A stretch of DNA of 64,000 bases from the NCBI GenBank assembly GCA_002050235.1, contig MWST01000018.1, positions 62,001 to 126,000 of the forward strand, read 5' to 3'. Source of the stretch: Polyangiaceae bacterium UTPRO1. GTDB taxonomy: Bacteria; Desulfobacterota; Binatia; UTPRO1. The translations under genes and the position numbers were made by a program. Below the pieces are notes generated by a model, which saw nothing but the letters and a program-made list of their open reading frames with translations, did not search any database and was not told where the DNA came from. Shown here piece after piece: positions 1 to 64,000 of this stretch; position 1 is the first letter of the stretch, and the number at the start of each line of letters is the position of its first letter.

Positions 1-104
1 GGGTCGCGCAGCTCCTCGCGCCACGGTCGCCGCATGTTGGCGGCGAGCCAGGCGCGCAGCCGGTCGCGAAACTCGAGATGCTGCGGGGCCAGTAGCAGAT
101 CCAT
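1..104 (-). CDS. Acyl-CoA dehydrogenase, N-terminal fragment (runs off the left edge)
   Basis: Only about 34 codons are present, read leftwards from an ATG at 104-102 with an AAGGAG ribosome site just upstream. The peptide starts MDLLLAPQHLEFRDRLRAWL, which is the usual opening helix of acyl-CoA dehydrogenases (acidic/aromatic F-R-D followed by a basic R-A-W-L). These flavoenzymes introduce the alpha-beta double bond in acyl-CoAs. It is divergent from the TetR gene on its right, which is therefore a plausible local regulator. The call rests on the N-terminal motif alone, because the FAD and catalytic regions lie outside the window. Confidence 0.6.
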   Translation of the reverse strand, partial: MDLLLAPQHLEFRDRLRAWLAANMRRPWREELRD

Positions 105-215
105 GAACGACTCCTTCGCGGCCAATCCGATGGGGAGCAGCGGCGCGCTGGTGGTACGCAAGACCTCCGGCTGAATCAAGCCGCCGGAAAACGAGGCTGC
201 GCCGGAGCTTCGGCA

Positions 216-244
216 TTGACAGGGCTCGACCACCCCGATTAGGG
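216..244 (+). promoter_or_regulatory. Possible sigma-70-type promoter ahead of the TetR gene
   Basis: A perfect TTGACA lies at 216-221. A 17-base spacer is followed by TTAGGG at 239-244, a poor -10 box. It sits in the divergent region between the acyl-CoA dehydrogenase and the TetR gene and points towards the latter. The call rests mainly on the -35 hexamer. Confidence 0.3.
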
Positions 245-380
245 AGGCGGCGAATGAATTGGGCATTCGACCTATCGGCCTGGTTTGACGCCGAACGGCG
301 GCGCCGCCAGCGATGACCGGATCGCACCGTCTGCCGTCAGCGCCACCGGTTGCCGAGACGGGCTCGCCGCGCCGCTACCC

Positions 381-1010
381 ATGACCGGCTCGAAGCCGAA
401 GCACCACCGGCCAGGTACGGCCGTGCTGCCGCAAGGGCGTGCACGGGCCGAAGCGATCCTCGATGCCGCGACGAGCCTGCTAATAGAAGAGGGCTACGCA
501 CGCCTGTCGACGCGCAAGATCGCAGCGCGTGCCGGCATTCGCCCGGGGCACCTGCAATACTACTACCCGACGAAGCTCGACGTCGTGCGCGCACTCCTCG
601 AACGCTATCTGGCGCGCGCCAGCCTGGCCTCCGAGCGCGAGGTCGCCGCGGACACCGACGCGCGGGACCGGGTCGACCTCTTCCTCGACGCCGCCCTGCG
701 CGACCAGCGCCGGAGTGATCGGGCCCGCTTCTTCTGGGAGCTCTGGGCGCTCGCCGCCCGTGACACGGAGATCGCCGACGCCATGCAGGGCTTCTACCGG
801 TCCTACTGGCGGCGCCTCGTCGGCGACCTCCTCGCCACCGCTCCCGCTCTCGGCCGACCGCGCGCCGAGCGCCGCGCCGCGCTCCTCATAGCGCTCCTCG
901 AGGGCCTGACGCTCTTTCGCGGCCGCGGCGCGAGCCGCGAGCTCCCGTTGCCGTTCCTCGAGCGCGAGCTGCGCGAGCTGGTCCGCGGACTCGCGACCGA
1001 GACCGCGTGA
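381..1010 (+). CDS. TetR/AcrR-family transcriptional regulator
   Basis: This is a DNA-binding repressor-type protein of 209 residues. Residues about 20-66 form the TetR helix-turn-helix: AEAILDAATSLLIEEGY, then STRKIAARAGIRPGHLQYYY, ending in the conserved P-T-K. The C-terminal two thirds is all-helical and variable, as expected for the ligand-binding domain. I chose the ATG at 381 because the region upstream in frame opens only with TTG at 285 and adds 32 low-complexity residues that do not resemble the family. It is divergent from an acyl-CoA dehydrogenase and converges on an LLM oxidoreductase, so regulation of acyl-CoA or lipid genes is a reasonable guess. The ligand is unknown. Confidence 0.85.
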   Translation: MTGSKPKHHRPGTAVLPQGRARAEAILDAATSLLIEEGYARLSTRKIAARAGIRPGHLQYYYPTKLDVVRALLERYLARASLASEREVAADTDARDRVDLFLDAALRDQRRSDRARFFWELWALAARDTEIADAMQGFYRSYWRRLVGDLLATAPALGRPRAERRAALLIALLEGLTLFRGRGASRELPLPFLERELRELVRGLATETA

Positions 1011-1019
1011 CCGCTCCCC

Positions 1020-1943
1020 TCAGCCGCGCGCCAGCTTGGTGAGAAAGGCCCGGGTGCGCGGGATGGCGTCGGCGTCGCCCTCGACCGGACACGGAGCCCA
1101 GAGGAAGTCGGTCGCGCCGGCGGCGGCGAGCCCGGCAAGCTCGGCGCCCACGGTCGCCTCGTCACCGGCGATGACGATCCCCGCCGGCCCCTCGACGCCT
1201 TCGCGATCGAACATGGCGCGATACGAAGGCAGCGTGCCGTAGACCACGAACTGCTGTGCGGCCGCGCGGCGGGCCGCGTCGGGATCCCGGGTGACGGCGA
1301 CCGGCAACCCGACCACGACGCGCGGCGCGGGCCGGCCCGCTGCTGCTGCCGCCTCCGCGATCCGCGGCACCGTGTGCTCGCGAATCGTCTTCGGACCCGT
1401 CATCCACGTGATCGTACCGTCGGCGACCGTACCGGTGAGCGCCAGCATCTTCGGCGCCAGCGCCGCGACGAGGATCTGGCAGTGCTCGCCGCCCGGAACT
1501 TTGAGGCTCGCCGCAACCCGGTACTCGCCGCCCTGGTGCATGACGCTCCCCGTCCGCAGCAGCGGCACCAGCACCTCGAGATACTCCTTCATGTGGCTGT
1601 ACGGCTTCGCGAACGAAAGCCCGAGCATGGTCTCGATCACGATCTGGTGCGAGAGCCCGATGCCGAGCGTGAAGCGGCCGCGCGCCATGGCCTGCGCCGT
1701 CATCGCCTGCTGCGCCATGGCGATCGGATGGCGCGGGAACGTCGGCACGACCGCGGTCCCGACCTCGATGCGGCTAGTCTCGCGAGCGCAGAGCGCGCTC
1801 ATCGTGATCGCATCGAAAGAGAAGATGTTGGCGAGCCAGACGCTCGCGAAGCCGTCGTCCTCGGCGCTCTTCGCCTGGGCGATCAAGCCGTCCACGTCGG
1901 CGGGCGTACCGCCGAGCTCACCGATGCCGATGCCGATTTTCAT
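1020..1943 (-). CDS. LLM-class (luciferase-like) F420-dependent-type oxidoreductase
   Basis: A TIM-barrel flavin/F420 oxidoreductase of 307 residues. The start MKIGIGIGELGG is a typical first beta strand and has a strong GAGGAGG site upstream. EVGTAVVPTFPRHPIAMAQQ and GRFTLGIGLSH are the hallmark segments of the luciferase-like fold, closest in feel to the TIGR03564-type F420 enzymes. The end at about residues 285-300 (DFLWAPCPVEGDADAIPRTR) matches the usual C-terminal helix region. An upstream GTG/ATG extension to 1982 would add only Arg-rich residues. It is the first of two LLM enzymes in the window (the other starts at 57017). The substrate cannot be told from sequence. Confidence 0.85.
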   Translation of the reverse strand: MKIGIGIGELGGTPADVDGLIAQAKSAEDDGFASVWLANIFSFDAITMSALCARETSRIEVGTAVVPTFPRHPIAMAQQAMTAQAMARGRFTLGIGLSHQIVIETMLGLSFAKPYSHMKEYLEVLVPLLRTGSVMHQGGEYRVAASLKVPGGEHCQILVAALAPKMLALTGTVADGTITWMTGPKTIREHTVPRIAEAAAAAGRPAPRVVVGLPVAVTRDPDAARRAAAQQFVVYGTLPSYRAMFDREGVEGPAGIVIAGDEATVGAELAGLAAAGATDFLWAPCPVEGDADAIPRTRAFLTKLARG

Positions 1944-2098
1944 GCTGGCCTCCTCATCTCGAGCACGGGCTCGCGAACGCACAGCGTGCTACCCTTCTCT
2001 CGGCCCCAAAGGAAGAAGCCGCCTCGTCACTCGAACGCCGATCGCCTGCAAAAGCGGTTGACCTTTCTCTCGCGGCGGGACGATAGTGCGGGCGACCG

Positions 2099-3508
2099 AT
2101 GCCGATCGAGCAGGCGCTGCTGGGGATGGCCGCCGGCGTGGTCGTGGGCGCAGCGGCGGGATGGCTGATCGCCAGGCTGCGCGGCGCGCGTGAGCTACGG
2201 GTCGAGGTCGCGCGCGGCACCGGGCTCGACGCCGTGCTGGCGGAGCGATCCGCTCGCATCGAGCAGCTCGAGTCGCAGCTCGCCCGCAGCGGCGAAGAGC
2301 TCGCCGCCGCACGTACCCGGGAAACGCGGGCCGCGGCCGATCTCGCCAACGAGCGCGCTGCGAGCGCCGAGAAGCTGGCCCTCCTCGGCCGCGCCGAAGC
2401 GAGCCTCCGCGAGGCCTTCCAGTCGCTCTCGGCCGAAGCGCTCCGCCACAACAACGACTCCTTCCTGACGCTGGCGCGCGCGACCCTCGGCGAGCTGCAG
2501 CAGGCGGCTACCGGCGACCTCGAGAGCCGCCGCGCCGCCGTCGACGAGCTCGTGCGCCCGATCCGTGAATCGCTCCAGCACGTCGATCAGCAGCTCAAGT
2601 CGGTCGAGCGCGAACGCCTGAGCGCCTACCACACGCTCACCGAGCAGGTGCGCTCGCTCGCCGACACGCAGCGCCAGCTCCACGGCGAGACGCTGAACCT
2701 GGTGCGGGCCCTGCGCACCCCGACCACCCGCGGCCGCTGGGGCGAGATCCAGCTCCGTCGGGTCGTCGAGATCGCCGGCATGCTGCCGCACTGCGATTTC
2801 GCGGAGCAGGTCACGCGCACCACCGAGGAGGGACGAACGCGCCCCGATCTCATCGTGCACCTGCCCGGCGGTCGGTGTCTGGTAGTCGACGCGAAAGCCC
2901 CCCTCGACGCCTACCTCGACGCTGTCGAGACCGCCGACGACTCCGAGCGCGACGTGCGCCTCAAAGATCATGCGCGGCAGGTGCGCGACCACGTCGCCAA
3001 GCTCGGAGCCAAGGCCTACTGGGCGCAGTTCGCAACCGCCCCCGATTTCGTCGTCATGTTCCTGCCCGGCGAGACGTTCTTCAATGCCGCCTTGCAATAC
3101 GACCCATCGCTCTTCGAGCACGCGGCCAGCCGCCGCGTCGTGCTGGCGAGCCCGACGAACCTGATCGCCCTGCTCTATGCCGTGGCCCACGGCTGGCAGC
3201 AGCAGCGCATCGCCGAAGGCGCCCGGCAGATCTCCGAGCTCGGCCAGACCCTCTACGATCGCCTCCGCGTCTTCGCCGGCCACTTCGAGAGCCTGCGCAA
3301 AGCCCTCGACGGCGCCACCGACGCCTACAACGCCGCGGTCGGCTCGCTCGAGACCCGCGTCCTGCCCCCGGCGCGCCGCTTCCGCGAGCTCGGCACGGCG
3401 ACCTGCGACGAGCTCCCGGAGCTGGCGCCGGTCACTCGCGACACCCGCCGGCTGCAGGCGGCGGATGCCGCAGAGGAAGCCGAGTCGCCGCTACGACTCC
3501 CTAGATGA
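2099..3508 (+). CDS. rmuC: RmuC-family DNA recombination/nuclease-like protein
   Basis: RmuC proteins limit DNA inversions between inverted repeats and carry a restriction-endonuclease-like fold. This protein of 469 residues has the family layout: an N-terminal membrane anchor (residues about 5-25, ALLGMAAGVVVGAAAGWLIA), a long coiled coil (about 30-135), then the RmuC core beginning near 200. The core shows TRGRWGEIQLRRVVEIAGM, then RPDLIVHLPGGRCLVVDAKA and FVVMFLPGETFFNAAL. The Asp of PDLIVHLPGG and the D-A-K are the nuclease-fold residues. It converges on the CoA-transferase gene, with the two stops overlapping by 8 bases. Confidence 0.93.
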   Translation: MPIEQALLGMAAGVVVGAAAGWLIARLRGARELRVEVARGTGLDAVLAERSARIEQLESQLARSGEELAAARTRETRAAADLANERAASAEKLALLGRAEASLREAFQSLSAEALRHNNDSFLTLARATLGELQQAATGDLESRRAAVDELVRPIRESLQHVDQQLKSVERERLSAYHTLTEQVRSLADTQRQLHGETLNLVRALRTPTTRGRWGEIQLRRVVEIAGMLPHCDFAEQVTRTTEEGRTRPDLIVHLPGGRCLVVDAKAPLDAYLDAVETADDSERDVRLKDHARQVRDHVAKLGAKAYWAQFATAPDFVVMFLPGETFFNAALQYDPSLFEHAASRRVVLASPTNLIALLYAVAHGWQQQRIAEGARQISELGQTLYDRLRVFAGHFESLRKALDGATDAYNAAVGSLETRVLPPARRFRELGTATCDELPELAPVTRDTRRLQAADAAEEAESPLRLPR

Positions 3509-4694
3509 CGCCCGCCGCCGCCAGGCGCTCGAGATCGGCGTCCCCGAGTCCGATCTCGGCGAAGACTTCGCGATTGTGCTCGCCGAGCTCCGGCGCGAGG
3601 GCCCGGGCGCGGGGCATGGCGTTGGAGAAGCGCAGCGGATTCCCGTGCAGCACGATCTCGCCGAGCTGCCGATGGGGGTGGCGTTCGATCATGCCGCGGG
3701 CGCGGAGCTGCGGATCGTCGAGGAGCTCGTCGGGACGCGCGACCTTGGCGCAGGGCACGTCGGCGCCCTCGGGTCCGAGGGCCCGCAGCACTTCGTCGCA
3801 GGTGCGCTCGCGCACCCAGGCGCCGACGAGGGCGTTCACTTCGCGCCGGTTGCGCGCCCGGGCGCTATGGTGCTTGTAGCGCTCGTCGCCGGCGATCTCG
3901 GGGCGTCCGATCGCCGCGCAGAGGCGGCGGAAGAGCTTGTTGCTCGCGGTGCCGACGACGACCCACCCGTCCCGCGCCTCGAGGGCGTCATAAGGAGCGC
4001 TGAACGAGTGCTGGTTGCCGACCCGCTCGGCGTGCATGCCGAGACCGGCTGCGATCGTCGCCCACGAGTCGGTGATGGCGAAGACGGCGTCCTGGTTCGA
4101 GAGATCGAGCACACGACCGCGGCCGGTGCGATCGCGGTCGCGGAGGCCGGCGACGACGCCGAGGGCCAGGTAGAGACCGCCGACGAAGTCCGCGAGCGCG
4201 CCGCCGCCGCGAACGGGCGGACCGTCGGCGAACCCGGTCATGGCCATGAGGCCGCCGCTCGCCTGGGCCACGATGTCGTAGGACGCCTGGCCGGCGCGCG
4301 GACCGGTGGCTCCGAAGCCCGAGAGCGCCGCGACGACGAGGCGCGGGTTGCGCGCCTGCAGCACGTCGGCGCCGAGGCCCTGCGCCGTCATCCATCCCGC
4401 GCGGAAGTTCTCGACCACTACGTCGGCGCGTTCGGCCAGGCGCAGGAACAGGTCGCGGCCGGCCGCGGTGCCGACATCTAGGGTGATGGAACGCTTGCCG
4501 CGATTGGTGTTCTCGAAGGCGAGCGAGGTGTGCCCTTCCCGGGAAGGACCGTGGCGATAATCGTCGCCGGTCCGCGGCCGTTCGACCTTGATCACATCGG
4601 CGCCGAGGTCGGCGAGGATGGCGGTCGCGAATGGTCCCGCGACCACGCGCGTGAGATCGAGCACGCGGATGCCTTCGAGGACGCGACCGGCCAC
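3501..4694 (-). CDS. CaiB/BaiF family (class III) CoA-transferase
   Basis: This enzyme moves CoA between carboxylic acids through an aspartyl-CoA thioester. From the GTG at 4694 it has 397 residues. It opens with LEGIRVLDLTRVVAGPFAT, followed by LADLGADVIKVERP and ENTNRGKRSITLDV. Asp169 in GGALADFVGG sits where the catalytic Asp of formyl-CoA transferase is found. The later SNKLFRRLC and ARPDELLDDPQLRARGM segments are also family-typical. An in-frame extension to 4931 exists but adds about 79 residues overlapping the thiC gene region, with no family similarity, so I reject it. No strong ribosome site is visible at the GTG. The substrate is unknown; nearby fatty-acid enzymes suggest acyl-CoA metabolism. 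Confidence 0.88.
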   Translation of the reverse strand: MAGRVLEGIRVLDLTRVVAGPFATAILADLGADVIKVERPRTGDDYRHGPSREGHTSLAFENTNRGKRSITLDVGTAAGRDLFLRLAERADVVVENFRAGWMTAQGLGADVLQARNPRLVVAALSGFGATGPRAGQASYDIVAQASGGLMAMTGFADGPPVRGGGALADFVGGLYLALGVVAGLRDRDRTGRGRVLDLSNQDAVFAITDSWATIAAGLGMHAERVGNQHSFSAPYDALEARDGWVVVGTASNKLFRRLCAAIGRPEIAGDERYKHHSARARNRREVNALVGAWVRERTCDEVLRALGPEGADVPCAKVARPDELLDDPQLRARGMIERHPHRQLGEIVLHGNPLRFSNAMPRARALAPELGEHNREVFAEIGLGDADLERLAAAGVI

Positions 4695-4797
4695 GAACGG
4701 GCATGCTACCAGCGCAACGGGCAATTCCAAGTTGTCCGAGCTTCGCCCGCCGCCTTGACTGTAGCGGTGGGCGCTGGGCATGGTGACGGGAAGCGCC

Positions 4798-6447
4798 ATG
4801 GCCAACATTCGAACCCAGCTGGAAGCAGCGCGCGCCAACGTGATCACGCCGGAGATGCGGCGGGTGGCGGCCCGCGAGTGCGTCACGCCCGAGCTCATCC
4901 GCGCCGAAGTGGCCCGCGGCCGGCTGGTCATCCCCGCAAATCATCGGCACCTCGCCGGCAGCGGCGGCACGGCGGCGACGACGACGCCCCCGGAAGTGAC
5001 GGCGGCACCCGTCGGCCATCCCGGCGCGGCACCGCAGAGCGCCTACTGGGTGAACCAGACCGTGGCGCAGCGCCGCACCGCGATCGCCGATCCCGAAGCG
5101 CTCCGTGGATCGAACGCCCCGAAGCGCCTCGACCCGGCCGGCATCGGGCGCATGATCACCACCAAGATCAACGCCAACATCGGCGCCTCGCCGGTGACGA
5201 GCGGCACGGCGGCCGAAATCGAGAAGCTGCACTGGGCGCAGCAGTTCGGCGCCGACACGCTGATGGACCTCTCGACCGGCGGCAACCTCGGCGAGTGCCG
5301 CCAGGCGATCATCGACCATTCCACGATCCCGATCGGAACGGTGCCCATATACGCGATGATCATCGGCCGGCGGATCGAAGATCTCACCTACGACGTCATC
5401 CTGAAGGAGATCGAGCGCCAGGCTCGACAGGGCGTCGACTACTTCACGATCCACGCCGGAGTGCTGCGCGAGCACCTGCCGCTGATCCGCCGCCGCACGA
5501 CCGGCATCGTCTCGCGCGGCGGCTCGCTGCTCGCGAAATGGATGCTGCACCATGGCAAGCAGAACCCCATGTTCGAGCTCTTCGACGAGATCAGCGCGAT
5601 CATGCGCGAGTACGACGTCACCTATTCGCTCGGCGACGGCCTGCGGCCTGGCTGCCTCGCCGACGCCTCGGACGCGGCCCAGCTCGCGGAGCTCCATACC
5701 CTAGGCGAGCTGGTGCAGCGCGCCCGCGACGCCGGCGTCCAGGCGATGGTGGAAGGCCCCGGGCACGTGCCGCTCGACCAGATCGCCTTCAACATGCAGC
5801 TCGAGCAGCGCGTCTGCGACGACGCGCCCTTCTACGTCCTGGGGCCGCTCGTCACCGACGTCTTCCCGGGCTACGACCACATCACGAGCGCGATCGGCGC
5901 GGCGGAAGCGGCGCGCCACGGCGCCGCCATGCTCTGCTACGTGACCCCGAAGGAGCACGTGGGGCTCCCGCACGCCGCGGACGTGAAAGCCGGCTGCATC
6001 GCCTACAAGATCGCCGCCCACGCCGGCGACGTGGCGCGCGGCGTCGCCGGCGCGCAGCGGTGGGACGACGATATCTCGCGGGCGCGGGCGGCCCTGAACT
6101 GGCCGAAGCAGTTCGAGCTCGCGTTCGACGGCGAGACCGCGCGGGCGCTCCACGACGAGGACCTCGAGGTCGATACCGAGTTCTGCTCGATGTGCGGCCA
6201 CGACTGGTGCAGCATGCGCATCTCGAAGGAGATCTCCGAATTCGCGAGCGGCAAGGACGCCGCTTTCCAGCCGGCGCGAACGGCCATGCGAAGCCCGGGC
6301 GTGAGCGATGAAGGCCGGGCGCTCCTCCGCCAGCGGGGCACGCTGCCGGTGGTCGAAGGGAAGCGCGCCTGCCACAGCGATCTGGTGAGCGAGCCCGGTG
6401 CCGCCAAAGATCTCCAGGACCGCGCTCTGGGCGATCAGGCTTCGTAG
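4798..6447 (+). CDS. thiC: Phosphomethylpyrimidine synthase ThiC
   Basis: ThiC is the radical-SAM enzyme that rearranges aminoimidazole ribotide to the pyrimidine phosphate of thiamine. The protein has 549 residues. It shows NPIAxx-like [20 protein letters not shown], the core [30 protein letters not shown], and [16 protein letters not shown]. The iron-sulfur motif CSMCGHDWC falls at Cys463/466/471 near the C-terminus, as in all ThiC. I start it at MANIRT (4798); an ATG six codons earlier is possible. It is divergent from the CoA-transferase gene by only about 100 bases. I looked for a TPP riboswitch (CTGAGA and ACCTGA elements) there and saw none. Confidence 0.96.
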
Positions 6448-6451
6448 ATCG

Positions 6452-6467
6452 GACGCTCCGGAGCGTC
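6452..6467. terminator. Perfect 16-base palindrome 4 bases after the thiC stop (possible stem)
   Basis: GACGCTCCGGAGCGTC is its own reverse complement. In RNA its arms could form a short GC-rich stem, although with no loop of its own. No T-run follows, so a classic intrinsic terminator is not shown; a protein-binding site is equally possible. Confidence 0.3.
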
Positions 6468-6847
6468 GTGACGCCCGGCAGCGGGCGTGAGGCGATAACG
6501 AGAACACCCTGCGCCGGCGGCCAAGCGCGCCGCTAGCGCCCGTCGGTCGCGCTCCCTCAACGGCATCGCCGAAGAAGCCGATATGACGAGGGCAGTGGCG
6601 CTCGCCCGCGACGACGCATGAGCAACCGGGCACGAGCGCAAGCCGGCTTCAGGAATGCACGATCAGCACCCGATCACATGTCATGCGAAATCACCAGGTT
6701 GCAAATTTAGCGCAATGCGGCAAAATGGCCCGCGCGACGGTCCCGGCCGCTCGTCGGCTGGCGCAGAACGTGCCTCTGATGCCACAATCCCGACAATCGT
6801 CATCCCGGCGACTGATCAAAAGGCATTGCCGACATATCCAGCGTGAG

Positions 6848-6864
6848 TTGGCGCGTACATTGCT
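6848..6864 (+). promoter_or_regulatory. Sigma-54-like -24/-12 element before the EPS export gene
   Basis: TTGGCGCGTACATTGCT matches the consensus YTGGCACG-N4-TTGCW with one change (G for A) and the required GG-N10-GC spacing. The predicted start of transcription is near 6875, only about 6 bases before the chosen GTG. That would leave the GGGGAGG ribosome site out of the RNA, which weakens the call. EPS loci of the exosortase type are often controlled by a sigma-54 activator. Confidence 0.4.
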
Positions 6865-6880
6865 TTGGGGAGGTGGACGC

Positions 6881-7660
6881 GTGAGGCATCGGGTGAGGCG
6901 TACGAGATCGGATGACGGCCCGCACGGGCATCTTTTCCGCAGTTCCGGCGTAACGGCGGCGCGAGCGTTCGCCGCCGCGATGCTGGTCGTGCTCGCCATC
7001 GGCTGTGGAGCACCGAAACAGGTCACCAATCCCCCTCCCGAGGTAGCGGCGCTCTATCCGACGCTCGGGGAGAATCCACGACCGCCGATGCAGCCGTACG
7101 TGCTCCAGGTCGGCGACGAGCTCGCCATCAAGTTCTACACGAACCCGGAGCTGAACGAGGACGTGAAGATCCGACCCGACGGCATGATCTCGCTGCAGCT
7201 CATCGACGACGTGCCCGCAGCCGGACGCACTCCGGCCGAGCTCGATGCCGACCTCACCAAGCGCTACACGGGCGAGCTCGCCGATCCCCAGATCAGCGTC
7301 ATCGTGCGCACTGCCGCGCTGAACCGGGTGTACGTCGATGGCCAGGTCGGCAAGCCCGGAACGGTCGTGCTCGCGGGAGGCATGACGCTCTACCAGGCGC
7401 TGCAAGAGGCCGGCGGACTGCTCGAAGGGGCGCACCGAAAACAAATAATCCTCATTCGCAAGGGTGCGGACGGCAAGCCCGTCGGACGTTCGGTGGACAT
7501 TCGGCCGATCCAGGACGGCTGGAATCCGTCGGTCGACGTGCCGCTGTTGCCGCTCGACATCGTCTACGTGCCACGCTCGAAGATCGCCGAGGTCGACCTC
7601 TTCGTGAAGCAGTACATCCGCGACGCGCTACCGATCACCTACTTCCCGGTCGCGTTTTGA
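6881..7660 (+). CDS. Polysaccharide export outer-membrane lipoprotein (Wza/GumB-like, Poly_export + SLBB)
   Basis: Outer-membrane export channel component for exopolysaccharide, 259 residues from the GTG at 6881, which has GGGGAGG about 7 bases upstream. Residues 28-41 are hydrophobic and end in AIGC, so Cys42 is a likely lipidated residue. The Poly_export domain runs about 72-145 (YVLQVGDELAIKFY, IRPDGMISLQL, DPQISVIV). A soluble ligand-binding beta-grasp (SLBB) domain runs about 150-230 (VYVDGQVGKPGTVVLAGGMT). The N-terminal region ahead of the signal is unusually long and Arg-rich, so the start is not certain. It is the first gene of the assembly block, 7 bases before the chain-length gene. 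Confidence 0.9.
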   Translation: MRHRVRRTRSDDGPHGHLFRSSGVTAARAFAAAMLVVLAIGCGAPKQVTNPPPEVAALYPTLGENPRPPMQPYVLQVGDELAIKFYTNPELNEDVKIRPDGMISLQLIDDVPAAGRTPAELDADLTKRYTGELADPQISVIVRTAALNRVYVDGQVGKPGTVVLAGGMTLYQALQEAGGLLEGAHRKQIILIRKGADGKPVGRSVDIRPIQDGWNPSVDVPLLPLDIVYVPRSKIAEVDLFVKQYIRDALPITYFPVAF

Positions 7661-7667
7661 GAACCGC

Positions 7668-9161
7668 ATGAACGACCAACAAATTCCCTGGCGTGAGTTG
7701 ATCGCCGTCGTCCACCGCCGCCGCAAGTTCATCCTTCAGGTGTTCCTCGGCGGCGCGCTGACGGTCGCCCTCGGCGTCTGGATGCAGAAGCCGACGTACC
7801 GGGCCCAGGCGACGCTCATGGTCACTTCCGATCGCGCTCAGATCGTCGTCTCGCCCGACGCCAATACGCGCCCCACGGTCGAGCGCGTCACCGAGCAGGA
7901 TCTGAACAGCGAAGTGGCACTGATCAGGAGCGAGAGCCTGGTGCGCGACGTGCTGCTCCCGTACTGGAAAGCCGACGAACAGGCTCCGGGCCTCCTCGAT
8001 CACGTCGTCGCTGCGGTGACCCTGCCTCTCAGACTGCCGGCGATCGCCTACCGCGCGCTCCATAGAGTGCCGCCGCCGTCGCCGTTCGATACTTGGGTCC
8101 GCAGCGTCCTCAGCGAGATCGAGGTCGAGGCCATCGGCAAGTCGAACCTCATCGTGGTGTCGTATCACGCCGCCAATCCGCAGTGGGCGGCCGAGCTCGT
8201 GAACAACCTGGTCGCCCGCCACATCGAGCGGCGCGCGAAGCTCAGTCAGCAGTCGGAGGCGCGGGAGTTCTACGAGAGCCAGCGTGCAATGCTCGCCGAC
8301 AAGTCCCGTTCCGCCGAGGCGGCGCTCGAAGAGTTCAATCGCAAGCAGGGGATCGACTTCGTATCCCCCGAGCAGCGGCAAACGGTCCGCGCTCGCCTGA
8401 GCGATCTCCAGGGCGTGCTCGGCAATTCGGAGCGCGAGCTCGCGGAGGCGACCGCCCGGGTCGAGTTCCTCACCAGCGAGATCAAGAACTATCCCCGCAA
8501 CATCGCAACCGAGTCGAAGATCGCCCAGAACCAGCAGTTCATCCGTCCGAAGATCCTGGAGCTGGAGCTGCAGCGCAGCGAGCTGCTCTCGAAATACGCG
8601 CCGACGAGCGTCAAGGTGCGGGACATCGATCGCCAGATCGCGCAGGCGAAGGCGCTCATGAACTCGAATCGCGAGACGCTCGCCGAGACCACGAACGCCA
8701 TCAACCCGGCTTACCAGAGCCTCGAAGTCGACCTCGCGCAGACGAAGGCGCAGGTCGCGGCGGTCACGGCGCGAGTGGAAGCCCTGCGGGCGCAAGTGAG
8801 CGAGTACAAGACCGCCGTCGCTCACCTCGACGAGATCAGCTCCGAACAGGAGCGACTCGAACAAGCAGTAGCTTCGGCGAAGGAAGCCGCCGCCACGTAC
8901 GCGAAGAAGGAAGAGGAAGCGCGATTCACCACCGCCCTCGACGAGTCCAACCTCGTGGACCTCGCGGTCGCCGAGCGCGCCGAAGTGCCGACGGTCCCGG
9001 AGAAATCCAAGCAGGCCCTGATGCTGATCCTCGGCGTCGTCATGAGCCTCGTGGCCGGAGTCGGCCTCGCCTTCCTCCGCGACCGGCTCGATCCGTCGGT
9101 GAAGAGCGCGGCGGAAGCACAGACCGTCACCGGACTGCCCATCCTGGCGGAGATCCGCTAG
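7668..9161 (+). CDS. Polysaccharide chain-length determinant (Wzz/GumC-type inner-membrane co-polymerase)
   Basis: A 497-residue protein that spans the inner membrane twice and sets polymer length with the export channel. TM1 lies at about residues 22-43 and TM2 at about 446-467 (ALMLILGVVMSLVAGVGLAF). Between them is a long periplasmic part with heptad-like coiled coil (about 180-420). Conserved Wzz-type segments are YRAQATLMVTSD near TM1 and VPTVPEKSKQ, a Pro-rich stretch just before TM2. There is no fused kinase domain; the next two genes hold the ATPase functions. The order export-chain length-ATPase recalls exosortase-associated EPS clusters. Confidence 0.92.
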   Translation: MNDQQIPWRELIAVVHRRRKFILQVFLGGALTVALGVWMQKPTYRAQATLMVTSDRAQIVVSPDANTRPTVERVTEQDLNSEVALIRSESLVRDVLLPYWKADEQAPGLLDHVVAAVTLPLRLPAIAYRALHRVPPPSPFDTWVRSVLSEIEVEAIGKSNLIVVSYHAANPQWAAELVNNLVARHIERRAKLSQQSEAREFYESQRAMLADKSRSAEAALEEFNRKQGIDFVSPEQRQTVRARLSDLQGVLGNSERELAEATARVEFLTSEIKNYPRNIATESKIAQNQQFIRPKILELELQRSELLSKYAPTSVKVRDIDRQIAQAKALMNSNRETLAETTNAINPAYQSLEVDLAQTKAQVAAVTARVEALRAQVSEYKTAVAHLDEISSEQERLEQAVASAKEAAATYAKKEEEARFTTALDESNLVDLAVAERAEVPTVPEKSKQALMLILGVVMSLVAGVGLAFLRDRLDPSVKSAAEAQTVTGLPILAEIR

Positions 9162-9173
9162 CCGCAAACGGCC

Positions 9174-10502
9174 ATGTACGCCGCTCACTTCGGACTGGCC
9201 GTCGAGCCGTTTTCCCTGACGCCCGACCCGGCGTTTCTCTACCTGAGCCCCGATCATGCCGAGGCTCTGGCGGGGCTCAAGATCGGGCTCGAGAGCCGGC
9301 GCGGCCTCATGCTGATGGTGGCCGAGGTCGGCATGGGCAAGACCACGCTGCTCTACTCGATCCTCCACCAGCTCGGTCCGCACGTGCACACGGCGTACCT
9401 CTCGAACACGCGGCTCTCCTTCGACGACCTGCTCCGTCAGGCGCTCGCGGACTTCGGTCGCCCCTGCGCGAGCCGCGACCGGGTCGACCTGCTGAACACC
9501 CTGAACTCCTTCCTCCACGAACGGGCATCAGCCGGCGAAACCGCTGCGCTCATCATCGATGAGGCCCAGAACCTCGACGAAGCCACCTTCGAAGATCTGC
9601 GCCTGCTCTCGAACTACGAGACCTACACCGACAAGCTCCTGCAGATCGTGCTCGTCGGCCAGCCCGAGCTCGACGCCAAGCTCGCGCGTCCGAGCCTGCG
9701 CCAGGTGACCGAGCGCGTCGCGGTGCGCTGCCACATCAATCCGCTCACGACAGTAGAGAGCCGGAGATATCTCGAGCATCGCCTGCGGGTCGCAGGCGGA
9801 TCGACCGACGTCTTCACGCCGGCGGCACTCCGCCTGCTAGTACGGGAAGCTCACGGCATCCCGCGGCGGCTCAACATCCTCTGCCACAGCGCCATGCTCT
9901 TCGCCTACGGACGCGGCGTGCGTCGCGTGTCGTGGCGCGAAGCGCGGGCAGCGATTCGCGAGAAGCAGGGACGCGGACTGGTGACGATCGGCCCCAGGCG
10001 GCGCTTCGTCGCGGCGCCGGACGCGCCCTCCGAGGCGCAACCCTGGCGGATCGTCGCCGCGGCCGCGGCCGGGATCGCGTTCGTGCTCGGGTACGGAAGC
10101 GGCTACCTCGGCGGCCACTCCGACCCGGACACGCCGCCCGCGACGCCGACCCGCATCATGCAGATGAACGAGGCCGCAGCCGCAGCGCCGAGCCGCGACA
10201 TCGCCGTCGCCGCCGCACCGGCCGAGGCGGATGCGGCTGTCGCGACTCCGGCAACGGTAGCGGCCGCGCCCGAGCCGGTCGCAGCCGTTGCCGCGACCGC
10301 GAGCCCGGAACCGCTCCACGAGATCATCGTCCCGCGCGGCACCTCGCTCACGGCGCTGGCGCAGCAGTACTACGGCGACGGTAGCCCGAAGCTCCTGAGC
10401 CGCATCCGCGAGCTGAATCCCCAGATCGTCGACGTCAATCACATCTACGCGGGCGACCGCCTGCGCTTGCCCGCAGTAGACGCCACGGACCGTCACCCAT
10501 GA
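9174..10502 (+). CDS. ExeA/GspA-like AAA ATPase with membrane segment and C-terminal LysM domain
   Basis: 442 residues. Residues 1-270 are an ExeA-type AAA ATPase: MYAAHFGLAVEPFSLTPDP opening, Walker A EVGMGKTT with Lys56, Walker B LIIDE with Asp129/Glu130 followed by AQNLD, and an arginine-rich sensor region. A single membrane segment follows at about 290-312 (IVAAAAAGIAFVLGYGSGY), then an Ala/Pro-rich linker. A LysM-type peptidoglycan-binding domain (about 388-437, IIVPRGTSLTALAQQYYGDG to IYAGDRLRLP) ends the protein. It resembles the ATPase of exosortase-linked EPS loci, but the LysM tail is an addition. The last codon overlaps the next start (ATGA). Confidence 0.88.
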   Translation: MYAAHFGLAVEPFSLTPDPAFLYLSPDHAEALAGLKIGLESRRGLMLMVAEVGMGKTTLLYSILHQLGPHVHTAYLSNTRLSFDDLLRQALADFGRPCASRDRVDLLNTLNSFLHERASAGETAALIIDEAQNLDEATFEDLRLLSNYETYTDKLLQIVLVGQPELDAKLARPSLRQVTERVAVRCHINPLTTVESRRYLEHRLRVAGGSTDVFTPAALRLLVREAHGIPRRLNILCHSAMLFAYGRGVRRVSWREARAAIREKQGRGLVTIGPRRRFVAAPDAPSEAQPWRIVAAAAAGIAFVLGYGSGYLGGHSDPDTPPATPTRIMQMNEAAAAAPSRDIAVAAAPAEADAAVATPATVAAAPEPVAAVAATASPEPLHEIIVPRGTSLTALAQQYYGDGSPKLLSRIRELNPQIVDVNHIYAGDRLRLPAVDATDRHP

Positions 10503-11380
10503 GCAACTACATCAACGTCCTGCGCCGGCTCGAGCGCGAGCGACAGACGCCGGCGGCGACTCCGACTGCGGCGCCGACACCGACTCCGGTGCCGACGCCG
10601 GCTGCGAAACCGCTCGCGACTCCCGTCGAGCGCACCGTCATTCCCCTGCCGAGCGCTCCCGCACCGTCCATGCCGGCACCAGCCGCGCCCGCACCGTCCA
10701 TGACGGCAGCGTCCGTGCCGACTCCGGCCGTCGCGACGGCGACGACGCCGGCGCCGAGCGCGCCGCCATTGCCGCGCGCCGGCGTCGAGCGCGCACCGGA
10801 GCCCGCCACCGACCGTCTGCGCGCCCGCGCCTTCACGACCGCAGCCCACCCGGGGATCGCGACCCTGCTCGATGCCATTCGCCTGATCGCGAACGGGCGC
10901 CAGACGCGCGTCGTGGTCTTCTGCGGCGCCTCCAACGCCGAAGCGGTGACGACGCTGGCCGATGACCTGGTTGCGTACGCGAGTCGCAACGGCATGCCCG
11001 CCTTCCTCGCGACGCTGGCGCGCACCGCGACCGGCACCGCGGTGGTTCCGGCACGCAGCGCCAATATGGACGAGGTGCTGGCTGTCGATCTCGACGCCGG
11101 CCCGGCGGCCGAGGCGGTCGCAGACTGGGCAGCCGAGGTCGGTCCGGAGAGCGATCTCGTCGTCATCACGGGCCCGCCGCTCGCCGAATCGATAGACGCC
11201 GCGCTCCTGGCGCGGGCGTGCGACGGGCTCATCATCGTCGCCGAATCCGAGGTCACCGAGCGCGCGGCGCTGCACCTGGCGGCCGAGCGCGCCCGCATCG
11301 CCGGCTGCAAGACCCTCGGAATCGTCATGCACGGCAGCAAAGATCGTCTGCCCGGATGGATGCGCCGCCTGTCGTCCTGA
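10499..11380 (+). CDS. CpsD/MinD-like P-loop-fold protein with a degenerate nucleotide-binding loop
   Basis: 293 residues. The first 16 (MSNYINVLRRLERERQ) look like the N-terminus of EPS autokinases and of GspB. Residues 17-105 are a Pro/Ala/Thr linker. From about 110 the protein has the SIMIBI fold of CpsD/BY-kinases: LLDAIRLIANGRQTRVVVFC, then a DLVVITGPP strand and an IIVAESEVTERAAL segment. The P-loop position (141-152) reads FCGASNAEAVTT, with no GK[ST] lysine. The C-terminus (PGWMRRLSS) has no tyrosine cluster, so autokinase activity is doubtful. It overlaps the ATPase gene by 4 bases, suggesting a partner of that ATPase. Confidence 0.75.
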   Translation: MSNYINVLRRLERERQTPAATPTAAPTPTPVPTPAAKPLATPVERTVIPLPSAPAPSMPAPAAPAPSMTAASVPTPAVATATTPAPSAPPLPRAGVERAPEPATDRLRARAFTTAAHPGIATLLDAIRLIANGRQTRVVVFCGASNAEAVTTLADDLVAYASRNGMPAFLATLARTATGTAVVPARSANMDEVLAVDLDAGPAAEAVADWAAEVGPESDLVVITGPPLAESIDAALLARACDGLIIVAESEVTERAALHLAAERARIAGCKTLGIVMHGSKDRLPGWMRRLSS

Positions 11381-11393
11381 GGATCACGAGCCC

Positions 11394-12848
11394 ATGTCGC
11401 CGCGCCGCAAAGCTCTCGTAACGCTGATCAAGGTGACCGACCTGACCGTCGTCATGGCCTGCCTGGTAGGGGCAGTGGCGATCACGGCGGGAAGGAACGG
11501 CAGCGATGCCCACACCCCCGTCCTCGACATGCAGATCACGATCTTCACGATGCTGTGTGTCGGCGTCTACCTCACGTACTGGCACTTCGCTCTGCGCATG
11601 CGCGGCCTGTACAACTCGTATCGACTCTCTCCGGCCACGCGCGAGCTCCGGGATCTCGGAATGGCGGTCCTGGTCGCGACGCTGCCGCTCGTGGTGCTGA
11701 GCGCGCCGCTCGGCTTCGGGTACCTTAGCCCGGAGCTCCTGATCGTCTTTCCGATGTTGACGTTCGCGGGCCTCGGTTTCGAGCGCCGCGTGCTGCGTGC
11801 GACCGCCCGCCAGGTGCGCAATCTCGGCCGCAACCTCCGCGACGTGATCATCGTCGGCGACGGCGGACCCGCTCTCGAGGGTGCCGCCCGGCTCGCGCAG
11901 CGCGACGGTCTCGGCTACCGCGTCGTCGAAGTCTTGAACGTCCGCTCCCAGATCGAGCCGGCGCGCCGCGACAGCGGCGGCACGGCGGCAAACGGCACGG
12001 CGGGAGCGGTCGACGTCTTGAACCAGCTCGCGATGCTCCTCGAGTCACAGCCCATCGACGAGGTGTTCATCGGCCTGCCGCTCGACGGCTCCGAGCCGCT
12101 CATCCGGCCGATCGTCGCCCTCTGCGAGGAGCAGGGCATCACGATCCGCGTCGTCGCCCACCTCGCCGCGCTCGATTGGGGCAAGGCTTCGATCGACACG
12201 CTCGGCGAGCAGCCGGTGATCACGATCTCGAGCGGCCCTCCGGACTCGGTGCAACTGATCGCGAAGCGCCTGATCGACCTCGTGGGCGCAGTCATCGGCT
12301 TGATCGTACTCGCCCCGCTGATGGCGGTGATCGCGATCGCGGTGAAGCTCGATTCGCACGGCCCGGTCCTCTTCGTGCAGGAGCGGGTCGGTTTGAACCG
12401 CCGGCGCTTTCCGGCCTACAAGTTCCGCACGATGGTCATCGGCGCCGAGAATCTGCAGGCCGACCTCGAGCACCTGAACGAGGCCGAGGGCCCGGTGTTC
12501 AAGATCGCCGAGGATCCGCGCCGCACCCGCGTCGGCCGCTGGCTCCGCCGCGCGAGCCTCGACGAGCTGCCGCAGCTCGTCAACGTCCTGATGGGAGACA
12601 TGAGCCTCGTCGGCCCGCGCCCGCTTCCGGTCCGCGACGTCGCCCGCATCGATACGCGCTGGCACCGCCGCCGCTTCAGCGTCAAGCCCGGAATCACCTG
12701 CCTGTGGCAGATCAACAGCCGCGAGCCCAAGTTCGAGGAGTGGATCCGATCCGATATGGATTACATCGACAACTGGTCGCTCGCCCTCGACCTCAAGATT
12801 CTCGCGAAGACGATACCGGCCGTCATCTACGGCCACGGCGCCCACTGA
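11394..12848 (+). CDS. Priming sugar transferase (undecaprenyl-phosphate glycosylphosphotransferase, WbaP/PglC superfamily)
   Basis: 484 residues. Transfers the first sugar-1-phosphate to undecaprenyl phosphate. Four membrane segments occupy residues about 10-125. A Rossmann-like CoA_binding_3 domain follows (about 140-260, NLRDVIIVGDGG). The Bac_transf catalytic domain runs from about 285: KRLIDLVGAVIGLIVLAPLM, FVQERVGLNRRRF, YKFRTM, RRASLDELPQLVNVL with the catalytic D-E, GDMSLVGPRPLP, and KPGITCLWQI. It sits 13 bases after the CpsD-like gene and is the only priming enzyme in the window. The donor sugar cannot be read from sequence. Confidence 0.93.
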   Translation: MSPRRKALVTLIKVTDLTVVMACLVGAVAITAGRNGSDAHTPVLDMQITIFTMLCVGVYLTYWHFALRMRGLYNSYRLSPATRELRDLGMAVLVATLPLVVLSAPLGFGYLSPELLIVFPMLTFAGLGFERRVLRATARQVRNLGRNLRDVIIVGDGGPALEGAARLAQRDGLGYRVVEVLNVRSQIEPARRDSGGTAANGTAGAVDVLNQLAMLLESQPIDEVFIGLPLDGSEPLIRPIVALCEEQGITIRVVAHLAALDWGKASIDTLGEQPVITISSGPPDSVQLIAKRLIDLVGAVIGLIVLAPLMAVIAIAVKLDSHGPVLFVQERVGLNRRRFPAYKFRTMVIGAENLQADLEHLNEAEGPVFKIAEDPRRTRVGRWLRRASLDELPQLVNVLMGDMSLVGPRPLPVRDVARIDTRWHRRRFSVKPGITCLWQINSREPKFEEWIRSDMDYIDNWSLALDLKILAKTIPAVIYGHGAH

Positions 12849-12891
12849 CGCCCGCACAGAACCGATCACCGAGAAAGGACGCACCATCGTC

Positions 12892-13656
12892 GTGACCACC
12901 GATTCCTCCATCACCGCCCCCGTCACCGTCATCGTCCCTTGCTACAACGAGGAAGCAGGCCTGCCCTTCCTCCTCGAACGCCTGCGCAAGATGCGCGCCC
13001 GCAACGCTGCCGATTGGCACTTCCTCTTCGTCGACGACGGCTCGAGCGACGACACCTTCGCCGCCCTTCTGCGCGCGGCGCAAGACGCGGACTGGTTCGA
13101 GGTCGTACGCCATCCCGAGAACCTCGGACTCGGCGCCGCGCTGCGCACCGGCTTCGAGCATGCGCTCTCGCCGATCGTCTGCACCATCGACAGCGACTGC
13201 ACCTATCCGCCCGAGAAGCTCCCCGAGCTGACGGCGCTCGTCGCCGACGGGGCCGATATCGTAACCGCCTCCGCCTGGCACCCCGAGAGCGCCGCCGCCG
13301 AGGGCAGCAGTACGCGCATCTGGTTGAGCCGCATGGTCTCGGGCCTCTACAAATTGCTGATCGGACAGGACGTCTACACCTTCACCTGCCTCTTCCGCGC
13401 CTATCGCGCCGAGTCGGTCCGCCGCATCCGCTTTCGTTCGAACGGCTTCGCGGCCGTCGCCGAGATCATGCTGCGCGCGATACTGGGCGGGCAGCGGGTG
13501 GCCGAGGTGCCGATGCGGCTCGAGAGCCGCCGGTTCGGAGAATCGAAGCTCAAGGTGGGCGACGCCATCATGGCGCACGTCCGCCTGCTCCTTTTGACCG
13601 CGTTCATGGTGGGAGCGCGACAAGCGCGCGCCGTCGGCAACAAGCTGGCCGGCTGA
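12892..13656 (+). CDS. Family 2 glycosyltransferase (dolichol-phosphate-mannose-synthase-like)
   Basis: 254 residues from a GTG start with an AGGA site upstream. GT-A fold markers are VTVIVPCYNEEAGLPFLLE, LFVDDGSSDDTF and CTIDSDCTYPPEKL, the last containing the metal-binding D-x-D. The middle part (residues about 85-200) lacks long hydrophobic stretches except one near the C-terminus (LLLLTAFMVG). The protein likely makes a polyprenyl-phosphate sugar or adds a residue to the lipid-linked unit. It lies between the priming transferase and the Gfo/Idh gene, all in one direction. Confidence 0.88.
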   Translation: MTTDSSITAPVTVIVPCYNEEAGLPFLLERLRKMRARNAADWHFLFVDDGSSDDTFAALLRAAQDADWFEVVRHPENLGLGAALRTGFEHALSPIVCTIDSDCTYPPEKLPELTALVADGADIVTASAWHPESAAAEGSSTRIWLSRMVSGLYKLLIGQDVYTFTCLFRAYRAESVRRIRFRSNGFAAVAEIMLRAILGGQRVAEVPMRLESRRFGESKLKVGDAIMAHVRLLLLTAFMVGARQARAVGNKLAG

Positions 13657-13690
13657 TTTTCGCAACCCGACCCGAAAGGAAGAGTGCGTC

Positions 13691-14725
13691 ATGACCATGC
13701 GCATCGGCATCATCGGTCTCGGACGTGCGGGCACGGTCCACCTGGACGCGTGGCGCCACGTCGACGGCGCCGAGGTAGTCGCCGTCTGCGACCCCTCGAC
13801 GACAGCCCGCAAGCGGGCCCGCGAGCTCGGAATCCGCGCCTACGCCGACCCCACGGTGATGCTCGAAGCCGCCAAGCTCGACGGCGTGACGATCGCCACG
13901 CCGCCCGCCGACCACGCCGAGATCGCGATCGCGTGCCTCGACCGCGGCCTGCACGTGCTCTGCGAGAAGCCGCTCGCGCTCACCACCCGGGCAGCCCTGG
14001 CGATGCTGAAGGCCGCCGCCCGCAACGAGCGCCAACTCCTCCTCGCGACCAAGTTCCGGCACGTCCCCGAGCTGGCGACCGCCCGCGAGCTCATCGCCAG
14101 CGGCAAGCTCGGCGATCCGGTCGTGTTCGAGGTGAGCTTCTGCAGCCCGGTCGACATGTCGAAACGCTGGAACGCGCAGCGCCGCGTCGCCGGCGGCGGC
14201 GTCATCATCGACAACGGCTGCCACGCCTTCGACATCATGTCGTACCTCTTCGGCTCGGTGACGCGCGTGCAGACGAACCTGCACCGCCCGTTGCAGCGGA
14301 TCGGCGTCGAGGACGGCGCCACCATCCAGGTGCGCGCCGGGGACGGGATCGTCGGCAAGGCCGACGTGAGCTGGAGCCTCTCGACCGGGCGCAACAGCTA
14401 CGTGAAGGTGCACGGCTCGCTCGGAACCATCGAGGTCGGCTGGCGGGAGACCCGCGTCAAGTATCTCGGTAGCGACTGGCAGAAGATCGGCGGCGCCTAC
14501 GACAAGATCGACGCCCATCGCCGCATGCAGACCTGCTTCGTCGAGGCGACGCAGAGCAACGGCGCGACGCCGGCCTGGATCAGCGAGGTCGAGTGTCTGC
14601 GCACCGTCGCCGCGGTCGAGGCCGCGTACCGCTCGGTGCGCAGCGGCGGCTGGGAATGGATAGACCTGAAGGGCCTGAGCCGGCGCAGCGCTCCCGACCG
14701 CAATCGCGTCCGCAAGCGGGGCTGA
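13691..14725 (+). CDS. Gfo/Idh/MocA-family sugar dehydrogenase
   Basis: 344 residues. NAD(P)-dependent oxidoreductase with an N-terminal Rossmann fold (RIGIIGLGRAGTVHLDAW) and the family signature CEKPLAL at about residues 95-101. The C-terminal alpha/beta domain carries GGGVIIDNGCHAFDIMSYLF, where D-N-G-C-H-A-F-D holds the usual active-site His/Asp. It has a ribosome site (AAAGGAAG) ahead of the ATG. With the acyltransferase 19 bases downstream and the DegT aminotransferase further on, it could serve a WbpB-like step towards a diaminated uronic sugar. That pathway is inference. Confidence 0.9.
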   Translation: MTMRIGIIGLGRAGTVHLDAWRHVDGAEVVAVCDPSTTARKRARELGIRAYADPTVMLEAAKLDGVTIATPPADHAEIAIACLDRGLHVLCEKPLALTTRAALAMLKAAARNERQLLLATKFRHVPELATARELIASGKLGDPVVFEVSFCSPVDMSKRWNAQRRVAGGGVIIDNGCHAFDIMSYLFGSVTRVQTNLHRPLQRIGVEDGATIQVRAGDGIVGKADVSWSLSTGRNSYVKVHGSLGTIEVGWRETRVKYLGSDWQKIGGAYDKIDAHRRMQTCFVEATQSNGATPAWISEVECLRTVAAVEAAYRSVRSGGWEWIDLKGLSRRSAPDRNRVRKRG

Positions 14726-14744
14726 CGCGCCCCGGCCGTCCGTC

Positions 14745-15344
14745 GTGCCGCACGCCCCATCCGGCGGCGATGCCCCGCGCATCCATCCGACCGCCCTCGT
14801 CGAATCCGGAGTCGAGGTCGGCGCCGGCACGGCGATCTGGGACAACGTCCACATCCGCGGCCCGGCGGCGATCGGCCGCGACTGCATCGTCGGCGAGAAG
14901 ACGTACATCGCCTACGGCGTCCGCATCGGCGACTGCGTCAAGATCAACGCCCAGGTCTACGTCTGCACCGGCGTCACCATCGCCGACCGCGTGATGATCG
15001 CTGCCGGCGTCATCTTCACCAACGACCGTTACCCGCGCGCCTTCGACCCGGCGGGCGACGGCCTCGCCGACTCGGGGCCGAACGAGGACACGCTCGCCAC
15101 CACGGTGCAGGAGGGTGCGACCATCGGCGCCGGCGCCGTCATCGGACCGGGCCTCACGATCGGCGCCTACGCGATGATCGGCATGGGTTCGGTGGTGACC
15201 GCCGACGTGCCGCCGCACGCGCTCGTCTTCGGCAATCCGGCGCGCCGCCGCGGCTGGGTCTGCATCTGCGGCGCACCGCGCGCAACGGGCGTCGAGCCGG
15301 CGCCTCCCGGCACCGTCTGCGGGCGCTGCGGCCGCAGGTCATGA
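14745..15344 (+). CDS. Left-handed beta-helix (hexapeptide) acyltransferase, WbpD-like
   Basis: 199 residues. From IHPTALVESGVEVGAGTAIW the chain is built of hexapeptide repeats, ending in IGMGSVVTADVPPHALVFGN and PARRRGW. The layout and length resemble WbpD-type UDP-sugar N-acetyltransferases. The FTNDRYPRAF segment matches their substrate loop. The tail adds a four-cysteine knuckle (CICG...CGRCG), which could bind zinc. The start is GTG at 14745. The stop overlaps the next start (ATGA). Likely acylates the amino sugar made by the neighbouring dehydrogenase and aminotransferase. Confidence 0.88.
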   Translation: MPHAPSGGDAPRIHPTALVESGVEVGAGTAIWDNVHIRGPAAIGRDCIVGEKTYIAYGVRIGDCVKINAQVYVCTGVTIADRVMIAAGVIFTNDRYPRAFDPAGDGLADSGPNEDTLATTVQEGATIGAGAVIGPGLTIGAYAMIGMGSVVTADVPPHALVFGNPARRRGWVCICGAPRATGVEPAPPGTVCGRCGRRS

Positions 15345-17053
15345 TCGACCTCCTCGCCGGCGACGAACGCGCCGCGCTCGGCCTCCAGGCCGTGCTCGAC
15401 CTCGAGAAGATCCCCTACCGCCGCGTCGCCACGAGCGACGATGCGAGCGCGCACCTGCTCGTAGTAGCCGGCGAGGTGACGGCACCCGCCGACGTCGCGG
15501 CCCTCGAGCGGCGGCCGGCGCTGGTGCTCGGCGGCGGCGAGCTCTTCGCCCGTCAGGTCTTCGGCGCCGCCGCCGGCAGCGGACGGCGCAGCGCCGCGAT
15601 CGGGATCGAGCAGCCGATCTGGACGGCCGCCGTCGCCGCGGTCGCCCGCGAGCACGGCAAGCGCGCCATGCGCCTGCCGGCTGTCCCGATCATCGATACT
15701 CCGGAGATCATGCACGGCACCGTGCTCGCCGTGCTCACGCCGAGCGGACGACCCGCCATCGCGCGCCGCAACCGCTGCATCTGGTCGCTTCTCGACCTCG
15801 GGACTGCCTTCGCCGACTTGATGAGCGAGGACGACGGCGCGGCGCCGCTGCGGTCGCGCGCGCCGTGGTCCGGCGCCGCGCGCCGGATCGCGGAAACGGC
15901 CTACTATGCCGCGCCCGCCGCGCTGCGCGGCTGGGTGCAGCGCCGCACCTATGCGGCGCTCGACCAGCGTCTGGCCGCGCTCGGCGAGCGGGCGAGCGAG
16001 TATCCGATCGACGCCACCGGCTATCTGCTGATCGAGCTCGTGAAGCAGCTCGTGAGGCTCGCCGCCGGCGCGCTCGTGCGCATGGCGCGCTGGCCGGCGC
16101 CGTACGACGCGGCCGCAAGCCTCACCCACGACGTCGAGCCGCGGCGGTACGCGTACACGCGAGGCCTGGAGCGGCTTCTCGGCGCCATCGAGACGACCGG
16201 CCACCCTGCGACCCTCGGTCTGGTAGCCGGCGCGACGGCGCGGCATCTGCGCGACGATCTCCGAGCTCGCCTCGCTCCGCGGCGCGTGCTGTGCCACGGG
16301 CTCGAGCATCGCGGCGAGCACGTGTGGGGACGCCAACGCGTCGCCGCCACCCTCGAACGCGCGCGCGCGCGCCTCGAACGCACGCTCGGCCGCTCGGTCC
16401 CAGGCTATCGCAGCCCGCGGCTCGACCGCTCTCCGGACCTCGTCTGGGCGCTCGACCGCGCGGGTTTCCGCTACGACTCCTCGTATCCCGACGTCGATCG
16501 CGAGAACATGGCGAACTTCGGGCGCGGCGTGCGATTGAACGTTCCGTTCCGGCCGGTGATCGACGACGGCGTGAGCAGCCTCCGTTTGAGCCGCTGTCTC
16601 GAGCTCCCGCTCACCGCCCCCGACTGCATCCAGCCGCTCTTCGCAGGCGAGAGCCGCGAGCGCTTGCGGCAAACGGTCGAGGCGAAAGCCGCGTTCCTCG
16701 CCACGACCGGCGGCCTCTACGTCGCGCTCGTCCACGGCGGCGTCTTCGGCGCGGAGGACACCGACCTCCGCGCCGAGCACCTGGAGTTCGTGTACCGGCA
16801 ACTGCGCCGCGCCGACGTCTGGCTCGCCGGCATGGAGGAGATCGCCGACTGGTGGTGTCGCCGCGAGGCGGTCGTGCTCGACGTGAAAGCGAGCGCCATC
16901 CAGGTCACCAATACCGGCGCGCAGCCGATCACCGGAGCGCGCGTCATCGTCGAGCGCGACGGCGGCGACTGCCTCCTCAACGTGCCGCCGCTGGCGCCGG
17001 GAGGAGAGATCGCGCTCGTCGTGCCGCGAGGCCGGGCCGTACCCGCCGCCTGA
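15341..17053 (+). CDS. Large NodB-fold (polysaccharide deacetylase-like) protein with extra N- and C-terminal domains
   Basis: 570 residues. Residues 1-130 are an alpha/beta region (LLVVAGEVTAPADVAAL, LVLGGG, then HGKRAMRLPAVPII) that I do not recognise firmly; it has a glutamine-amidotransferase feel. The NodB-like core runs about 255-480: SLTHDVEPRRYAYTRG with the metal Asp, then HGLEHRGEHVWG, GYRSPRLDRSP and FRYDSSYPDV. The last 60 residues (VKASAIQVTNTGAQPI) form a small beta-sandwich-like tail. No signal peptide is evident, so it may act in the cytoplasm on a lipid-linked sugar. One of three deacetylase-type genes in the locus. Confidence 0.72.
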   Translation: MIDLLAGDERAALGLQAVLDLEKIPYRRVATSDDASAHLLVVAGEVTAPADVAALERRPALVLGGGELFARQVFGAAAGSGRRSAAIGIEQPIWTAAVAAVAREHGKRAMRLPAVPIIDTPEIMHGTVLAVLTPSGRPAIARRNRCIWSLLDLGTAFADLMSEDDGAAPLRSRAPWSGAARRIAETAYYAAPAALRGWVQRRTYAALDQRLAALGERASEYPIDATGYLLIELVKQLVRLAAGALVRMARWPAPYDAAASLTHDVEPRRYAYTRGLERLLGAIETTGHPATLGLVAGATARHLRDDLRARLAPRRVLCHGLEHRGEHVWGRQRVAATLERARARLERTLGRSVPGYRSPRLDRSPDLVWALDRAGFRYDSSYPDVDRENMANFGRGVRLNVPFRPVIDDGVSSLRLSRCLELPLTAPDCIQPLFAGESRERLRQTVEAKAAFLATTGGLYVALVHGGVFGAEDTDLRAEHLEFVYRQLRRADVWLAGMEEIADWWCRREAVVLDVKASAIQVTNTGAQPITGARVIVERDGGDCLLNVPPLAPGGEIALVVPRGRAVPAA

Positions 17054-17313
17054 GCGAACGCGCCCGCCCTCGCAGTGCGACGCAGCGCGACATGGCGCCT
17101 GCCGGCAGGTGCCAAAAGCACCTCTAACTATCTGAACGTACAGGGCATTTCTTTGCGCCTAGAAGGATCGAGCGACGCGGGATATCACGTAATGCGCCAC
17201 TCGATCCTGCGCTCATTGATGGAGCGGCTGCTCGGTAGGGGGACCGGGCGGCAGCGAAGTCGCCGCAGCGCGCCGGTTGCGGATCGGGGGCGCCACCGGG
17301 GTCGATCACAATC
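17054..17313. other. Intergenic gap with a 9-base inverted repeat
   Basis: No gene is visible. It is AT-richer around 17120-17160. AGGATCGAG (17164-17172) is repeated inverted as CTCGATCCT (17200-17208), 27 bases apart, a spacing more like an operator or loop than a terminator. It may hold a promoter for the run of genes starting at 17314. Confidence 0.35.
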
Positions 17314-18618
17314 GTGAACGCAGCAGAAAAACGGGTCGCCGTCCTCGGCGGCGGGATCGGCGGGCTCGCAAGCGCCCACTATCTATTGAACGCCGGCTTC
17401 ACCCCGGTCGTCTTCGAGGCCACCGACCGTCTCGGCGGCCTCGCCACCTGGTTCGACCATCGCGGCGTGCACCTCGATCGCTGGTACCACGTGATCCTCG
17501 ACACCGACGCCGACCTCTGCGGACTCCTCGCGGAGCTCGGCATCGGCGATCGCCTCGTCTGGCGCGAGACCGGCATGGGATTCCGCCTCGGCGGCAAGCT
17601 CTACGGTTTCAACTCGCCGCTCGATCTGCTGCGGTTCCGGGCGCTGTCGCTTGCCGACCGCATCCGCACCGGGATCGGCGCCGCCTACATCACCAAGATC
17701 AAGAAGAACGGTCTCGACCTCGATGCGGTGTACGCCTGCGACTGGCTGCGCCGCGTCTTCGGCCGGCGCGTCTTCGCGCGCATCTGGGAGCCGCTGCTGC
17801 GCGCCAAGTTCGGCGACCGCATCGACACCGTCCCGGCCTACTGGGTGTGGAACACGCTGAACCGCGAGAAGCACGGCGGCCAGGAAGTGAAGGGCTACCT
17901 GCGCGGCGGCTACGAGGGCTTCGCCGACACCCTCCGCGATGCCATCGTCGCCCGCGGCGGCGAGGTCCGGCTGCTGAGCCCGGTTGCAGCCCTCGAAGCG
18001 AACGGCGCCGTGGTCCGGGCCGACGTCGGCGGCGACAACGAGACCTTCGCCGCCGCCATCTCGACGCTGCCGATGCCGCGCCTACGAGCCATCTCCCGCG
18101 GCGCCCTCGCCAACGAGCTGCCGCTCGCCGACCTGCATTACCAGGGGTGCATGAACGCCGTCGTCGTGTCGCGGCGGCGGCTCGAGCGCTTCTACTGGAC
18201 GATCGTCGTCGATCCGGCGTTTCCCTTCCAGGGGATCGTCGAGACGACGCACGTGATCCCGAGCGAATGGATCGGCGATCGCCACCTCATCTATTGCCTC
18301 AACTACTGCGAGCCCGGCTCGGAGCCCTACGAGCGCTCCGACGAGCTGGTCGAGCGCCAGGCGCTCGACGGGCTCGCCGCCCTCTATCCCGGATTCCGCG
18401 CCGCCGACGTCGAGGACGTCTACGTGTTCCGCGCCCCGCACGTCGAGCCCGTGTGGACGGTCGGCTATCTCCACGAGCGCCCGGCGCCGCGAATCGGCAC
18501 GAGTCGCGTCTACCTGAGCACGACCGCGCAGGCCTATCCGCGGGTCACCGCCTGGAACACGAGCATCGGTCTCGCCCGCGACACCGTGGCGGCGCTCGCG
18601 CGCGATCTCTCGTCATGA
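17314..18618 (+). CDS. FAD-dependent amine-oxidase/protoporphyrinogen-oxidase-like oxidoreductase
   Basis: 434 residues from a GTG start. The dinucleotide fold is clear: RVAVLGGGIGGLASAHYLL and then FEATDRLGGLATWF. Further family segments are YTFNSPL-like KLYGFNSPLDLLRF and a C-terminal FAD-closing stretch near residues 385-425 (RVYLSTTAQAYPRVTAWNTS). Proteins of this type in polysaccharide loci include UDP-galactopyranose-mutase-like and amino-sugar oxidases; the exact reaction is not readable. The stop lies 23 bases before the chosen start of the aminotransferase gene. Confidence 0.8.
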   Translation: MNAAEKRVAVLGGGIGGLASAHYLLNAGFTPVVFEATDRLGGLATWFDHRGVHLDRWYHVILDTDADLCGLLAELGIGDRLVWRETGMGFRLGGKLYGFNSPLDLLRFRALSLADRIRTGIGAAYITKIKKNGLDLDAVYACDWLRRVFGRRVFARIWEPLLRAKFGDRIDTVPAYWVWNTLNREKHGGQEVKGYLRGGYEGFADTLRDAIVARGGEVRLLSPVAALEANGAVVRADVGGDNETFAAAISTLPMPRLRAISRGALANELPLADLHYQGCMNAVVVSRRRLERFYWTIVVDPAFPFQGIVETTHVIPSEWIGDRHLIYCLNYCEPGSEPYERSDELVERQALDGLAALYPGFRAADVEDVYVFRAPHVEPVWTVGYLHERPAPRIGTSRVYLSTTAQAYPRVTAWNTSIGLARDTVAALARDLSS

Positions 18619-18641
18619 AACCCCAGCCCGGAGGAACCCCT

Positions 18642-19880
18642 ATGACCGCACCCATCACCCTACCCTCGGACGCCGACCACAGCGGCCGCGACTTCGGAGA
18701 CGAGGAGCTCACCCTGCTGCGCGAGGTGATCGCGTCGGGCACCCTCAACTGCACCAAAGGCACACAAGTAAAGGAGCTGGAGAAGGCCGTCGCCGCCCGC
18801 TACGGGGTGCCGTACGCGCGCGCCGTCACCTCCGGAACGGCCGCGATCCACTGCGCCGTCGCCGCGATCGACCCCGAGCCCGGCGACGAGATCGTCACCA
18901 CCGCGATCACCGACATGGGCGGCATCGCGCCGATCCTCTACCAGGGCGCGATCCCGATCTTCGCCGACGTCGACCCGATGACGCTGAACGTGACGCCCGA
19001 GGCCGTGGCCGCACGCATCTCCAAGCGCACTCGCGCGGTCATCGCCACCCACCTCTTCGGCAACCCGTGCGACGTCGCCGGCATCAAAGCCGTCGCCGAC
19101 CGCCACGGTATACCGGTCATCGAAGACTGCGCGCAGGCGTTTCTCGCTACCGTGAACGGCAGGCTCGTCGGCACCGTCGGCGCGATCGGCGCCTTCAGCC
19201 TGCAGCAAGGAAAGCACATGACCACGGGCGAGGGCGGGCTCGTGATCACCAGCGACCCGGCGCTGGCGCGGCACATGATCCTCTTCAGCGACAAGGCCTG
19301 GGGCTACGGCGATCCGCAGCCGGACCACTACTTCCTCGCCCTCAACTACCGCATGACCGACCTCCAGGGCGCGGTGGCGCGGGCGCAGCTCGCGAAGCTC
19401 GACGGCGTCGTCGAGCGCCGGCGCCGCAGCGCCGAGCAGCTGAGCGCACGACTGGCAGGCACGCCGGGGCTCAGCCTGCCGCAGCCGGCGCCGCACGCGA
19501 CGCATGTCTACTGGAAGTACCCTCTGATCGTCGACCCGGCCGTGATTCGCGGCGGCGCCGACGCGCTCGGCGGCGCGCTCAAGGCGAACGGCGTCTTCTG
19601 CGCCCCGCGCTACATCCAGAAGCCAGCCTTCGAATGCGAGGTCTTCACCAAGCGCAAGACCTTCGGCAAGAGCCGGTTTCCATACTCGTACCGCGAGCGC
19701 GAGGACGGCACGAAGATCGTATACGACGCGGCCGACTATCCCGGGACGGTACGCGGTCTGGAGCGGGTCGTAGTGCTGCCCTGGAACGAGTTCTACACCG
19801 ACGAGCATGTCGCCTTCATCGCCTCGGCGGTGCAGAATGCGGTGGCCGAGCTGACACGAAAGGCCGCCCGGAACGCCTGA
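18642..19880 (+). CDS. DegT/DnrJ/EryC1/StrS-family PLP sugar aminotransferase
   Basis: 412 residues. The ATG at 18642 has GGAGGA six bases upstream; an ATG at 18615 overlapping the previous stop is the alternative. Key segments are AVTSGTAAIHCAVAAI, VIEDCAQAF, and FSLQQGKHMTTGEGG with the PLP lysine at about residue 191, then LNYRMTDLQGAVARAQL. The Q-G-K-H-M-T-T-G-E-G-G version of the lysine motif is more like AHBA-synthase/inosose aminotransferases than like WbpE, so the amino acceptor may be a keto-cyclitol or an unusual sugar. It sits among polysaccharide genes. Confidence 0.9.
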   Translation: MTAPITLPSDADHSGRDFGDEELTLLREVIASGTLNCTKGTQVKELEKAVAARYGVPYARAVTSGTAAIHCAVAAIDPEPGDEIVTTAITDMGGIAPILYQGAIPIFADVDPMTLNVTPEAVAARISKRTRAVIATHLFGNPCDVAGIKAVADRHGIPVIEDCAQAFLATVNGRLVGTVGAIGAFSLQQGKHMTTGEGGLVITSDPALARHMILFSDKAWGYGDPQPDHYFLALNYRMTDLQGAVARAQLAKLDGVVERRRRSAEQLSARLAGTPGLSLPQPAPHATHVYWKYPLIVDPAVIRGGADALGGALKANGVFCAPRYIQKPAFECEVFTKRKTFGKSRFPYSYREREDGTKIVYDAADYPGTVRGLERVVVLPWNEFYTDEHVAFIASAVQNAVAELTRKAARNA

Positions 19881-19893
19881 ACGCGGGCTGCGT

Positions 19894-20796
19894 ATGAACG
19901 ATCGCCCCTACGCCGTCTTCTCCTGCGACCTCGATACCGTCGACCGCCACCTCCAGGGCTACGGCATCGACGACGCGCCGGCGTGCGACCGCATCTATCG
20001 CGCGGCCGTGCCGCGGCTCCTCGAGCTCTTCGCCGAGCTCGGGGTGCCGGGCGTCCTCTTCGTGATCGCCCGCGACGCCCATGCCGAGCGCGCGCTCTGG
20101 CGCGACGCGGCGGCAGCGGGGCACGAGATCGCGAGCCACTCGCTCACGCACACCCAGCCCTTCAGCACGCTCGACGACGAGCGCCTGCACACCGAGCTCG
20201 CCGAATCGCGCGCGCGGCTCTCCGAGGCGAGCGGCGTCGAAGTGATCGGCTTCCGCGCCCCCGCCTGGGACGTGACCGAGCGCGTGCTGGCGATGATCGC
20301 GGACTGCGGCTACCGCTACGATGCCTCAGTGTTCCCGACGCCGGTACTCATCGCGAGCCGGCTCGCCGCCTATCGCCGGAGCGCGCACAAGGGATCGATC
20401 TTCTCCATGGATCTCGTCGGCCACGCCTTCGCGCCGGCGGCGCCGCACCGGCTGCGCAGCGTACGCAACGGCCTCATCGAGTTTCCGATCTCGGTGACGC
20501 GCTGGCTGCGGCTCCCCGTGTACCACACGTTCTCGTACTTCGTGCCGCCGTGGCTCTTCGCCCGCGGGCTCAGATCGGCGCTGCGGTCGGGACGACCCCT
20601 CTGCTACGAGTTCCATGCCGCCGATCTCCTGGATCTCGCGCACGACGGCGTCGATCACCGCCTCGACCGCCACCCCGGCATGCAGGTACCGCTCGCCGCC
20701 AAACGCGCCGCCCTCCGCGACGTGCTGGCGACGATCGCCCGCGAACGGCGGATAGTCACCTATCGCCAGGCGATAGAAGAAGGTATCGCCGCCTGA
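19894..20796 (+). CDS. Polysaccharide deacetylase (NodB domain)
   Basis: 300 residues. The NodB motifs are present: AVFSCDLDTVDRHL (metal Asp), GHEIASHSLTHTQPF (H-x3-H), GFRAPAWDVTERV and GYRYDASVFPTP. The C-terminal part, with FEFHAADLLD-like CYEFHAADLLDLAHDG, resembles deacetylases of exosortase-type EPS loci. There is no signal peptide. It likely removes an acetyl group from an amino sugar, possibly on the lipid-linked intermediate. Spacing to neighbours is 13 and 20 bases, consistent with one operon. Confidence 0.85.
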   Translation: MNDRPYAVFSCDLDTVDRHLQGYGIDDAPACDRIYRAAVPRLLELFAELGVPGVLFVIARDAHAERALWRDAAAAGHEIASHSLTHTQPFSTLDDERLHTELAESRARLSEASGVEVIGFRAPAWDVTERVLAMIADCGYRYDASVFPTPVLIASRLAAYRRSAHKGSIFSMDLVGHAFAPAAPHRLRSVRNGLIEFPISVTRWLRLPVYHTFSYFVPPWLFARGLRSALRSGRPLCYEFHAADLLDLAHDGVDHRLDRHPGMQVPLAAKRAALRDVLATIARERRIVTYRQAIEEGIAA

Positions 20797-20816
20797 CGCG
20801 CACCTCGCGAGCTATC

Positions 20817-21644
20817 ATGACCCTGCCGATGCTCTCCACCGACGCCAGCGAAGTCCCCCTCGCATCGGGGCCGGCCGCCGCGCGCAAAGTCGAGATCCTG
20901 GGGGTGAGGATCGCAAACCTGCACACCATCGAGGCCGTCGCGCACATGCAGGCTCTCGTGCGGACGGCGGCAGCGCACGCCCGCACCCTCTATATAGTGA
21001 ACGCGCACACGCTGAACCTCGCCTACGACGACCCCGCGTACCGCCGGATCCTGAACAGCGGCGACGCGGTCTTCGGCGATGGCACCGGCGTCCGCTGGGC
21101 CGCCCGCTGGCAAGGCAAGAAGATCATCGCCAACCTGGTCGGCACCGACCTCCTGCCGTTCTTCTTCGTGAACACGATGGAGCGCGGCTATCGCTACTTC
21201 CTCCTCGGCGCCCTGCCGGAGGTCGTCGCGCGCGCCGCCGCCCATCTCCCCGAAGCGTTTCCCGGACTGATCGTCGCCGGCCATCAACACGGCCACTACG
21301 ACCCGAGCGAGCACGACGCGATCCTCGCGAAGATCAACACCGCGCGCCCGGACCTGCTCCTGGTGGGGATGGGCAACCCGCTCCAGGAGCGCTGGATCCA
21401 CGACAATCGCGAGCGCCTGATCAATGTCAAACTCGCAGTCGGCGTCGGCGGCCTCTTCGATCACTGGGGAGGCGTCCTCAAGCGCGCGCCGCGCTGGGTA
21501 CGCCGCAACGGCTTCGAGTGGGTGCAACTGATGTTGCAGCAACCGCACAAGTGGCGCCGGTACCTGATCGGGAATCCGAAGTTTTTGCTGCGGGTGGCTG
21601 AAGAAGCGCATCAGCACAGAAGGTCCGCGACCCGCCTGCTCTGA
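20817..21644 (+). CDS. WecG/TagA/CpsF-family glycosyltransferase
   Basis: 275 residues. Family GT26 enzymes add N-acetylmannosaminuronic acid, ManNAc or similar to a lipid-linked acceptor. Visible motifs are VEILGVRIANLHTIEAV, IVNAHTLNLAYDDPAYRRIL, FGDGTGVRWAARW, FFLLG-like RYFLLGALPEV, LLLVGMGNPLQERWI and GVGGLFDHWGG, with the conserved APRWVRRNGFEW near the end. With WecB at 37718 in the same locus, ManNAc or a derivative is a reasonable donor. It is the last high-GC gene before the low-GC cassette. Confidence 0.92.
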   Translation: MTLPMLSTDASEVPLASGPAAARKVEILGVRIANLHTIEAVAHMQALVRTAAAHARTLYIVNAHTLNLAYDDPAYRRILNSGDAVFGDGTGVRWAARWQGKKIIANLVGTDLLPFFFVNTMERGYRYFLLGALPEVVARAAAHLPEAFPGLIVAGHQHGHYDPSEHDAILAKINTARPDLLLVGMGNPLQERWIHDNRERLINVKLAVGVGGLFDHWGGVLKRAPRWVRRNGFEWVQLMLQQPHKWRRYLIGNPKFLLRVAEEAHQHRRSATRLL

Positions 21645-21646
21645 CG

Positions 21647-22477
21647 ATGAGCCCACTTGTAACCGCACTACGCTGGCACACGAAAAAAATAGCGCGCGGC
21701 GCGACTGCTCTGTTCTCTATGCTTTCTGGGCTTCTCTGGGTGAAAGCCCGGCGGAAAACGCCACACGTGCGGGTACTCATGTATCATCGTTTTCGCGATA
21801 CCCCACGTGACCCCTTCAGCGTGCGTCCGGAGGAATTCGCTAGCCAGATGCGCTGGCTCGCCCAACATCAACTTGCGATCTCCCCCGACGACTTCGTAGC
21901 GTTCCTCGATGGGAACCGCGCGCTTCCCAGCGGCAGCGTTCTGGTGAGCATCGATGATGGCTTCCTGGATTTTCTGTCCGAAGCCGTCCCCATCATGAAA
22001 CGCTACGGAATTCCCGGGATTTGCTTCATCCCAGTAGCCGACGTGGGCGACTCTGAACATGTGTCGTGGGCTGAGCTTGCAGCACTTGCCGCAAGCGGCA
22101 TCGAAGTCGGCTCGCATTCGTACAACCATGTGTCGCTAGGACACCTGGCGGAGATCGAAGTTGCCGATCAACTGCGACGTTCTCGCACCGAATTAGAGCA
22201 ACGATTGAAACACCCTGTCCGGATGTTCGCCTATCCCTACGGAACCCGGGCAGATCACAACTCCAGTACGCGTAACGCCCTTCGTAAGGTCGGTTACACG
22301 CTCGGATTTGTCACGCAGCACGGCGCTGTCGCTCCTGACTGCGACCGCTTCACCATTCCTCGCATAAAGGTGGAGGGTGGCGAATCTATGTGGATGTTCC
22401 GCCTGCTCGTGCGAGGCGGACTCGACGCTTGGTCCGTCTTCGATCGGATATTCTGGCGCCTTCAGGCAACACCATGA
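21647..22477 (+). CDS. Polysaccharide deacetylase (PgaB/YadE-like NodB domain)
   Basis: 276 residues. N-terminal basic stretch, then VRVLMYHRFRDTPRDPFSV, the NodB motif VSIDDGFLDFL (D-D pair), GIEVGSHSYNHVSLGHL (H-x3-H) and FAYPYGT. A hydrophobic stretch near residues 17-33 may anchor it. It is the first gene of the lower-GC block and starts just 2 bases after the WecG-type gene. The stop overlaps the next start (ATGA). Likely removes N-acetyl groups from the polymer or precursor. Confidence 0.87.
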   Translation: MSPLVTALRWHTKKIARGATALFSMLSGLLWVKARRKTPHVRVLMYHRFRDTPRDPFSVRPEEFASQMRWLAQHQLAISPDDFVAFLDGNRALPSGSVLVSIDDGFLDFLSEAVPIMKRYGIPGICFIPVADVGDSEHVSWAELAALAASGIEVGSHSYNHVSLGHLAEIEVADQLRRSRTELEQRLKHPVRMFAYPYGTRADHNSSTRNALRKVGYTLGFVTQHGAVAPDCDRFTIPRIKVEGGESMWMFRLLVRGGLDAWSVFDRIFWRLQATP

Positions 22478-23520
22478 CTTCGTCGGAGGTCCCACCAAAC
22501 GAGCTTGCAATCGTCATCATCACGCGCAACGAAGCGGCACATATTGCCATGTGTATCGAGTCGGTCTTGCGAGCCACGGCAGCCTTCCCCACCAAACCAG
22601 ATGTCGTCGTCGTCGACTCAGATTCAAGCGACGCCACCACCACAATCGCTGCGCGCTACCCCGTCCGTGTATTTCGTTACCAGGCGTCACCTACCTCTGC
22701 TGCGGCGGGGCGCTGGATAGGCACCCGTCTCACTAACGCACCCTTTGTCTTTTTTTTAGACGGTGACTGTCAATTATCCGAGGGTTGGCTTGAGGTTGCC
22801 CTCGCGAAATTGAGTGCCGATTCCACCCTCGGAGTAATCTGCGGCACACGGTACAATATCGTGAATGGCGTAATGGATACAGCTAATGCGACTGCTGCAC
22901 TCGGCGGGAGCGCACTCTATCGGCGGGCGGCACTTGAGCGCAGTGGGGGTTTTAATCCTTTCATTATTGGAGGCGAGGAACACGAATTGCGAGTTAGACT
23001 GGAGGCACACGGCTATCGTGCCTCGTCCACTCGGGAGCTTATGTCACTGCACCACACCATGAAAAAAGAAACTCCCCGCGGTATGTGGCGACGTTATCGG
23101 ACTGGAATGCAAGGCGGGCCCGGTCAAGTTCTACGTGTGGCCTTACGCGACGGCCTCTTCCTGCAACAGGCCCGATACTTTGATCGATATGTAGGAACCG
23201 CTGCGTACCTCCTGATAGGCATTCTAACGTTCCTGCTGGCTATCAGTGTCTCTGCATTACCGACGATACTTTGGGCATTAGTCGGCGTTGGCGCAGCATT
23301 GATGCTGGTGTGGCGCCGCCACAGCGCAAGAGAAGCGGCCTTCATCGTTCTCGATTGGGTTTCTGGGGCCATCGCCAGTATCCGGAGCTTTGCGAGACAG
23401 CCACATCATCCCGACGACTTTGCGTTCAACCTCGAGGAAATCGGACCTTTCGTCTCCAGCCCGAACAACGCCCGTGAGACGGACTTGCCCGTCGTAGTCG
23501 AACCTACCGCGTGCCGTTAG
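22474..23520 (+). CDS. Family 2 glycosyltransferase with C-terminal membrane segments
   Basis: 348 residues from an ATG overlapping the previous stop. The GT-A core shows ELAIVIITRNEAAHIAMCIE, VVVDSDSSDATT and FFLDGDCQLSEGWL (D-G-D metal motif), then IGGEEHELRVRLEAHGY with the catalytic-base region. Two membrane helices follow at about 232-275 (AYLLIGILTFLLAISVSALP and the next stretch), so the enzyme faces lipid-linked acceptors. The lower-GC codon use matches the cassette. The acceptor and donor are unknown. Confidence 0.87.
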   Translation: MTSSEVPPNELAIVIITRNEAAHIAMCIESVLRATAAFPTKPDVVVVDSDSSDATTTIAARYPVRVFRYQASPTSAAAGRWIGTRLTNAPFVFFLDGDCQLSEGWLEVALAKLSADSTLGVICGTRYNIVNGVMDTANATAALGGSALYRRAALERSGGFNPFIIGGEEHELRVRLEAHGYRASSTRELMSLHHTMKKETPRGMWRRYRTGMQGGPGQVLRVALRDGLFLQQARYFDRYVGTAAYLLIGILTFLLAISVSALPTILWALVGVGAALMLVWRRHSAREAAFIVLDWVSGAIASIRSFARQPHHPDDFAFNLEEIGPFVSSPNNARETDLPVVVEPTACR

Positions 23521-23560
23521 GTCTTCACGAGCGACCTACAGACGTTGCCTCTGAGTGCAT

Positions 23561-24679
23561 ATGACGCGGCAAAAGCAGCGAATCCGGGTAGTTCACTTTC
23601 ATTCGTCTAAAGGTCTGTACGGTCCGGAGCGCTGGACCTATCTCGCCTTGCGGGCGCTCGCAGATAGCGAGATAGATCAGGAAGTCCTAACGATAGGTAC
23701 GAAGCCCGGCTATGGGGATTTCGCCCGATTTCTGATCCGCCACGGACTACCGGCGCAACACCTCGCACTGGGCGGCAAATTTACCGTCCAACAGGTTCGC
23801 GCCATTCGCGAACTACTCGTAGAGCGGCGCGTTGATGTCCTCCACACGCACGGCTTTAAGTCGGACATCCTCGGCTATTTCGCAACACGCTATCTGCCGA
23901 TCGGGCTGGTTTCGACGCCTCACGGTTGGTGTGACCACGAAAGCCTTCGTATCCGCCTGTACGAAATGGTCGGGCGGCAATTCCTGCGCGGATTCGATCG
24001 GATCTATCCGCTGAGCGAACATCAACTGGAGGCGTTGAAAGCATACCGCCTCGGCACCAAGGTCCGCTGCATTAAAAATGCCGTGGACCTCGGCAATCTA
24101 GAGGGCACTTGGAAGGAACGCCAAGCCTCACCACCACGGGAGCCGATGATACTGTTTGTAGGAAGGCTCGCGCGAGAAAAGGGCTTGATAGATCTTATCG
24201 AGGCGTGCGCAATTGTAGCTCGCAAGCGACGATTTCAGGTCGTTATCGCAGGTGAGGGGCCGGCGATGCAGGAAGCATACGCTAGCGCGACGAGAACAGG
24301 GGTCGTCGATCGCATCACTTTCGCCGGTTTCGTAGAAGATGTGCGCCCATTTCTCCGTGCCGCAACAGTCTTGGCGCTGCCATCCTATTCGGAAGGTCTG
24401 CCGCGGGTGGTCATGGAGGCGTTTGGCGCCGGGGTGGCAGTGGTGGGAACCGATATCCCTGGACTTCGCGAACTGATTGTTCATGGGCGAACCGGACTTC
24501 TGATTCCAGTAGGCGATATTCAGGCGCTAGCGTCGGCGCTTGAAACCCTTTTGATCGACACTCAACTGAATTTCCAGCTAGCAGAGGAGGCCCGAGACCT
24601 GATCGCGCGTGACTATTCGCCGCAACGCCTAGCAGGGGAGTTGCGTGACGAGTACACACGCATCGCGGTCGGTAGGTAA
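23561..24679 (+). CDS. Family 4 glycosyltransferase
   Basis: 372 residues from ATG (a GTG two codons earlier is possible). It has the GT-B layout: N-terminal VVHFHSSKGLYGPERWTYLA, HTHGFKSDILGYF, then the C-terminal nucleotide-sugar domain with ILFVGRLAREKGLIDLIEAC, VVIAGEGPAMQEAY, ITFAGFVEDVRPFL and LPSYSEGLPRVVMEAFGAG, the E-x7-E motif. It is a retaining enzyme by family. It sits 40 bases after the GT2 gene and 183 bases before the flippase. Confidence 0.9.
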   Translation: MTRQKQRIRVVHFHSSKGLYGPERWTYLALRALADSEIDQEVLTIGTKPGYGDFARFLIRHGLPAQHLALGGKFTVQQVRAIRELLVERRVDVLHTHGFKSDILGYFATRYLPIGLVSTPHGWCDHESLRIRLYEMVGRQFLRGFDRIYPLSEHQLEALKAYRLGTKVRCIKNAVDLGNLEGTWKERQASPPREPMILFVGRLAREKGLIDLIEACAIVARKRRFQVVIAGEGPAMQEAYASATRTGVVDRITFAGFVEDVRPFLRAATVLALPSYSEGLPRVVMEAFGAGVAVVGTDIPGLRELIVHGRTGLLIPVGDIQALASALETLLIDTQLNFQLAEEARDLIARDYSPQRLAGELRDEYTRIAVGR

Positions 24680-24862
24680 TCATGCGTGAAGGATAGCCCA
24701 TGTTTTTCGCGGACGTTCTTACACCGTAACGAGCGTAGGGCGAGAGGGTGAGGGCAAAGGATATCGTGCACAAGGGGCAACGTCGGATCGGATCCCGGCG
24801 ATGGGAGATCATTTAGGTGACGCGCATGCCAGGACGTATTCGCACCAGTTATCAATAGGCCA

Positions 24863-26350
24863 ATGACGCATCGGGATAGTACCGTACCGTCGTCCGGACG
24901 ACGTATCTTTAGAAATACTGTCGCCCTCGTTGTCTTACGGGTGATGATGCCGGCAGTGTCGATGATTCTGGTATTTGCGATCTCTCGAGTTCTGGGAACC
25001 GACGGGCTTGGACAATATACGCTGGCCTTTACATATCACTACTTCTTTGTGACAGTTGCACCCTTAGGGCTCTACTCGGTGATTACCCGAGACGGGGCAC
25101 AGGATACGGAACGTCTCGAAGACCTCGTAAATCATGCCAGTACGCTTGGTGTCGTTGCGGCTCTTATCCTAACTCCGCTGATGGCGGCACTTGGCCCTCT
25201 CCTCGGCTACGACCGTGGGGCGACGACTGCGATCGTGATTGCCAGCTTGGCGCTCCTGCCGTCTACGTTGGGGATGTTATACGACGGCGCCTTCGTGGCC
25301 CGCGAGCGTATGGACTATCTGGCTGTTGTCGCGCTCGTGGAAAATGCAATCAAGGTGGGCCTAGCTGGTCCGGCTCTTTTACTCGGCTACGGCCTACCGA
25401 CAGTGATCGCACTCGCTGTCGTCGGCCGGTTTATGGCTAACGTAATCGCTGTGAGATTTCTCCGATCGCTCGACGTCCGAGTACGCTTAGGGCACAGACT
25501 TGGCTTGCTCAAGGAGCTGCTCGGAGCAGCACCGACATTTGTTGCGATCGCTATTTTTGCAACGCTTTATTGGCGAATCGACGTCTTTATGCTGTCGAAG
25601 ATGGGGAGCGTCGAAGATGTGGGGCTCTACGGAGCTGCCTGGCGCCTTCTCGAACTCGCCCTCGTTATTCCTCATAGTTTCTGTCTATCTTTGTATCCCC
25701 AGTTGGCCGCTGCGGTAAGAGCGGATCACGCCCAACTGCTTCGTCTCGGCCGTTTAGCGATGCGCTTTCTCGCGGCGACAAGTCTGCCGTTGGCAGCGTG
25801 GATCACATTAATGGCGCCAGACGTAATGCAGATGCTCTACGGTCAGGCTTTTAGTTCAGCAGGCGGGACACTAACAATTCTGATGTGGACACTCGTACCC
25901 TACGGCTGGGTGCGATACCATGCGTACGTTCTAATCGCAGCCGAATTACAAAGCATAGACCTGGCTTTGAATATCATTCTAACGGTCGTGAACGTGACGC
26001 TGAATTTGTATCTTATTCCAGCCTACGGGCCATGGGGAGCCGGACTGGCGACATTGATCTCAATGGTCGTATATGCAATAGCGCAAGTTGTTTATCTAAG
26101 ATGGCGAGCTCCCGAACTGGCATCAGCGTTAAGCGTAAACAGCATCCCCCTAGCAGGGGCCGTGGCGATGATAGCGCTGACTTGGCCGTTACGCGGTCAA
26201 CATATTGTAATTCGGGGCATAGCGCCAATTCTGATATATATAGGCGCTTTAACCGGCGGGGGCTTCTTTGAACGGGAGGAGATGGCGATGATGAGGCGGC
26301 TCGGCCAACGCTGCGTGGGAATACTCGCCTTTCGGCGCGTGATTTCGTAG
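24863..26350 (+). CDS. Wzx-type polysaccharide flippase (MOP superfamily)
   Basis: 495 residues with 12 or more hydrophobic helices spread over its length, typical of Wzx/RfbX flippases that turn the undecaprenyl-linked repeat to the periplasm. The opening SGRRIFRNTVALVVLRVMMP and GLGQYTLAFTYHYFFVTVAP are family-like. Later segments LYWRIDVFMLSKMGSVEDVG and GLYGAAWRLLELALVIPH match the conserved middle of the fold. No enzymatic motif. A-T-rich codon use is obvious. The 183-base gap upstream has no gene. Confidence 0.9.
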   Translation: MTHRDSTVPSSGRRIFRNTVALVVLRVMMPAVSMILVFAISRVLGTDGLGQYTLAFTYHYFFVTVAPLGLYSVITRDGAQDTERLEDLVNHASTLGVVAALILTPLMAALGPLLGYDRGATTAIVIASLALLPSTLGMLYDGAFVARERMDYLAVVALVENAIKVGLAGPALLLGYGLPTVIALAVVGRFMANVIAVRFLRSLDVRVRLGHRLGLLKELLGAAPTFVAIAIFATLYWRIDVFMLSKMGSVEDVGLYGAAWRLLELALVIPHSFCLSLYPQLAAAVRADHAQLLRLGRLAMRFLAATSLPLAAWITLMAPDVMQMLYGQAFSSAGGTLTILMWTLVPYGWVRYHAYVLIAAELQSIDLALNIILTVVNVTLNLYLIPAYGPWGAGLATLISMVVYAIAQVVYLRWRAPELASALSVNSIPLAGAVAMIALTWPLRGQHIVIRGIAPILIYIGALTGGGFFEREEMAMMRRLGQRCVGILAFRRVIS

Positions 26351-26364
26351 CACGCCTCGCACCG

Positions 26365-27021
26365 ATGGCACAAGGCGAGCAGGGAATGTCGCGCGGACGT
26401 CTAATCGCTGCAGTCGCTATAAGCGCAATTCCCTTTAAGGCTGTGCGTACGCAACTGTATCGGTGGACCTTTGGGTACAGAATAGTCGGATCGGAGATTG
26501 GCTTTGGTACGGTGATCGTTGTGGCGCACGCCAGCTTAGACAATTGCAAGATAGGACGCTTCAACAGGTTTTTGGGGCCGATGCGGATCTCAATCGGTGC
26601 CGGAAGCGAAATCGAGAATCACAATGTGTTCGACTGCGGCGCGTGGGCGACAAGAGAGCACAGCACAGTACCGTATGCGCGCGAGCTATCAATAGGACGT
26701 CGGACCCGAATAACGAGCCACCATTTTTTTGATGTCGTCGGGCGCTGTGTACTCGGAGATGATTCCTGGGTCGCCGGACGTGATTCACAATTTTGGACGC
26801 ACGGCGTAGGAGTGACTGAACGGGACGTCAGTATCGGGCGGGGTACGTATATCGGAAGTGCTGTCCGATTCGCCCCCGGGAGCAGCGTCGCCGACAACGT
26901 CATCGTAGGACTCGGCAGCGTGGTGACAAAGAGAATAGATACGTGCAACGCCATCGTAGCGGGCATGCCGGCCCAGGTGATATCAGAAGGCCGCGGCTGG
27001 ACGAGCATACCCGAGTCGTAG
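26365..27021 (+). CDS. Hexapeptide-repeat (left-handed beta-helix) acyltransferase
   Basis: 218 residues. The hexapeptide pattern runs from about 55 to 205: GFGTVIVVAHASLDNCKIGR, IRISIG-like MRISIGAGSEIENHNVFDCG, then SIGRRTRITSHHFFDVVGRC and a closing IVGLGSVVTKRIDTCNAIVA with MPAQVI. This resembles O-acetyltransferases of surface polysaccharides (WbbJ/LpxA superfamily). It starts 14 bases after the flippase gene and is followed by the convergent SGNH hydrolase gene, so acyl groups may be both added and removed in this cassette. Confidence 0.82.
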   Translation: MAQGEQGMSRGRLIAAVAISAIPFKAVRTQLYRWTFGYRIVGSEIGFGTVIVVAHASLDNCKIGRFNRFLGPMRISIGAGSEIENHNVFDCGAWATREHSTVPYARELSIGRRTRITSHHFFDVVGRCVLGDDSWVAGRDSQFWTHGVGVTERDVSIGRGTYIGSAVRFAPGSSVADNVIVGLGSVVTKRIDTCNAIVAGMPAQVISEGRGWTSIPES

Positions 27022-27216
27022 CAACCGCCGATTCACGGGGAAGTGAGTGGAGCGCGGAGAACACGGACCGCAGGAGACTCCAGCGGTGATGGGTCGGTCC
27101 AAACCGTACTGCGACTGCTTCTACGGGGTCTGCCGGACGTCTCGAATGTACTGAGCTCTCTCTAATACAAGCGAGCGGGCGGGCCGCAGAGCAGGGACAC
27201 ACGTAGGTCTGGGCCC

Positions 27217-28290
27217 TCAGGGACCCGTGGCGGCACTCTGGGCTTTAGCCAGGCGCGCCTCAAGAAGTCGTGCGACGGGGTCAAGCCATTGGCGCGCAAC
27301 CACGCGGGCACCCTCTGACGTGTTGTGAACGTCATCGACAAAGAGGCCGTCGTTCACTACCTCTGCCGCAACGTCCGCAAGCGCGGCTCCTGTCTCGGCG
27401 GCTACTTGGCGTGTAACGGCGTTGTATGCGGCAAACGCCGCGGTCGTGCGGCGTGCGGCCCTGGCAGCTTGGGTCCCTAGCACGATGTCGACTCCGTGTG
27501 CGTGGGCCAGCGCGACAAGGCTCCGTTGATTGCGTCCAAAGAATTTGAGGCCTGGATGCCAGTCGCGGCGCGTGTCGTAGTCCCATCCTGCGGTACGAAA
27601 GGGGACGAGCCGGTTGTCGATGAAACGTGCCAGTCGCGACACGCGCTCAAGCTCAGCCACAACCCCAACTCTATGGCGAAAACCCAGATAAAATGGCGTC
27701 AAGTACTTGTTAGCATAGTCGGTCTCAGCCCCCGCGCCGAAATAGTTTACGGACAGATCGTTAATGGCTTCGTAGGCTGTAACGATGTCGGGCTCAGCAT
27801 CGAGGACGCGGAGTGCAAGGTTCACAACGCTATGGGCGCTCGAGTACGCGTTTTCTCCTGCATTGAGGACTCGTATCCGGTAGTCCGGGAAGCGCGCGTC
27901 GAGAAGCCGTTCGAGTTCCCGCGGATAGCTCCGTCCTTCCGCGTCGGGGCTGGGTAACGTCGTCGAGCCTCCGAGGCAGACAATGCGTATCTCCCCTGTC
28001 GGCTTGCCGCGCAACACACGCTCCCCCTCCTTGAACACCAGCGTGTTGCCCTCATGGTACGGTGCGGGCCAGCCATCACTAGTAAAAAATGGGCTCACAA
28101 AATCGTGCGGATTTTCCCAGAAGCCCCTTCCGATGCTCCAAGCATACCAGCGCACGCCGATCTCAAGGATGAATAGCACGAGCACGAGTGCGGCTACTGC
28201 GAGCGCGATGCTGGCTAGCAACGGATAGCCACGCCCGCCCCTCCCCCTAGGCGGTGTGTCGCTCGCGCCGCGGTTACCTTCTCTCGTCAC
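27217..28290 (-). CDS. Membrane-anchored SGNH/GDSL-type hydrolase
   Basis: 357 residues, read leftwards. A single N-terminal membrane segment at about 23-46 (LLASIALAVAALVLVLFILE) anchors it, with the catalytic part outside. SGNH blocks are visible: block I IVCLGGSTTLPSP (Ser), block II VLNAGENAYSS (Gly), block III TAYEAINDLSV (Asn) and block V DGLFVDDVHNTSEGAR (Asp/His). Such proteins are esterases or O-acyltransferase partners acting on surface polymers. It is the only gene besides the beta-helix one to run on the minus strand in this block. Confidence 0.85.
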   Translation of the reverse strand: MTREGNRGASDTPPRGRGGRGYPLLASIALAVAALVLVLFILEIGVRWYAWSIGRGFWENPHDFVSPFFTSDGWPAPYHEGNTLVFKEGERVLRGKPTGEIRIVCLGGSTTLPSPDAEGRSYPRELERLLDARFPDYRIRVLNAGENAYSSAHSVVNLALRVLDAEPDIVTAYEAINDLSVNYFGAGAETDYANKYLTPFYLGFRHRVGVVAELERVSRLARFIDNRLVPFRTAGWDYDTRRDWHPGLKFFGRNQRSLVALAHAHGVDIVLGTQAARAARRTTAAFAAYNAVTRQVAAETGAALADVAAEVVNDGLFVDDVHNTSEGARVVARQWLDPVARLLEARLAKAQSAATGP

Positions 28291-28418
28291 TCAACTTCCT
28301 CAGCGAGAGCCTGCACCTGACCACTGGAAGACGCGGCGGGCCTTTTGCACGCCGATCCTCACCCGATACGAGGCACTTCCGGAGCACCCATAATACTACT
28401 GGCGTGGGAGCGCCGCTG

Positions 28419-30149
28419 CTACCGTATCGGATCCACGCTTAGTAGATTCGGCGCTGTTATTCCGGCACTGAATTCAAATGCGCCGACGTCAGGACCGGCG
28501 CCACTATACGTAAGGTTTACCGGGTCGCCCGCCGCGAACGAGATCGGTGTAGCAACAATAATCTTATTGCCGACGTCATCCACTGTTGTGATCAAGACAG
28601 GCGGATTGGCACCGACGATGATTTGGTCTGGTGCAATGAGGCCGCCGTACCCATCTTGGAAGAACGAAGCACGAACAACCGGCACGCTAGTAGTCTGGTT
28701 GCCGCTGGCCCTAGTTGTAGTGAGCTCTACTCCGGCATCAATCGCTGGACTATTGGCAACTAGGTCATAGTTGCGGGCTGCAGGATTCACAAAGATCGCC
28801 GTGGCGGGGACGGTGATCTTCTTGCCGCGCGGATCCTGAACGTCAGGAGAATTGGCAGCCTGAAAGGCTCGAAACTCGTTGTCGCCGGTAGGCGCAGGTA
28901 ACCCACAATCATAGGAGCGCGGGTTCCAGGAGATGCCTTTATTCCCAAAACGGTACATGTTTCCATCGAGCTTCAACGAGGAGTGCCGTACGTCGATTTT
29001 GCCGCCACTGACTGCTGCGACAACAAGAGTATAGTCGGTGGACCCCACGAAAAGATTATTTCGTAATTCCATTCCGCCGAAGCTGCTGCCATAGCCGGAG
29101 TCGACATAATCCGAGTAGAAGAGGACAGCGTGCGCCGCACCGTAGATTGTATTATTGTAGATAGCCGCAGCGTTGGGCTGGTTATATTCATTGAATCCAA
29201 AACCAGTTGCGCGGTTGAAACGGGCTATAGTATATTTCGCCGGTTCGCCGTGGATCTTAATTGAGCCGCCGACTCCCCATACGTCATTACCCTCAAGAAG
29301 ATAATGATGCACAGCCGAGTGACCACCCATGTCAATCTGGTCGGCGCCAACTGTGGCGGTACCGTTGTCATACGCAACGTTGTTTCGCACAACGACGTGG
29401 TGGAGTCCGGCAGCTTCGCCACCCACTTGAATACCATCAAAATTGCCGCTTCCGGCGTTATTCCAAACCCGATTACGTTCGACTAGATAATAGCCCCCCG
29501 GAGAGTTCCAGAGCACGATCCCACCGTGGGGATTGTCATGAACTTTATTATCATGGATCGTAGTATACGAGGGGACAGTCGAGCCTTCCACCCAGACTGC
29601 GCCTGCGGCCGCACAGTTCGATACGTCGAGATTACCCACATCGATATGCGTAGAATTTCCGGAGAGGCTAACGCAATAACCCTGGGAGTTCTTTATTGTC
29701 AGACCATCGAGCTTGACGTACGAAGCGCCTGAAAACGCCCATAGAGAACCATACGTACCGGTCGAGAGACCGGCGCCGTCGATGACAGGCGTCTGTCCAG
29801 GTGCAGCTTGGAAGACAATCGGAGCTGTTGGGGTGCCGCTTTTTGTGACCGTAACCTTTTCTACGTATTTGCCGTTGCCGATAACGGCGGTATCGCCAGG
29901 GCCGAGCACGTTCGCTGCCTTGCCGATGGTACGCCAGGGTGCGGCTTGGGTTCCCGGATTCGTATCGGAACCGGTGGGCGACACATGATAGGTGGTTGCG
30001 TTCGAGTTGACGGCGGTCAGGAGGGCGACGGCCGTAGCCAAGAGGATTCCGTAGGCATGCGCTTTCCACGGTTGCCGGGCGGCGCTGGTGGCGTCGAGAC
30101 GGCTGCCTACGGCAAGACTATGCTGGGCGACGAAGGCGATACGTGTCAT
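28419..30149 (-). CDS. Secreted right-handed parallel beta-helix protein
   Basis: 576 residues from the ATG at 30149 (GGAG upstream). A long signal sequence (about 1-52, GILLATAVALLTAVNSNA) is followed by TTYHVSPTGSDTNPG, PWRTIGKAANVLGPGDTAVI, the usual start of the pectate-lyase-like family. Rungs with many N-N and G-x-N turns (NKVHDNPHGGIVLWNS, ERNRVWNNAG, VVRNNVAYDNG, LRNNLFVGS) fill about 150-400. C-terminal DxGAFEF-like DVGAFEF closes the helix. It could cleave, epimerise or bind a polysaccharide. It is divergent from the polymerase gene with a 400-base gap. Confidence 0.83.
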   Translation of the reverse strand: MTRIAFVAQHSLAVGSRLDATSAARQPWKAHAYGILLATAVALLTAVNSNATTYHVSPTGSDTNPGTQAAPWRTIGKAANVLGPGDTAVIGNGKYVEKVTVTKSGTPTAPIVFQAAPGQTPVIDGAGLSTGTYGSLWAFSGASYVKLDGLTIKNSQGYCVSLSGNSTHIDVGNLDVSNCAAAGAVWVEGSTVPSYTTIHDNKVHDNPHGGIVLWNSPGGYYLVERNRVWNNAGSGNFDGIQVGGEAAGLHHVVVRNNVAYDNGTATVGADQIDMGGHSAVHHYLLEGNDVWGVGGSIKIHGEPAKYTIARFNRATGFGFNEYNQPNAAAIYNNTIYGAAHAVLFYSDYVDSGYGSSFGGMELRNNLFVGSTDYTLVVAAVSGGKIDVRHSSLKLDGNMYRFGNKGISWNPRSYDCGLPAPTGDNEFRAFQAANSPDVQDPRGKKITVPATAIFVNPAARNYDLVANSPAIDAGVELTTTRASGNQTTSVPVVRASFFQDGYGGLIAPDQIIVGANPPVLITTVDDVGNKIIVATPISFAAGDPVNLTYSGAGPDVGAFEFSAGITAPNLLSVDPIR

Positions 30150-30549
30150 CGAATAACTCCGAAAGGCAAATGTCATGGCGTACGGTCTCGCTTCCGAAGG
30201 AGCCGCGATGGGCATCCCAGAGTACCTGGACATATCCGGCTTCACGGTGCCGGAGCCACCATGGCCGCAGGCCGAGGGCGCGAAAGCCTACCTACACCTC
30301 CAGGCGCGGTGATGCAATCAGTGTGCCACTAATGCGGGTCGCACTCGTAGCGGGTTGAACGACGAGATGCGACAGACGACGACGCAAGCGGGATATCGGT
30401 TTTTGGCGCGCGCCAACGATATGGCGCGCGCCAAATCTCTCACGATAGCATCTTGACCGCGTCTCCCAATCTTCCGATCATGCAGCAGACGCCCAATGCG
30501 CTGAAAATTCGGGCTGTTGAAGTAGGTTCCCCTGGCCGCCAAAGTCGGT
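30150..30549. other. Divergent intergenic region between the beta-helix and polymerase genes
   Basis: 400 bases with no credible gene. Its notable content is the pair of tandem palindromes at 30403-30433. The sequence around 30340-30470 also contains several short AT-rich tracts suitable for promoters, but I cannot place a -10/-35 pair with confidence. Confidence 0.5.
30403..30433. promoter_or_regulatory. Two tandem perfect palindromes, 18 bases centre to centre (probable operator pair)
   Basis: TTGGCGCGCGCCAA (30403-30416) is a perfect 14-base palindrome, and TGGCGCGCGCCA (30422-30433) repeats its 12-base core. The two centres lie 18 bases apart, close to two helical turns, so bound dimers would sit nearly on one face. 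The site is about 250 bases from the beta-helix start and 120 from the polymerase start. No T-run follows either element in either direction, so a terminator is unlikely. Confidence 0.55.
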
Positions 30550-32019
30550 ATGCCCAAGCCCATTAGAGAGGAGGCGCGCGCCTCTCATCACAGCACCGTC
30601 GCGCCCGCGCCGCTGCTCGCGTCTCTAGTGGGCGTCGCCGTCGGATCTGCCGTTCTAGCCCTACGCTCCTGGGACCTGCGTTGGATCCTCGGGATTACCC
30701 TAGTTGCCATCGCTAGCGTCGTCGGAGCGACGTTACTACGTAGCCTGTACGCTCTCGTTGTTCTTCTAGTCGTCACCATGCAAATCGAAGTTGCAATCCG
30801 TCCCGGCCACGGCCACGCAGCAACTGCAGGTCTACAGCTATACAGCACCGGGATCCTAGCGGCGCTTATCCTCCTGGTTCTCCGTTATCGGCGCTCACCA
30901 ATTCGTTGGTCCGGCTACCTGCACCGCCCGATCGCGCTGCTATTTATCATGCTGCTTCTGGCCGTAATCTTTAGTTCGGAACGTTTTGCCGGCCTAGACT
31001 TTTTACTTATGCAGTTTCAACTTTTTCTCATCTACGTGACTGCAATGAGCGTTATTCATTCTGAGGCCGATATAAAGACACTTGTTACGCTACTCCTGGC
31101 CACTCTCCTGACTCAAGGCCTCGTCTATTTCATCCAATCGGCACTGGGTATGGGGTTCAACATCACGGGCGATACCTGGGATCTCAGCGAAGAATTGCCG
31201 CGCCCAGGCGGGACTGTAAGCGCCAACCCAGCCGGATTTGCTAGTTATATAATTCCCCTGATGTTTATTGCGATAGCCCAGTTGACCACCGCCTCGTCTT
31301 GGCGTCGACCGTGGACTCTAGTCGCCGTAAGTGTCGGGCTAGTCGCCCTATTATTGACATTCACACGCGCGGCTTGGGCCGGATTTCTTATCGGCTCTAT
31401 GTATCTTATTCTGTTCGGTATTCGCTATACGCGAATGGCGCTACGCACTGTCGCACTTATCGTCAGCGCGGCAGTAATCGCGGCGATTGCGCTCGCACCC
31501 CTCATCCACCTCCGCCTTTCTGAGCCGGTAGGCGCCGCCTACGATGAGCGGGCAGGGCTGATGCAAATTGCCCTTAATATTATCGCCTCGCACCCGCTCT
31601 TCGGTGTCGGGCCTGGCGCCTACGGCTATGTGTTTAAGAATTACCTCCCCTCCGGAATGGATCAATGGCTTTACACAGTGCACAATGAATATCTCTTGCG
31701 TGCAGCAGAAAGCGGCATTTTAGGCGGCGCAGCTTGGGTCTGGCTTCTTTTTGCAGCGTATCGCCAAAGCCGTCTACTTCTGACGAAATCCGCTTCGGCA
31801 GAAATGCGCACCCTCGCACTTGCTTGGGGCGCAGGGCTACTAAATCTCGCCTGGCAAATGTACTGGGTGCCGTGGCGCGGCTTCGGCTACAATGCCCTTC
31901 TCTGGTTTATGCTCGGTGTGATCGAGGCGGCAGCAATATGCGAATGGGGCCCTCCTAATCCGGCAGGTGGTCGGGGCACGAATGCTCTCCGTAGACTCCG
32001 CCAGCCAACACTCACATGA
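30550..32019 (+). CDS. O-antigen ligase/polymerase (Wzy/WaaL superfamily)
   Basis: 489 residues, strongly hydrophobic with about 11-12 helices. The large periplasmic loop carries the Wzy_C signature region: RAGLMQIALNIIASHPLFGV, GPGAYGYVF and TVHNEYLLRAAESGILGG, with the H-N-E-Y-L motif near residue 377. Polymerises or ligates the flipped repeat unit. It uses cassette-type codons. Its stop overlaps the next gene's start. As the only such gene in the window, it is the likely polymerase of this locus. Confidence 0.88.
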   Translation: MPKPIREEARASHHSTVAPAPLLASLVGVAVGSAVLALRSWDLRWILGITLVAIASVVGATLLRSLYALVVLLVVTMQIEVAIRPGHGHAATAGLQLYSTGILAALILLVLRYRRSPIRWSGYLHRPIALLFIMLLLAVIFSSERFAGLDFLLMQFQLFLIYVTAMSVIHSEADIKTLVTLLLATLLTQGLVYFIQSALGMGFNITGDTWDLSEELPRPGGTVSANPAGFASYIIPLMFIAIAQLTTASSWRRPWTLVAVSVGLVALLLTFTRAAWAGFLIGSMYLILFGIRYTRMALRTVALIVSAAVIAAIALAPLIHLRLSEPVGAAYDERAGLMQIALNIIASHPLFGVGPGAYGYVFKNYLPSGMDQWLYTVHNEYLLRAAESGILGGAAWVWLLFAAYRQSRLLLTKSASAEMRTLALAWGAGLLNLAWQMYWVPWRGFGYNALLWFMLGVIEAAAICEWGPPNPAGGRGTNALRRLRQPTLT

Positions 32020-33035
32020 AAAAATCTTATCGTCTGGAGCTCCTGACGTGGGACCCGGTGTGTCAACGTAGCACCTCGTTCGCGGAGCGGTTAGGACAGC
32101 CTCTGCATACGATCCACTACCTCTGGTATCGGCGTCCCCTCATAGCGCCCATCAAATATTCAGCCCAATTCTTGGCAACTCTGCACCTTCTCAAGAAATT
32201 GCAGCCCGATGTCACAGTGGTCTCCAACCCGCCCCCGTTCGCCGCATTGACAGCACTGCTGTTCCACAGTGCACATGGTGGCGGGATCGTAGTCGACGCG
32301 CATACTGGCGTCTTTCTAGAACCTAAGTGGAAAATGTTTCGGCCACTCAATAAATTCCTCGTGCGTCATTCACTAATGACGATCGTAACCAACGAGGGCC
32401 TATCGGATCTGGTGCGAAAATGGGGTGGCGAGCCCTTCGTCCTGCCTGACCCATTGCCGCGCCTCGACGCTAGAGGCGCAAGATTCTCGTTCCGACCGGG
32501 TCAATTTAACGTAGCAGCGATTTTCTCGTTTTATGAGGATGAGCCGATAGACGAGGTTTTGGCGATAACCAAATTTCCAGAGGATATGGATGTGTGGGTG
32601 ACAGGGGATTCCCGTCGCGTATCCGGTAAAACTCTCGCACGCGTTTCACCGCGCGTTAAGCTGACCGGCTTTCTGGACCGTCGATCGTATGATGCGCTAC
32701 TCCAGCAAGCGGATGCTGCAATCGTATTATGCACGCGTCCACACACGATGTTGTGTGGTGCATATGAAGCAGCCGCGCAGGGCCTCCCACTCATCACGTC
32801 ACATTCGGATGCGATGGAGAAGGTTTTTCGTAAGGGGACGATCTTTGTGAATAATAACACGCAAGACATCGAGCGCGGACTCCACCAAGTGCGGCAAAGA
32901 CATGGGGAGCTCGCTCGGGACATGCGACAGCTAAGTGCGGAACTCCAGGGGGAATGGGACATACGCTTTCAGCAGTGGCAGGACGAAGTGAAGCGCAGGT
33001 GGACAGCGGCAAAGTTAGGACGACGAAAGGGATAG
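32016..33035 (+). CDS. GT-B-fold glycosyltransferase (GT4-like)
   Basis: 339 residues. The N-terminal half resembles Alg14/GT4 acceptor domains (QPDVTVVSNPPPFAALTALL, GGGIVVDAHTGVFLEPKW). The C-terminal half shows VAAIFSFYEDEPIDEVLAI, DVWVTGD, VKLTGFLDRRSYDALLQQAD and TMLCGAYEAAAQGLPLITS, a GT4-like E-x7 region with AYEAAAQG. The start overlaps the polymerase stop by 4 bases (ATGA). It is the last gene of the low-GC cassette. Retaining mechanism by family; donor unknown. Confidence 0.8.
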   Translation: MKKSYRLELLTWDPVCQRSTSFAERLGQPLHTIHYLWYRRPLIAPIKYSAQFLATLHLLKKLQPDVTVVSNPPPFAALTALLFHSAHGGGIVVDAHTGVFLEPKWKMFRPLNKFLVRHSLMTIVTNEGLSDLVRKWGGEPFVLPDPLPRLDARGARFSFRPGQFNVAAIFSFYEDEPIDEVLAITKFPEDMDVWVTGDSRRVSGKTLARVSPRVKLTGFLDRRSYDALLQQADAAIVLCTRPHTMLCGAYEAAAQGLPLITSHSDAMEKVFRKGTIFVNNNTQDIERGLHQVRQRHGELARDMRQLSAELQGEWDIRFQQWQDEVKRRWTAAKLGRRKG

Positions 33036-33063
33036 AGGTGCGTAGACGCACGACGTGGCACCT
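33036..33063 (+). terminator. Overlapping hairpin potentials right after the cassette's last stop codon
   Basis: Beginning at the base after the TAG stop, AGGTGC (33036-33041) pairs with GCACCT (33058-33063). An inner GTGCGT-AG-ACGCAC (33038-33051) pairs with itself and excludes the outer stem. Only TTCT follows, so termination is not proven. The two stems are mutually exclusive, as in attenuators, but no leader peptide is seen. Confidence 0.3.
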
Positions 33064-33334
33064 TCTCAACGAATGCCTGGCGTCGAGGTCCGATATTAGG
33101 ACGAGAGGGTCATGATTGGTGCGAAGGGGCGATTAAAGGACACGCATCTGCAAGGCAGTAGCGATAGTTAGATCGTCCACAGTTTTCGAGCAGAGTTACA
33201 ACTGATGCATTATGCGCGAGCGGACTGAGGTGAGCGGTCCGAGTTATGACAGCGGGACAACTTGGTCCGAATTGATCTCGGAAAGGATTGGAGCCGTCTT
33301 TGAGGGCCAAAGATAGCCTCGGCGAGCAAGGCCG
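33064..33334. other. Gap at the right boundary of the low-GC cassette
   Basis: No gene is visible. The composition is still cassette-like up to about 33300 and then turns GC-rich at the carbamoyltransferase start. No repeat, att-like site or mobile-element remnant could be seen here by eye. Confidence 0.4.
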
Positions 33335-35161
33335 ATGACGACGATCCTCGGCATCTCGGCCTACTACCACGACTCGGCGGCGTGCCTCGTACGCGACGGC
33401 GAGATCGTTGCTGCGGCGCAGGAGGAGCGCTTCACGCGCAAGAAGCACGACGACGGGTTTCCGCGCCACGCCGTCGCCTACTGCCTGCGTGAGGCCGGAG
33501 CGCGGCTCGAAGACCTCGACTACGTGGGCTTCTACGACAAGCCGCTGCTCAAGTTCGAGCGCATCCTCGAGAACTATCTCGGCGTGGCGCCGCGCGGCCT
33601 GCGCTCGTTCCTGACCGCGATGCCGGTATGGTTGAAGGAGAAGCTCTTCACCGGCGACGCCATCCGTCGCGAGCTCGGCGGCTACGAGGGCAAGCTGCTC
33701 TTCGCCGAGCATCACGAGTCGCACGCCGCGAGCGCGTTCTATCCGTCGCCGTTCGAGGAGGCGGCGGTGCTGACCATGGACGGCGTCGGCGAGTGGGCGA
33801 CCTCGTCATACGGCGTCGGCCGCGGCAAGGACCTGGAGATCCTGGCCGAGCTCCGCTACCCGCACTCGCTCGGCATGCTCTACTCGGCCTTCACCTACTA
33901 CACCGGCTTCAAGGTGAACTCCGGCGAGTACAAGGTGATGGGGCTCGCCCCCTACGGCGAGCCGCGCTTCGTCGACCGCATCCTGACCGACGTGCTCGAT
34001 CTGAAGGAAGACGGCTCCTTCAAGCTCAACATGGATCTCTTCAACTACCTGCACGGCCTGACGATGACGAGCAGCGCCTTCCACCGGATCTTCGGCGGGC
34101 CGCCGCGCGAGCCCGAGTCCAAGCTCACGCAGCGCGAGATGGATCTGGCGGCGTCGGTGCAGGTGGTGACCGAGGAGGTCATGCTGCGGATGGCGCGCCA
34201 CGTACACCGCGAGACCGGCATGGAGAACCTCTGCCTCGCCGGCGGCGTGGCGCTGAACTGCGTCGGCAACGGCCGCCTCCTGCGCGAAGGTCCCTTCGCT
34301 CGGCTCTGGATCCAGCCGGCGGCGGGCGACGCCGGCGGCGCCCTCGGCGTGGCGCTCGCCATCCACCACAAGGTGCTGGGGAACTCCCGCCGGCGCAACG
34401 GCTCCGGCGGCGACGCGATGCAGGGCGCCTATCTCGGACCGGCGTTCTCGGACGACGAGATCGAGGAGTTTCTGCGCGGCGCCGGGGCCGTCTACGAGAA
34501 GCTGCCGACCGCGGCGATGATCGCGCGCACCGCCGAGGCGCTCACCCGGGAGGAGGTCGTCGGCTGGCTCCAGGGCCGCATGGAGTTCGGCCCGCGCTCG
34601 CTCGGCTGCCGCAGCATCCTCGGCGATCCGCGCTCGCGGAAGATGCAGTCGATCATGAACTTGAAGATCAAGTTCCGCGAGAGCTTCCGGCCCTTCGCGC
34701 CGAGCGTGCTCCGCGAGCACGTGGCCGACTACTTCGACCTCGACTGCGACTCGCCGTACATGCTGCTAGTCGCTCCTGTTCGCAAGGAGCGCCGCATCGC
34801 CATGACGGCGGACGAAGAGCGCCTCTTCGGCATCGACAAGCTGAACGTTCCACGCTCCGACCTTCCCTCCGTGACCCACGTCGACTACTCTGCCCGCATC
34901 CAGACCGTGCACGCCGACACCAATCCGCTCTACCACGCTCTTCTCACCCGCTTTCGCGAGCTGACCGGCTGCGCCGTGCTCGTCAACACGAGCTTCAACG
35001 TCCGCGGCGAGCCCATCGTCTGCACGCCGCGGGACGCCTACCTCTGCTTCATGCGCACGGAGATGGACACTCTGGTGCTCGGCTCCTTCGTGCTCGAGAA
35101 GGCGCGCCAGCCAAAGCTCGAAGACGATGTCGACTGGCGATCGCTCTACGCACTCGATTGA
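33335..35161 (+). CDS. Carbamoyltransferase (NodU/CmcH/TobZ family)
   Basis: 608 residues. Two-domain carbamoyltransferase: an N-terminal Kae1-like part (TTILGISAYYHDSAACLVRD, EERFTRKKHDDGFPRHAV, AEHHESHAASAFYPSPF, VLTMDGVGEWAT, GLAPYGEPRF, LCLAGGVALNCVGNGRLL). The YrdC-like C-terminal part shows GRMEFGPRSLGCRSILGDPR, FRPFAPSVL and NTSFNVRGEPIVCTP. Uses carbamoyl phosphate and ATP to carbamoylate a hydroxyl, here probably on a sugar. Its 3-prime end overlaps the next gene by 35 bases. Confidence 0.95.
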   Translation: MTTILGISAYYHDSAACLVRDGEIVAAAQEERFTRKKHDDGFPRHAVAYCLREAGARLEDLDYVGFYDKPLLKFERILENYLGVAPRGLRSFLTAMPVWLKEKLFTGDAIRRELGGYEGKLLFAEHHESHAASAFYPSPFEEAAVLTMDGVGEWATSSYGVGRGKDLEILAELRYPHSLGMLYSAFTYYTGFKVNSGEYKVMGLAPYGEPRFVDRILTDVLDLKEDGSFKLNMDLFNYLHGLTMTSSAFHRIFGGPPREPESKLTQREMDLAASVQVVTEEVMLRMARHVHRETGMENLCLAGGVALNCVGNGRLLREGPFARLWIQPAAGDAGGALGVALAIHHKVLGNSRRRNGSGGDAMQGAYLGPAFSDDEIEEFLRGAGAVYEKLPTAAMIARTAEALTREEVVGWLQGRMEFGPRSLGCRSILGDPRSRKMQSIMNLKIKFRESFRPFAPSVLREHVADYFDLDCDSPYMLLVAPVRKERRIAMTADEERLFGIDKLNVPRSDLPSVTHVDYSARIQTVHADTNPLYHALLTRFRELTGCAVLVNTSFNVRGEPIVCTPRDAYLCFMRTEMDTLVLGSFVLEKARQPKLEDDVDWRSLYALD

Positions 35162-37715
35162 AGCGAGCCGCCGCCCGGCGCCCTCCTCCGCACCTCGGAC
35201 TCCGTCTGCCGCCGCACCCGGCTCCCCGCGCTACCTGCCGCTCCGCGTCGCCGCCACCGTAGCGGCTCTTCTCGGACTCTTCTTCTTGGCCGGGTGGCTC
35301 GGCTACCGCGCCTACCTCGAGACCCCCGACGTCGTCACCGCCGCGGCCGGCCCCGCCGCGCACGCGCCGGCGGCGACGCGAGCGGTCCTGTTCGTGGTCG
35401 ACGCCTTCACGCCCGGCCGGGCCTTCGACCCGGCAGTCATGCCGGTTCTCGCCGGGCTCGCCGCCGGCGGCGCCTCCGGCATCGTCGAGACCGGCAGCGT
35501 CACGACGACCGCGCCTTGCGTCTACAGCCTCACCACCGGCCGGCCCGGAAGCCTCGTACAGGCGATCTTGAACTTCCACTCCCGCCCGACGAAGGTCGAT
35601 TCGCTCTTGAGCCTCATGGCCGCCGCCGGCGGCCGCATCGCGCTCGCCGGCGATCCGGGGTGGCACCGGCAATTCGCCTGGCTGGTGCCGCCGCAGGATC
35701 TGCACGAGTCGCCCGAGCCCGGGATCACGGTCGAGCACCACATCGACGCCTACGACGCCGCCGCTGTCGACTTCCTGCTCGAGAAGTACGCCGACCCGCG
35801 CTACCGCCTGCTGATCGTGCACCTCGGAAGCCTCGACGCCGTCGGCCACATGGTGACGCCGCTCGCTCCCCGCTACGCGGAGCAGATGACGTTCCTCGAC
35901 GGGCTCCTGGCGCGCGTCGCGGCCGCAGTCGATCCTGCGACGACGCTCCTCCTAGTCACCGGCGACCACGGCATGGCGTCGCGCGGCACCCACGGCGGCG
36001 AGGACGAGGCTCGCCGCACGCCCTACGTGCTCACCGGCCCGGGGGTGCGCGCCGGCGTCGTCCACGATCTGCCGCAAGCGGCCCTGACCTCGACCCTGCT
36101 CGCCCTCCTCGGACTGCCGTTCCTGCCCGTGTCGCTGGAGCCGCCCGTGCCGGCGCTGCTCGCTCTGCCTCCGGCCGACGCGCAGGCGCTCGTGCGCGAG
36201 TACTTCGACGGCAAGCGGCGCGCGGCGGCGACGCTCTCGTCGCAGCCCGTGGTCGCGGATGCGACCGCGACCGACGCCGCGGCGAACCGCGCCCTCAACG
36301 AGATCCTCTTCGGCCCCGAGGCGCCGCACGTCGGCCTGCGCGTCCTGGCGGCTGCGTGCACGCTGCTCGGCGTGCTGGCAGCGGCCCTCCTCCTCTGGCG
36401 TTCGGCGCCGCGGCCGAGCGAGCGACCGGCGCTGGCGGCGCACCTGGCCCTCGCCGCGGCGGCGCCGGTGGCGCTGGCGCTCATCGCCGCCGGCTTCATC
36501 TGGATGCGGGGCGCCTTCGCCTTCCGCTCGACCACGCTCGCTACCGTGGTCGTCGTCGGCATATCGGCGGTGGCGGGCCTCGCGGTCGCAGCCGTCATCC
36601 GCTTCCCGCGGCTCGCGAGGGATCTCGGACGCTGGCGCATCTCCGCCTTCGTGCCGGCCTTCGTCGTCCTGAGCGTGCCGCTCGTGAACTCGCACTGGCT
36701 CCGTCCGCGACCCTACTTCGAGCTGCTCCTGCTCGCGGCCGTGGCGCTCGCGGCGCCGTCCCTCTGCCCTCGCGAGCGCTGGCTGCGCCTCCCCGCAGCC
36801 GCGGCGGCGCTGATCTACCTGCCGCAGATCACGACCGCCGGCTGGCAGCAGGCCTCGGCGCCGCTCCTCGCCGTCGCCGTAGCGGCGCTCGCTCTCCGCA
36901 ATCTCCGCGCCCTGCGCGGGCCGCTCACCCTACTCGCGCGGGCGCTCGTGCCCGCAGTCTTCTTGGCCGCGTTCGCCTGGCGTGCGGCCCCGAGCCCCGG
37001 CCTCGGCAGCGTGGTGCTGGCGCTCTTCTTCGTCGCCGTGCTCACTGCCATGGCGCTCGAGGAAGAACCGCTCGCCGCCGCCGCGCTCCTGATCGCCGCC
37101 AGCACCGGGATCTTCCTGGTCATGGCCGCGGACGCCCGCGAGGTAGTCGTCTTCTCGGCGGCCGCGGTCGTCGCCCTCGCGGCGTCGCGGATGCGCGTCG
37201 ATCTCGAGCGGCCGGGGCTCGTCTACCTGGTCGCGGCCGTGCTCATCCTGCTGCGCGTGTGCCTCTATTTCGCGCTCGGCGATCAGTACAACCTGAGCTC
37301 GATCCGCACCGCTCCGGGATTCCTCCTCGCCGATGTCGGCCTGCCGCTCGCGAGCGTGGTCGGACTCCTTCTATTGAAGTACGGCCTGCCCTGGGTGCTG
37401 ATCCTCGCCATGGCGCTGCCGTCGCTAGCGGCGGTCGACCGGCGCTGGGCGGCGCACCTCTTCGACCTCCTGGTGATCGGCTACGTGGTGCGCTTCGCCG
37501 CCGTGGCGGCGGTCGTCGACCCCTTCCGCGTGCTGCCGAACGGCATGGACGGCATCGTCGGCATGTTCTGCGTCACCTGGGCGGAGCTCCTGACCTTCGC
37601 GGTCGCGGCGACGCTCGTCGCCGGTTGCCTCCACCGCCGCCAGTCTCTACGATCCGCCCCGCTCCCGCCTCGTCACCGCATCGACCTCGAAGCCGCGCGG
37701 GCGCCTACGGGTTAG
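35127..37715 (+). CDS. Membrane alkaline-phosphatase-superfamily enzyme resembling GPI ethanolamine-phosphate transferases
   Basis: 862 residues. One N-terminal helix (about 35-57), an extracytoplasmic alkaline-phosphatase-fold domain (about 80-345), then some 12-14 helices to the end. This is the layout of eukaryotic PIG-N/PIG-O/PIG-G. Metal and nucleophile positions are all present: Asp92 (LFVVDAF), Thr126-128 in SVTTTAPCVYSLTTG (compare PPTTTMQRLKALTTG of PIG-O from memory), Asp237 and His241 (LGSLDAVGH), Asp280-His281 (TGDHGM) and His289 (GTHGGE). It could add phosphoethanolamine or another phospho-group to a surface glycan. It overlaps the carbamoyltransferase by 35 bases and WecB follows 2 bases later. 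Confidence 0.8.
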   Translation: MSTGDRSTHSIEASRRPAPSSAPRTPSAAAPGSPRYLPLRVAATVAALLGLFFLAGWLGYRAYLETPDVVTAAAGPAAHAPAATRAVLFVVDAFTPGRAFDPAVMPVLAGLAAGGASGIVETGSVTTTAPCVYSLTTGRPGSLVQAILNFHSRPTKVDSLLSLMAAAGGRIALAGDPGWHRQFAWLVPPQDLHESPEPGITVEHHIDAYDAAAVDFLLEKYADPRYRLLIVHLGSLDAVGHMVTPLAPRYAEQMTFLDGLLARVAAAVDPATTLLLVTGDHGMASRGTHGGEDEARRTPYVLTGPGVRAGVVHDLPQAALTSTLLALLGLPFLPVSLEPPVPALLALPPADAQALVREYFDGKRRAAATLSSQPVVADATATDAAANRALNEILFGPEAPHVGLRVLAAACTLLGVLAAALLLWRSAPRPSERPALAAHLALAAAAPVALALIAAGFIWMRGAFAFRSTTLATVVVVGISAVAGLAVAAVIRFPRLARDLGRWRISAFVPAFVVLSVPLVNSHWLRPRPYFELLLLAAVALAAPSLCPRERWLRLPAAAAALIYLPQITTAGWQQASAPLLAVAVAALALRNLRALRGPLTLLARALVPAVFLAAFAWRAAPSPGLGSVVLALFFVAVLTAMALEEEPLAAAALLIAASTGIFLVMAADAREVVVFSAAAVVALAASRMRVDLERPGLVYLVAAVLILLRVCLYFALGDQYNLSSIRTAPGFLLADVGLPLASVVGLLLLKYGLPWVLILAMALPSLAAVDRRWAAHLFDLLVIGYVVRFAAVAAVVDPFRVLPNGMDGIVGMFCVTWAELLTFAVAATLVAGCLHRRQSLRSAPLPPRHRIDLEAARAPTG

Positions 37716-37717
37716 AC

Positions 37718-38848
37718 GTGACGCACCCGATCCTCTGCGTATTCGGCACTCGTCCGGAGGCGATCAAGATGGCGCCGGTGGTGCGCGCGCTCGCCGCGCG
37801 CCCGCACGAGTTCCACCCCGTGGTCTGCGTCACCAATCAGCACCAGGAGATGCTCGATCAGGTGCTCGACCTCTTCGAGCTGCGCGCCGATCACAGCCTG
37901 CACATCATGACCAGCAGGCAGACGCCGGGCGACGTGACCATCCGCGTCCTCGAACGCCTGCCGCCGGTGTTCGCGGCGACCCGGCCCGCGGCCGTGCTCG
38001 TCCAGGGCGACACGACGACGACCTTCGCCGCGGCCCTCGCAGCCTTCTACGCCCGCATCCCGATCGGGCACGTCGAGGCGGGGCTCCGCACCTACCGCAA
38101 GGACTCGCCCTTCCCCGAAGAGCTGAATCGGCAGATGACGACGGTCCTCGCCGACTGGCACTTCGCACCGACGGCGTGGGCGCGCGACAACCTCCTGCGC
38201 GCCGGCGTCGCCGCGGCGGCGGTTACCGTCACCGGCAATCCCGTGACCGACGCGCTCCGCTGGATCGCCGGCACCGTCGGCGACGGCGCCGAGCTCCTGC
38301 CCGGCCTGGCGCCGACGGCGCGCCTGGTCCTCGTCACCGCGCACCGGCGCGAGAACTTCGGCGCCCCTTTCGTCGCCATGTGCGAAGCCATGCGCGCGAT
38401 CGTCGAGCGCCATCCCGACGTCGAGCTCGTGTACCCGGTGCACCTGAACCCGAACGTGCAGGAGCCCGTGCGCCGCATCCTCTCCGGCGTGCCGCGCGTG
38501 CACCTGCTGGCGCCGGTCGACTACGCAAGCCTGGTGGCGCTGCTGAAGCGCTGCACGCTCGTGCTCACCGATTCCGGCGGCATCCAGGAGGAAGCGCCGT
38601 CGCTCGGCAAGCCCGTGCTGGTCATGCGCGATACGACCGAGCGCCCGGAGGGCGTCGAGGCGGGAACCGCGCAGCTCGTCGGCACCGATCGCGAGCGCAT
38701 CACTGCCGCCGCCGAGCGCCTGCTCACCGACCCCGCCGCCTACGCTGCGATGGCGCACGCGCACAATCCGTACGGCGACGGGCACGCCGGCGAGGCGATC
38801 GTCGAGGCGCTGGCGGCCGGACTGGCGGCGCGCCGGATGACGGCGTGA
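37718..38848 (+). CDS. wecB: UDP-N-acetylglucosamine 2-epimerase (non-hydrolysing)
   Basis: 376 residues from a GTG start. Interconverts UDP-GlcNAc and UDP-ManNAc. Family segments are VFGTRPEAIKMAPVVRAL, VTNQHQEMLDQVLDLF, VLVQGDTTTTFAAALAAFY, HVEAGLRTYRKDSPFPEELNR, VTGNPVTDAL, VTAHRRENFG and LTDSGGIQEEAPSLGKPVLV. The D-S-G-G-x-Q-E-E and R-D-T-T-E-R-P-E motifs are complete. It could instead be a WbpI-type epimerase, since both share these motifs. It lies between the GPI-transferase-like gene and the GT39-like gene, with a 4-base overlap to the latter. Confidence 0.93.
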   Translation: MTHPILCVFGTRPEAIKMAPVVRALAARPHEFHPVVCVTNQHQEMLDQVLDLFELRADHSLHIMTSRQTPGDVTIRVLERLPPVFAATRPAAVLVQGDTTTTFAAALAAFYARIPIGHVEAGLRTYRKDSPFPEELNRQMTTVLADWHFAPTAWARDNLLRAGVAAAAVTVTGNPVTDALRWIAGTVGDGAELLPGLAPTARLVLVTAHRRENFGAPFVAMCEAMRAIVERHPDVELVYPVHLNPNVQEPVRRILSGVPRVHLLAPVDYASLVALLKRCTLVLTDSGGIQEEAPSLGKPVLVMRDTTERPEGVEAGTAQLVGTDRERITAAAERLLTDPAAYAAMAHAHNPYGDGHAGEAIVEALAAGLAARRMTA

Positions 38849-40350
38849 GCACGCCGCCGCGCACCGTTTTTCGGTCGACCGTCTTCATCCTCACCGTCGT
38901 CGCTCTGGGGCTCCGACTCTTTCGCCTGAACGCGCAGAGCCTGTGGTACGACGAGATCGGCTCGGTGCAGGTGATCGCGACGCCGCTCGGCGAGCTCGCG
39001 GCCGGCATCGCCGCGGGGCGCGTCGAGCCGACCGCTTGGCTCAGCACGGCGTACTGGGCGCTCACGAAGGCGGCGACGTGGCCCGCCCTCGGCGGTCGTG
39101 ACGCCACCTTGCGCCTCACCTCGGCGCTGGTCGGAACGGCGACGGTCCCGGCCCTCGCCTGGGCGACGGCGCCGATCCTGCCGTCCGGCGCCGTCATTGC
39201 TGCAGCCGCGGCGCTCGCGCTCTCGCCCTTCCACGTCTGGTACTCGCAGGAAGTGCGGCCCTACGTGCTGCTGATCCTGCTCGTCACGCTCGCCGTCGGC
39301 GCTTGGGTCCGGGCACTGGCGCGCGGCGGCGCCGGCCGCTGGGCGGTCGTGACCGGGCTGGTTGCGCTGGCGCTCTACACCCACCCGATCGCGCTCTCCT
39401 TGCCGGTGGTCCTGGGCGTCCACCTGCTCGCGCACGCTCGCCGCGACCGCCGCCACGTCCTGGCGGCGCTGGTCGCTCTCGCGGCCGCGGGCGTGGCCTT
39501 CGTTCCCGCGCTGCTGCTCGTCCGTGCGCACGGAGCGAACAATCCGGCCGACGTCCGCGGCGTCGGCTGGCTCGACCTGCCCTACGTCCTCTACGCCTAC
39601 GCCGTCGGCTTCTCGTGGGGTCCGAGCACCACCGACCTCCACTCGGATCGCCTGCGCGCGGTCGTCGCCGCCTGGCCAGCGGTCGCGGCGGCAACCACTG
39701 TCTTCGGCGCGCTCGCGGGGCGCGGGCTCTTGGCCCTCCGCCGGCTCGACGCGTCGACACGGACGCTGCTGCTCGCATGGCTCGTCCTGCCGCTCGCGCT
39801 CGCGCTGGCGGGTGCGGTGGCTACGGCCAATCCGCTGAACCCGCGCTACGGCGTCGTCGCCTTCCCGGCCTTCGTGGTGCTGCTTGCGCTCGGGGCCGGC
39901 AACCCGCGGCGGCCGCTCACCGCCGCACTGGTAATCGCCGCCGTCGGCATAGCGCTCGCCGCGCGCGTCGAGCTCGCGCTCGACCCACGCTACGCCAAAG
40001 AGGACTGCCGCGGGCTCGCCGCCGTCCTGCGCGCCGAAGCGGCGCCGGACGACCTCGTCATCGTCAACGCGCCGTACATGGCGACCGCCGTTCGCTACTA
40101 CTATCCGGGCCCGGCGGCGATCGTCCCCTATCCGCGCAGCGACGGCATCCGCGACCTCGATCCGAGTCGGGCCGCCGCCGATCTCCGCGCCCTCGGCGCC
40201 GGCCGCGCCCACGTCTGGCTGATCGCGACCCGGAGCTTCCACGGCGACCGCGCCGGCACCCTGCCGCGGGTGCTCGCCCACGAGCGCGTCGCCGACCGCC
40301 GCTTCGAGCTCCCCGGGATCGTCGCCTGGCGCTACACGCGGCCGGACTGA
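38845..40350 (+). CDS. GT39/ArnT-like membrane glycosyltransferase
   Basis: 501 residues from a GTG overlapping the previous stop. About 10-11 membrane helices. The first periplasmic loop carries LNAQSLWYDEIGSVQ, whose Asp-Glu pair is the catalytic motif of PMT/ArnT-type polyprenyl-phosphate sugar transferases. HVWYSQEVRPYVLLILLVTL follows as in this family. The C-terminal 120 residues are a soluble domain (ALDPRYAKEDCRGLAAVLRA, ending WLIATRSFHGD). Likely adds a sugar from a polyprenyl-phosphate donor to the surface polymer. It ends the polysaccharide locus. Confidence 0.85.
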   Translation: MSTPPRTVFRSTVFILTVVALGLRLFRLNAQSLWYDEIGSVQVIATPLGELAAGIAAGRVEPTAWLSTAYWALTKAATWPALGGRDATLRLTSALVGTATVPALAWATAPILPSGAVIAAAAALALSPFHVWYSQEVRPYVLLILLVTLAVGAWVRALARGGAGRWAVVTGLVALALYTHPIALSLPVVLGVHLLAHARRDRRHVLAALVALAAAGVAFVPALLLVRAHGANNPADVRGVGWLDLPYVLYAYAVGFSWGPSTTDLHSDRLRAVVAAWPAVAAATTVFGALAGRGLLALRRLDASTRTLLLAWLVLPLALALAGAVATANPLNPRYGVVAFPAFVVLLALGAGNPRRPLTAALVIAAVGIALAARVELALDPRYAKEDCRGLAAVLRAEAAPDDLVIVNAPYMATAVRYYYPGPAAIVPYPRSDGIRDLDPSRAAADLRALGAGRAHVWLIATRSFHGDRAGTLPRVLAHERVADRRFELPGIVAWRYTRPD

Positions 40351-40396
40351 CCGCGCCCGACGCCGGCGCGCCGCGGCACCGGCGCTCTTCGGTAGC

Positions 40397-41506
40397 TCAG
40401 CGGCGGCAGATGGAGAGCGAGTTCTTCTGCCTGCACGGAACGTCCATGTCGCGCAGGCACTGCGCGGCGCTGAAGCGCAGCGCCACCGTGAGCGTCGACT
40501 CCGCCGCGGCCGCCGCGAGGTCGTCCGAGCTCCCCATGATGGTGACGAGCCCGCGGTCGCCCTTCATGCGGATGTCCAGACGCTCGATGCCGTGGCTCCA
40601 GAACGCCGCCGCCGCGCGTGACGCGGCGTAGCGATAGCGTCCCTTCGCAGCGCCGGCGCGCATCAGCTCGGGGGAAATGGTGGAGGCATAGGCGAGGGCA
40701 CCGTCGGCGGTCCGCATCTCGACCGTCGCCCCGGTGGTTGCCGGATCGAGCGGCCCCGAGAGCCGGAACCGGCCCTTGGCGACGAGCTTCACGCCCTGCG
40801 CGCCGGTCTGGAACTTGACGACGCTGAACTGCATCGGGATCCCCGCCGGGGCGGTGCAGTCGCCGGCAGCGCAGGCATCGGCGAGGCACGGATCGGTGGT
40901 ATCGCAAGCGACGCAGCATCCGGGCGGCCCCGTGTGCGTGCAACGGTCGGCCGCCTCGTCACAGGCGTCGACCGTACAGGCGAAAGCGTCGGCGCAATTG
41001 CGCGGCCCGCTGCTCACGCAGGCGCCGTTGCGACAGATCTCGGCGCCGTTGCAGAAAAGCTCGTCGTCGCACGCGCTGCCGTCGGGAAGCGCCGCGAAGC
41101 TGCACGACGTCTTGGTGACGCAGGTGTCGACGCGGCACGGATTCGCGGCGCCGACGAAGCCTTCCTGCGAGATGCCGCTCTCCTCCCCGTCCCGCAGCGC
41201 CGTGACGGCGAAATAGTTGGTGCCCGAGGGTGCAGGTGCGTAGCTGACGATCGCCGACAGGGTGCCGTCACCGCCGCGGGCGGGATTGCCGCTCCAGATC
41301 GGGGCGCCGGCGCCGTAGGCAGTACCGGCGCTCCGCGCGTAGACGCGGTAGCCGGTCACCGTGTCGGCCGCGCCGGACGGGGGGAGCCAGCGGAGACGCG
41401 CCGCGGCGGCGGCGGCAATGCGGGGAGTGATCAGCGGCAGAAGCAGCGCTCCCACCAGCACGAGCGGCGCCGTGGCGCCCACCGGCGACAGCATTCTCTT
41501 CCTCAT
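40397..41506 (-). CDS. Secreted protein with fibronectin-like and cysteine-rich modules
   Basis: 369 residues. MRKRMLSP starts a signal peptide (cleavage near AAAAAA). The best Shine-Dalgarno precedes an ATG four codons later. Residues about 33-125 are a fibronectin-III-like domain (LRWLPPSGAADTVTGYRVYA, SGTNYFAVTALRDGEESG). A Cys-rich part follows at about 130-235, with the D-D-x-x-F-C-N-G-A-E-x-C and CTVDACDEAADRCTH patterns common in secreted proteins of this bacterial group. The last 130 residues (KLVAKGRFRLSG to CRQKNSLSICRR) are a beta-rich domain I do not recognise. Probably a surface or secreted binding protein. Confidence 0.7.
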   Translation of the reverse strand: MRKRMLSPVGATAPLVLVGALLLPLITPRIAAAAAARLRWLPPSGAADTVTGYRVYARSAGTAYGAGAPIWSGNPARGGDGTLSAIVSYAPAPSGTNYFAVTALRDGEESGISQEGFVGAANPCRVDTCVTKTSCSFAALPDGSACDDELFCNGAEICRNGACVSSGPRNCADAFACTVDACDEAADRCTHTGPPGCCVACDTTDPCLADACAAGDCTAPAGIPMQFSVVKFQTGAQGVKLVAKGRFRLSGPLDPATTGATVEMRTADGALAYASTISPELMRAGAAKGRYRYAASRAAAAFWSHGIERLDIRMKGDRGLVTIMGSSDDLAAAAAESTLTVALRFSAAQCLRDMDVPCRQKNSLSICRR

Positions 41507-41767
41507 CGTGACGCAACCGTTCGTGATGTGCATTTGCCCGGGTCCGGAGACCTCGCGGCTACGGCACGCGACCGGGGGTCTCTTCCCGCAGCGGGCAGCG
41601 CGGGAACGCCTCGCATCCCGCGCTCCTCCCCAGGGCGCGCGACGCGGAGCGCGAACGCGCTACCCGATAGCAAGAGAAGGATCGGAAGCCATAGCGAAAT
41701 CTTCGCGATCCGGGGCGAAATCGATTTTTTTGCCCTCCGGCCTTGCAGGACTGCCAGAGCGGCCCGC

Positions 41768-42787
41768 CTACTCCGGCGAGACCGGGGCCTCGAAGGCGCC
41801 GATCGAGCCCCGGGCGCGGCGAACGTCGGCAACCGAGTAGCCCTCGGCCCAGAGCGCCACGGCGCCGGCGCCGACGACGATCCCCACCTGGCAGACCCAG
41901 AGACCGATCGCGAAGGCCTTTGCCGGCGCGAGCGGCACTCCGTAGAGCGCCGTGAGCGTCGTCTGGCTCGCGATCTGGACGACGCCGAGGCCGGCGGGTG
42001 CCTGCGGCAGCGCGATCGCGAAGCAGAGCACCACGAGGAGCCCGACGGCGTGCGCGAGCCCGAGCTGCGTGAACCCGAATGCGCGCAGCATCAAGAGCTC
42101 GAAAGTCACCATCGAGGCCCAGAGGATCCCGGTGTAGAGGATCGTCAGCGCCAGCGCGCGCAGCGAGTGCAGACCTGCGAAGCCGCTCTGGAGCGCCTCC
42201 AAGCGTGTCGCGAGGCCGCTCCAGCGGCCGCCGCGGCCGCCGATGCGGCGGCCGGCGAGGATCACGAGGCCGCCGGCGGCGACCACGACGACGAAGGCGA
42301 TCCGTACGGCGTCGTGATCGATGCGGCGGATCAGCGCCGTGTCGGTCGCGGCGGCGGCGGGCGCGAGCAGGAGGAAGATTCCGAGCAACGTGATGGCGGC
42401 GGTGAGATCGAAGACGCGCTCGACCACGAGCGAGCCGGCCGCCCGCCAGAAATCGATGCGGCGATCGAGCCGGCTCAGCATCCAGCAGCGCAGCGGCTCG
42501 CCGAGCCGGCCCGGCAGCGTGTTGTTACCGGCGAAGCCTATCAGCGTGCTGCTCAGGCGATGGCGGAAAGAGACCGGGGCCTCGCCGAGCAGGTGGCGCC
42601 AGCGCCACGCGCGCGCCACCGAGGTCATGAGGAGGAACCCGCCGGCGAGGACGATCAGCGTCCCGTCGGCGCCGGCGAGCACGCGACCGATCTCGGACCA
42701 CGGCGCATTCCAGGCGAACGCGGCGAGGCATGCGGCGCCGAGAGCAACTCCGAGCCATACGGTCGTGCGCAGTCCTCGCTTGCTCAC
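41768..42787 (-). CDS. LPG-synthase-type membrane protein (lysylphosphatidylglycerol synthase TM region, UPF0104/AglD family)
   Basis: 339 residues with about 8 helices. Conserved family segments are GRLGEPLRCWMLSRLDRRID, the S-x-x-I-G-F-x-x-N-x-x-L-P pattern (TLIGFAGNNTLPGRLGEP), VVERVFDLTA and LPQAPAGLGVVQIASQTTL. This domain is the flippase part of MprF; stand-alone members are found in lipid and glycan loci. There is no aminoacyl-transferase domain. It lies between two secreted FN3-like proteins and may support lipid transport for the envelope. Confidence 0.85.
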   Translation of the reverse strand: MSKRGLRTTVWLGVALGAACLAAFAWNAPWSEIGRVLAGADGTLIVLAGGFLLMTSVARAWRWRHLLGEAPVSFRHRLSSTLIGFAGNNTLPGRLGEPLRCWMLSRLDRRIDFWRAAGSLVVERVFDLTAAITLLGIFLLLAPAAAATDTALIRRIDHDAVRIAFVVVVAAGGLVILAGRRIGGRGGRWSGLATRLEALQSGFAGLHSLRALALTILYTGILWASMVTFELLMLRAFGFTQLGLAHAVGLLVVLCFAIALPQAPAGLGVVQIASQTTLTALYGVPLAPAKAFAIGLWVCQVGIVVGAGAVALWAEGYSVADVRRARGSIGAFEAPVSPE

Positions 42788-42881
42788 GGCGGGAGCATTA
42801 GCGCGCGCACTGCACCCGGTCCATGTATGCGCCGCGCGGCGGACGTTCGTAGGGAAGCGGCGGCTGTCCGCGCCGCGCTCC

Positions 42882-45488
42882 TCAGCGCAGCGCTTCCCGC
42901 AGCACGACGTCGCCCATGCGGAACTTGCCCTGGACCCGGATGCCGAGCACGCCGTCGAGGCTCGCTCCCGGGACCACCGCCGCGAGATCGTCCGCGAGGT
43001 CGATCGTCACCAGCCGATACGGGCTCCCCTCGAGCGGGATCGTGACCAGCGGCAGCGTCGTCTTGCGCCCTTTGACGAGCGGCTCGGCGAGATTGGCCTC
43101 GTAACGCAGCCGCGCGATGCCCTTCTTCACCCGGACGCGCACCTCGATCGCGAGCTGCTCCTCGTCGCGCACCGCTAGCGAGAACGTGCGGTAGGCCGCC
43201 GCCATCTGATCCCGCTTGGGGAAGCTGACGGCGATCCTGGCGTGCTTCGCATCGCGCGGCTCGGTGCGGATCGTGGGCGCGTCGAGCACGGTATCGTACT
43301 CGTCCTCGACGACCGTGCCGGCGCCCTGCTGCTGCCAGCCGCTCGTCGGCAGCGCGATCTCGGCGGCCGGCTCCGGCTCGACCGAGAGGACGCCGGGCTG
43401 CGCCACCGTGATGTCGCCGACCTCCATGCCGCCGCGCAGCGTCACGCTCGTGACCATCGCGAACTCGACGTTGAACGCCGCCAGGAAGTCGGCGCGCAGG
43501 TCGCGCAGCGTGGTCCGCGGCGCGCCGGCGTAGCGGCCGACGGGAACGCGCGACTCGCGCTTGGTCGCGAGCGGGACGCCGTCTGCGGCGACGTAGCTGA
43601 GGACGTAGTTGCGGCCGTTCGTGCCCCGCGCCCCGACCTGCAGCCGCGCCCCGTCGTCGGCGGCGATGGTGAAGCTGAGGATCGGGAACGGCAGGGCCAG
43701 CGTCGGACGCTCGGGATACCAGAGGGCGTCGTCGCCGAAGCGGGGCGCGAACACCAGCACCCGCCCGCTCTCGGTCTCGCGGGTGACCCCGCCTCCGCGA
43801 CCGTACGCAGTCCACCTGCTCGACCAGCCGTCGAGCGGGAACGTGAAGCTCGTGGCGCAGGTGCAATCGGCGCCGCAGCCCGCGGCGCAGCCGCCGGCGT
43901 CGTTGCCGTCGCACTGCTCGCCGGATTCGCGGACGTCGTTGCCGCAAAGGCCCGGCTCCGGCGTCGCCACGGCCGTCGGCACCGCCGTCGCGGCCCCTGT
44001 CGGTGCGACCTCGGTCGGACGCGCAGTGGGTTCGACGGTCGCGGTCGGCACGGGCGTCGCCTGCGCCCCGTAGACCTGCAGCTCGCCGACGGAGATGAAC
44101 GCGTCCTTGCCGCCCGGACGGCCCCAGATGCGGATCGCGTCTCCGGTGACGGGAGCGAAGCGCAGCTCGTAGGTCTCGTAGGAACGGCCGTTGTTGGTCC
44201 CCGGATAGGCCGGCGTCACCGCGAGCGACGAGACCGCGTTCCAGGTGCCGTTGCGGCGGACATGGACGGTGAGGCTCGAGAACCAGCCGCCGCGGCTGAA
44301 GTGCATGCCCTCCTGGAAGACGACGCGGCCGAAGGTCTGCGGCGTCGCAAAGGCGTAGCCGATCCAGTCCTCGGCGGCAGCGTTGCGGCCGTCGAAGGTG
44401 TCGTATTGCCGCTTCGGATCGTTGGTTCCGGCCGGCGGCATGTCGCCGTCGCGAATGACTTCGAGGCTCTTGTTGCCGCTGCCCGAGGCGAGCGGCACCC
44501 GGGCGATGATGCTGCCGAGGCGGCTGAGCTCGCCGTCGGCCGCGGGTGTCGCGGTGGCCGTGGCGGTCGGTGCCGGGGTGGCGGTCCGGGTCGCTGTCGC
44601 CGTGATCGTCGCGGTCGGACGCGGGGTGCTCGTCCTGGTAGCGGTCGCGGTCGCCGTCCGAGTCGGCGTCGCCGTCCGCGTCGGCACCGGCGTCGCGGTC
44701 GCGGTCGCGGTCACGGTCGCAGTCACGGTGACGGTCGGTGTCGTGGTCGAGGTTGCGGTTCTCGTGGCGGTCGGGGTTGCGGTCGGTGTCGGGGTCGCCG
44801 TCGTGGTGGCTGTAGGCGTCGGTAGCGGAGTGCTGGTCTTCGTCGCGGTCGCTGTCGCTGTCGCCGTCTTCGTCGCCGTCACCGTCGCCGTTGCAGTGAC
44901 GGTCGGCGTCGCGGTCGCGGTCGGAAGCGGGTCCGCGGTCCTCGTCGGCGTCGGCAGCGTGCGCGGAGCATAGTCGCTCGGATCGAGCGGATCGCTACCT
45001 TGCGCGACTTCGACGCCGTCGTTCACGCCGTCGCCGTCGGTGTCGGCGACCAGGGGATCGGTCTCGCCGGGGTCGACTACCATATTGAGATTCCGATCTT
45101 CCTCGGCATCGGTGAGGCCGTCGCCGTCGGAGTCGACCACCGCGGCCGCCATCGCGTAGGTGATCGCCAGCTCGTTGGAAGGCTGGCTCTCGTTCCCCGC
45201 CGCATCGTAGCTCGAGACGACGAAGTACGAGGTCGTCCGCAAGGGCACGTCCGCCATCACGAACCTCACCGTGCCGTCGTTATCCGGCGCCGGCGCGCCG
45301 GCGTCGACCGCGGCCCCATACTCCGTGCCCGCGGCGCGGAGGTAGATCTTGTAGCCGCTGCTTCCCGAGACCTGCGACCACGAGATGCGCGCGTTGTACG
45401 CGAGCGCCGGCGATGCGAAGACCAGAAAGAGCGCTGCTAGAGCGGACGCTGTTTCGACGGCGCGTGAGGGCGACGGGGCGGAAAGCAT
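42882..45488 (-). CDS. Large secreted FN3-TSP3-linker-discoidin-like surface protein
   Basis: 868 residues. Order: signal peptide (1-30); FN3-like domain (31-112); thrombospondin type 3 calcium repeats (113-172, [28 protein letters not shown]); Thr/Ala/Pro linker (175-320); a discoidin/F5-8C-like domain (about 325-475, [38 protein letters not shown]); second linker; a short Cys-rich module ([15 protein letters not shown]); then two beta-rich segments (about 562-690 and 700-868). The last ones resemble the C-terminus of the 46553 gene product. No C-terminal sorting signal is seen. Likely exported, calcium-stabilised and carbohydrate- or surface-binding. Confidence 0.8.
44545..44940. repeat. 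Low-complexity GTC/GCG-type repeats encoding the Thr/Ala/Pro linker
   Basis: The DNA is a run of imperfect six-base units such as GTCGCG, GTCGCC and GTCGGT, read on the minus strand as alternating T-A-T-A-T-P-like dipeptides. Repeat number probably varies between strains by slippage. It lies wholly inside the gene at 42882-45488. Confidence 0.7.
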
Positions 45489-45869
45489 GGCCGCCTACGT
45501 AGGCAAGGCACGTGCCGCGGCCGGAGCCCATGCGAAGCGCCTGCGAGCGTGCCTGCGCGGCTGCGCGCGCTCGCGCTCGCGGCGGACGCAACACGGCGAC
45601 GGGGCGCTTCTTTGCCTGCACGCGCGCGGCGCAGATGTTGCCCGGACAACGGCCGGCGGCGGCGCGCGCGCCGTCGCGCCAGTGACGCGCGGCAGCTCCG
45701 CCCTTCCCCACAGCGAAAGAGTCTGCACCGCGAGTTGTTGTGCGCTCGATCGCCTTGGCGATGTCGTCGTGAGAGATCGGCCGGTCGGGAGAAAGTCCGT
45801 ACCGCGAGTCGTCGTGTGCGCAACGACACGCGAATGCCGCCGCGCGTGAGCACTCGCGGCCGCCGCGTC
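45489..45869. other. Gap between two leftward secreted-protein genes
   Basis: 381 bases without a credible gene; the open frames here have no family features and an Arg-rich composition typical of shadow reading. A strong sigma-54-like element lies at its left end (45502-45518). Confidence 0.45.
45502..45518 (-). promoter_or_regulatory. Sigma-54-like -24/-12 element before the large TSP3 gene
   Basis: Read leftwards, GCGGCACGTGCCTTGCC contains GGCACG-N4-TTGC exactly, with GG-N10-GC spacing. The predicted transcription start is near 45491, about 3 bases from the ATG, so the message would be nearly leaderless. No good ribosome site is seen before that ATG, which fits a leaderless reading but also leaves the start codon less certain. 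Confidence 0.45.
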
Positions 45870-46232
45870 TCAGGGCACGGCGGCGGCGATCTCGTTCGAG
45901 AAGGCGCTACTCCGGCCGTCGCGGTCGTACGACGTCAATGAGACGTAGATCGCCCCCGGCGCGCCCACGTACTCGAAGATCGCGCTCGACTCGCCTCGCG
46001 CATCGGGCGGCGGCGCGCCGACGTCCAGCGCTCGATCGTACGCCCGCGACCGGGTTCCCCAGTGGACGACGTAGCCGATCGCGTCCGCGGTCGGCTGCCA
46101 GCGTACGACGAGCGCGTGCGAGTCGACGTCCGCCGACGGTTCCCCGCCCGCGTCCGAGCCCGAGCCGCTGCCGCCGCACGCAGCCATCAGCAACACCACC
46201 GCGAACCAGAACGACGACGAACGAAGCGACAC
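45870..46232 (-). CDS. Small lipoprotein with one fibronectin-III-like domain
   Basis: 120 residues from a GTG at 46232. Residues 1-16 (VSLRSSSFWFAVVLLMAAC) form a lipoprotein signal with a MAAC lipobox, then a Gly/Ser linker. The rest is one FN3-like domain (LVVRWQPTADAIGYVVHWGT, YVSLTSYDRDGRSSAFSNEI), the same fold as the N-terminal domains of its neighbours. An in-frame extension to 46367 is Arg-rich and unlikely. It could be a truncated relative of the FN3-TSP3 proteins, lacking the calcium repeats. Function unknown. Confidence 0.65.
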   Translation of the reverse strand: MSLRSSSFWFAVVLLMAACGGSGSGSDAGGEPSADVDSHALVVRWQPTADAIGYVVHWGTRSRAYDRALDVGAPPPDARGESSAIFEYVGAPGAIYVSLTSYDRDGRSSAFSNEIAAAVP

Positions 46233-46552
46233 GACGAAGACGATCCCGGGCCTCTCTCGCGCACCGGACCCGGCGCTGTCAACGCCGCCGCCACGGCATG
46301 TCGGCGCACCGCCGTGCCGCCGTCGGCGCCGTCGTGCCGCTGCTGTCGCCGCCGCGGCAACGAGCATAAGACCTCCCGCTCGGCAGCGCGTCGTTTGTGC
46401 TGGACAACATGGCGGACGCGTGGCAATAGCCCGACACCTGCCGGATCGTGAACTGTTCCGCGACCACCCCCCCGGGTCGTAGGTGGTTGATCCTTGGCGT
46501 TTCGTGGCGGCATTCGTGGTGGCTCGGGGGTTGCAATGTCAGATCGCCCAGC
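46233..46552. other. Divergent gap between the FN3 lipoprotein and the second TSP3 gene
   Basis: 320 bases with no credible gene. A sigma-54-like element lies at the right end (46519-46535). Frames open here on both strands but give low-complexity basic peptides. Confidence 0.45.
46519..46535 (+). promoter_or_regulatory. Sigma-54-like -24/-12 element before the second TSP3 gene
   Basis: GTGGCTCGGGGGTTGCA fits TGGCACG-N4-TTGCW with one change (T for A) and GG-N10-GC spacing. The predicted start is near 46546, about 7 bases before the ATG. In such GC-rich DNA, chance matches are possible. Confidence 0.35.
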
Positions 46553-47536
46553 ATGGTCCGACGACGCCTGGTTCCGACCGTTCTCGCGGTCTTGATCACC
46601 CTTGCCGGGTCCGCGGTGACGGCGCGCGCCTACTCGGTCGTCATCCGCTGGACCGCCGCAGACGACCCGACGATCGCCGGTTATCTCGTCCATGTGCGCC
46701 CCGAAGGCGGCCCCGAACGCGACCCCATCGACATTCCCCGCCCGCGTCGCGACAAGTCGGGGCGCTTCGAAGCCGTCCTTGGCGACCTCGCCGTCGAAAC
46801 CACCTATACATTCACGATCAACGCCTACGACGCCAACGGCACGGCCGGCGAACTCTCCAATCCGTACACCATCGGCTACCGGCAGGCGGCGCGGGTCGTC
46901 GACTCCGATCATGACGGTCTCGTCGACGCCGACGAAGACCGCAACCTGAACCAGCGCGTCGATCCTGGCGAGACCGACCGCCTGGTCGCCGACAGCGACG
47001 GCGACGGCGTCCCCGACGGCATCGAAACGACGTTCGGCTCGAACCCTCTGGACGGCCGCTCGCCGAGCTGTGCGCCGCTCGAGTTCTCGTCCTTCCGCAT
47101 GATCGGCAAAGGCTCGGTGAACGCCGGCTGGGAGGCCGAGCTCCAGGACATGGCGGTGGCGATGACGCCGTCCCGGCCGCGCCCGACGTCGGTCGGCGTC
47201 ATGTACCCGCAGAGCGGCAAAGGAACGCTGGCCGACTCGCTCCTGGTGACGCGCGTGCGCGACAACGATCCCTTCAGCCTCGAGATCACGGCGCGCTCGA
47301 TAGACGGCAAGGCCTACCGCCTGCGCTACGACGGCTTCGGCGGCGTCGACCGCGTCGCGCGCCGCCGCTTGCAGCGATCGCTCGGCGCCAACTTCTCGGG
47401 TGCTCGCTACGAGCCCATAGGCATCGACGTCGCGAACGACATGCAGCGCATCGACCCGGCGGCCGTCTTCGACCACATCGAGCGCCTGGCGGTGCGCGGC
47501 AACCTGGTGATGCAGCAGCCGCGCAGTTGCCGCTAG
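46553..47536 (+). CDS. Secreted FN3-TSP3 protein with a C-terminal domain shared with its neighbour
   Basis: 327 residues from ATG at 46553. Signal peptide (1-26, VPTVLAVLITLAGSAVTARA), FN3-like domain (27-105), TSP3 repeats (about 105-165: VVDSDHDGLVDADEDRNLN, ADSDGDGVPDGIE), then a beta-rich domain (about 170-320). The TSP3 part is nearly the same as in the 42882-45488 product (for example V-D-P-G-E-T-D in both). The end, IGIDVANDMQRIDPAAVFD, parallels [20 protein letters not shown] there. Divergent paralogue. It lacks the long linker and the discoidin-like part. Confidence 0.8.
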   Translation: MVRRRLVPTVLAVLITLAGSAVTARAYSVVIRWTAADDPTIAGYLVHVRPEGGPERDPIDIPRPRRDKSGRFEAVLGDLAVETTYTFTINAYDANGTAGELSNPYTIGYRQAARVVDSDHDGLVDADEDRNLNQRVDPGETDRLVADSDGDGVPDGIETTFGSNPLDGRSPSCAPLEFSSFRMIGKGSVNAGWEAELQDMAVAMTPSRPRPTSVGVMYPQSGKGTLADSLLVTRVRDNDPFSLEITARSIDGKAYRLRYDGFGGVDRVARRRLQRSLGANFSGARYEPIGIDVANDMQRIDPAAVFDHIERLAVRGNLVMQQPRSCR

Positions 47537-47550
47537 GACTGGGCCTACCC

Positions 47551-47895
47551 ATGGCTGCCCGCGACACGCACCACGCCGACACGCTGGTCTACGGCTCCGA
47601 GCCGCGCGCCCGCACCCCGGCCGCCGCACCACCGGCCGCGGCGGCGCCGCCCGATCGCCGGTCGGTGCGCATCTGGCTGGAGAAGAAGGGGCGCAACGGT
47701 ACGCCGGTCTCGATCGTGCGCGGCCTGGCGCTCGCCCCCGCAGCGCTCGCGGAGCTCGCGAGCACGCTGAAACGAGCCTGCGGCACCGGCGGCACGGCCA
47801 AGGACGGAGAGATCATCATCCAGGGCGATCACCGCGAGCGCATCGCGGCGCTCCTCGCCCGCGCCGGCGTCGCCGCGAAGCTCGCCGGCGGCTGA
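47551..47895 (+). CDS. yciH: SUI1/eIF1-family translation factor (YciH-like)
   Basis: 114 residues. After a short Pro/Ala-rich N-terminus the SUI1 fold is complete: VRIWLEKKGRNGTPVSIVRG, LASTLKRACGTGGTAKDGEI and IIQGDHRERIAALLARAGV, ending AKLAGG. G-T-G-G-T-x-K-D-G and Q-G-D-H-R are the family's hallmark. YciH-type proteins affect start-codon selection and fidelity of initiation. A TTG upstream at 47527 would add eight residues, so I chose ATG. Followed 12 bases later by the thioredoxin gene. Confidence 0.93.
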   Translation: MAARDTHHADTLVYGSEPRARTPAAAPPAAAAPPDRRSVRIWLEKKGRNGTPVSIVRGLALAPAALAELASTLKRACGTGGTAKDGEIIIQGDHRERIAALLARAGVAAKLAGG

Positions 47896-47907
47896 ACGGA
47901 GGAGACG

Positions 47908-48384
47908 ATGCGAACCAACGCGCTGCGGGCTCTCGGAGCCATCATCCTGGCGACGGCCATCGTCGCCGGTAGCGTCCTGCCGGCCGCGGCCGGCGGCGAC
48001 TGGAACGACGCCGGGATCCACTGGCAAGCCTACGAAGCCGGCCTCGCCGCCGCGAAGAAGGAGAAGAAGCCCGTCCTCCTCGTCTTCTTCACCGAGTGGT
48101 GTCCGCACTGCGCCAACTACAGCCGGGTGTTCCACGACGACAAGGTCGTCGAGCAGTCCAAGAAGTTCGTGATGATCCGGCTCGACAAGGACAAGAACGC
48201 CGAGCTCAGCAAGAAATACGCGCCCGACGGCGAGTACATCCCGCGCACCTACTTCCTCTCGTCCGCGGCCGTCCTCGATCCCACGCTCACGGCCCCGCGC
48301 GACCAGTACAAGTACTTCTACGACGAGCACGATCCGGCCCAGCTCCTCGCCGCCATGGACGCGGCGCTGAAGAAGCTGAAGTAA
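47908..48384 (+). CDS. Periplasmic thioredoxin-like protein
   Basis: 158 residues with GGAGGA-like site upstream and a signal peptide (1-27, IILATAIVAGSVLPAAAG). The thioredoxin fold has FFTEWCPHCANYSRVF with Cys65 and Cys68 (C-P-H-C, as in DsbA-type oxidants), VIMIRLDKD-like VMIRLDKDKNAELSKKY and the cis-Pro region IPRTYFLSS. The fold resembles AGR2/ERp-like and DsbD C-terminal modules. The CPHC site suggests a disulfide oxidant or isomerase. Confidence 0.88.
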   Translation: MRTNALRALGAIILATAIVAGSVLPAAAGGDWNDAGIHWQAYEAGLAAAKKEKKPVLLVFFTEWCPHCANYSRVFHDDKVVEQSKKFVMIRLDKDKNAELSKKYAPDGEYIPRTYFLSSAAVLDPTLTAPRDQYKYFYDEHDPAQLLAAMDAALKKLK

Positions 48385-48503
48385 GCGGCCGGCGTACGCG
48401 CATCGGCCGGCAGCTCCGCTGGCGTCTCGGCGCGGCGTCGATCGCGCTCGCCGCCGCGTGGATCGCCCGCGACGCCTGGCTCCCTGCGATCGGGACGGCG
48501 CTC

Positions 48504-49073
48504 GTGGTCGAGGACGCGATCGTCCCGGTCGACGTGATCGTAGTCTCGAACGCGACGGCGCGCGCCGACACCCTCGCGGCGGCGGCTCTCTACAGCGACG
48601 GCGTCAGCCGCCGGATCGTGTTGCCGTGGTGGCGGCCGGAGCCGCTCGACCTCGAGGTCCAGGCCCTCGGCGTGCCCTGGCTGCCGCCGACCGACCTCGC
48701 CCTCGCCATCTTGCAGAAGAAGGGCGTGCCGCGGGAAGCGATCGAGATCCTGCGCGATCCCGTCGACGGGCTCAACACCGAGATCGCAGCGGTGGCCCGC
48801 TTCGCCGCCGCGCAGCGGCCGCGGAGCCTCATGTTCATCACCGCGCGCTCGCACTCGCGGCGCGCCCGCTGCCTGCTCGAGCGCACGCTCCCGGCGGCGA
48901 CGACGATCGTCGTCCGCAGCGCCGCGGCCGACGACTTCGACCCCCGCCGCTGGTGGCACTCGCGCGCCGACGCCCGCGAGGTCGCCTCCGAGTACCTGCG
49001 CTGGCTGAACACGTTCGTCCTCCGCGACCCCTGGAGCGGCGGGCTTCCCGCGGTACCCGAAGCGCGGCGCTGA
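48504..49073 (+). CDS. YdcF/ElyC-like (DUF218) envelope protein, start uncertain
   Basis: The reading frame from just after the thioredoxin stop encodes a basic N-terminus and a membrane segment (ASIALAAAWIARDAWLPAIG), then the DUF218 domain (VPVDVIVVSNATARADTLAA, VSRRIVLPWW, DGLNTEIAAVARF, FITARSHSRRARCLLER). No ATG, GTG or TTG lies in frame before the membrane segment unless the gene overlaps the thioredoxin gene almost fully. The first usable codon, GTG at 48504, falls after the helix. I give the GTG coordinate but expect the real protein to start near 48381-48430. DUF218 proteins act in cell-wall recycling. Confidence 0.7.
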   Translation: MVEDAIVPVDVIVVSNATARADTLAAAALYSDGVSRRIVLPWWRPEPLDLEVQALGVPWLPPTDLALAILQKKGVPREAIEILRDPVDGLNTEIAAVARFAAAQRPRSLMFITARSHSRRARCLLERTLPAATTIVVRSAAADDFDPRRWWHSRADAREVASEYLRWLNTFVLRDPWSGGLPAVPEARR

Positions 49074-49082
49074 GCGGCGGCG

Positions 49083-50687
49083 TCAGTCGATGAGGACGCC
49101 GGGGTTGAGCACGCCGCGCGGATCGAGCGCGCGCTTCGCGGCGCCGAGCGCGCGCGCGAAGCCCTCGGACCGCTCGCGGTCGTACCATGGGCGGTGATCG
49201 CGGCCGACAGCGTGGTGGTGCGTGATCGTGCCGCCGAGCGCCAGCAGCGTCTCCGCCGCCGCCTGCTTGATCTCGGCCCAGTCGGCGAGCTGCCGGTCCG
49301 GGCGCGAGGGTGCGAGCACCGTATAGTAGGGCGCGACGCCGTCGGGATAGGCGTGGGTGAAGCGGCAGGTGACGATGCCGGCGCCGCAGACCCGCTGCAG
49401 CGCGCCGGTCACCGCCTCGGTGACGCCCGCGTGGAAGTCCGCGAAGCGGTCCCAGGTGATCGCGGTCTCGAAGGTCTCGCTGATCATGCCCCGGGCGACG
49501 AACGCATCGCGGACATACGGCATCTCGAGGAATGCCTGCCGCCAGGCGCCGGCGGCGCCGTCGCGCGCGCCTTCTTCGTCGCGGCGCGTCCGCCCGGCGC
49601 CTTCGGGCACGCGGCCGCCGTGATCGCGGCAGCACTCGAGCGCCCGCGCCATCGGCGCGTCGAGCTCGTGGTCTGCCGATTCGAAGCCGACCACCAGCAC
49701 CGCCTCGGTGCCGGTGCCCGCGCCCGCGGTCAGCGCTTCGCCGGGGTCGAGCAGGCGGCAGTTCGCAGGATGGAGACCCGACTGGGCGAGCGCGCGTACC
49801 GCCGCCGCGCCGGCGGCGAAATCGGCGAAGGCCACCGCTGCCGAGGTGCGGAAGGTCGGCCGCGCCTGCAGCCGCATCCACGCCTCGGTGATGATGCCGA
49901 GGACGCCTTCCGAGCCGCTGAAGAGCCGCTCCGGGCTCGGCCCCGCCCCCGAGGCCGGGAGCCGGCGCGTCGCTACGATCCCCGTCGGCGTCACCACCCG
50001 CAGGGATTCCACGAGCTCGTCGATGTGGGTGATGAGCGTCGCGTAGTGGCCGCCCGAGCGCGTCGCGATCCAGCCGCCGAGCGAGCTGAACTCGAACGAC
50101 TGCGGGAAGTGCCGCAGCGTGAGCCCGTGCGGCCGTAGCCGGTCCTCGAGCGCCGGCCCGAAGACACCGGCCTCGATGCGCGCCGCCCGCGACACCGGAT
50201 CGATCTCGACGACGCGATCGAGGGCGCCGAGATCGATCGACACGACGCCGGGAAACGCGCCCGCCGGCGGCGCCTCGACGCCGCCGACGACGCTCGAGCC
50301 GCCGCCGTAGGGGATCGCCGCGAGCCCGGCGCCGTCGCACCAGTCGAGGATCGCGACCACGTCCGCCTCCGTCGCCGGTCGCGCCACGACGTCGGGCGGA
50401 TTCGCGAAGTCGCGCGCCAGGCCGCGCACGACGTCGCGAAACGACTTCCCGTAGGTGTGGCTCGCCCGCGTCAGCGGATCGTCGGCGCAGAGTGCGGCGA
50501 GCGCCGCCGGCGGTGCGATCCGCGGCGCCGGCAGCACGACGTCCTCGATGCGCGGCGCCGTCCCGCGCGTCGGGACGTCGATGCCGAGCCGCGCCGCGAG
50601 CAGCATCGCGATGCGCTCCTGCTGCTCGGAGCTCGGACCCGCATCCTCCCATCCCCAACCCCAGAACTTCCGCCGCCGTGGTTGCAT
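49083..50687 (-). CDS. FAD-linked oxidase, alkyl-dihydroxyacetonephosphate-synthase-like
   Basis: 534 residues. FAD_binding_4 domain: RPATEADVVAILDWCDGAGL, AIPYGGGSSVVGGVEAP. Upstream, KFWGWGWEDAGP and ASHTYGKSFRDVVRGLARDF are typical of alkyl-DHAP synthase (AGPS) rather than plain glycolate oxidase. Near the end ITHHHAVGRDHRPWYDRE shows the H-H-H motif of AGPS. AGPS swaps the acyl chain of acyl-DHAP for a fatty alcohol in ether-lipid synthesis. I saw no fatty-acyl reductase or DHAP acyltransferase nearby, so the lipid role is inference. Confidence 0.85.
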   Translation of the reverse strand: MQPRRRKFWGWGWEDAGPSSEQQERIAMLLAARLGIDVPTRGTAPRIEDVVLPAPRIAPPAALAALCADDPLTRASHTYGKSFRDVVRGLARDFANPPDVVARPATEADVVAILDWCDGAGLAAIPYGGGSSVVGGVEAPPAGAFPGVVSIDLGALDRVVEIDPVSRAARIEAGVFGPALEDRLRPHGLTLRHFPQSFEFSSLGGWIATRSGGHYATLITHIDELVESLRVVTPTGIVATRRLPASGAGPSPERLFSGSEGVLGIITEAWMRLQARPTFRTSAAVAFADFAAGAAAVRALAQSGLHPANCRLLDPGEALTAGAGTGTEAVLVVGFESADHELDAPMARALECCRDHGGRVPEGAGRTRRDEEGARDGAAGAWRQAFLEMPYVRDAFVARGMISETFETAITWDRFADFHAGVTEAVTGALQRVCGAGIVTCRFTHAYPDGVAPYYTVLAPSRPDRQLADWAEIKQAAAETLLALGGTITHHHAVGRDHRPWYDRERSEGFARALGAAKRALDPRGVLNPGVLID

Positions 50688-50745
50688 GACCGCGCCGATA
50701 TGCTCATAACGGCCGCCGAAAACCCACCCCCGGAGGCCTCTGGAA

Positions 50746-51396
50746 ATGAAGCTCTACGACTCGTTCGGTCCCAACCCGCGTGCGCTGCGCATGTTCCTCC
50801 ACGAGAAGGGCATCGACTTCCCCAAGGTCTCGCTCGATCTCCTGGCGGCGGAGAACCGCCGGCCGCCCTACATCGACAGGAACCCGAACGGGCAGATGCC
50901 GGCGCTCGAGCTCGACGACGGCCGCCTGCTCGCCGAGACCGCCGCGATCTTCGAGTACCTGGAGGAGAAATACCCGCACCCGCCGCTCGTCGGCCGGACG
51001 CCGGAGGAGCGCGCCGAGACGCGCATGTGGCAGCGCCGCATCGAGCTCAAGATCACCGAGCACCTGTACAACGGCTTCCGCTTCGCCGAGGGCCTCGAGC
51101 TCTTCCGCACCCGCATGCGCTGTCTTCCCGACGCCGCCGCGGGCCTGAAGGCGATCGCGCGCGACAACCTCGCCTGGCTCGATCCGCTGCTCCGGGACAA
51201 GCAGTTCATCGTCGGCGATCGCTTCACGATGGCCGACATCATCCTCTACGCCGCGCTCGACTTCGGCGCCACGGTAGGTCAGCCGCTCGACCCCGCGCTC
51301 ACCAACGTGGGCTCGTGGAGAGAGCGCATCGCCAAGCGCCCGAGCGCGGCGGCGAGCCTGCACCCGACCAGCGCCGCGCTCGGCATGAACGGCTGA
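50746..51396 (+). CDS. Glutathione S-transferase family protein
   Basis: 216 residues with a GGAGG site upstream. The N-terminal thioredoxin-like domain has MKLYDSFGPNPRALRMFLHE, NPNGQMPALELDDGRLLAET (cis-Pro and G-site E-T/S region) and AIFEYLEEKYP. The C-terminal all-helical domain ends with FIVGDRFTMADIILYAALDF, the N-capping box. The catalytic residue is probably Ser6 or the neighbouring Tyr4. Function is likely conjugation or thiol chemistry on small molecules; substrate unknown. Confidence 0.9.
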   Translation: MKLYDSFGPNPRALRMFLHEKGIDFPKVSLDLLAAENRRPPYIDRNPNGQMPALELDDGRLLAETAAIFEYLEEKYPHPPLVGRTPEERAETRMWQRRIELKITEHLYNGFRFAEGLELFRTRMRCLPDAAAGLKAIARDNLAWLDPLLRDKQFIVGDRFTMADIILYAALDFGATVGQPLDPALTNVGSWRERIAKRPSAAASLHPTSAALGMNG

Positions 51397-51406
51397 GCGC
51401 GGCGGC

Positions 51407-52612
51407 TCACTGGTGCTTGCGGAGCTCGAGCCTCGCGATCTGGTTCTTGTGGACCTCGTCCGGTCCGTCCGCGAAGCGTAGCGTCCGCACGCCCGCCCAC
51501 ATGCTCGCGAGCGGCGTCACCTGCGACACGCCGGCGCCGCCGAACGCCTGCATCGCGTCGTCGATCACCTGGAGCGCCATGCGCGGCGCCGCCACCTTGA
51601 TCATCGCGATCTCGGCGCGCGCCACCTTGTTGCCGACGGTGTCCATCATGTAGGCGGCCTTGAGGGTCAGCAGCCGGCACTGCTCGATGCTGATGCGGGC
51701 ATCGGCGATGCGCTGCTGCCAGACGTTGTGCTGCGCCAGCTCCTTGCCGAAGGCGACGCGGCTGAGCAGCCGCTTGCACATGAGCTCGAGCGCGCGTTCG
51801 GCGAGGCCGATCGTGCGCATGCAGTGGTGGATGCGGCCCGGTCCGAGCCGGCCCTGCGCGATCTCGAAGCCGCGGCCTTCTCCGAGGAGCATGTTGGCCG
51901 CGGAGACGCGCACGTTGTCGAACGACACCTCGGCATGGCCGTGCGGCGCGTCGTCGTAGCCGAAGACCGAGAGCATGCGCTCGACCCGTACGCCCGGCGT
52001 GTCCATCGGCACCAGGATCATCGACTGCTGGCGGTGCCGGTCCGGGTTGTCGGGCGCCGTCTTGCCCATGAAGATCATGACCTTGCAGCGCGGGTCGCCG
52101 GCTCCCGAGGTCCACCACTTGCGCCCGTTGATGACGTAGTCGTCGCCGTCGCGGACGATCCGGGCCTCGATGTTGGTCGCGTCCGACGAGGCCACCGCCG
52201 GCTCGGTCATCGCGAAGGCGGAGCGGATCTTCCCCTGTAGCAGCGGCTGCAGCCACCGCTGCTTCTGCTCGGCGGTGCCGTAGCGGACGAGCACCTCCAT
52301 GTTGCCGGTGTCGGGCGCCGAGCAGTTGAAGGCCTCCGGCGCGATCGGGGAGCGTCCCATGATCTCGGCGAGCGGCGCGTATTCGAGGTTGGTGAGCCCG
52401 GCTCCGAGCTCGCTCTCGGGCAGGAACAGGTTCCAGAGCCCTTGGGCCTTCGCCTTCTCCTTGAGCTCCTCGACGATCGCGAGCGGCTGCCAGCGCTCGC
52501 CCTCGGCGAGCTGGCGGAGCGCGGTCTCCTCGTGCGGATAGACGTGCTCCTCCATGAAGTCGCTGACGCGCTTCCGGAGGGCCTTCACCTTGTCGCTGTA
52601 GTCGAAGTACAT
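51407..52612 (-). CDS. Acyl-CoA dehydrogenase
   Basis: 401 residues. FAD-dependent acyl-CoA dehydrogenase: N-terminal helices ([20 protein letters not shown]), middle beta domain ([40 protein letters not shown]), and C-terminal helices ([60 protein letters not shown]). The end carries D-G-P-D-E-V-H, where many members have the D-E-V/I pair. It resembles long-chain or ACAD11-type enzymes. It is convergent with the GST gene and upstream of ThrH on the same strand. Confidence 0.93.
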
Positions 52613-52629
52613 GCCGAGCCTCGTTCTGT

Positions 52630-53250
52630 TCAGGACGTCCGGCGGTCGGCGGCCGCGAAGGCCGCGCGCAGCTCGTCGTACGTGCGCGTGACGGGGAACT
52701 GGGGAAAGTCGCGGACGACGTTGTCGGGCGGCCGGAAGAGGATGCCGCTATCGGCTTCGTCGAGCATCGTCGTGTCGTTGTAGGAGTCGCCGGCGGCGAC
52801 GACGCGGAAGTTCAGCAGCTTCAATGCCATCACCGCCTTGCGCTTGCCGTCGGCGATGCGGAGCGTGTAGCCGCGGATGCAGCCGCCGTCGTCGACGACG
52901 AGCGTGTTGCAGAAAAGCGTCGGGAAGCCGAGCTGCGCCATCAGCGGCTGGGCGAACTCCATGAAGGTATCGGAAAGGATGATCACCTGCGCCCGGGCCC
53001 GCAGCCAGTCGAGGAAGGCCGGCGCGCCGTCGAGCGGCCGCATGCCGGCGATCACCTTCTGGATGTCGGCGAGCCCGAGGCCCTCGCGCTCGAGGATCGC
53101 GAGCCGGCCGCGCATCAGCCGATCGTAATCGGGCTCGTCGCGGGTCGTCCGCCGGAGCTCGGCGATGCCGGTCGCGTCGGCGACGCCGATCCAGATCTCG
53201 GGCACGAGGACGCCTTCGAGATCGAGGCAGGCGACGAGGGGCGCGGACAT
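52630..53250 (-). CDS. thrH: Phosphoserine phosphatase/homoserine phosphotransferase ThrH
   Basis: 206 residues from ATG at 53250. HAD fold. Block I is [17 protein letters not shown], where Asp-Leu-Glu-Gly replaces the usual D-x-D-G as in ThrH proteins. [20 protein letters not shown] is block II (Ser/Asp), and [19 protein letters not shown] is block III/IV with the catalytic Asp pair. ThrH dephosphorylates phosphoserine and can move phosphate to homoserine. It lies just upstream of the acyl-CoA dehydrogenase on the same strand, with an 17-base gap, though a functional link is not evident. Confidence 0.92.
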
Positions 53251-53388
53251 CGGCCGTGCGTAGCAAGCACGATAGGGTGCTGCAACCGACGACGGTGAAA
53301 CGCGGCCGAAACGGCGTCCGTCGAGTGCCCGCGCGGACATCGGGTCGCTCGCTTGCGCCCGCCGAACGGCTTCGTTACCACCGCCTCG

Positions 53389-54252
<864 letters not shown>

Positions 54253-54259
54253 GCGCGCC

Positions 54260-55291
54260 GTGCGCGCGGCGCGCGGCGTGAAGGGCGGCCTGCCCGTCCG
54301 GCCGCTCGGTCGCACCGGGCTCGCGGTGTCGCGCCTCGGACTCGGGCTCGCCGCGGTCGGCCGGCCCGGCTACATCACGCTCGGCCGCGCCCGCGATCTC
54401 CCGCCCGCGCGCACCCCCGAAGCGCTCGCGGCGCGCACCGCCGCGCTCTGCGACGCCGCATGGGCGAGCGGCGTCCGCTACTTCGACGCCGCCCGCAGCT
54501 ACGGCCGGGCGGAAGAGTTCCTGGCGCGCTGGCTCACTCGCCGCGGCATCGCCGCCGGCGCGGTCGTGGTCGGCAGCAAGTGGGGATACCGCTATACGGC
54601 GGGGTGGACGATCGACGCCGCCGTCCACGAGGAGAAGGAGCTCTCGCTGGCGCGCTTCACGCAGCAGCTCGGCGAAACGCGCGCGCTCCTCGGCGATCAC
54701 CTCGACCTCTACCAGATCCACAGCGCCACCGCGGAGTCGGGCTGCCTCGAGGACGAGCGCCTGCTGGCGGCGCTGGTCGCAGCGCGCCGCAGCGGCGCCT
54801 GCCGGGCGCTCGGCCTGTCGCTGAGCGGCCCGACCTCCGACCGCGCCCTGGCGCTGGCGCTCGCCGCGCGCATCGACGGCGAGCCGGTCTTCGACGCCGT
54901 GCAGGCGACCGTGAACCTCCTCGAGCCGTCGCTGCTGCCGCTCCTCGCGGCCGCGCACGCCGCGGGCCTCGGCGTGATCGCGAAGGAGGTCCACGCCAAC
55001 GGCCGGCTCGCCGATGCGAACGACCGGCCCGGGGACGCGGGCCTGGTGGCGGCACTGCGCGCGCTCGCCGCCGACGCCGGCGTCGCCATCGCCGACCTCG
55101 CCCTCGCCTGGGTGGTAGGACAGCCGCAGATCGACGTCGCGCTCTCGGGCGCAGCGACGACGGCGCAGCTCGCGGGACACGTCCGCGCTGCGGCGCTGGC
55201 CCTCGATCCCGACACCAGCGCCGCGCTCGCGCGCTTCGCGGAGGCGCCCGCGGCATACTGGGCGACGCGCGCGCGCCTGCCCTGGACGTGA
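54260..55291 (+). CDS. Aldo/keto reductase family oxidoreductase
   Basis: 343 residues from a GTG. TIM-barrel NADPH-dependent reductase: [40 protein letters not shown] (Asp-Tyr of the active site), [14 protein letters not shown] (catalytic Lys) and [14 protein letters not shown] (His). An unusual cluster of extra residues (PAARTPEA region) lengthens the N-terminal loop. It may be a stand-alone reductase of aldehydes or sugars. No clear link to neighbours beyond the short spacing to the peptidase gene. Confidence 0.88.
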
Positions 55292-55428
55292 CCCCGCAGG
55301 CGGCAGCGGCGCCCGCAGATTGACTCCCCCGGTGCGACCGGCCAGAAAAGAGTCCGGTCCGATTCGACCCCCCGGGGACCGCGCCGCTGAATCGATCCTC
55401 CGTTACGCCGTCGAGAAAGGGAGGCGCC

Positions 55429-56997
55429 GTGAAGATACATCTGGTCACTCCGCGGAACCCCGAGAGCTTCTGGACCTACGACCGCATCCTCCCGAGTCTC
55501 GGCAAGCGCTGCATCTTCCCGAATCTGTCGATGCCGACCGTCGCCGGGCTGACCGGCCCCGAGCACCAGGTGACGCTCTGCGACGAGAACGTCGAGGAGA
55601 TCGACTTCGACGTCGAGGCCGACATCGTCGGCGTCACCGGCTACATCGTCCACAAGCCGCGCATGCTCGAGATCGCCGACGAGTTCCGCCGCCGCGGACG
55701 CTTCGTCGTCATCGGCGGACCGTACGCGTCGCTCTGCCCCGAGGAGCTGCATGGCCGCTGCGACGTGCTCTTCGTCGACGAGGCCGAGGAGACGTGGCCG
55801 CAGTTCCTGCGCGACTTCGCGAGCGGGCACTGGCGCGCCGAGTACCGGGCGCTCGAGAAGCCGGACCTCACCGCCTCGCCGACCCCGCGCTTCGACCTCC
55901 TGAAGGTCGACCGCTATCACGCGATGACCATCCAGTTCGCGCGCGGCTGCCCGTTCAATTGCGAGTTCTGCGACATCATCGTCGTCTACGGGCGCCGCCC
56001 GCGCGTGAAGACGGTGCCGCAGGTCATGGCCGAGATCGAGGAGTGCCATCGCCTCGGCGCGACGCAGGTATTCCTCGTCGACGACAACTTCATCGGCAAC
56101 AAGAAACTCGCCAAGGAGCTGCTGCGCGCGATCGCCGACTGGAGCGCCGCCCACGGCCACCCGATGCACTTCAACACCGAGGCGTCGTTGAACGTGGCCC
56201 AGGACGAGGAGCTGCTCGAGCTCCTGCGCGCGGCGCACTTCACCACGATCTTCATCGGCATCGAGAGCCCGCGCCGCGCCTCCCTGCAGGAGAGCAAGAA
56301 GACGCAGAACATGCGCGGCGACCTGGTCGAGAACGTCCGCAAGATCCACGAGTACGGCATCCAGGTGCAGGCCGGCATGATCGTCGGCTTCGATCACGAC
56401 GACGAGTCGATCTTCGAAGAGCAGCTGCGCTTCATCCAGGACGCGCGCATCCCGGTCTCGATGACCGGCATGCTCCAGGCGATGCCGAAGACGGCGCTGC
56501 ACGGCCGCATGGCGAAGGAAGGCCGCCTCGTCGGCGACTCGGTCGGCGACCAGTTCGTGTTCTCGAACATCCTGCCGAAGACGATGAGCAGGATCGCCCT
56601 CTACAAGGGCTACCGGACGCTCATCGCCGACCTCTACGACTTCCGGAACTTTCGCCGCCGCACGCTCGAGTTCATCCTGAACCGCGGCCGGCAGGTCGGC
56701 GAGGGCATCAAGGTACGCCGCGAGGAGTGGCGCCTCCTCGGCCGCATCCTGCGCGACACGGTGATCGCCGCGAGCCCGCGCCGCGCCTGGTTCACGATGT
56801 CGCTGCTCGGCGCGACGCTGTGGAAGAACCCGACGCGCCTCGCCGACGCCGTCGGCTTCGCCATCGTCCACAAGGGCCTCTACGAGTACATGCAGCACCT
56901 CGATCGCCACCTCGACCGGGTGATCCGCGACATCGAGGAACGCGCCGAGGCGCTCGAGGGCGATACGGTGTCCGGCCTCGTATCCGCCAGCGCCTGA
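55429..56997 (+). CDS. B12-binding-domain radical SAM enzyme (DUF4070-type)
   Basis: 522 residues. N-terminal B12-binding fold (VEADIVGVTGYIVHKPRMLE, FVVIGGPYASLCPEEL), then the radical SAM core with RGCPFNCEFCDI, whose Cys174, Cys178 and Cys181 bind the iron-sulfur cluster, and FLVDDNFIGNKKLAKELLRA. The C-terminal 200 residues carry helices seen in the DUF4070 group that includes the hopanoid C-2 methylase HpnP. It may methylate a lipid or a small metabolite through methylcobalamin, but the substrate is unknown. GGAGG-like site precedes the start. Confidence 0.88.
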   Translation: MKIHLVTPRNPESFWTYDRILPSLGKRCIFPNLSMPTVAGLTGPEHQVTLCDENVEEIDFDVEADIVGVTGYIVHKPRMLEIADEFRRRGRFVVIGGPYASLCPEELHGRCDVLFVDEAEETWPQFLRDFASGHWRAEYRALEKPDLTASPTPRFDLLKVDRYHAMTIQFARGCPFNCEFCDIIVVYGRRPRVKTVPQVMAEIEECHRLGATQVFLVDDNFIGNKKLAKELLRAIADWSAAHGHPMHFNTEASLNVAQDEELLELLRAAHFTTIFIGIESPRRASLQESKKTQNMRGDLVENVRKIHEYGIQVQAGMIVGFDHDDESIFEEQLRFIQDARIPVSMTGMLQAMPKTALHGRMAKEGRLVGDSVGDQFVFSNILPKTMSRIALYKGYRTLIADLYDFRNFRRRTLEFILNRGRQVGEGIKVRREEWRLLGRILRDTVIAASPRRAWFTMSLLGATLWKNPTRLADAVGFAIVHKGLYEYMQHLDRHLDRVIRDIEERAEALEGDTVSGLVSASA

Positions 56998-57016
56998 GCC
57001 ACGGAGCTACCCGACC

Positions 57017-57862
57017 ATGCACTTCGGCATCATGATGTTCGCGGCCGACTACGCCATCCGCCCCGACGAGCTCGCGGTCGAGGCCGAGGCGCGCGGCTTC
57101 GAGTCGGTCTTCTTCCCCGAGCACACCCACATCCCGGCGAGCCGGCGGAGCCCCTATCCCGGCGGCGGCGAGCTGCCGAAAGAGTACTCGCACACGCACG
57201 ACCTCTTCGTGACGCTGGCGACGGCGGCCGCCGCCACCAGGACGATCAAGGTCGGCGCCGGCATCTGCCTGGTCGTCGAGCGCGACCCCATAACCACCGC
57301 CAAGGAAGTCGCGAGCATCGACTTCCTCTCCCGCGGGCGGCTGCTCTTCGGCATCGGCGGCGGCTGGAACGCGGAGGAGATGGAGAACCACGGCACCGCC
57401 TTCGCGACCCGCTGGAAGCTCCTGCGCGAGCGCGTGCTGGCGATGAAGGAGATCTGGACCCGGGACGCGGCCGAGTTCCACGGCGACTTCGTGGACTTCG
57501 ATCCGATCTGGTCGTGGCCGAAGCCGGTGCAGAAGCCGCACCCGCCGATCCTCATGGGCGGCAACACGGCGCGCGCGCGCCAGCGTGTCGTCGACTTCTG
57601 CAACGGCTGGATCCCGATCGGCTTCGATCCCGGTCAGGTCATCTCCGGCATGCGCGACCTGGCCGAGCGCGCGCGCGTCGCCGGCAAGCGCCCCGAGGAT
57701 TTCCCCGTCACCGTCTTCGGCGCCCCGCCCGATCCCGAGGTGCTGAAGCGCCTGGCCGCGGCCGGGGTGGAGCGAGTGAATCTCTGGGTGCCGCCGGCGC
57801 CGCGCGAGGAGGTCCTCCCCATCCTCGACGGGTACGCGACCCTCGCGGCAAGCGCGCGGTGA
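57017..57862 (+). CDS. LLM-class F420-dependent oxidoreductase (TIGR03619-like)
   Basis: 281 residues. The opening MHFGIMMFAADYAIRPDELA, then ARGFESVFFPEHTHIPASR, LATAAAATRTIKVGAGICLV, DFLSRGRLLFGIGGGWNAEE and KPHPPILMGGN are hallmarks of the luciferase-like F420 enzymes of this type. The substrate is unknown. It starts 19 bases after the radical SAM gene, and its stop overlaps the following HAD gene start by 4 bases, so the three are probably co-transcribed. Confidence 0.9.
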   Translation: MHFGIMMFAADYAIRPDELAVEAEARGFESVFFPEHTHIPASRRSPYPGGGELPKEYSHTHDLFVTLATAAAATRTIKVGAGICLVVERDPITTAKEVASIDFLSRGRLLFGIGGGWNAEEMENHGTAFATRWKLLRERVLAMKEIWTRDAAEFHGDFVDFDPIWSWPKPVQKPHPPILMGGNTARARQRVVDFCNGWIPIGFDPGQVISGMRDLAERARVAGKRPEDFPVTVFGAPPDPEVLKRLAAAGVERVNLWVPPAPREEVLPILDGYATLAASAR

Positions 57863-58608
57863 GCGCTCGGGAGGGGGCGTCGCACGCGGCGCGGCGCGAC
57901 GTCCCTTCCCGTCGCGCCGCCATGTACGCCCTCCTCCTCGCCGCGGCCGGGTGCGCCGCCGGCGCCCCGACGCGCCCGGCGCCGGCAAACCGGCCGCCTC
58001 CGGTGCCGGCGCTCTACGACACGCAGCGCCGCATCACCGAGTACATCGACTCCGGCCGCTACGACGCCGAGGTCGCGCGCGTCGTCGCAGAGGCGTCGCA
58101 GTGGCTCGATCGGCGCGCGCCCGAAGTGCGCAAACCGGCGATCGTCCTCGACGTCGACGAGACCGCGCTCTCGAATTGGCGCGCCTATCGCGTCAACGGC
58201 TGGGCGCGCATCCTGAACGGCCCCTGCGACCTGGCGCAGGGACCGTGCGGCATCCGGGCCTGGCAGGAGATGTCGGCGGCGGTCGCGATCGAGCCGACGC
58301 TGCGGCTCGTCGAGCGCGCCCGCGTCCTCGGTGTCGCGGTCTTCTTCATTTCCGGGCGCCCCGAGGCGACCCGAGTGCTCACCGAGCGCAACCTCCGCGA
58401 GCAGGGGTACAGCTTCGACGAGCTGATCCTCCTCCCGTCCGACAGGACGTTCCGCAGCGGCGTCGACTTCAAAGTGCCGGAGCGCCAGCGCCTCACCGAG
58501 GCCGGCTACGCGATCCTGCTGAACCTCGGCGACCAGTGGAGCGACCTCGAGGGCGGCTACGCGGAGCGCACCTTCGCCTTGCCCAATCCGGTGTACCACC
58601 TGCCCTGA
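57859..58608 (+). CDS. HAD-family acid phosphatase lipoprotein
   Basis: 249 residues from a GTG that overlaps the previous stop. A basic N-terminus is followed by YALLLAAAGCAAG, a lipoprotein signal with a C-terminal Cys after A-A-A-G. The acid-phosphatase class-B/lipoprotein-e(P4) domain has VLDVDETALSNWR with the nucleophile Asp98 and general acid Asp100, VFFISGRPEATRVLTERNL, and LNLGDQWSDLEGG as the last HAD motif. It would remove phosphate from nucleotides or phospholipid headgroups outside the cell. An ATG at 57922 is an alternative start. Confidence 0.88.
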   Translation: MSAREGASHAARRDVPSRRAAMYALLLAAAGCAAGAPTRPAPANRPPPVPALYDTQRRITEYIDSGRYDAEVARVVAEASQWLDRRAPEVRKPAIVLDVDETALSNWRAYRVNGWARILNGPCDLAQGPCGIRAWQEMSAAVAIEPTLRLVERARVLGVAVFFISGRPEATRVLTERNLREQGYSFDELILLPSDRTFRSGVDFKVPERQRLTEAGYAILLNLGDQWSDLEGGYAERTFALPNPVYHLP

Positions 58609-58716
58609 TCGCCGGCGCGCATCTGCGGGCGCCTCGCCGCATCGAGGGTGCGACAACGTGACACATTCCGTCCCGGCGCTCGTCTGCTAACGATCACCGC
58701 TTCGGGAGGACGATCG

Positions 58717-59856
58717 GTGACCATAGCGAGCGACACGGCGGACGGAACGGCACATCGGGATCGGCGCGGAGGCGGCCGCCGCCGGCGGCTCGGGGCTGCC
58801 GCGTTCGTAATCGCCGGCTTGCTCGCCTGGACGTGCCGCCCGGCCTTCGCGCGCGGGGAGTGCGGCCTCTCGTGCTGCATCGGCAGCGCCGGCCCTTCCG
58901 GGGTGACGCTGGCCCAGAACTTCGGCCTCTCGGTGCAGTACGAGTACATGAAGATGGGCACCATCAAGCACGGCACCTCGAGCGTCGGTCCGAACGAGGC
59001 GCTCGACGAATTGCGGAGCCCGGGCAAGCCGTACGCCGTACCGCTCGACATGACGATGCAGAAGATCTCGCTCATCGGCGCGTACACGATCACCGAGCGC
59101 TGGCAGATCCTCGGCATCCTGCCGTACGTCATCAACGACATGGACATGCGCATGCGCGTCCCGACGAGCATGCACATGGCTCGTTCCGGTGCGAGCCCGG
59201 CCATGGATATGGACGGCTTCATGGACATGGACCACTCCATGGACCGCGTGGACGGCGTCGGCGATTTCGCCCTGTTGGCGTTCTACAACGCCTTCACCGA
59301 CGCCCCCATCCGTCCCACGCAGCGGCTGACGCTCGGGGTCGGATTGCAGACTCCCACCGGCCGCAACGAGGTGAAGACGCCGTCGGGCAACTTCGTCCAC
59401 GCGATGATGCAGCCGGGAACGGGCTCCTGGGACCCGCTCTTCCTCGTCAACTACATGCGCGCCTTCTACCCGCTGGTGCTGCAGGCGAACTTCTTCTACC
59501 ACCTCACCACCGAGGGCGACACGGGCTACGAGTTCGGCGATCAGCTCGCCTTCGATCTGATCGCCCGCTACCAGGTCTGGGACTACGTGAACCTCGGCTT
59601 CGAGACGAACTTCATCTACGCCGGACGCGACACCGACCACGACCGGCGGTACTCGCACCCGGAGACGTCGATGGTCGACAACCCCGCCAACACCGGCATC
59701 ACCACGCTCGCCCTCGCCCCGAGCGTGCAGGTGAAGCTGCCGCGGACCGGGGGAAGCCTCGATTTCAAGTACCAGGTTCCGGTGTTCCAGGACGCCAACG
59801 GCTACCAGCTGGTGCTCGACTGGCGGATCCTCGCGGGGGTCGTCTGGAACTTCTGA
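58717..59856 (+). CDS. Outer-membrane beta-barrel with a Met/Asp-rich loop (putative transporter)
   Basis: 379 residues from a GTG with GGGAGGA six bases upstream. A twin-Arg-rich leader and hydrophobic segment (AAFVIAGLLAWTCRPAFA) precede ECGLSCCIGSAG. The rest alternates like a beta-barrel (QNFGLSVQYEYMKMG, RWQILGILPYV, LTLGVGLQTPTGRN, FKYQVPVFQDANGYQLVLDW) and ends in Phe, as outer-membrane proteins do. Residues about 142-178 hold ten Met plus several Asp and two His in a loop, for example MDMDGFMDMDHSM. That suggests copper or other soft-metal binding. Next gene is TlpA-like. Confidence 0.72.
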   Translation: MTIASDTADGTAHRDRRGGGRRRRLGAAAFVIAGLLAWTCRPAFARGECGLSCCIGSAGPSGVTLAQNFGLSVQYEYMKMGTIKHGTSSVGPNEALDELRSPGKPYAVPLDMTMQKISLIGAYTITERWQILGILPYVINDMDMRMRVPTSMHMARSGASPAMDMDGFMDMDHSMDRVDGVGDFALLAFYNAFTDAPIRPTQRLTLGVGLQTPTGRNEVKTPSGNFVHAMMQPGTGSWDPLFLVNYMRAFYPLVLQANFFYHLTTEGDTGYEFGDQLAFDLIARYQVWDYVNLGFETNFIYAGRDTDHDRRYSHPETSMVDNPANTGITTLALAPSVQVKLPRTGGSLDFKYQVPVFQDANGYQLVLDWRILAGVVWNF

Positions 59857-60440
59857 CCCGGCGCGGCGCCGCCCGGGCGCGGTCCGGGCGGGCGACGGCG
59901 GTGGCGCTCGCGATCGCCGCCGTGTGTGCGGGAGCAGCCGCGCCCGCGCCCGCCGCCGACTCGCCGACGGTGGCACTGCGCGCGCCGCTGCGCCGCGAGG
60001 CGGCACCGCCGCTTCGCCTGCGCGACCGCAGCGGCGTCGAGCACGACCTCGCCGAGTACCGCGGCCGGGTGGTGATCCTGCACTTCTGGGCGACGTGGTG
60101 CGTGCCGTGCCGCATCGAGCTGCCCGAGCTCGACGCTCTCGACCGCCGCCTGCGGGCGCAGGGGCTGGTCGTGCTCGCGATCGCCGCCGACAGCCGCGCT
60201 GCGGTGGACGAGTTCGCCGCCGAGGTCGGCTTCGGCCTGCCGGTGCTGATCGATCAGTACGGACGCGGGCTCCACGCCTACGGCGTCGAGGTGCTGCCCT
60301 CGAGCTACGTGATCGGGCGCGACGGTCTGATCGAGTCCACGGCCGCCGGCCGCGTCGACTGGAACGGTCCCGCCGCCACCGCCGCGCTGGCGCGGCTGCT
60401 GGCGCTGCCGGACCCGCGTCCGGCGGCGGGGCCGCCCTGA
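59853..60440 (+). CDS. TlpA/ResA-like thioredoxin, start codon non-standard or internal
   Basis: From the CTG at 59853 the product is 195 residues. An Arg-rich start and hydrophobic core (TAVALAIAAVCAGAAAPAPA) form a signal peptide, then the thioredoxin fold: RGRVVILHFWATWCVPCRIE with C-V-P-C, VLAIAADSRAAVDEFAAEVG and GVEVLPSSYVIGRDGLIEST. The CTG overlaps the barrel stop as CTGA. The first standard codon is GTG at 59901, which would give a signal peptide lacking basic residues. Likely a reductant for a metal centre or cytochrome c in the periplasm. Confidence 0.75.
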   Translation: MTRRGAARARSGRATAVALAIAAVCAGAAAPAPAADSPTVALRAPLRREAAPPLRLRDRSGVEHDLAEYRGRVVILHFWATWCVPCRIELPELDALDRRLRAQGLVVLAIAADSRAAVDEFAAEVGFGLPVLIDQYGRGLHAYGVEVLPSSYVIGRDGLIESTAAGRVDWNGPAATAALARLLALPDPRPAAGPP

Positions 60441-60486
60441 AGCAGCGCCGCCGCGCCCGGCGCGCGCGCGGCGGCGCCGGATGCGG

Positions 60487-61635
60487 TCAATATCCTTCGA
60501 GCCGCGCCGTGCGATCGCGGTGGAACGCAGCGTCGCCGAAGGTCATCTCCGCCACCCGGGCGCGCTTGAAGAAGAAGCCGATGTCGTGCTCGTCGGTGAC
60601 GCCGATGCCGCCATGCATCTGCACGCACTCGTTGCCGACGAGCACGAAGGCGTCCGAGCACCGCGCTTTCACGAGGCTCGCGAGCTTGGCGACGGTCGCG
60701 TCGTCCCGCCCCTCGTCGAGCGCCCGGTGCGCCCCCATCACCGCCGAGCGCGCCAGCTCGAGCTCGATGTACATCTTGGCGGCGCGGTGCTTGAGCGCCT
60801 GGAAGCTGCCGATCGGGACGCCGAACTGCACGCGCGTCTTCAGGTACTCGTTGGTCATCTCGAAGGCGGCTTGCATGGACCCGAGCATCTCGGCCGCGAG
60901 CCCGATGCGGGCACGGTCGAGCACTCGCTCGAGGAGCGCGCCCCCGGCGTCGACGGCGCCGAGCACGGCATCGGCGCCCACGGCGACGCCGTCGAAGCGG
61001 ACGAGGGCCGCATTGCGGGCGTCGATGCGCGACTGGCGCTCGATGGTGACGCCGGGCGTGTCGGCGGCGACGATGAAGAGCGTTATGCCGGCGGCGTCGT
61101 CGCGCCCTCCCGCCGTGCGGGCGCTCGCGACGATGACGTCGGCGACGTGGCCGTCGAGCACCTGGATCTTCTCGCCGCTGATCGTCCAGCCGCCGCCGCT
61201 CCTGGTCGCCGCGGTCGCCACCTTGTGGGCGTCGTAGCGGCTGCCCGCTTCCTGGTAGGCGACCGCGGCGATGCGCTCGCCGGCGGCGATCGGCGCCAGG
61301 TGCGCCTGCTTCTGCGCGTCGCTGCCGCCGAGGAGGAGCGCGTTCGCGGCCAGCAGCACCGTCGACGTGAACGGCTCCGGCATGAGCCCCCGCCCCATCG
61401 CTTCCAGCACCACCATCTGCTCCATCCAGCCGAGGCCGGCGCCGCCGTACGCCTCGGGAATGGTGATGCCGAGCCAGCCGAGCGCCGCCATCTCGCGCCA
61501 GAGCTGGCGCGAGAAGCCGTCGGCGTCGCCGCTGTCGCGGAGCTCGCGCACCCGGCGCAGCGACGAGCGTCCGCCCACGAACTCGCGCGCGCTCCGCGCC
61601 AGCATCTCCTGCTCTTCGGTGAGGACCAGATCCAT
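60487..61635 (-). CDS. Acyl-CoA dehydrogenase (second of an adjacent pair)
   Basis: 382 residues. N-terminal MDLVLTEEQEMLARSAREFV, middle domain IAAVAYQEAGSRYDAHKVAT and GWTISGEKIQVLDGHVADVI, C-terminal ALKHRAAKMYIELELARSAV and CVQMHGGIGVTDEHDIGFFF. The GGIGVTDE run is family-typical. It follows the other acyl-CoA dehydrogenase gene after 9 bases on the same strand. Paired genes of this kind can form mixed tetramers in steroid side-chain degradation. That is inference here. Confidence 0.92.
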   Translation of the reverse strand: MDLVLTEEQEMLARSAREFVGGRSSLRRVRELRDSGDADGFSRQLWREMAALGWLGITIPEAYGGAGLGWMEQMVVLEAMGRGLMPEPFTSTVLLAANALLLGGSDAQKQAHLAPIAAGERIAAVAYQEAGSRYDAHKVATAATRSGGGWTISGEKIQVLDGHVADVIVASARTAGGRDDAAGITLFIVAADTPGVTIERQSRIDARNAALVRFDGVAVGADAVLGAVDAGGALLERVLDRARIGLAAEMLGSMQAAFEMTNEYLKTRVQFGVPIGSFQALKHRAAKMYIELELARSAVMGAHRALDEGRDDATVAKLASLVKARCSDAFVLVGNECVQMHGGIGVTDEHDIGFFFKRARVAEMTFGDAAFHRDRTARLEGY

Positions 61636-61644
61636 GGGTGCCCC

Positions 61645-62829
61645 TCAGTCCGGAAGGCCAAGCACGCGCTTGGCGATGATGTTGAGCTGGATCTCGGAGG
61701 TGCCGCCCTCGATCGAGTTGCCGCGCGAGCGCAGCCAATCGCGCGTCATCTTGAGCTCCTCGGGATCGAAGCCGGGGCCCTCCCAGCCGAGCCCCTGCGG
61801 GCCGCAGATACTCACCATGAGCTCGCGCCGCCGCATGTTGAGCTCGGTGCCGTAGTACTTGAAGATCGACGTTTCGGGACCGGGCTTGTGTCCCGCCTTC
61901 ATGCCGTCGCGCGAGCGCGCCAGGGTGAGGTCGAGACACGCCTGGTCCATCTCGAGCTGGGTGATGCGGTCGCGCGCGATCGGGTCGGCGATCCGCCCCT
62001 GCGCCTCTCCGAGGTGCTTGCGGGCGAGGTCGATGAGCTTCCGCCGATCGTCGCGCTCCTTGAAGGCATCGGCGATCATCGTCCGCTCGTGGCCGAGGAG
62101 CGCCTTCGCCATCGTCCAGCCGCCGTTCACCTGGCCGACGACGTTCGCCACCGGCACCCGCACGTCGGAGAGGAACGTCTCGCAGAAGGGCGAGTAGCCG
62201 CTGATGAGCTTGATCGGCTTCACGCTGACCCCGGGCGAGGTCATGTCCATCAGGAGGAAGGTGATGCCGTTGTGCTTCGGCGCCTGGAAGTCGGTGCGCA
62301 CGAGGATGAACATCCAGTCCGCCTTGTCGGCGTACGAAGTCCAGATCTTCTGACCGTTCAGCACGTAGACGTCGCCGTCGCGAACGGCCTTCGTCTGCAG
62401 GCTCGCGAGATCGGAGCCCGAGCCCGGCTCGGAGTAGCCCTGGCACCAGCGGATCTTCCCCTGGACGATCGCCGGCAGGTGCTCTCGGCGCAGCTCCTCG
62501 CTCCCCTCCTGGAGGAGGAGCGGCCCGATCATCGAGAGCCCGAAGCCGGTGAGCGGCGGCCGGAGGTTCAGCTTCGCCATTTCCTCGGCGAGCACCTTGG
62601 CTTCGGCCTTGGAGAGCCCGCCGCCGCCGTATTCCCGCGGCCACGTCGGCGCCGTCCAGCCGCGCTCGGCCATGACCGCGAGCCAGCGCATGACCGGGGC
62701 GGGATAGTCGGCCTTGCGGCCGCCCCAGCAAATCTCGTCCTGCGACTTCGGCGTCGTCCGCATCTCCGGCGGCGCGTGTTGCTCGAGCCACTGGCGGGTG
62801 TCGGCGCGGAACCGTTCCAGATCGGCCAT
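61645..62829 (-). CDS. Acyl-CoA dehydrogenase (first of an adjacent pair)
   Basis: 394 residues. N-terminal MADLERFRADTRQWLEQHAP, FAD/substrate domain IRWCQGYSEPGSGSDLASLQ and YVLNGQKIWTSYADKADWMF, C-terminal IFKYYGTELNMRRRELMVSI and GTSEIQLNIIAKRVLGLPD, the standard end of FadE-type enzymes (GGTSEIQ). The product oxidises an acyl-CoA. The neighbouring gene encodes a second, shorter, more divergent subunit-like enzyme. Both point leftwards and likely share a promoter near 62830-62886. Confidence 0.94.
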   Translation of the reverse strand: MADLERFRADTRQWLEQHAPPEMRTTPKSQDEICWGGRKADYPAPVMRWLAVMAERGWTAPTWPREYGGGGLSKAEAKVLAEEMAKLNLRPPLTGFGLSMIGPLLLQEGSEELRREHLPAIVQGKIRWCQGYSEPGSGSDLASLQTKAVRDGDVYVLNGQKIWTSYADKADWMFILVRTDFQAPKHNGITFLLMDMTSPGVSVKPIKLISGYSPFCETFLSDVRVPVANVVGQVNGGWTMAKALLGHERTMIADAFKERDDRRKLIDLARKHLGEAQGRIADPIARDRITQLEMDQACLDLTLARSRDGMKAGHKPGPETSIFKYYGTELNMRRRELMVSICGPQGLGWEGPGFDPEELKMTRDWLRSRGNSIEGGTSEIQLNIIAKRVLGLPD

Positions 62830-62886
62830 GGAAACCTCGCTATGCTGGCGCTATGAGGAGCTGTCGCATGGTGTCACTCCTTTGGT

Positions 62887-64000
62887 TCAGGGTATCGACG
62901 ATACATCCGAGAGCTCAAAAATCGGCGACCCTAGAGTCGCCGTAGCCCACCGCGCGCCGCCATCGTTCGTATAAAGGCTTAACGCGTGCGTCGTGCTGTC
63001 TTGCGCCCCGACGGCCACGCCGTCCAGTGGGGTGGCGAACTGCAGCGCGACGATTGCACTACTCTGAGTCTCGGGCAGCACCTGCCGAACCCAGACACCG
63101 CCACCGTCACGGGTGTTTAAAATGACGGCCGTGCCGGTGTCCGTCGTGCCGCCAACCCAACCCGTCAGCGGGTCCGTGAAGGACACCGCAAACAATTCAT
63201 GGACGCTCGATATGCCCGCCGATCGGTCTACCCACGAGATGCCCGCATCCGACGAGTGAGCGACTATCGTCGTGCCCTGGCCGACAATCCACACGTCTGA
63301 GTTACCTACACACGCCACAGCAGTTGGATTTGTGGTAGGGAGGCCGCGGACTACCTCCTGCGTAATCTCTACCCAGTCACGACCGGAATTGGCGCTCCGC
63401 ACCACAAACGAACCCGTCACGCCGAACCCCACAGCGATCCCAACGCCTGACGCGGTAAAGCAGGCGTCCCGAAGCGCACTGTTCTGCGCGGCCGGTGTGT
63501 TGCCGGTGATGGCGGCTGGCGTCCAATGCAAGCCCATGTCCTCTGTGCGAAGAATCAGGGGCGGCCCACTGGGGGAGACCGGTAGCGGCGGAGCCTCAGC
63601 ACCAACCGCGACCACCAACGAATCCCCCCCGAACGCCACGTCTTCGAGCCGGAGAGTTGGAACCGTCGCGTTCCCACGCTGGCTGCTCCACGACAAGCCC
63701 CCATCGGTACTGCGTAGAATCTCTTCTGTCCCCACCGCCCACCCCACATCGGAGTCGACAAATCCAATGCCGCGCAGCTTCTTCACCGAGGTGAACGCGG
63801 TGTTCCAGGTCGCACCCCTATCGGCGGATCGTAAAATCAACGAGGCACCGTCTGCGTCTAACGTGACAAGTCGACGCGCAATGGCCCATGTATTTGCTGA
63901 CGCGCTGGCTGCTGTAGCTGTGGGAGTGGGCGCAGTTGCAGTTAAACTAGGCGTGGGGCTCGAACCGCGGTCCTCATGGCCATCATCGCCGCAACCAACA
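62887..64000 (-). CDS. Ycf48/BNR-repeat lipoprotein, 5-prime end beyond the window
   Basis: At least 370 residues, continuing off the right edge. Reading leftwards, the visible start contains V-G-C-G-D-D-G, a likely lipobox Cys at about 63991-63993, then a Thr/Pro/Ala linker and about six repeats of a seven-bladed-propeller type: LRSADRGATWNTAF, LRSTDGGLSWSSQ, LRTEDMGLHWTPAA, VRSANSGRDWVEIT, AHSSDAGISWVDRS, LNTRDGGGVWVRQV, LYTNDGGARWATAT. The S/T-x-D-x-G-x-x-W pattern is that of BNR/Ycf48 proteins. The codon use is less GC-rich than its neighbours, as in the polysaccharide cassette. Confidence 0.85.
   Translation of the reverse strand, partial: VGCGDDGHEDRGSSPTPSLTATAPTPTATAASASANTWAIARRLVTLDADGASLILRSADRGATWNTAFTSVKKLRGIGFVDSDVGWAVGTEEILRSTDGGLSWSSQRGNATVPTLRLEDVAFGGDSLVVAVGAEAPPLPVSPSGPPLILRTEDMGLHWTPAAITGNTPAAQNSALRDACFTASGVGIAVGFGVTGSFVVRSANSGRDWVEITQEVVRGLPTTNPTAVACVGNSDVWIVGQGTTIVAHSSDAGISWVDRSAGISSVHELFAVSFTDPLTGWVGGTTDTGTAVILNTRDGGGVWVRQVLPETQSSAIVALQFATPLDGVAVGAQDSTTHALSLYTNDGGARWATATLGSPIFELSDVSSIP

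Follow-up and report, generated by a model that had tools for sequence, protein, structure and literature searches.

A low-GC segment of an exopolysaccharide locus in Polyangiaceae bacterium UTPRO1 is probably a divergent allele of a genus-shared assembly cassette

In the Wzx/Wzy pathway, a priming enzyme starts a lipid-linked unit, which is then extended by glycosyltransferases (GTs), flipped by Wzx and polymerized by Wzy. The Wzx, Wzy and GT genes of Salmonella O antigens are very low in GC and have a history apart from that of the housekeeping genes at their flanks. Within such blocks, GC is often lowest in wzx and wzy, and the low GC was explained by transfer from ancestors of lower GC (PMC3715488). 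In the K-loci of Klebsiella, recombination is concentrated in the genes adjoining the central variable region (PMC5359410). The window analyzed in this study is a stretch of 64,000 nucleotides from Polyangiaceae bacterium UTPRO1 (hereafter G000; contig MWST01000018.1, positions 62,001 to 126,000), which lies inside one 470,729-base contig of a draft genome of 3.8 Mb (45 contigs, 89% complete).

The GC content was ~56.8% over ~21,526–33,315 and 70% across the remaining window. In 1-kb windows, GC fell from 0.68–0.70 to 0.53–0.62 between 21.5 and 33.3 kb and then returned to 0.68. A two-level likelihood fit had its optimum at 21526–33315, with a log-likelihood gain of 399, and this best-fit segment, to which no strand was assigned, had a mean GC of ~0.57 in the composition profile. 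The boundaries within 5 log units were 21316–21681 on the left and 33260–33650 on the right. The original prediction of a compositional shift at about 21645 and 33335 was thus confirmed by both the sliding windows and the fit, and the edges were sharp instead of gradual. The predicted interval, 21645–33334, had a GC of 0.568 and practically coincided with gene borders: the left edge of the block is at the 3' end of a wecG-type gene and the right edge just before a carbamoyltransferase gene. In addition, nucleotide similarity to the congeners stops at 21583–21598, in wecG, and restarts at 33332–33334, at the start of the carbamoyltransferase gene. The baseline of the same genome, calculated from 186 one-kb windows of 19 sampled unmasked stretches, was 0.698 (sd 0.032, minimum 0.606), so twelve consecutive low-GC kilobases are far outside chance. 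Third-position GC was 0.57–0.63 in eight of the nine genes of the low-GC middle and 0.66 in the remaining SGNH gene, well below the 0.83–0.94 of the compared flank genes.

The first gene of the segment encodes a polysaccharide deacetylase (deac3; 21647–22477, plus strand; PF01522), followed on the same strand by a GT2 glycosyltransferase (22474–23520; PF00535), a GT4 glycosyltransferase (23555–24679; PF00534), a Wzx-type flippase (24863–26350; PF13440/PF01943, above cut-offs) and a hexapeptide acyltransferase (26365–27021; NCBIfam and Pfam hexapeptide matches). Two minus-strand genes encode an SGNH/GDSL protein (27217–28290; PF13472) and a lyase-like right-handed beta-helix protein (28419–30245; PF13229, PF07602). 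The last two genes, both on the plus strand, encode a Wzy_C membrane protein (30550–32019; PF04932, above cut-off), a family in which polymerase and ligase types are inseparable by sequence, and a GT4-like glycosyltransferase (32016–33035; PF13579), which is the last low-GC gene. The flippase, polymerase, GTs, acyltransferase and SGNH hydrolase claimed earlier for this segment are therefore upheld by family matches, and the deacetylase that opens it, the second GT4-like gene that closes it and the beta-helix gene were added to the earlier gene list. The predicted fold of the beta-helix protein matched those of Pel9A, PL6 lyases and RbmB. However, confidence in the structure model was partial (mean pLDDT 53, with about residues 80–240 above 65), and a lyase function is thus to be taken as a lead. 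The inverted position of this gene in a plus-strand cluster was also kept in four other genomes: G001, G002, G022 and, in part, G074.

Outside the segment, the left flank encodes OPX, Wzz-like, ATPase and priming transferase proteins, a GT2, nucleotide-sugar type enzymes, deacetylases and a WecG-type GT. Its OPX export, chain-length-like, ATPase, kinase-like and priming transferase genes (6683–12848, plus strand) are syntenic in the congeners G001 and G002 as well as in G004 and G092. The polyprenyl-phosphate priming transferase matched TIGR03025 with 383.8 bits (cut-off 295.55), and the outer-membrane export protein matched PF02563 and SLBB above their cut-offs. The candidate Wzz/PCP chain-length protein matched Wzz and GNVR below the Pfam cut-offs and TIGR03007 at E=2e-45 (155 bits against a cut-off of 278.85). 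The last normal-GC gene on the left encodes the WecG/TagA/CpsF-type glycosyltransferase (20850–21644, plus strand; PF03808, 172 bits), whose product was 77–78% identical in the congeners. The first one on the right encodes the carbamoyltransferase (33335–35161, plus strand; PF02543/PF16861), which was 88% identical in the congeners and is followed in the right flank by a phosphodiesterase-like membrane protein and a WecB-type epimerase. The expectation that the priming enzyme, export system and nucleotide-sugar genes stand outside the segment also held, with matches to Bac_transf, SLBB, GFO/IDH, DegT and UDP-GlcNAc 2-epimerase families. Within this Wzx/Wzy-type exopolysaccharide cluster, the segment is best read as the module for assembly, flipping, polymerization and modification of the repeat unit. 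The export, chain-length, ATPase and deacetylase proteins of the left flank resemble families of XrtA/PEP-CTERM loci. Different from those loci, however, every XrtA-family match of the left flank was below its curated cut-off. No exosortase above cut-off was found in the 89% complete genome, where the best match had 26.1 bits (cut-off 105.55) and was on another contig. A diacetamido-uronic acid polymer, considered for the set of dehydrogenase, DegT, acetyltransferase, 2-epimerase and WecG, was dropped, as the family matches were insufficiently specific.

Three further observations concern the surroundings of the segment. The carbamoyltransferase was 83% identical in G092, a genome of another family whose other matched locus genes were only about 35–58% identical, and by this identity the carbamoyltransferase gene may itself be mobile. 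In G002, an SxtJ-family gene (L117:1-398, minus strand) immediately precedes the carbamoyltransferase gene; the gap of roughly 300 bases at this place of the window is too small for it. The contigs of G001 and G002 stop at the same point of degT (18847, at the far ends of L115 and L117), where their first 127 bases are identical, which is probably an assembly break at a common sequence.

Comparison within the genus covered three genomes, G000 and its congeners G001 and G002. The middle of both congeners was collinear with that of G000 and in the same orientation: deacetylase, GT2, GT4, Wzx, a decoration slot, the inverted beta-helix gene, Wzy and GT4. Counterparts of seven of the nine middle genes were found in both congeners and of eight in G002. 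The identities between proteins of G000 and those of the congeners ranged from 47 to 77% in the middle and from 73 to 91% in the near flanks. The middle genes of the congeners had GC of 0.63–0.72, and the strong GC drop was seen only in G000, although middle GC was lower than flank GC in all three genomes. The congeners thus carry the same genes at a different composition, so that of the refuting outcome named with the original prediction, relatives with the same middle genes at the same composition, only the first half was observed. An assembly chimera or binning artefact would call for a draft genome, which this is, and both relatives' contigs do break in degT of the locus. Given a single long contig and collinear homologs at the corresponding position of two further assemblies, such an artefact is hardly credible.

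The order of the module was also kept beyond the genus. In G022, which belongs to another family, the genes are arranged as wecG-deac3-wzx-beta-helix (inverted)-wzy-GT4-GT4, with identities of 43–55% and a normal GC of 0.68–0.74; the assembly module is therefore an old unit. In G004, from another genus of the same family, the left flank is syntenic from export through wecG and is followed by a long and mostly different middle, whose GC also falls, to 0.55–0.65 over its later part. A transposase-domain gene adjoins the middle of G004, the only one of the equivalent regions with such a neighbor.

These comparisons bear on the original prediction, in which an unrelated, serotype-specific middle came from a distant donor by exchange between conserved flanks. 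Its sharp edges at conserved flanks and the separate history of the middle stand. The low GC, the lack of close congener counterparts for deac3 and the SGNH gene, and the different middle of G004 agree with an unrelated middle as well, but G004 is the only such case and only its left flank is conserved. In G001 and G002, the middle is collinear with that of G000, and Wzx was 69–73% identical to the congener proteins versus about 50% for the next best in the class. An unrelated middle is thus largely refuted within the genus and improbable as an account of the segment. With seven of the nine genes collinear in G001 and G002 alike, no more than divergent alleles of one cassette can have been exchanged.

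Within the genus, only the acyl-decoration slot, between wzx and the beta-helix gene, has been replaced by unrelated genes. This slot holds the hexapeptide transferase and SGNH genes in G000 and the hexapeptide transferase gene alone in G002, where its product was 66% identical. In G001, the hexapeptide acyltransferase is absent and the slot holds SGNH and MBOAT genes, with an extra GNAT gene before wzx. A class-wide search at E≤1e-40 found the SGNH gene of G000 only in G000 itself and in the middle of G004 (57%). The decoration slot seems to turn over separately, by gene replacement. Nowhere else in the locus do the gene differences point so directly to altered surface chemistry, and the slot provides a concrete and testable site for surface variation.

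The middle also differed from the flanks in synonymous divergence. Differences at fourfold sites, expressed relative to saturation, were 0.95, 0.93 and 0.86 in the middle for the pairs G000–G001, G000–G002 and G001–G002, respectively, versus 0.67, 0.66 and 0.35 in the flanks (p=1.2e-5 each). Hence, the middles of G001 and G002 are near saturation relative to each other, although both are without a strong GC drop. Because GC pressure could slow the high-GC flanks, C-versus-G differences were also counted alone; for the pair G001–G002, they were 0.383 in the middle versus 0.131 in the flanks. Relaxed synonymous constraint as the sole cause of the high divergence was insufficient to explain these C/G-only changes. 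Two flank genes whose protein identities were like those of the middle, pde (73–74%) and wzz (75–76%), had low synonymous divergence. Moreover, the protein-distance ratio K12/K0x, which is unaffected by a common rate factor, was higher for the middle genes (0.77) than for the flank genes (0.51; p=0.00026, a guide only, because the genes of one cassette are not independent). A uniform rate increase in the middle was disfavored by these ratios. The comparison left out deac3 (ratio 0.44) because it is a probable non-ortholog. Finally, the similarity between G001 and G002 leaps from 77 to 90% at the start of the carbamoyltransferase gene, the same gene edge as the compositional shift of G000. On these divergences, each of the three species seems to carry its own allele of one cassette, an allele that predates the species itself. 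Ratios of similar size were found at normal GC further to the right, in a gene for a PMT_2-like membrane protein (38866–40350, below the Pfam cut-off; K12/K0x 0.81) and an unannotated minus-strand gene (40397–41533; 0.88), and 38866–41533 is a possible second exchange spot.

Gene trees were less discriminating. The three genomes of the genus formed a single clade for both wzx and wzy, and the core middle gene trees did not contradict the species grouping; the import of most middle genes was therefore inferred from divergence and not from a misplaced branch. With the genus intact for these two genes, the G000 allele likely came from a closely related lineage outside the sample. Only deac3 was in conflict. 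It was 47–48% identical to the copies of the congeners, which were 71% identical to each other, and it was not grouped with them (AU p=0.030, a modest signal, tested only once the tree was known). The protein branches of G000 were not consistently long, and its beta-helix branch was the shortest of the three. Searches of 148 genomes of the class, 395 genomes of the phylum and plasmids did not find a closer Wzx copy that could mark a donor, and searches of 395 phylum genomes, phages and viral contigs did not find a close copy of the beta-helix protein. The phylum genomes were sampled from a larger group, and at most three candidates were scored per genome.

If the cassette had been inherited vertically, evolving fast under relaxed constraint with drift toward AT in the G000 lineage and never exchanged within the genus, a conserved gene order would be expected, and it was found. 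Most middle trees, in which the genus stays united and G001 and G002 are nearest or unresolved, and the somewhat lower middle GC of the congeners also agree with such inheritance. It is, however, at odds with the C/G-only synonymous excess, the changed K12/K0x ratio, the jump within 300 bases at both edges and the lack of a consistently long G000 protein branch. The residue composition is shifted, too. The share of FYMINK residues in the middle was 0.205 in G000 versus 0.177–0.182 in the congeners, GC2 was 0.467 versus 0.497–0.499, and GC at codon positions 1 and 2 was shifted, which fits a long stay in a lower-GC background better than recent drift. Vertical inheritance is thus rather unlikely. 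A single ancient low-GC import into the ancestor of the genus, ameliorated more in G001 and G002 and less in G000, would be consistent with a middle GC below flank GC in all three genomes. Nevertheless, all three genomes would then have had the same time to ameliorate the cassette, the near-saturated divergence between G001 and G002 would stay unexplained and the G022 module has a normal high GC, so that this history is very improbable.

Our results are best accounted for by a divergent low-GC allele of a cassette shared by the genus, which was probably swapped in by recombination at the flanks from an unsampled relative of lower GC. An earlier allele would have been replaced by recombination between the conserved flanking genes, wecG on one side and the carbamoyltransferase gene on the other, and the source would have had the same gene order. 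Replacement through the flanks would leave sharp edges such as those seen. No transposase or integrase gene was present among the annotated genes of the segment, as originally noted. Moreover, there were no tRNA or Rfam matches and no inverted repeats of 16 nt or more; direct repeats were short only and did not bracket the segment, and a recombination scar was not found. In the absence of a transposase, tRNA or terminal repeats, a mobile-element explanation was rejected. The new allele would work with sugars and export supplied by the flanks, its acyltransferase and SGNH proteins would decorate the polymer, and the beta-helix protein may trim or modify it. The donor, the route by homologous recombination and the polymer are those that we infer from these comparisons. 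More tentatively, several old alleles of the module with one gene order may be kept across species by balancing selection, exerted for instance by phages or grazers, and be exchanged whole. If so, the module alleles would be several times older than the species carrying them.

Similar to the O-antigen clusters of Salmonella, the locus studied here has a low-GC block of Wzx, Wzy and GT genes whose history is separate from that of its flanks. Different from them, the locus is of an exopolysaccharide/XrtA-like and not of an O-antigen type, and while the Salmonella alternatives comprise highly divergent wzx and wzy genes and different gene sets, the cassette here is collinear, with Wzx at 69–73% identity. 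Likewise, the edges of the segment are at the first conserved genes beside the middle, as in the K-loci of Klebsiella. The Klebsiella exchanges, however, occur within a species and involve many gene sets, whereas those proposed here cross species-level lineages that have a single gene order in common. The kind of event is thus already known and the lineage is new; its particular feature is a kept gene order with near-saturated alleles. An unrelated polymer does not necessarily follow from a sharply bounded low-GC middle, as order and orthology can persist at near-saturated synonymous sites. With this uncultured lineage, an exopolysaccharide locus joins the O-antigen and capsule loci as a probable site of cassette exchange.
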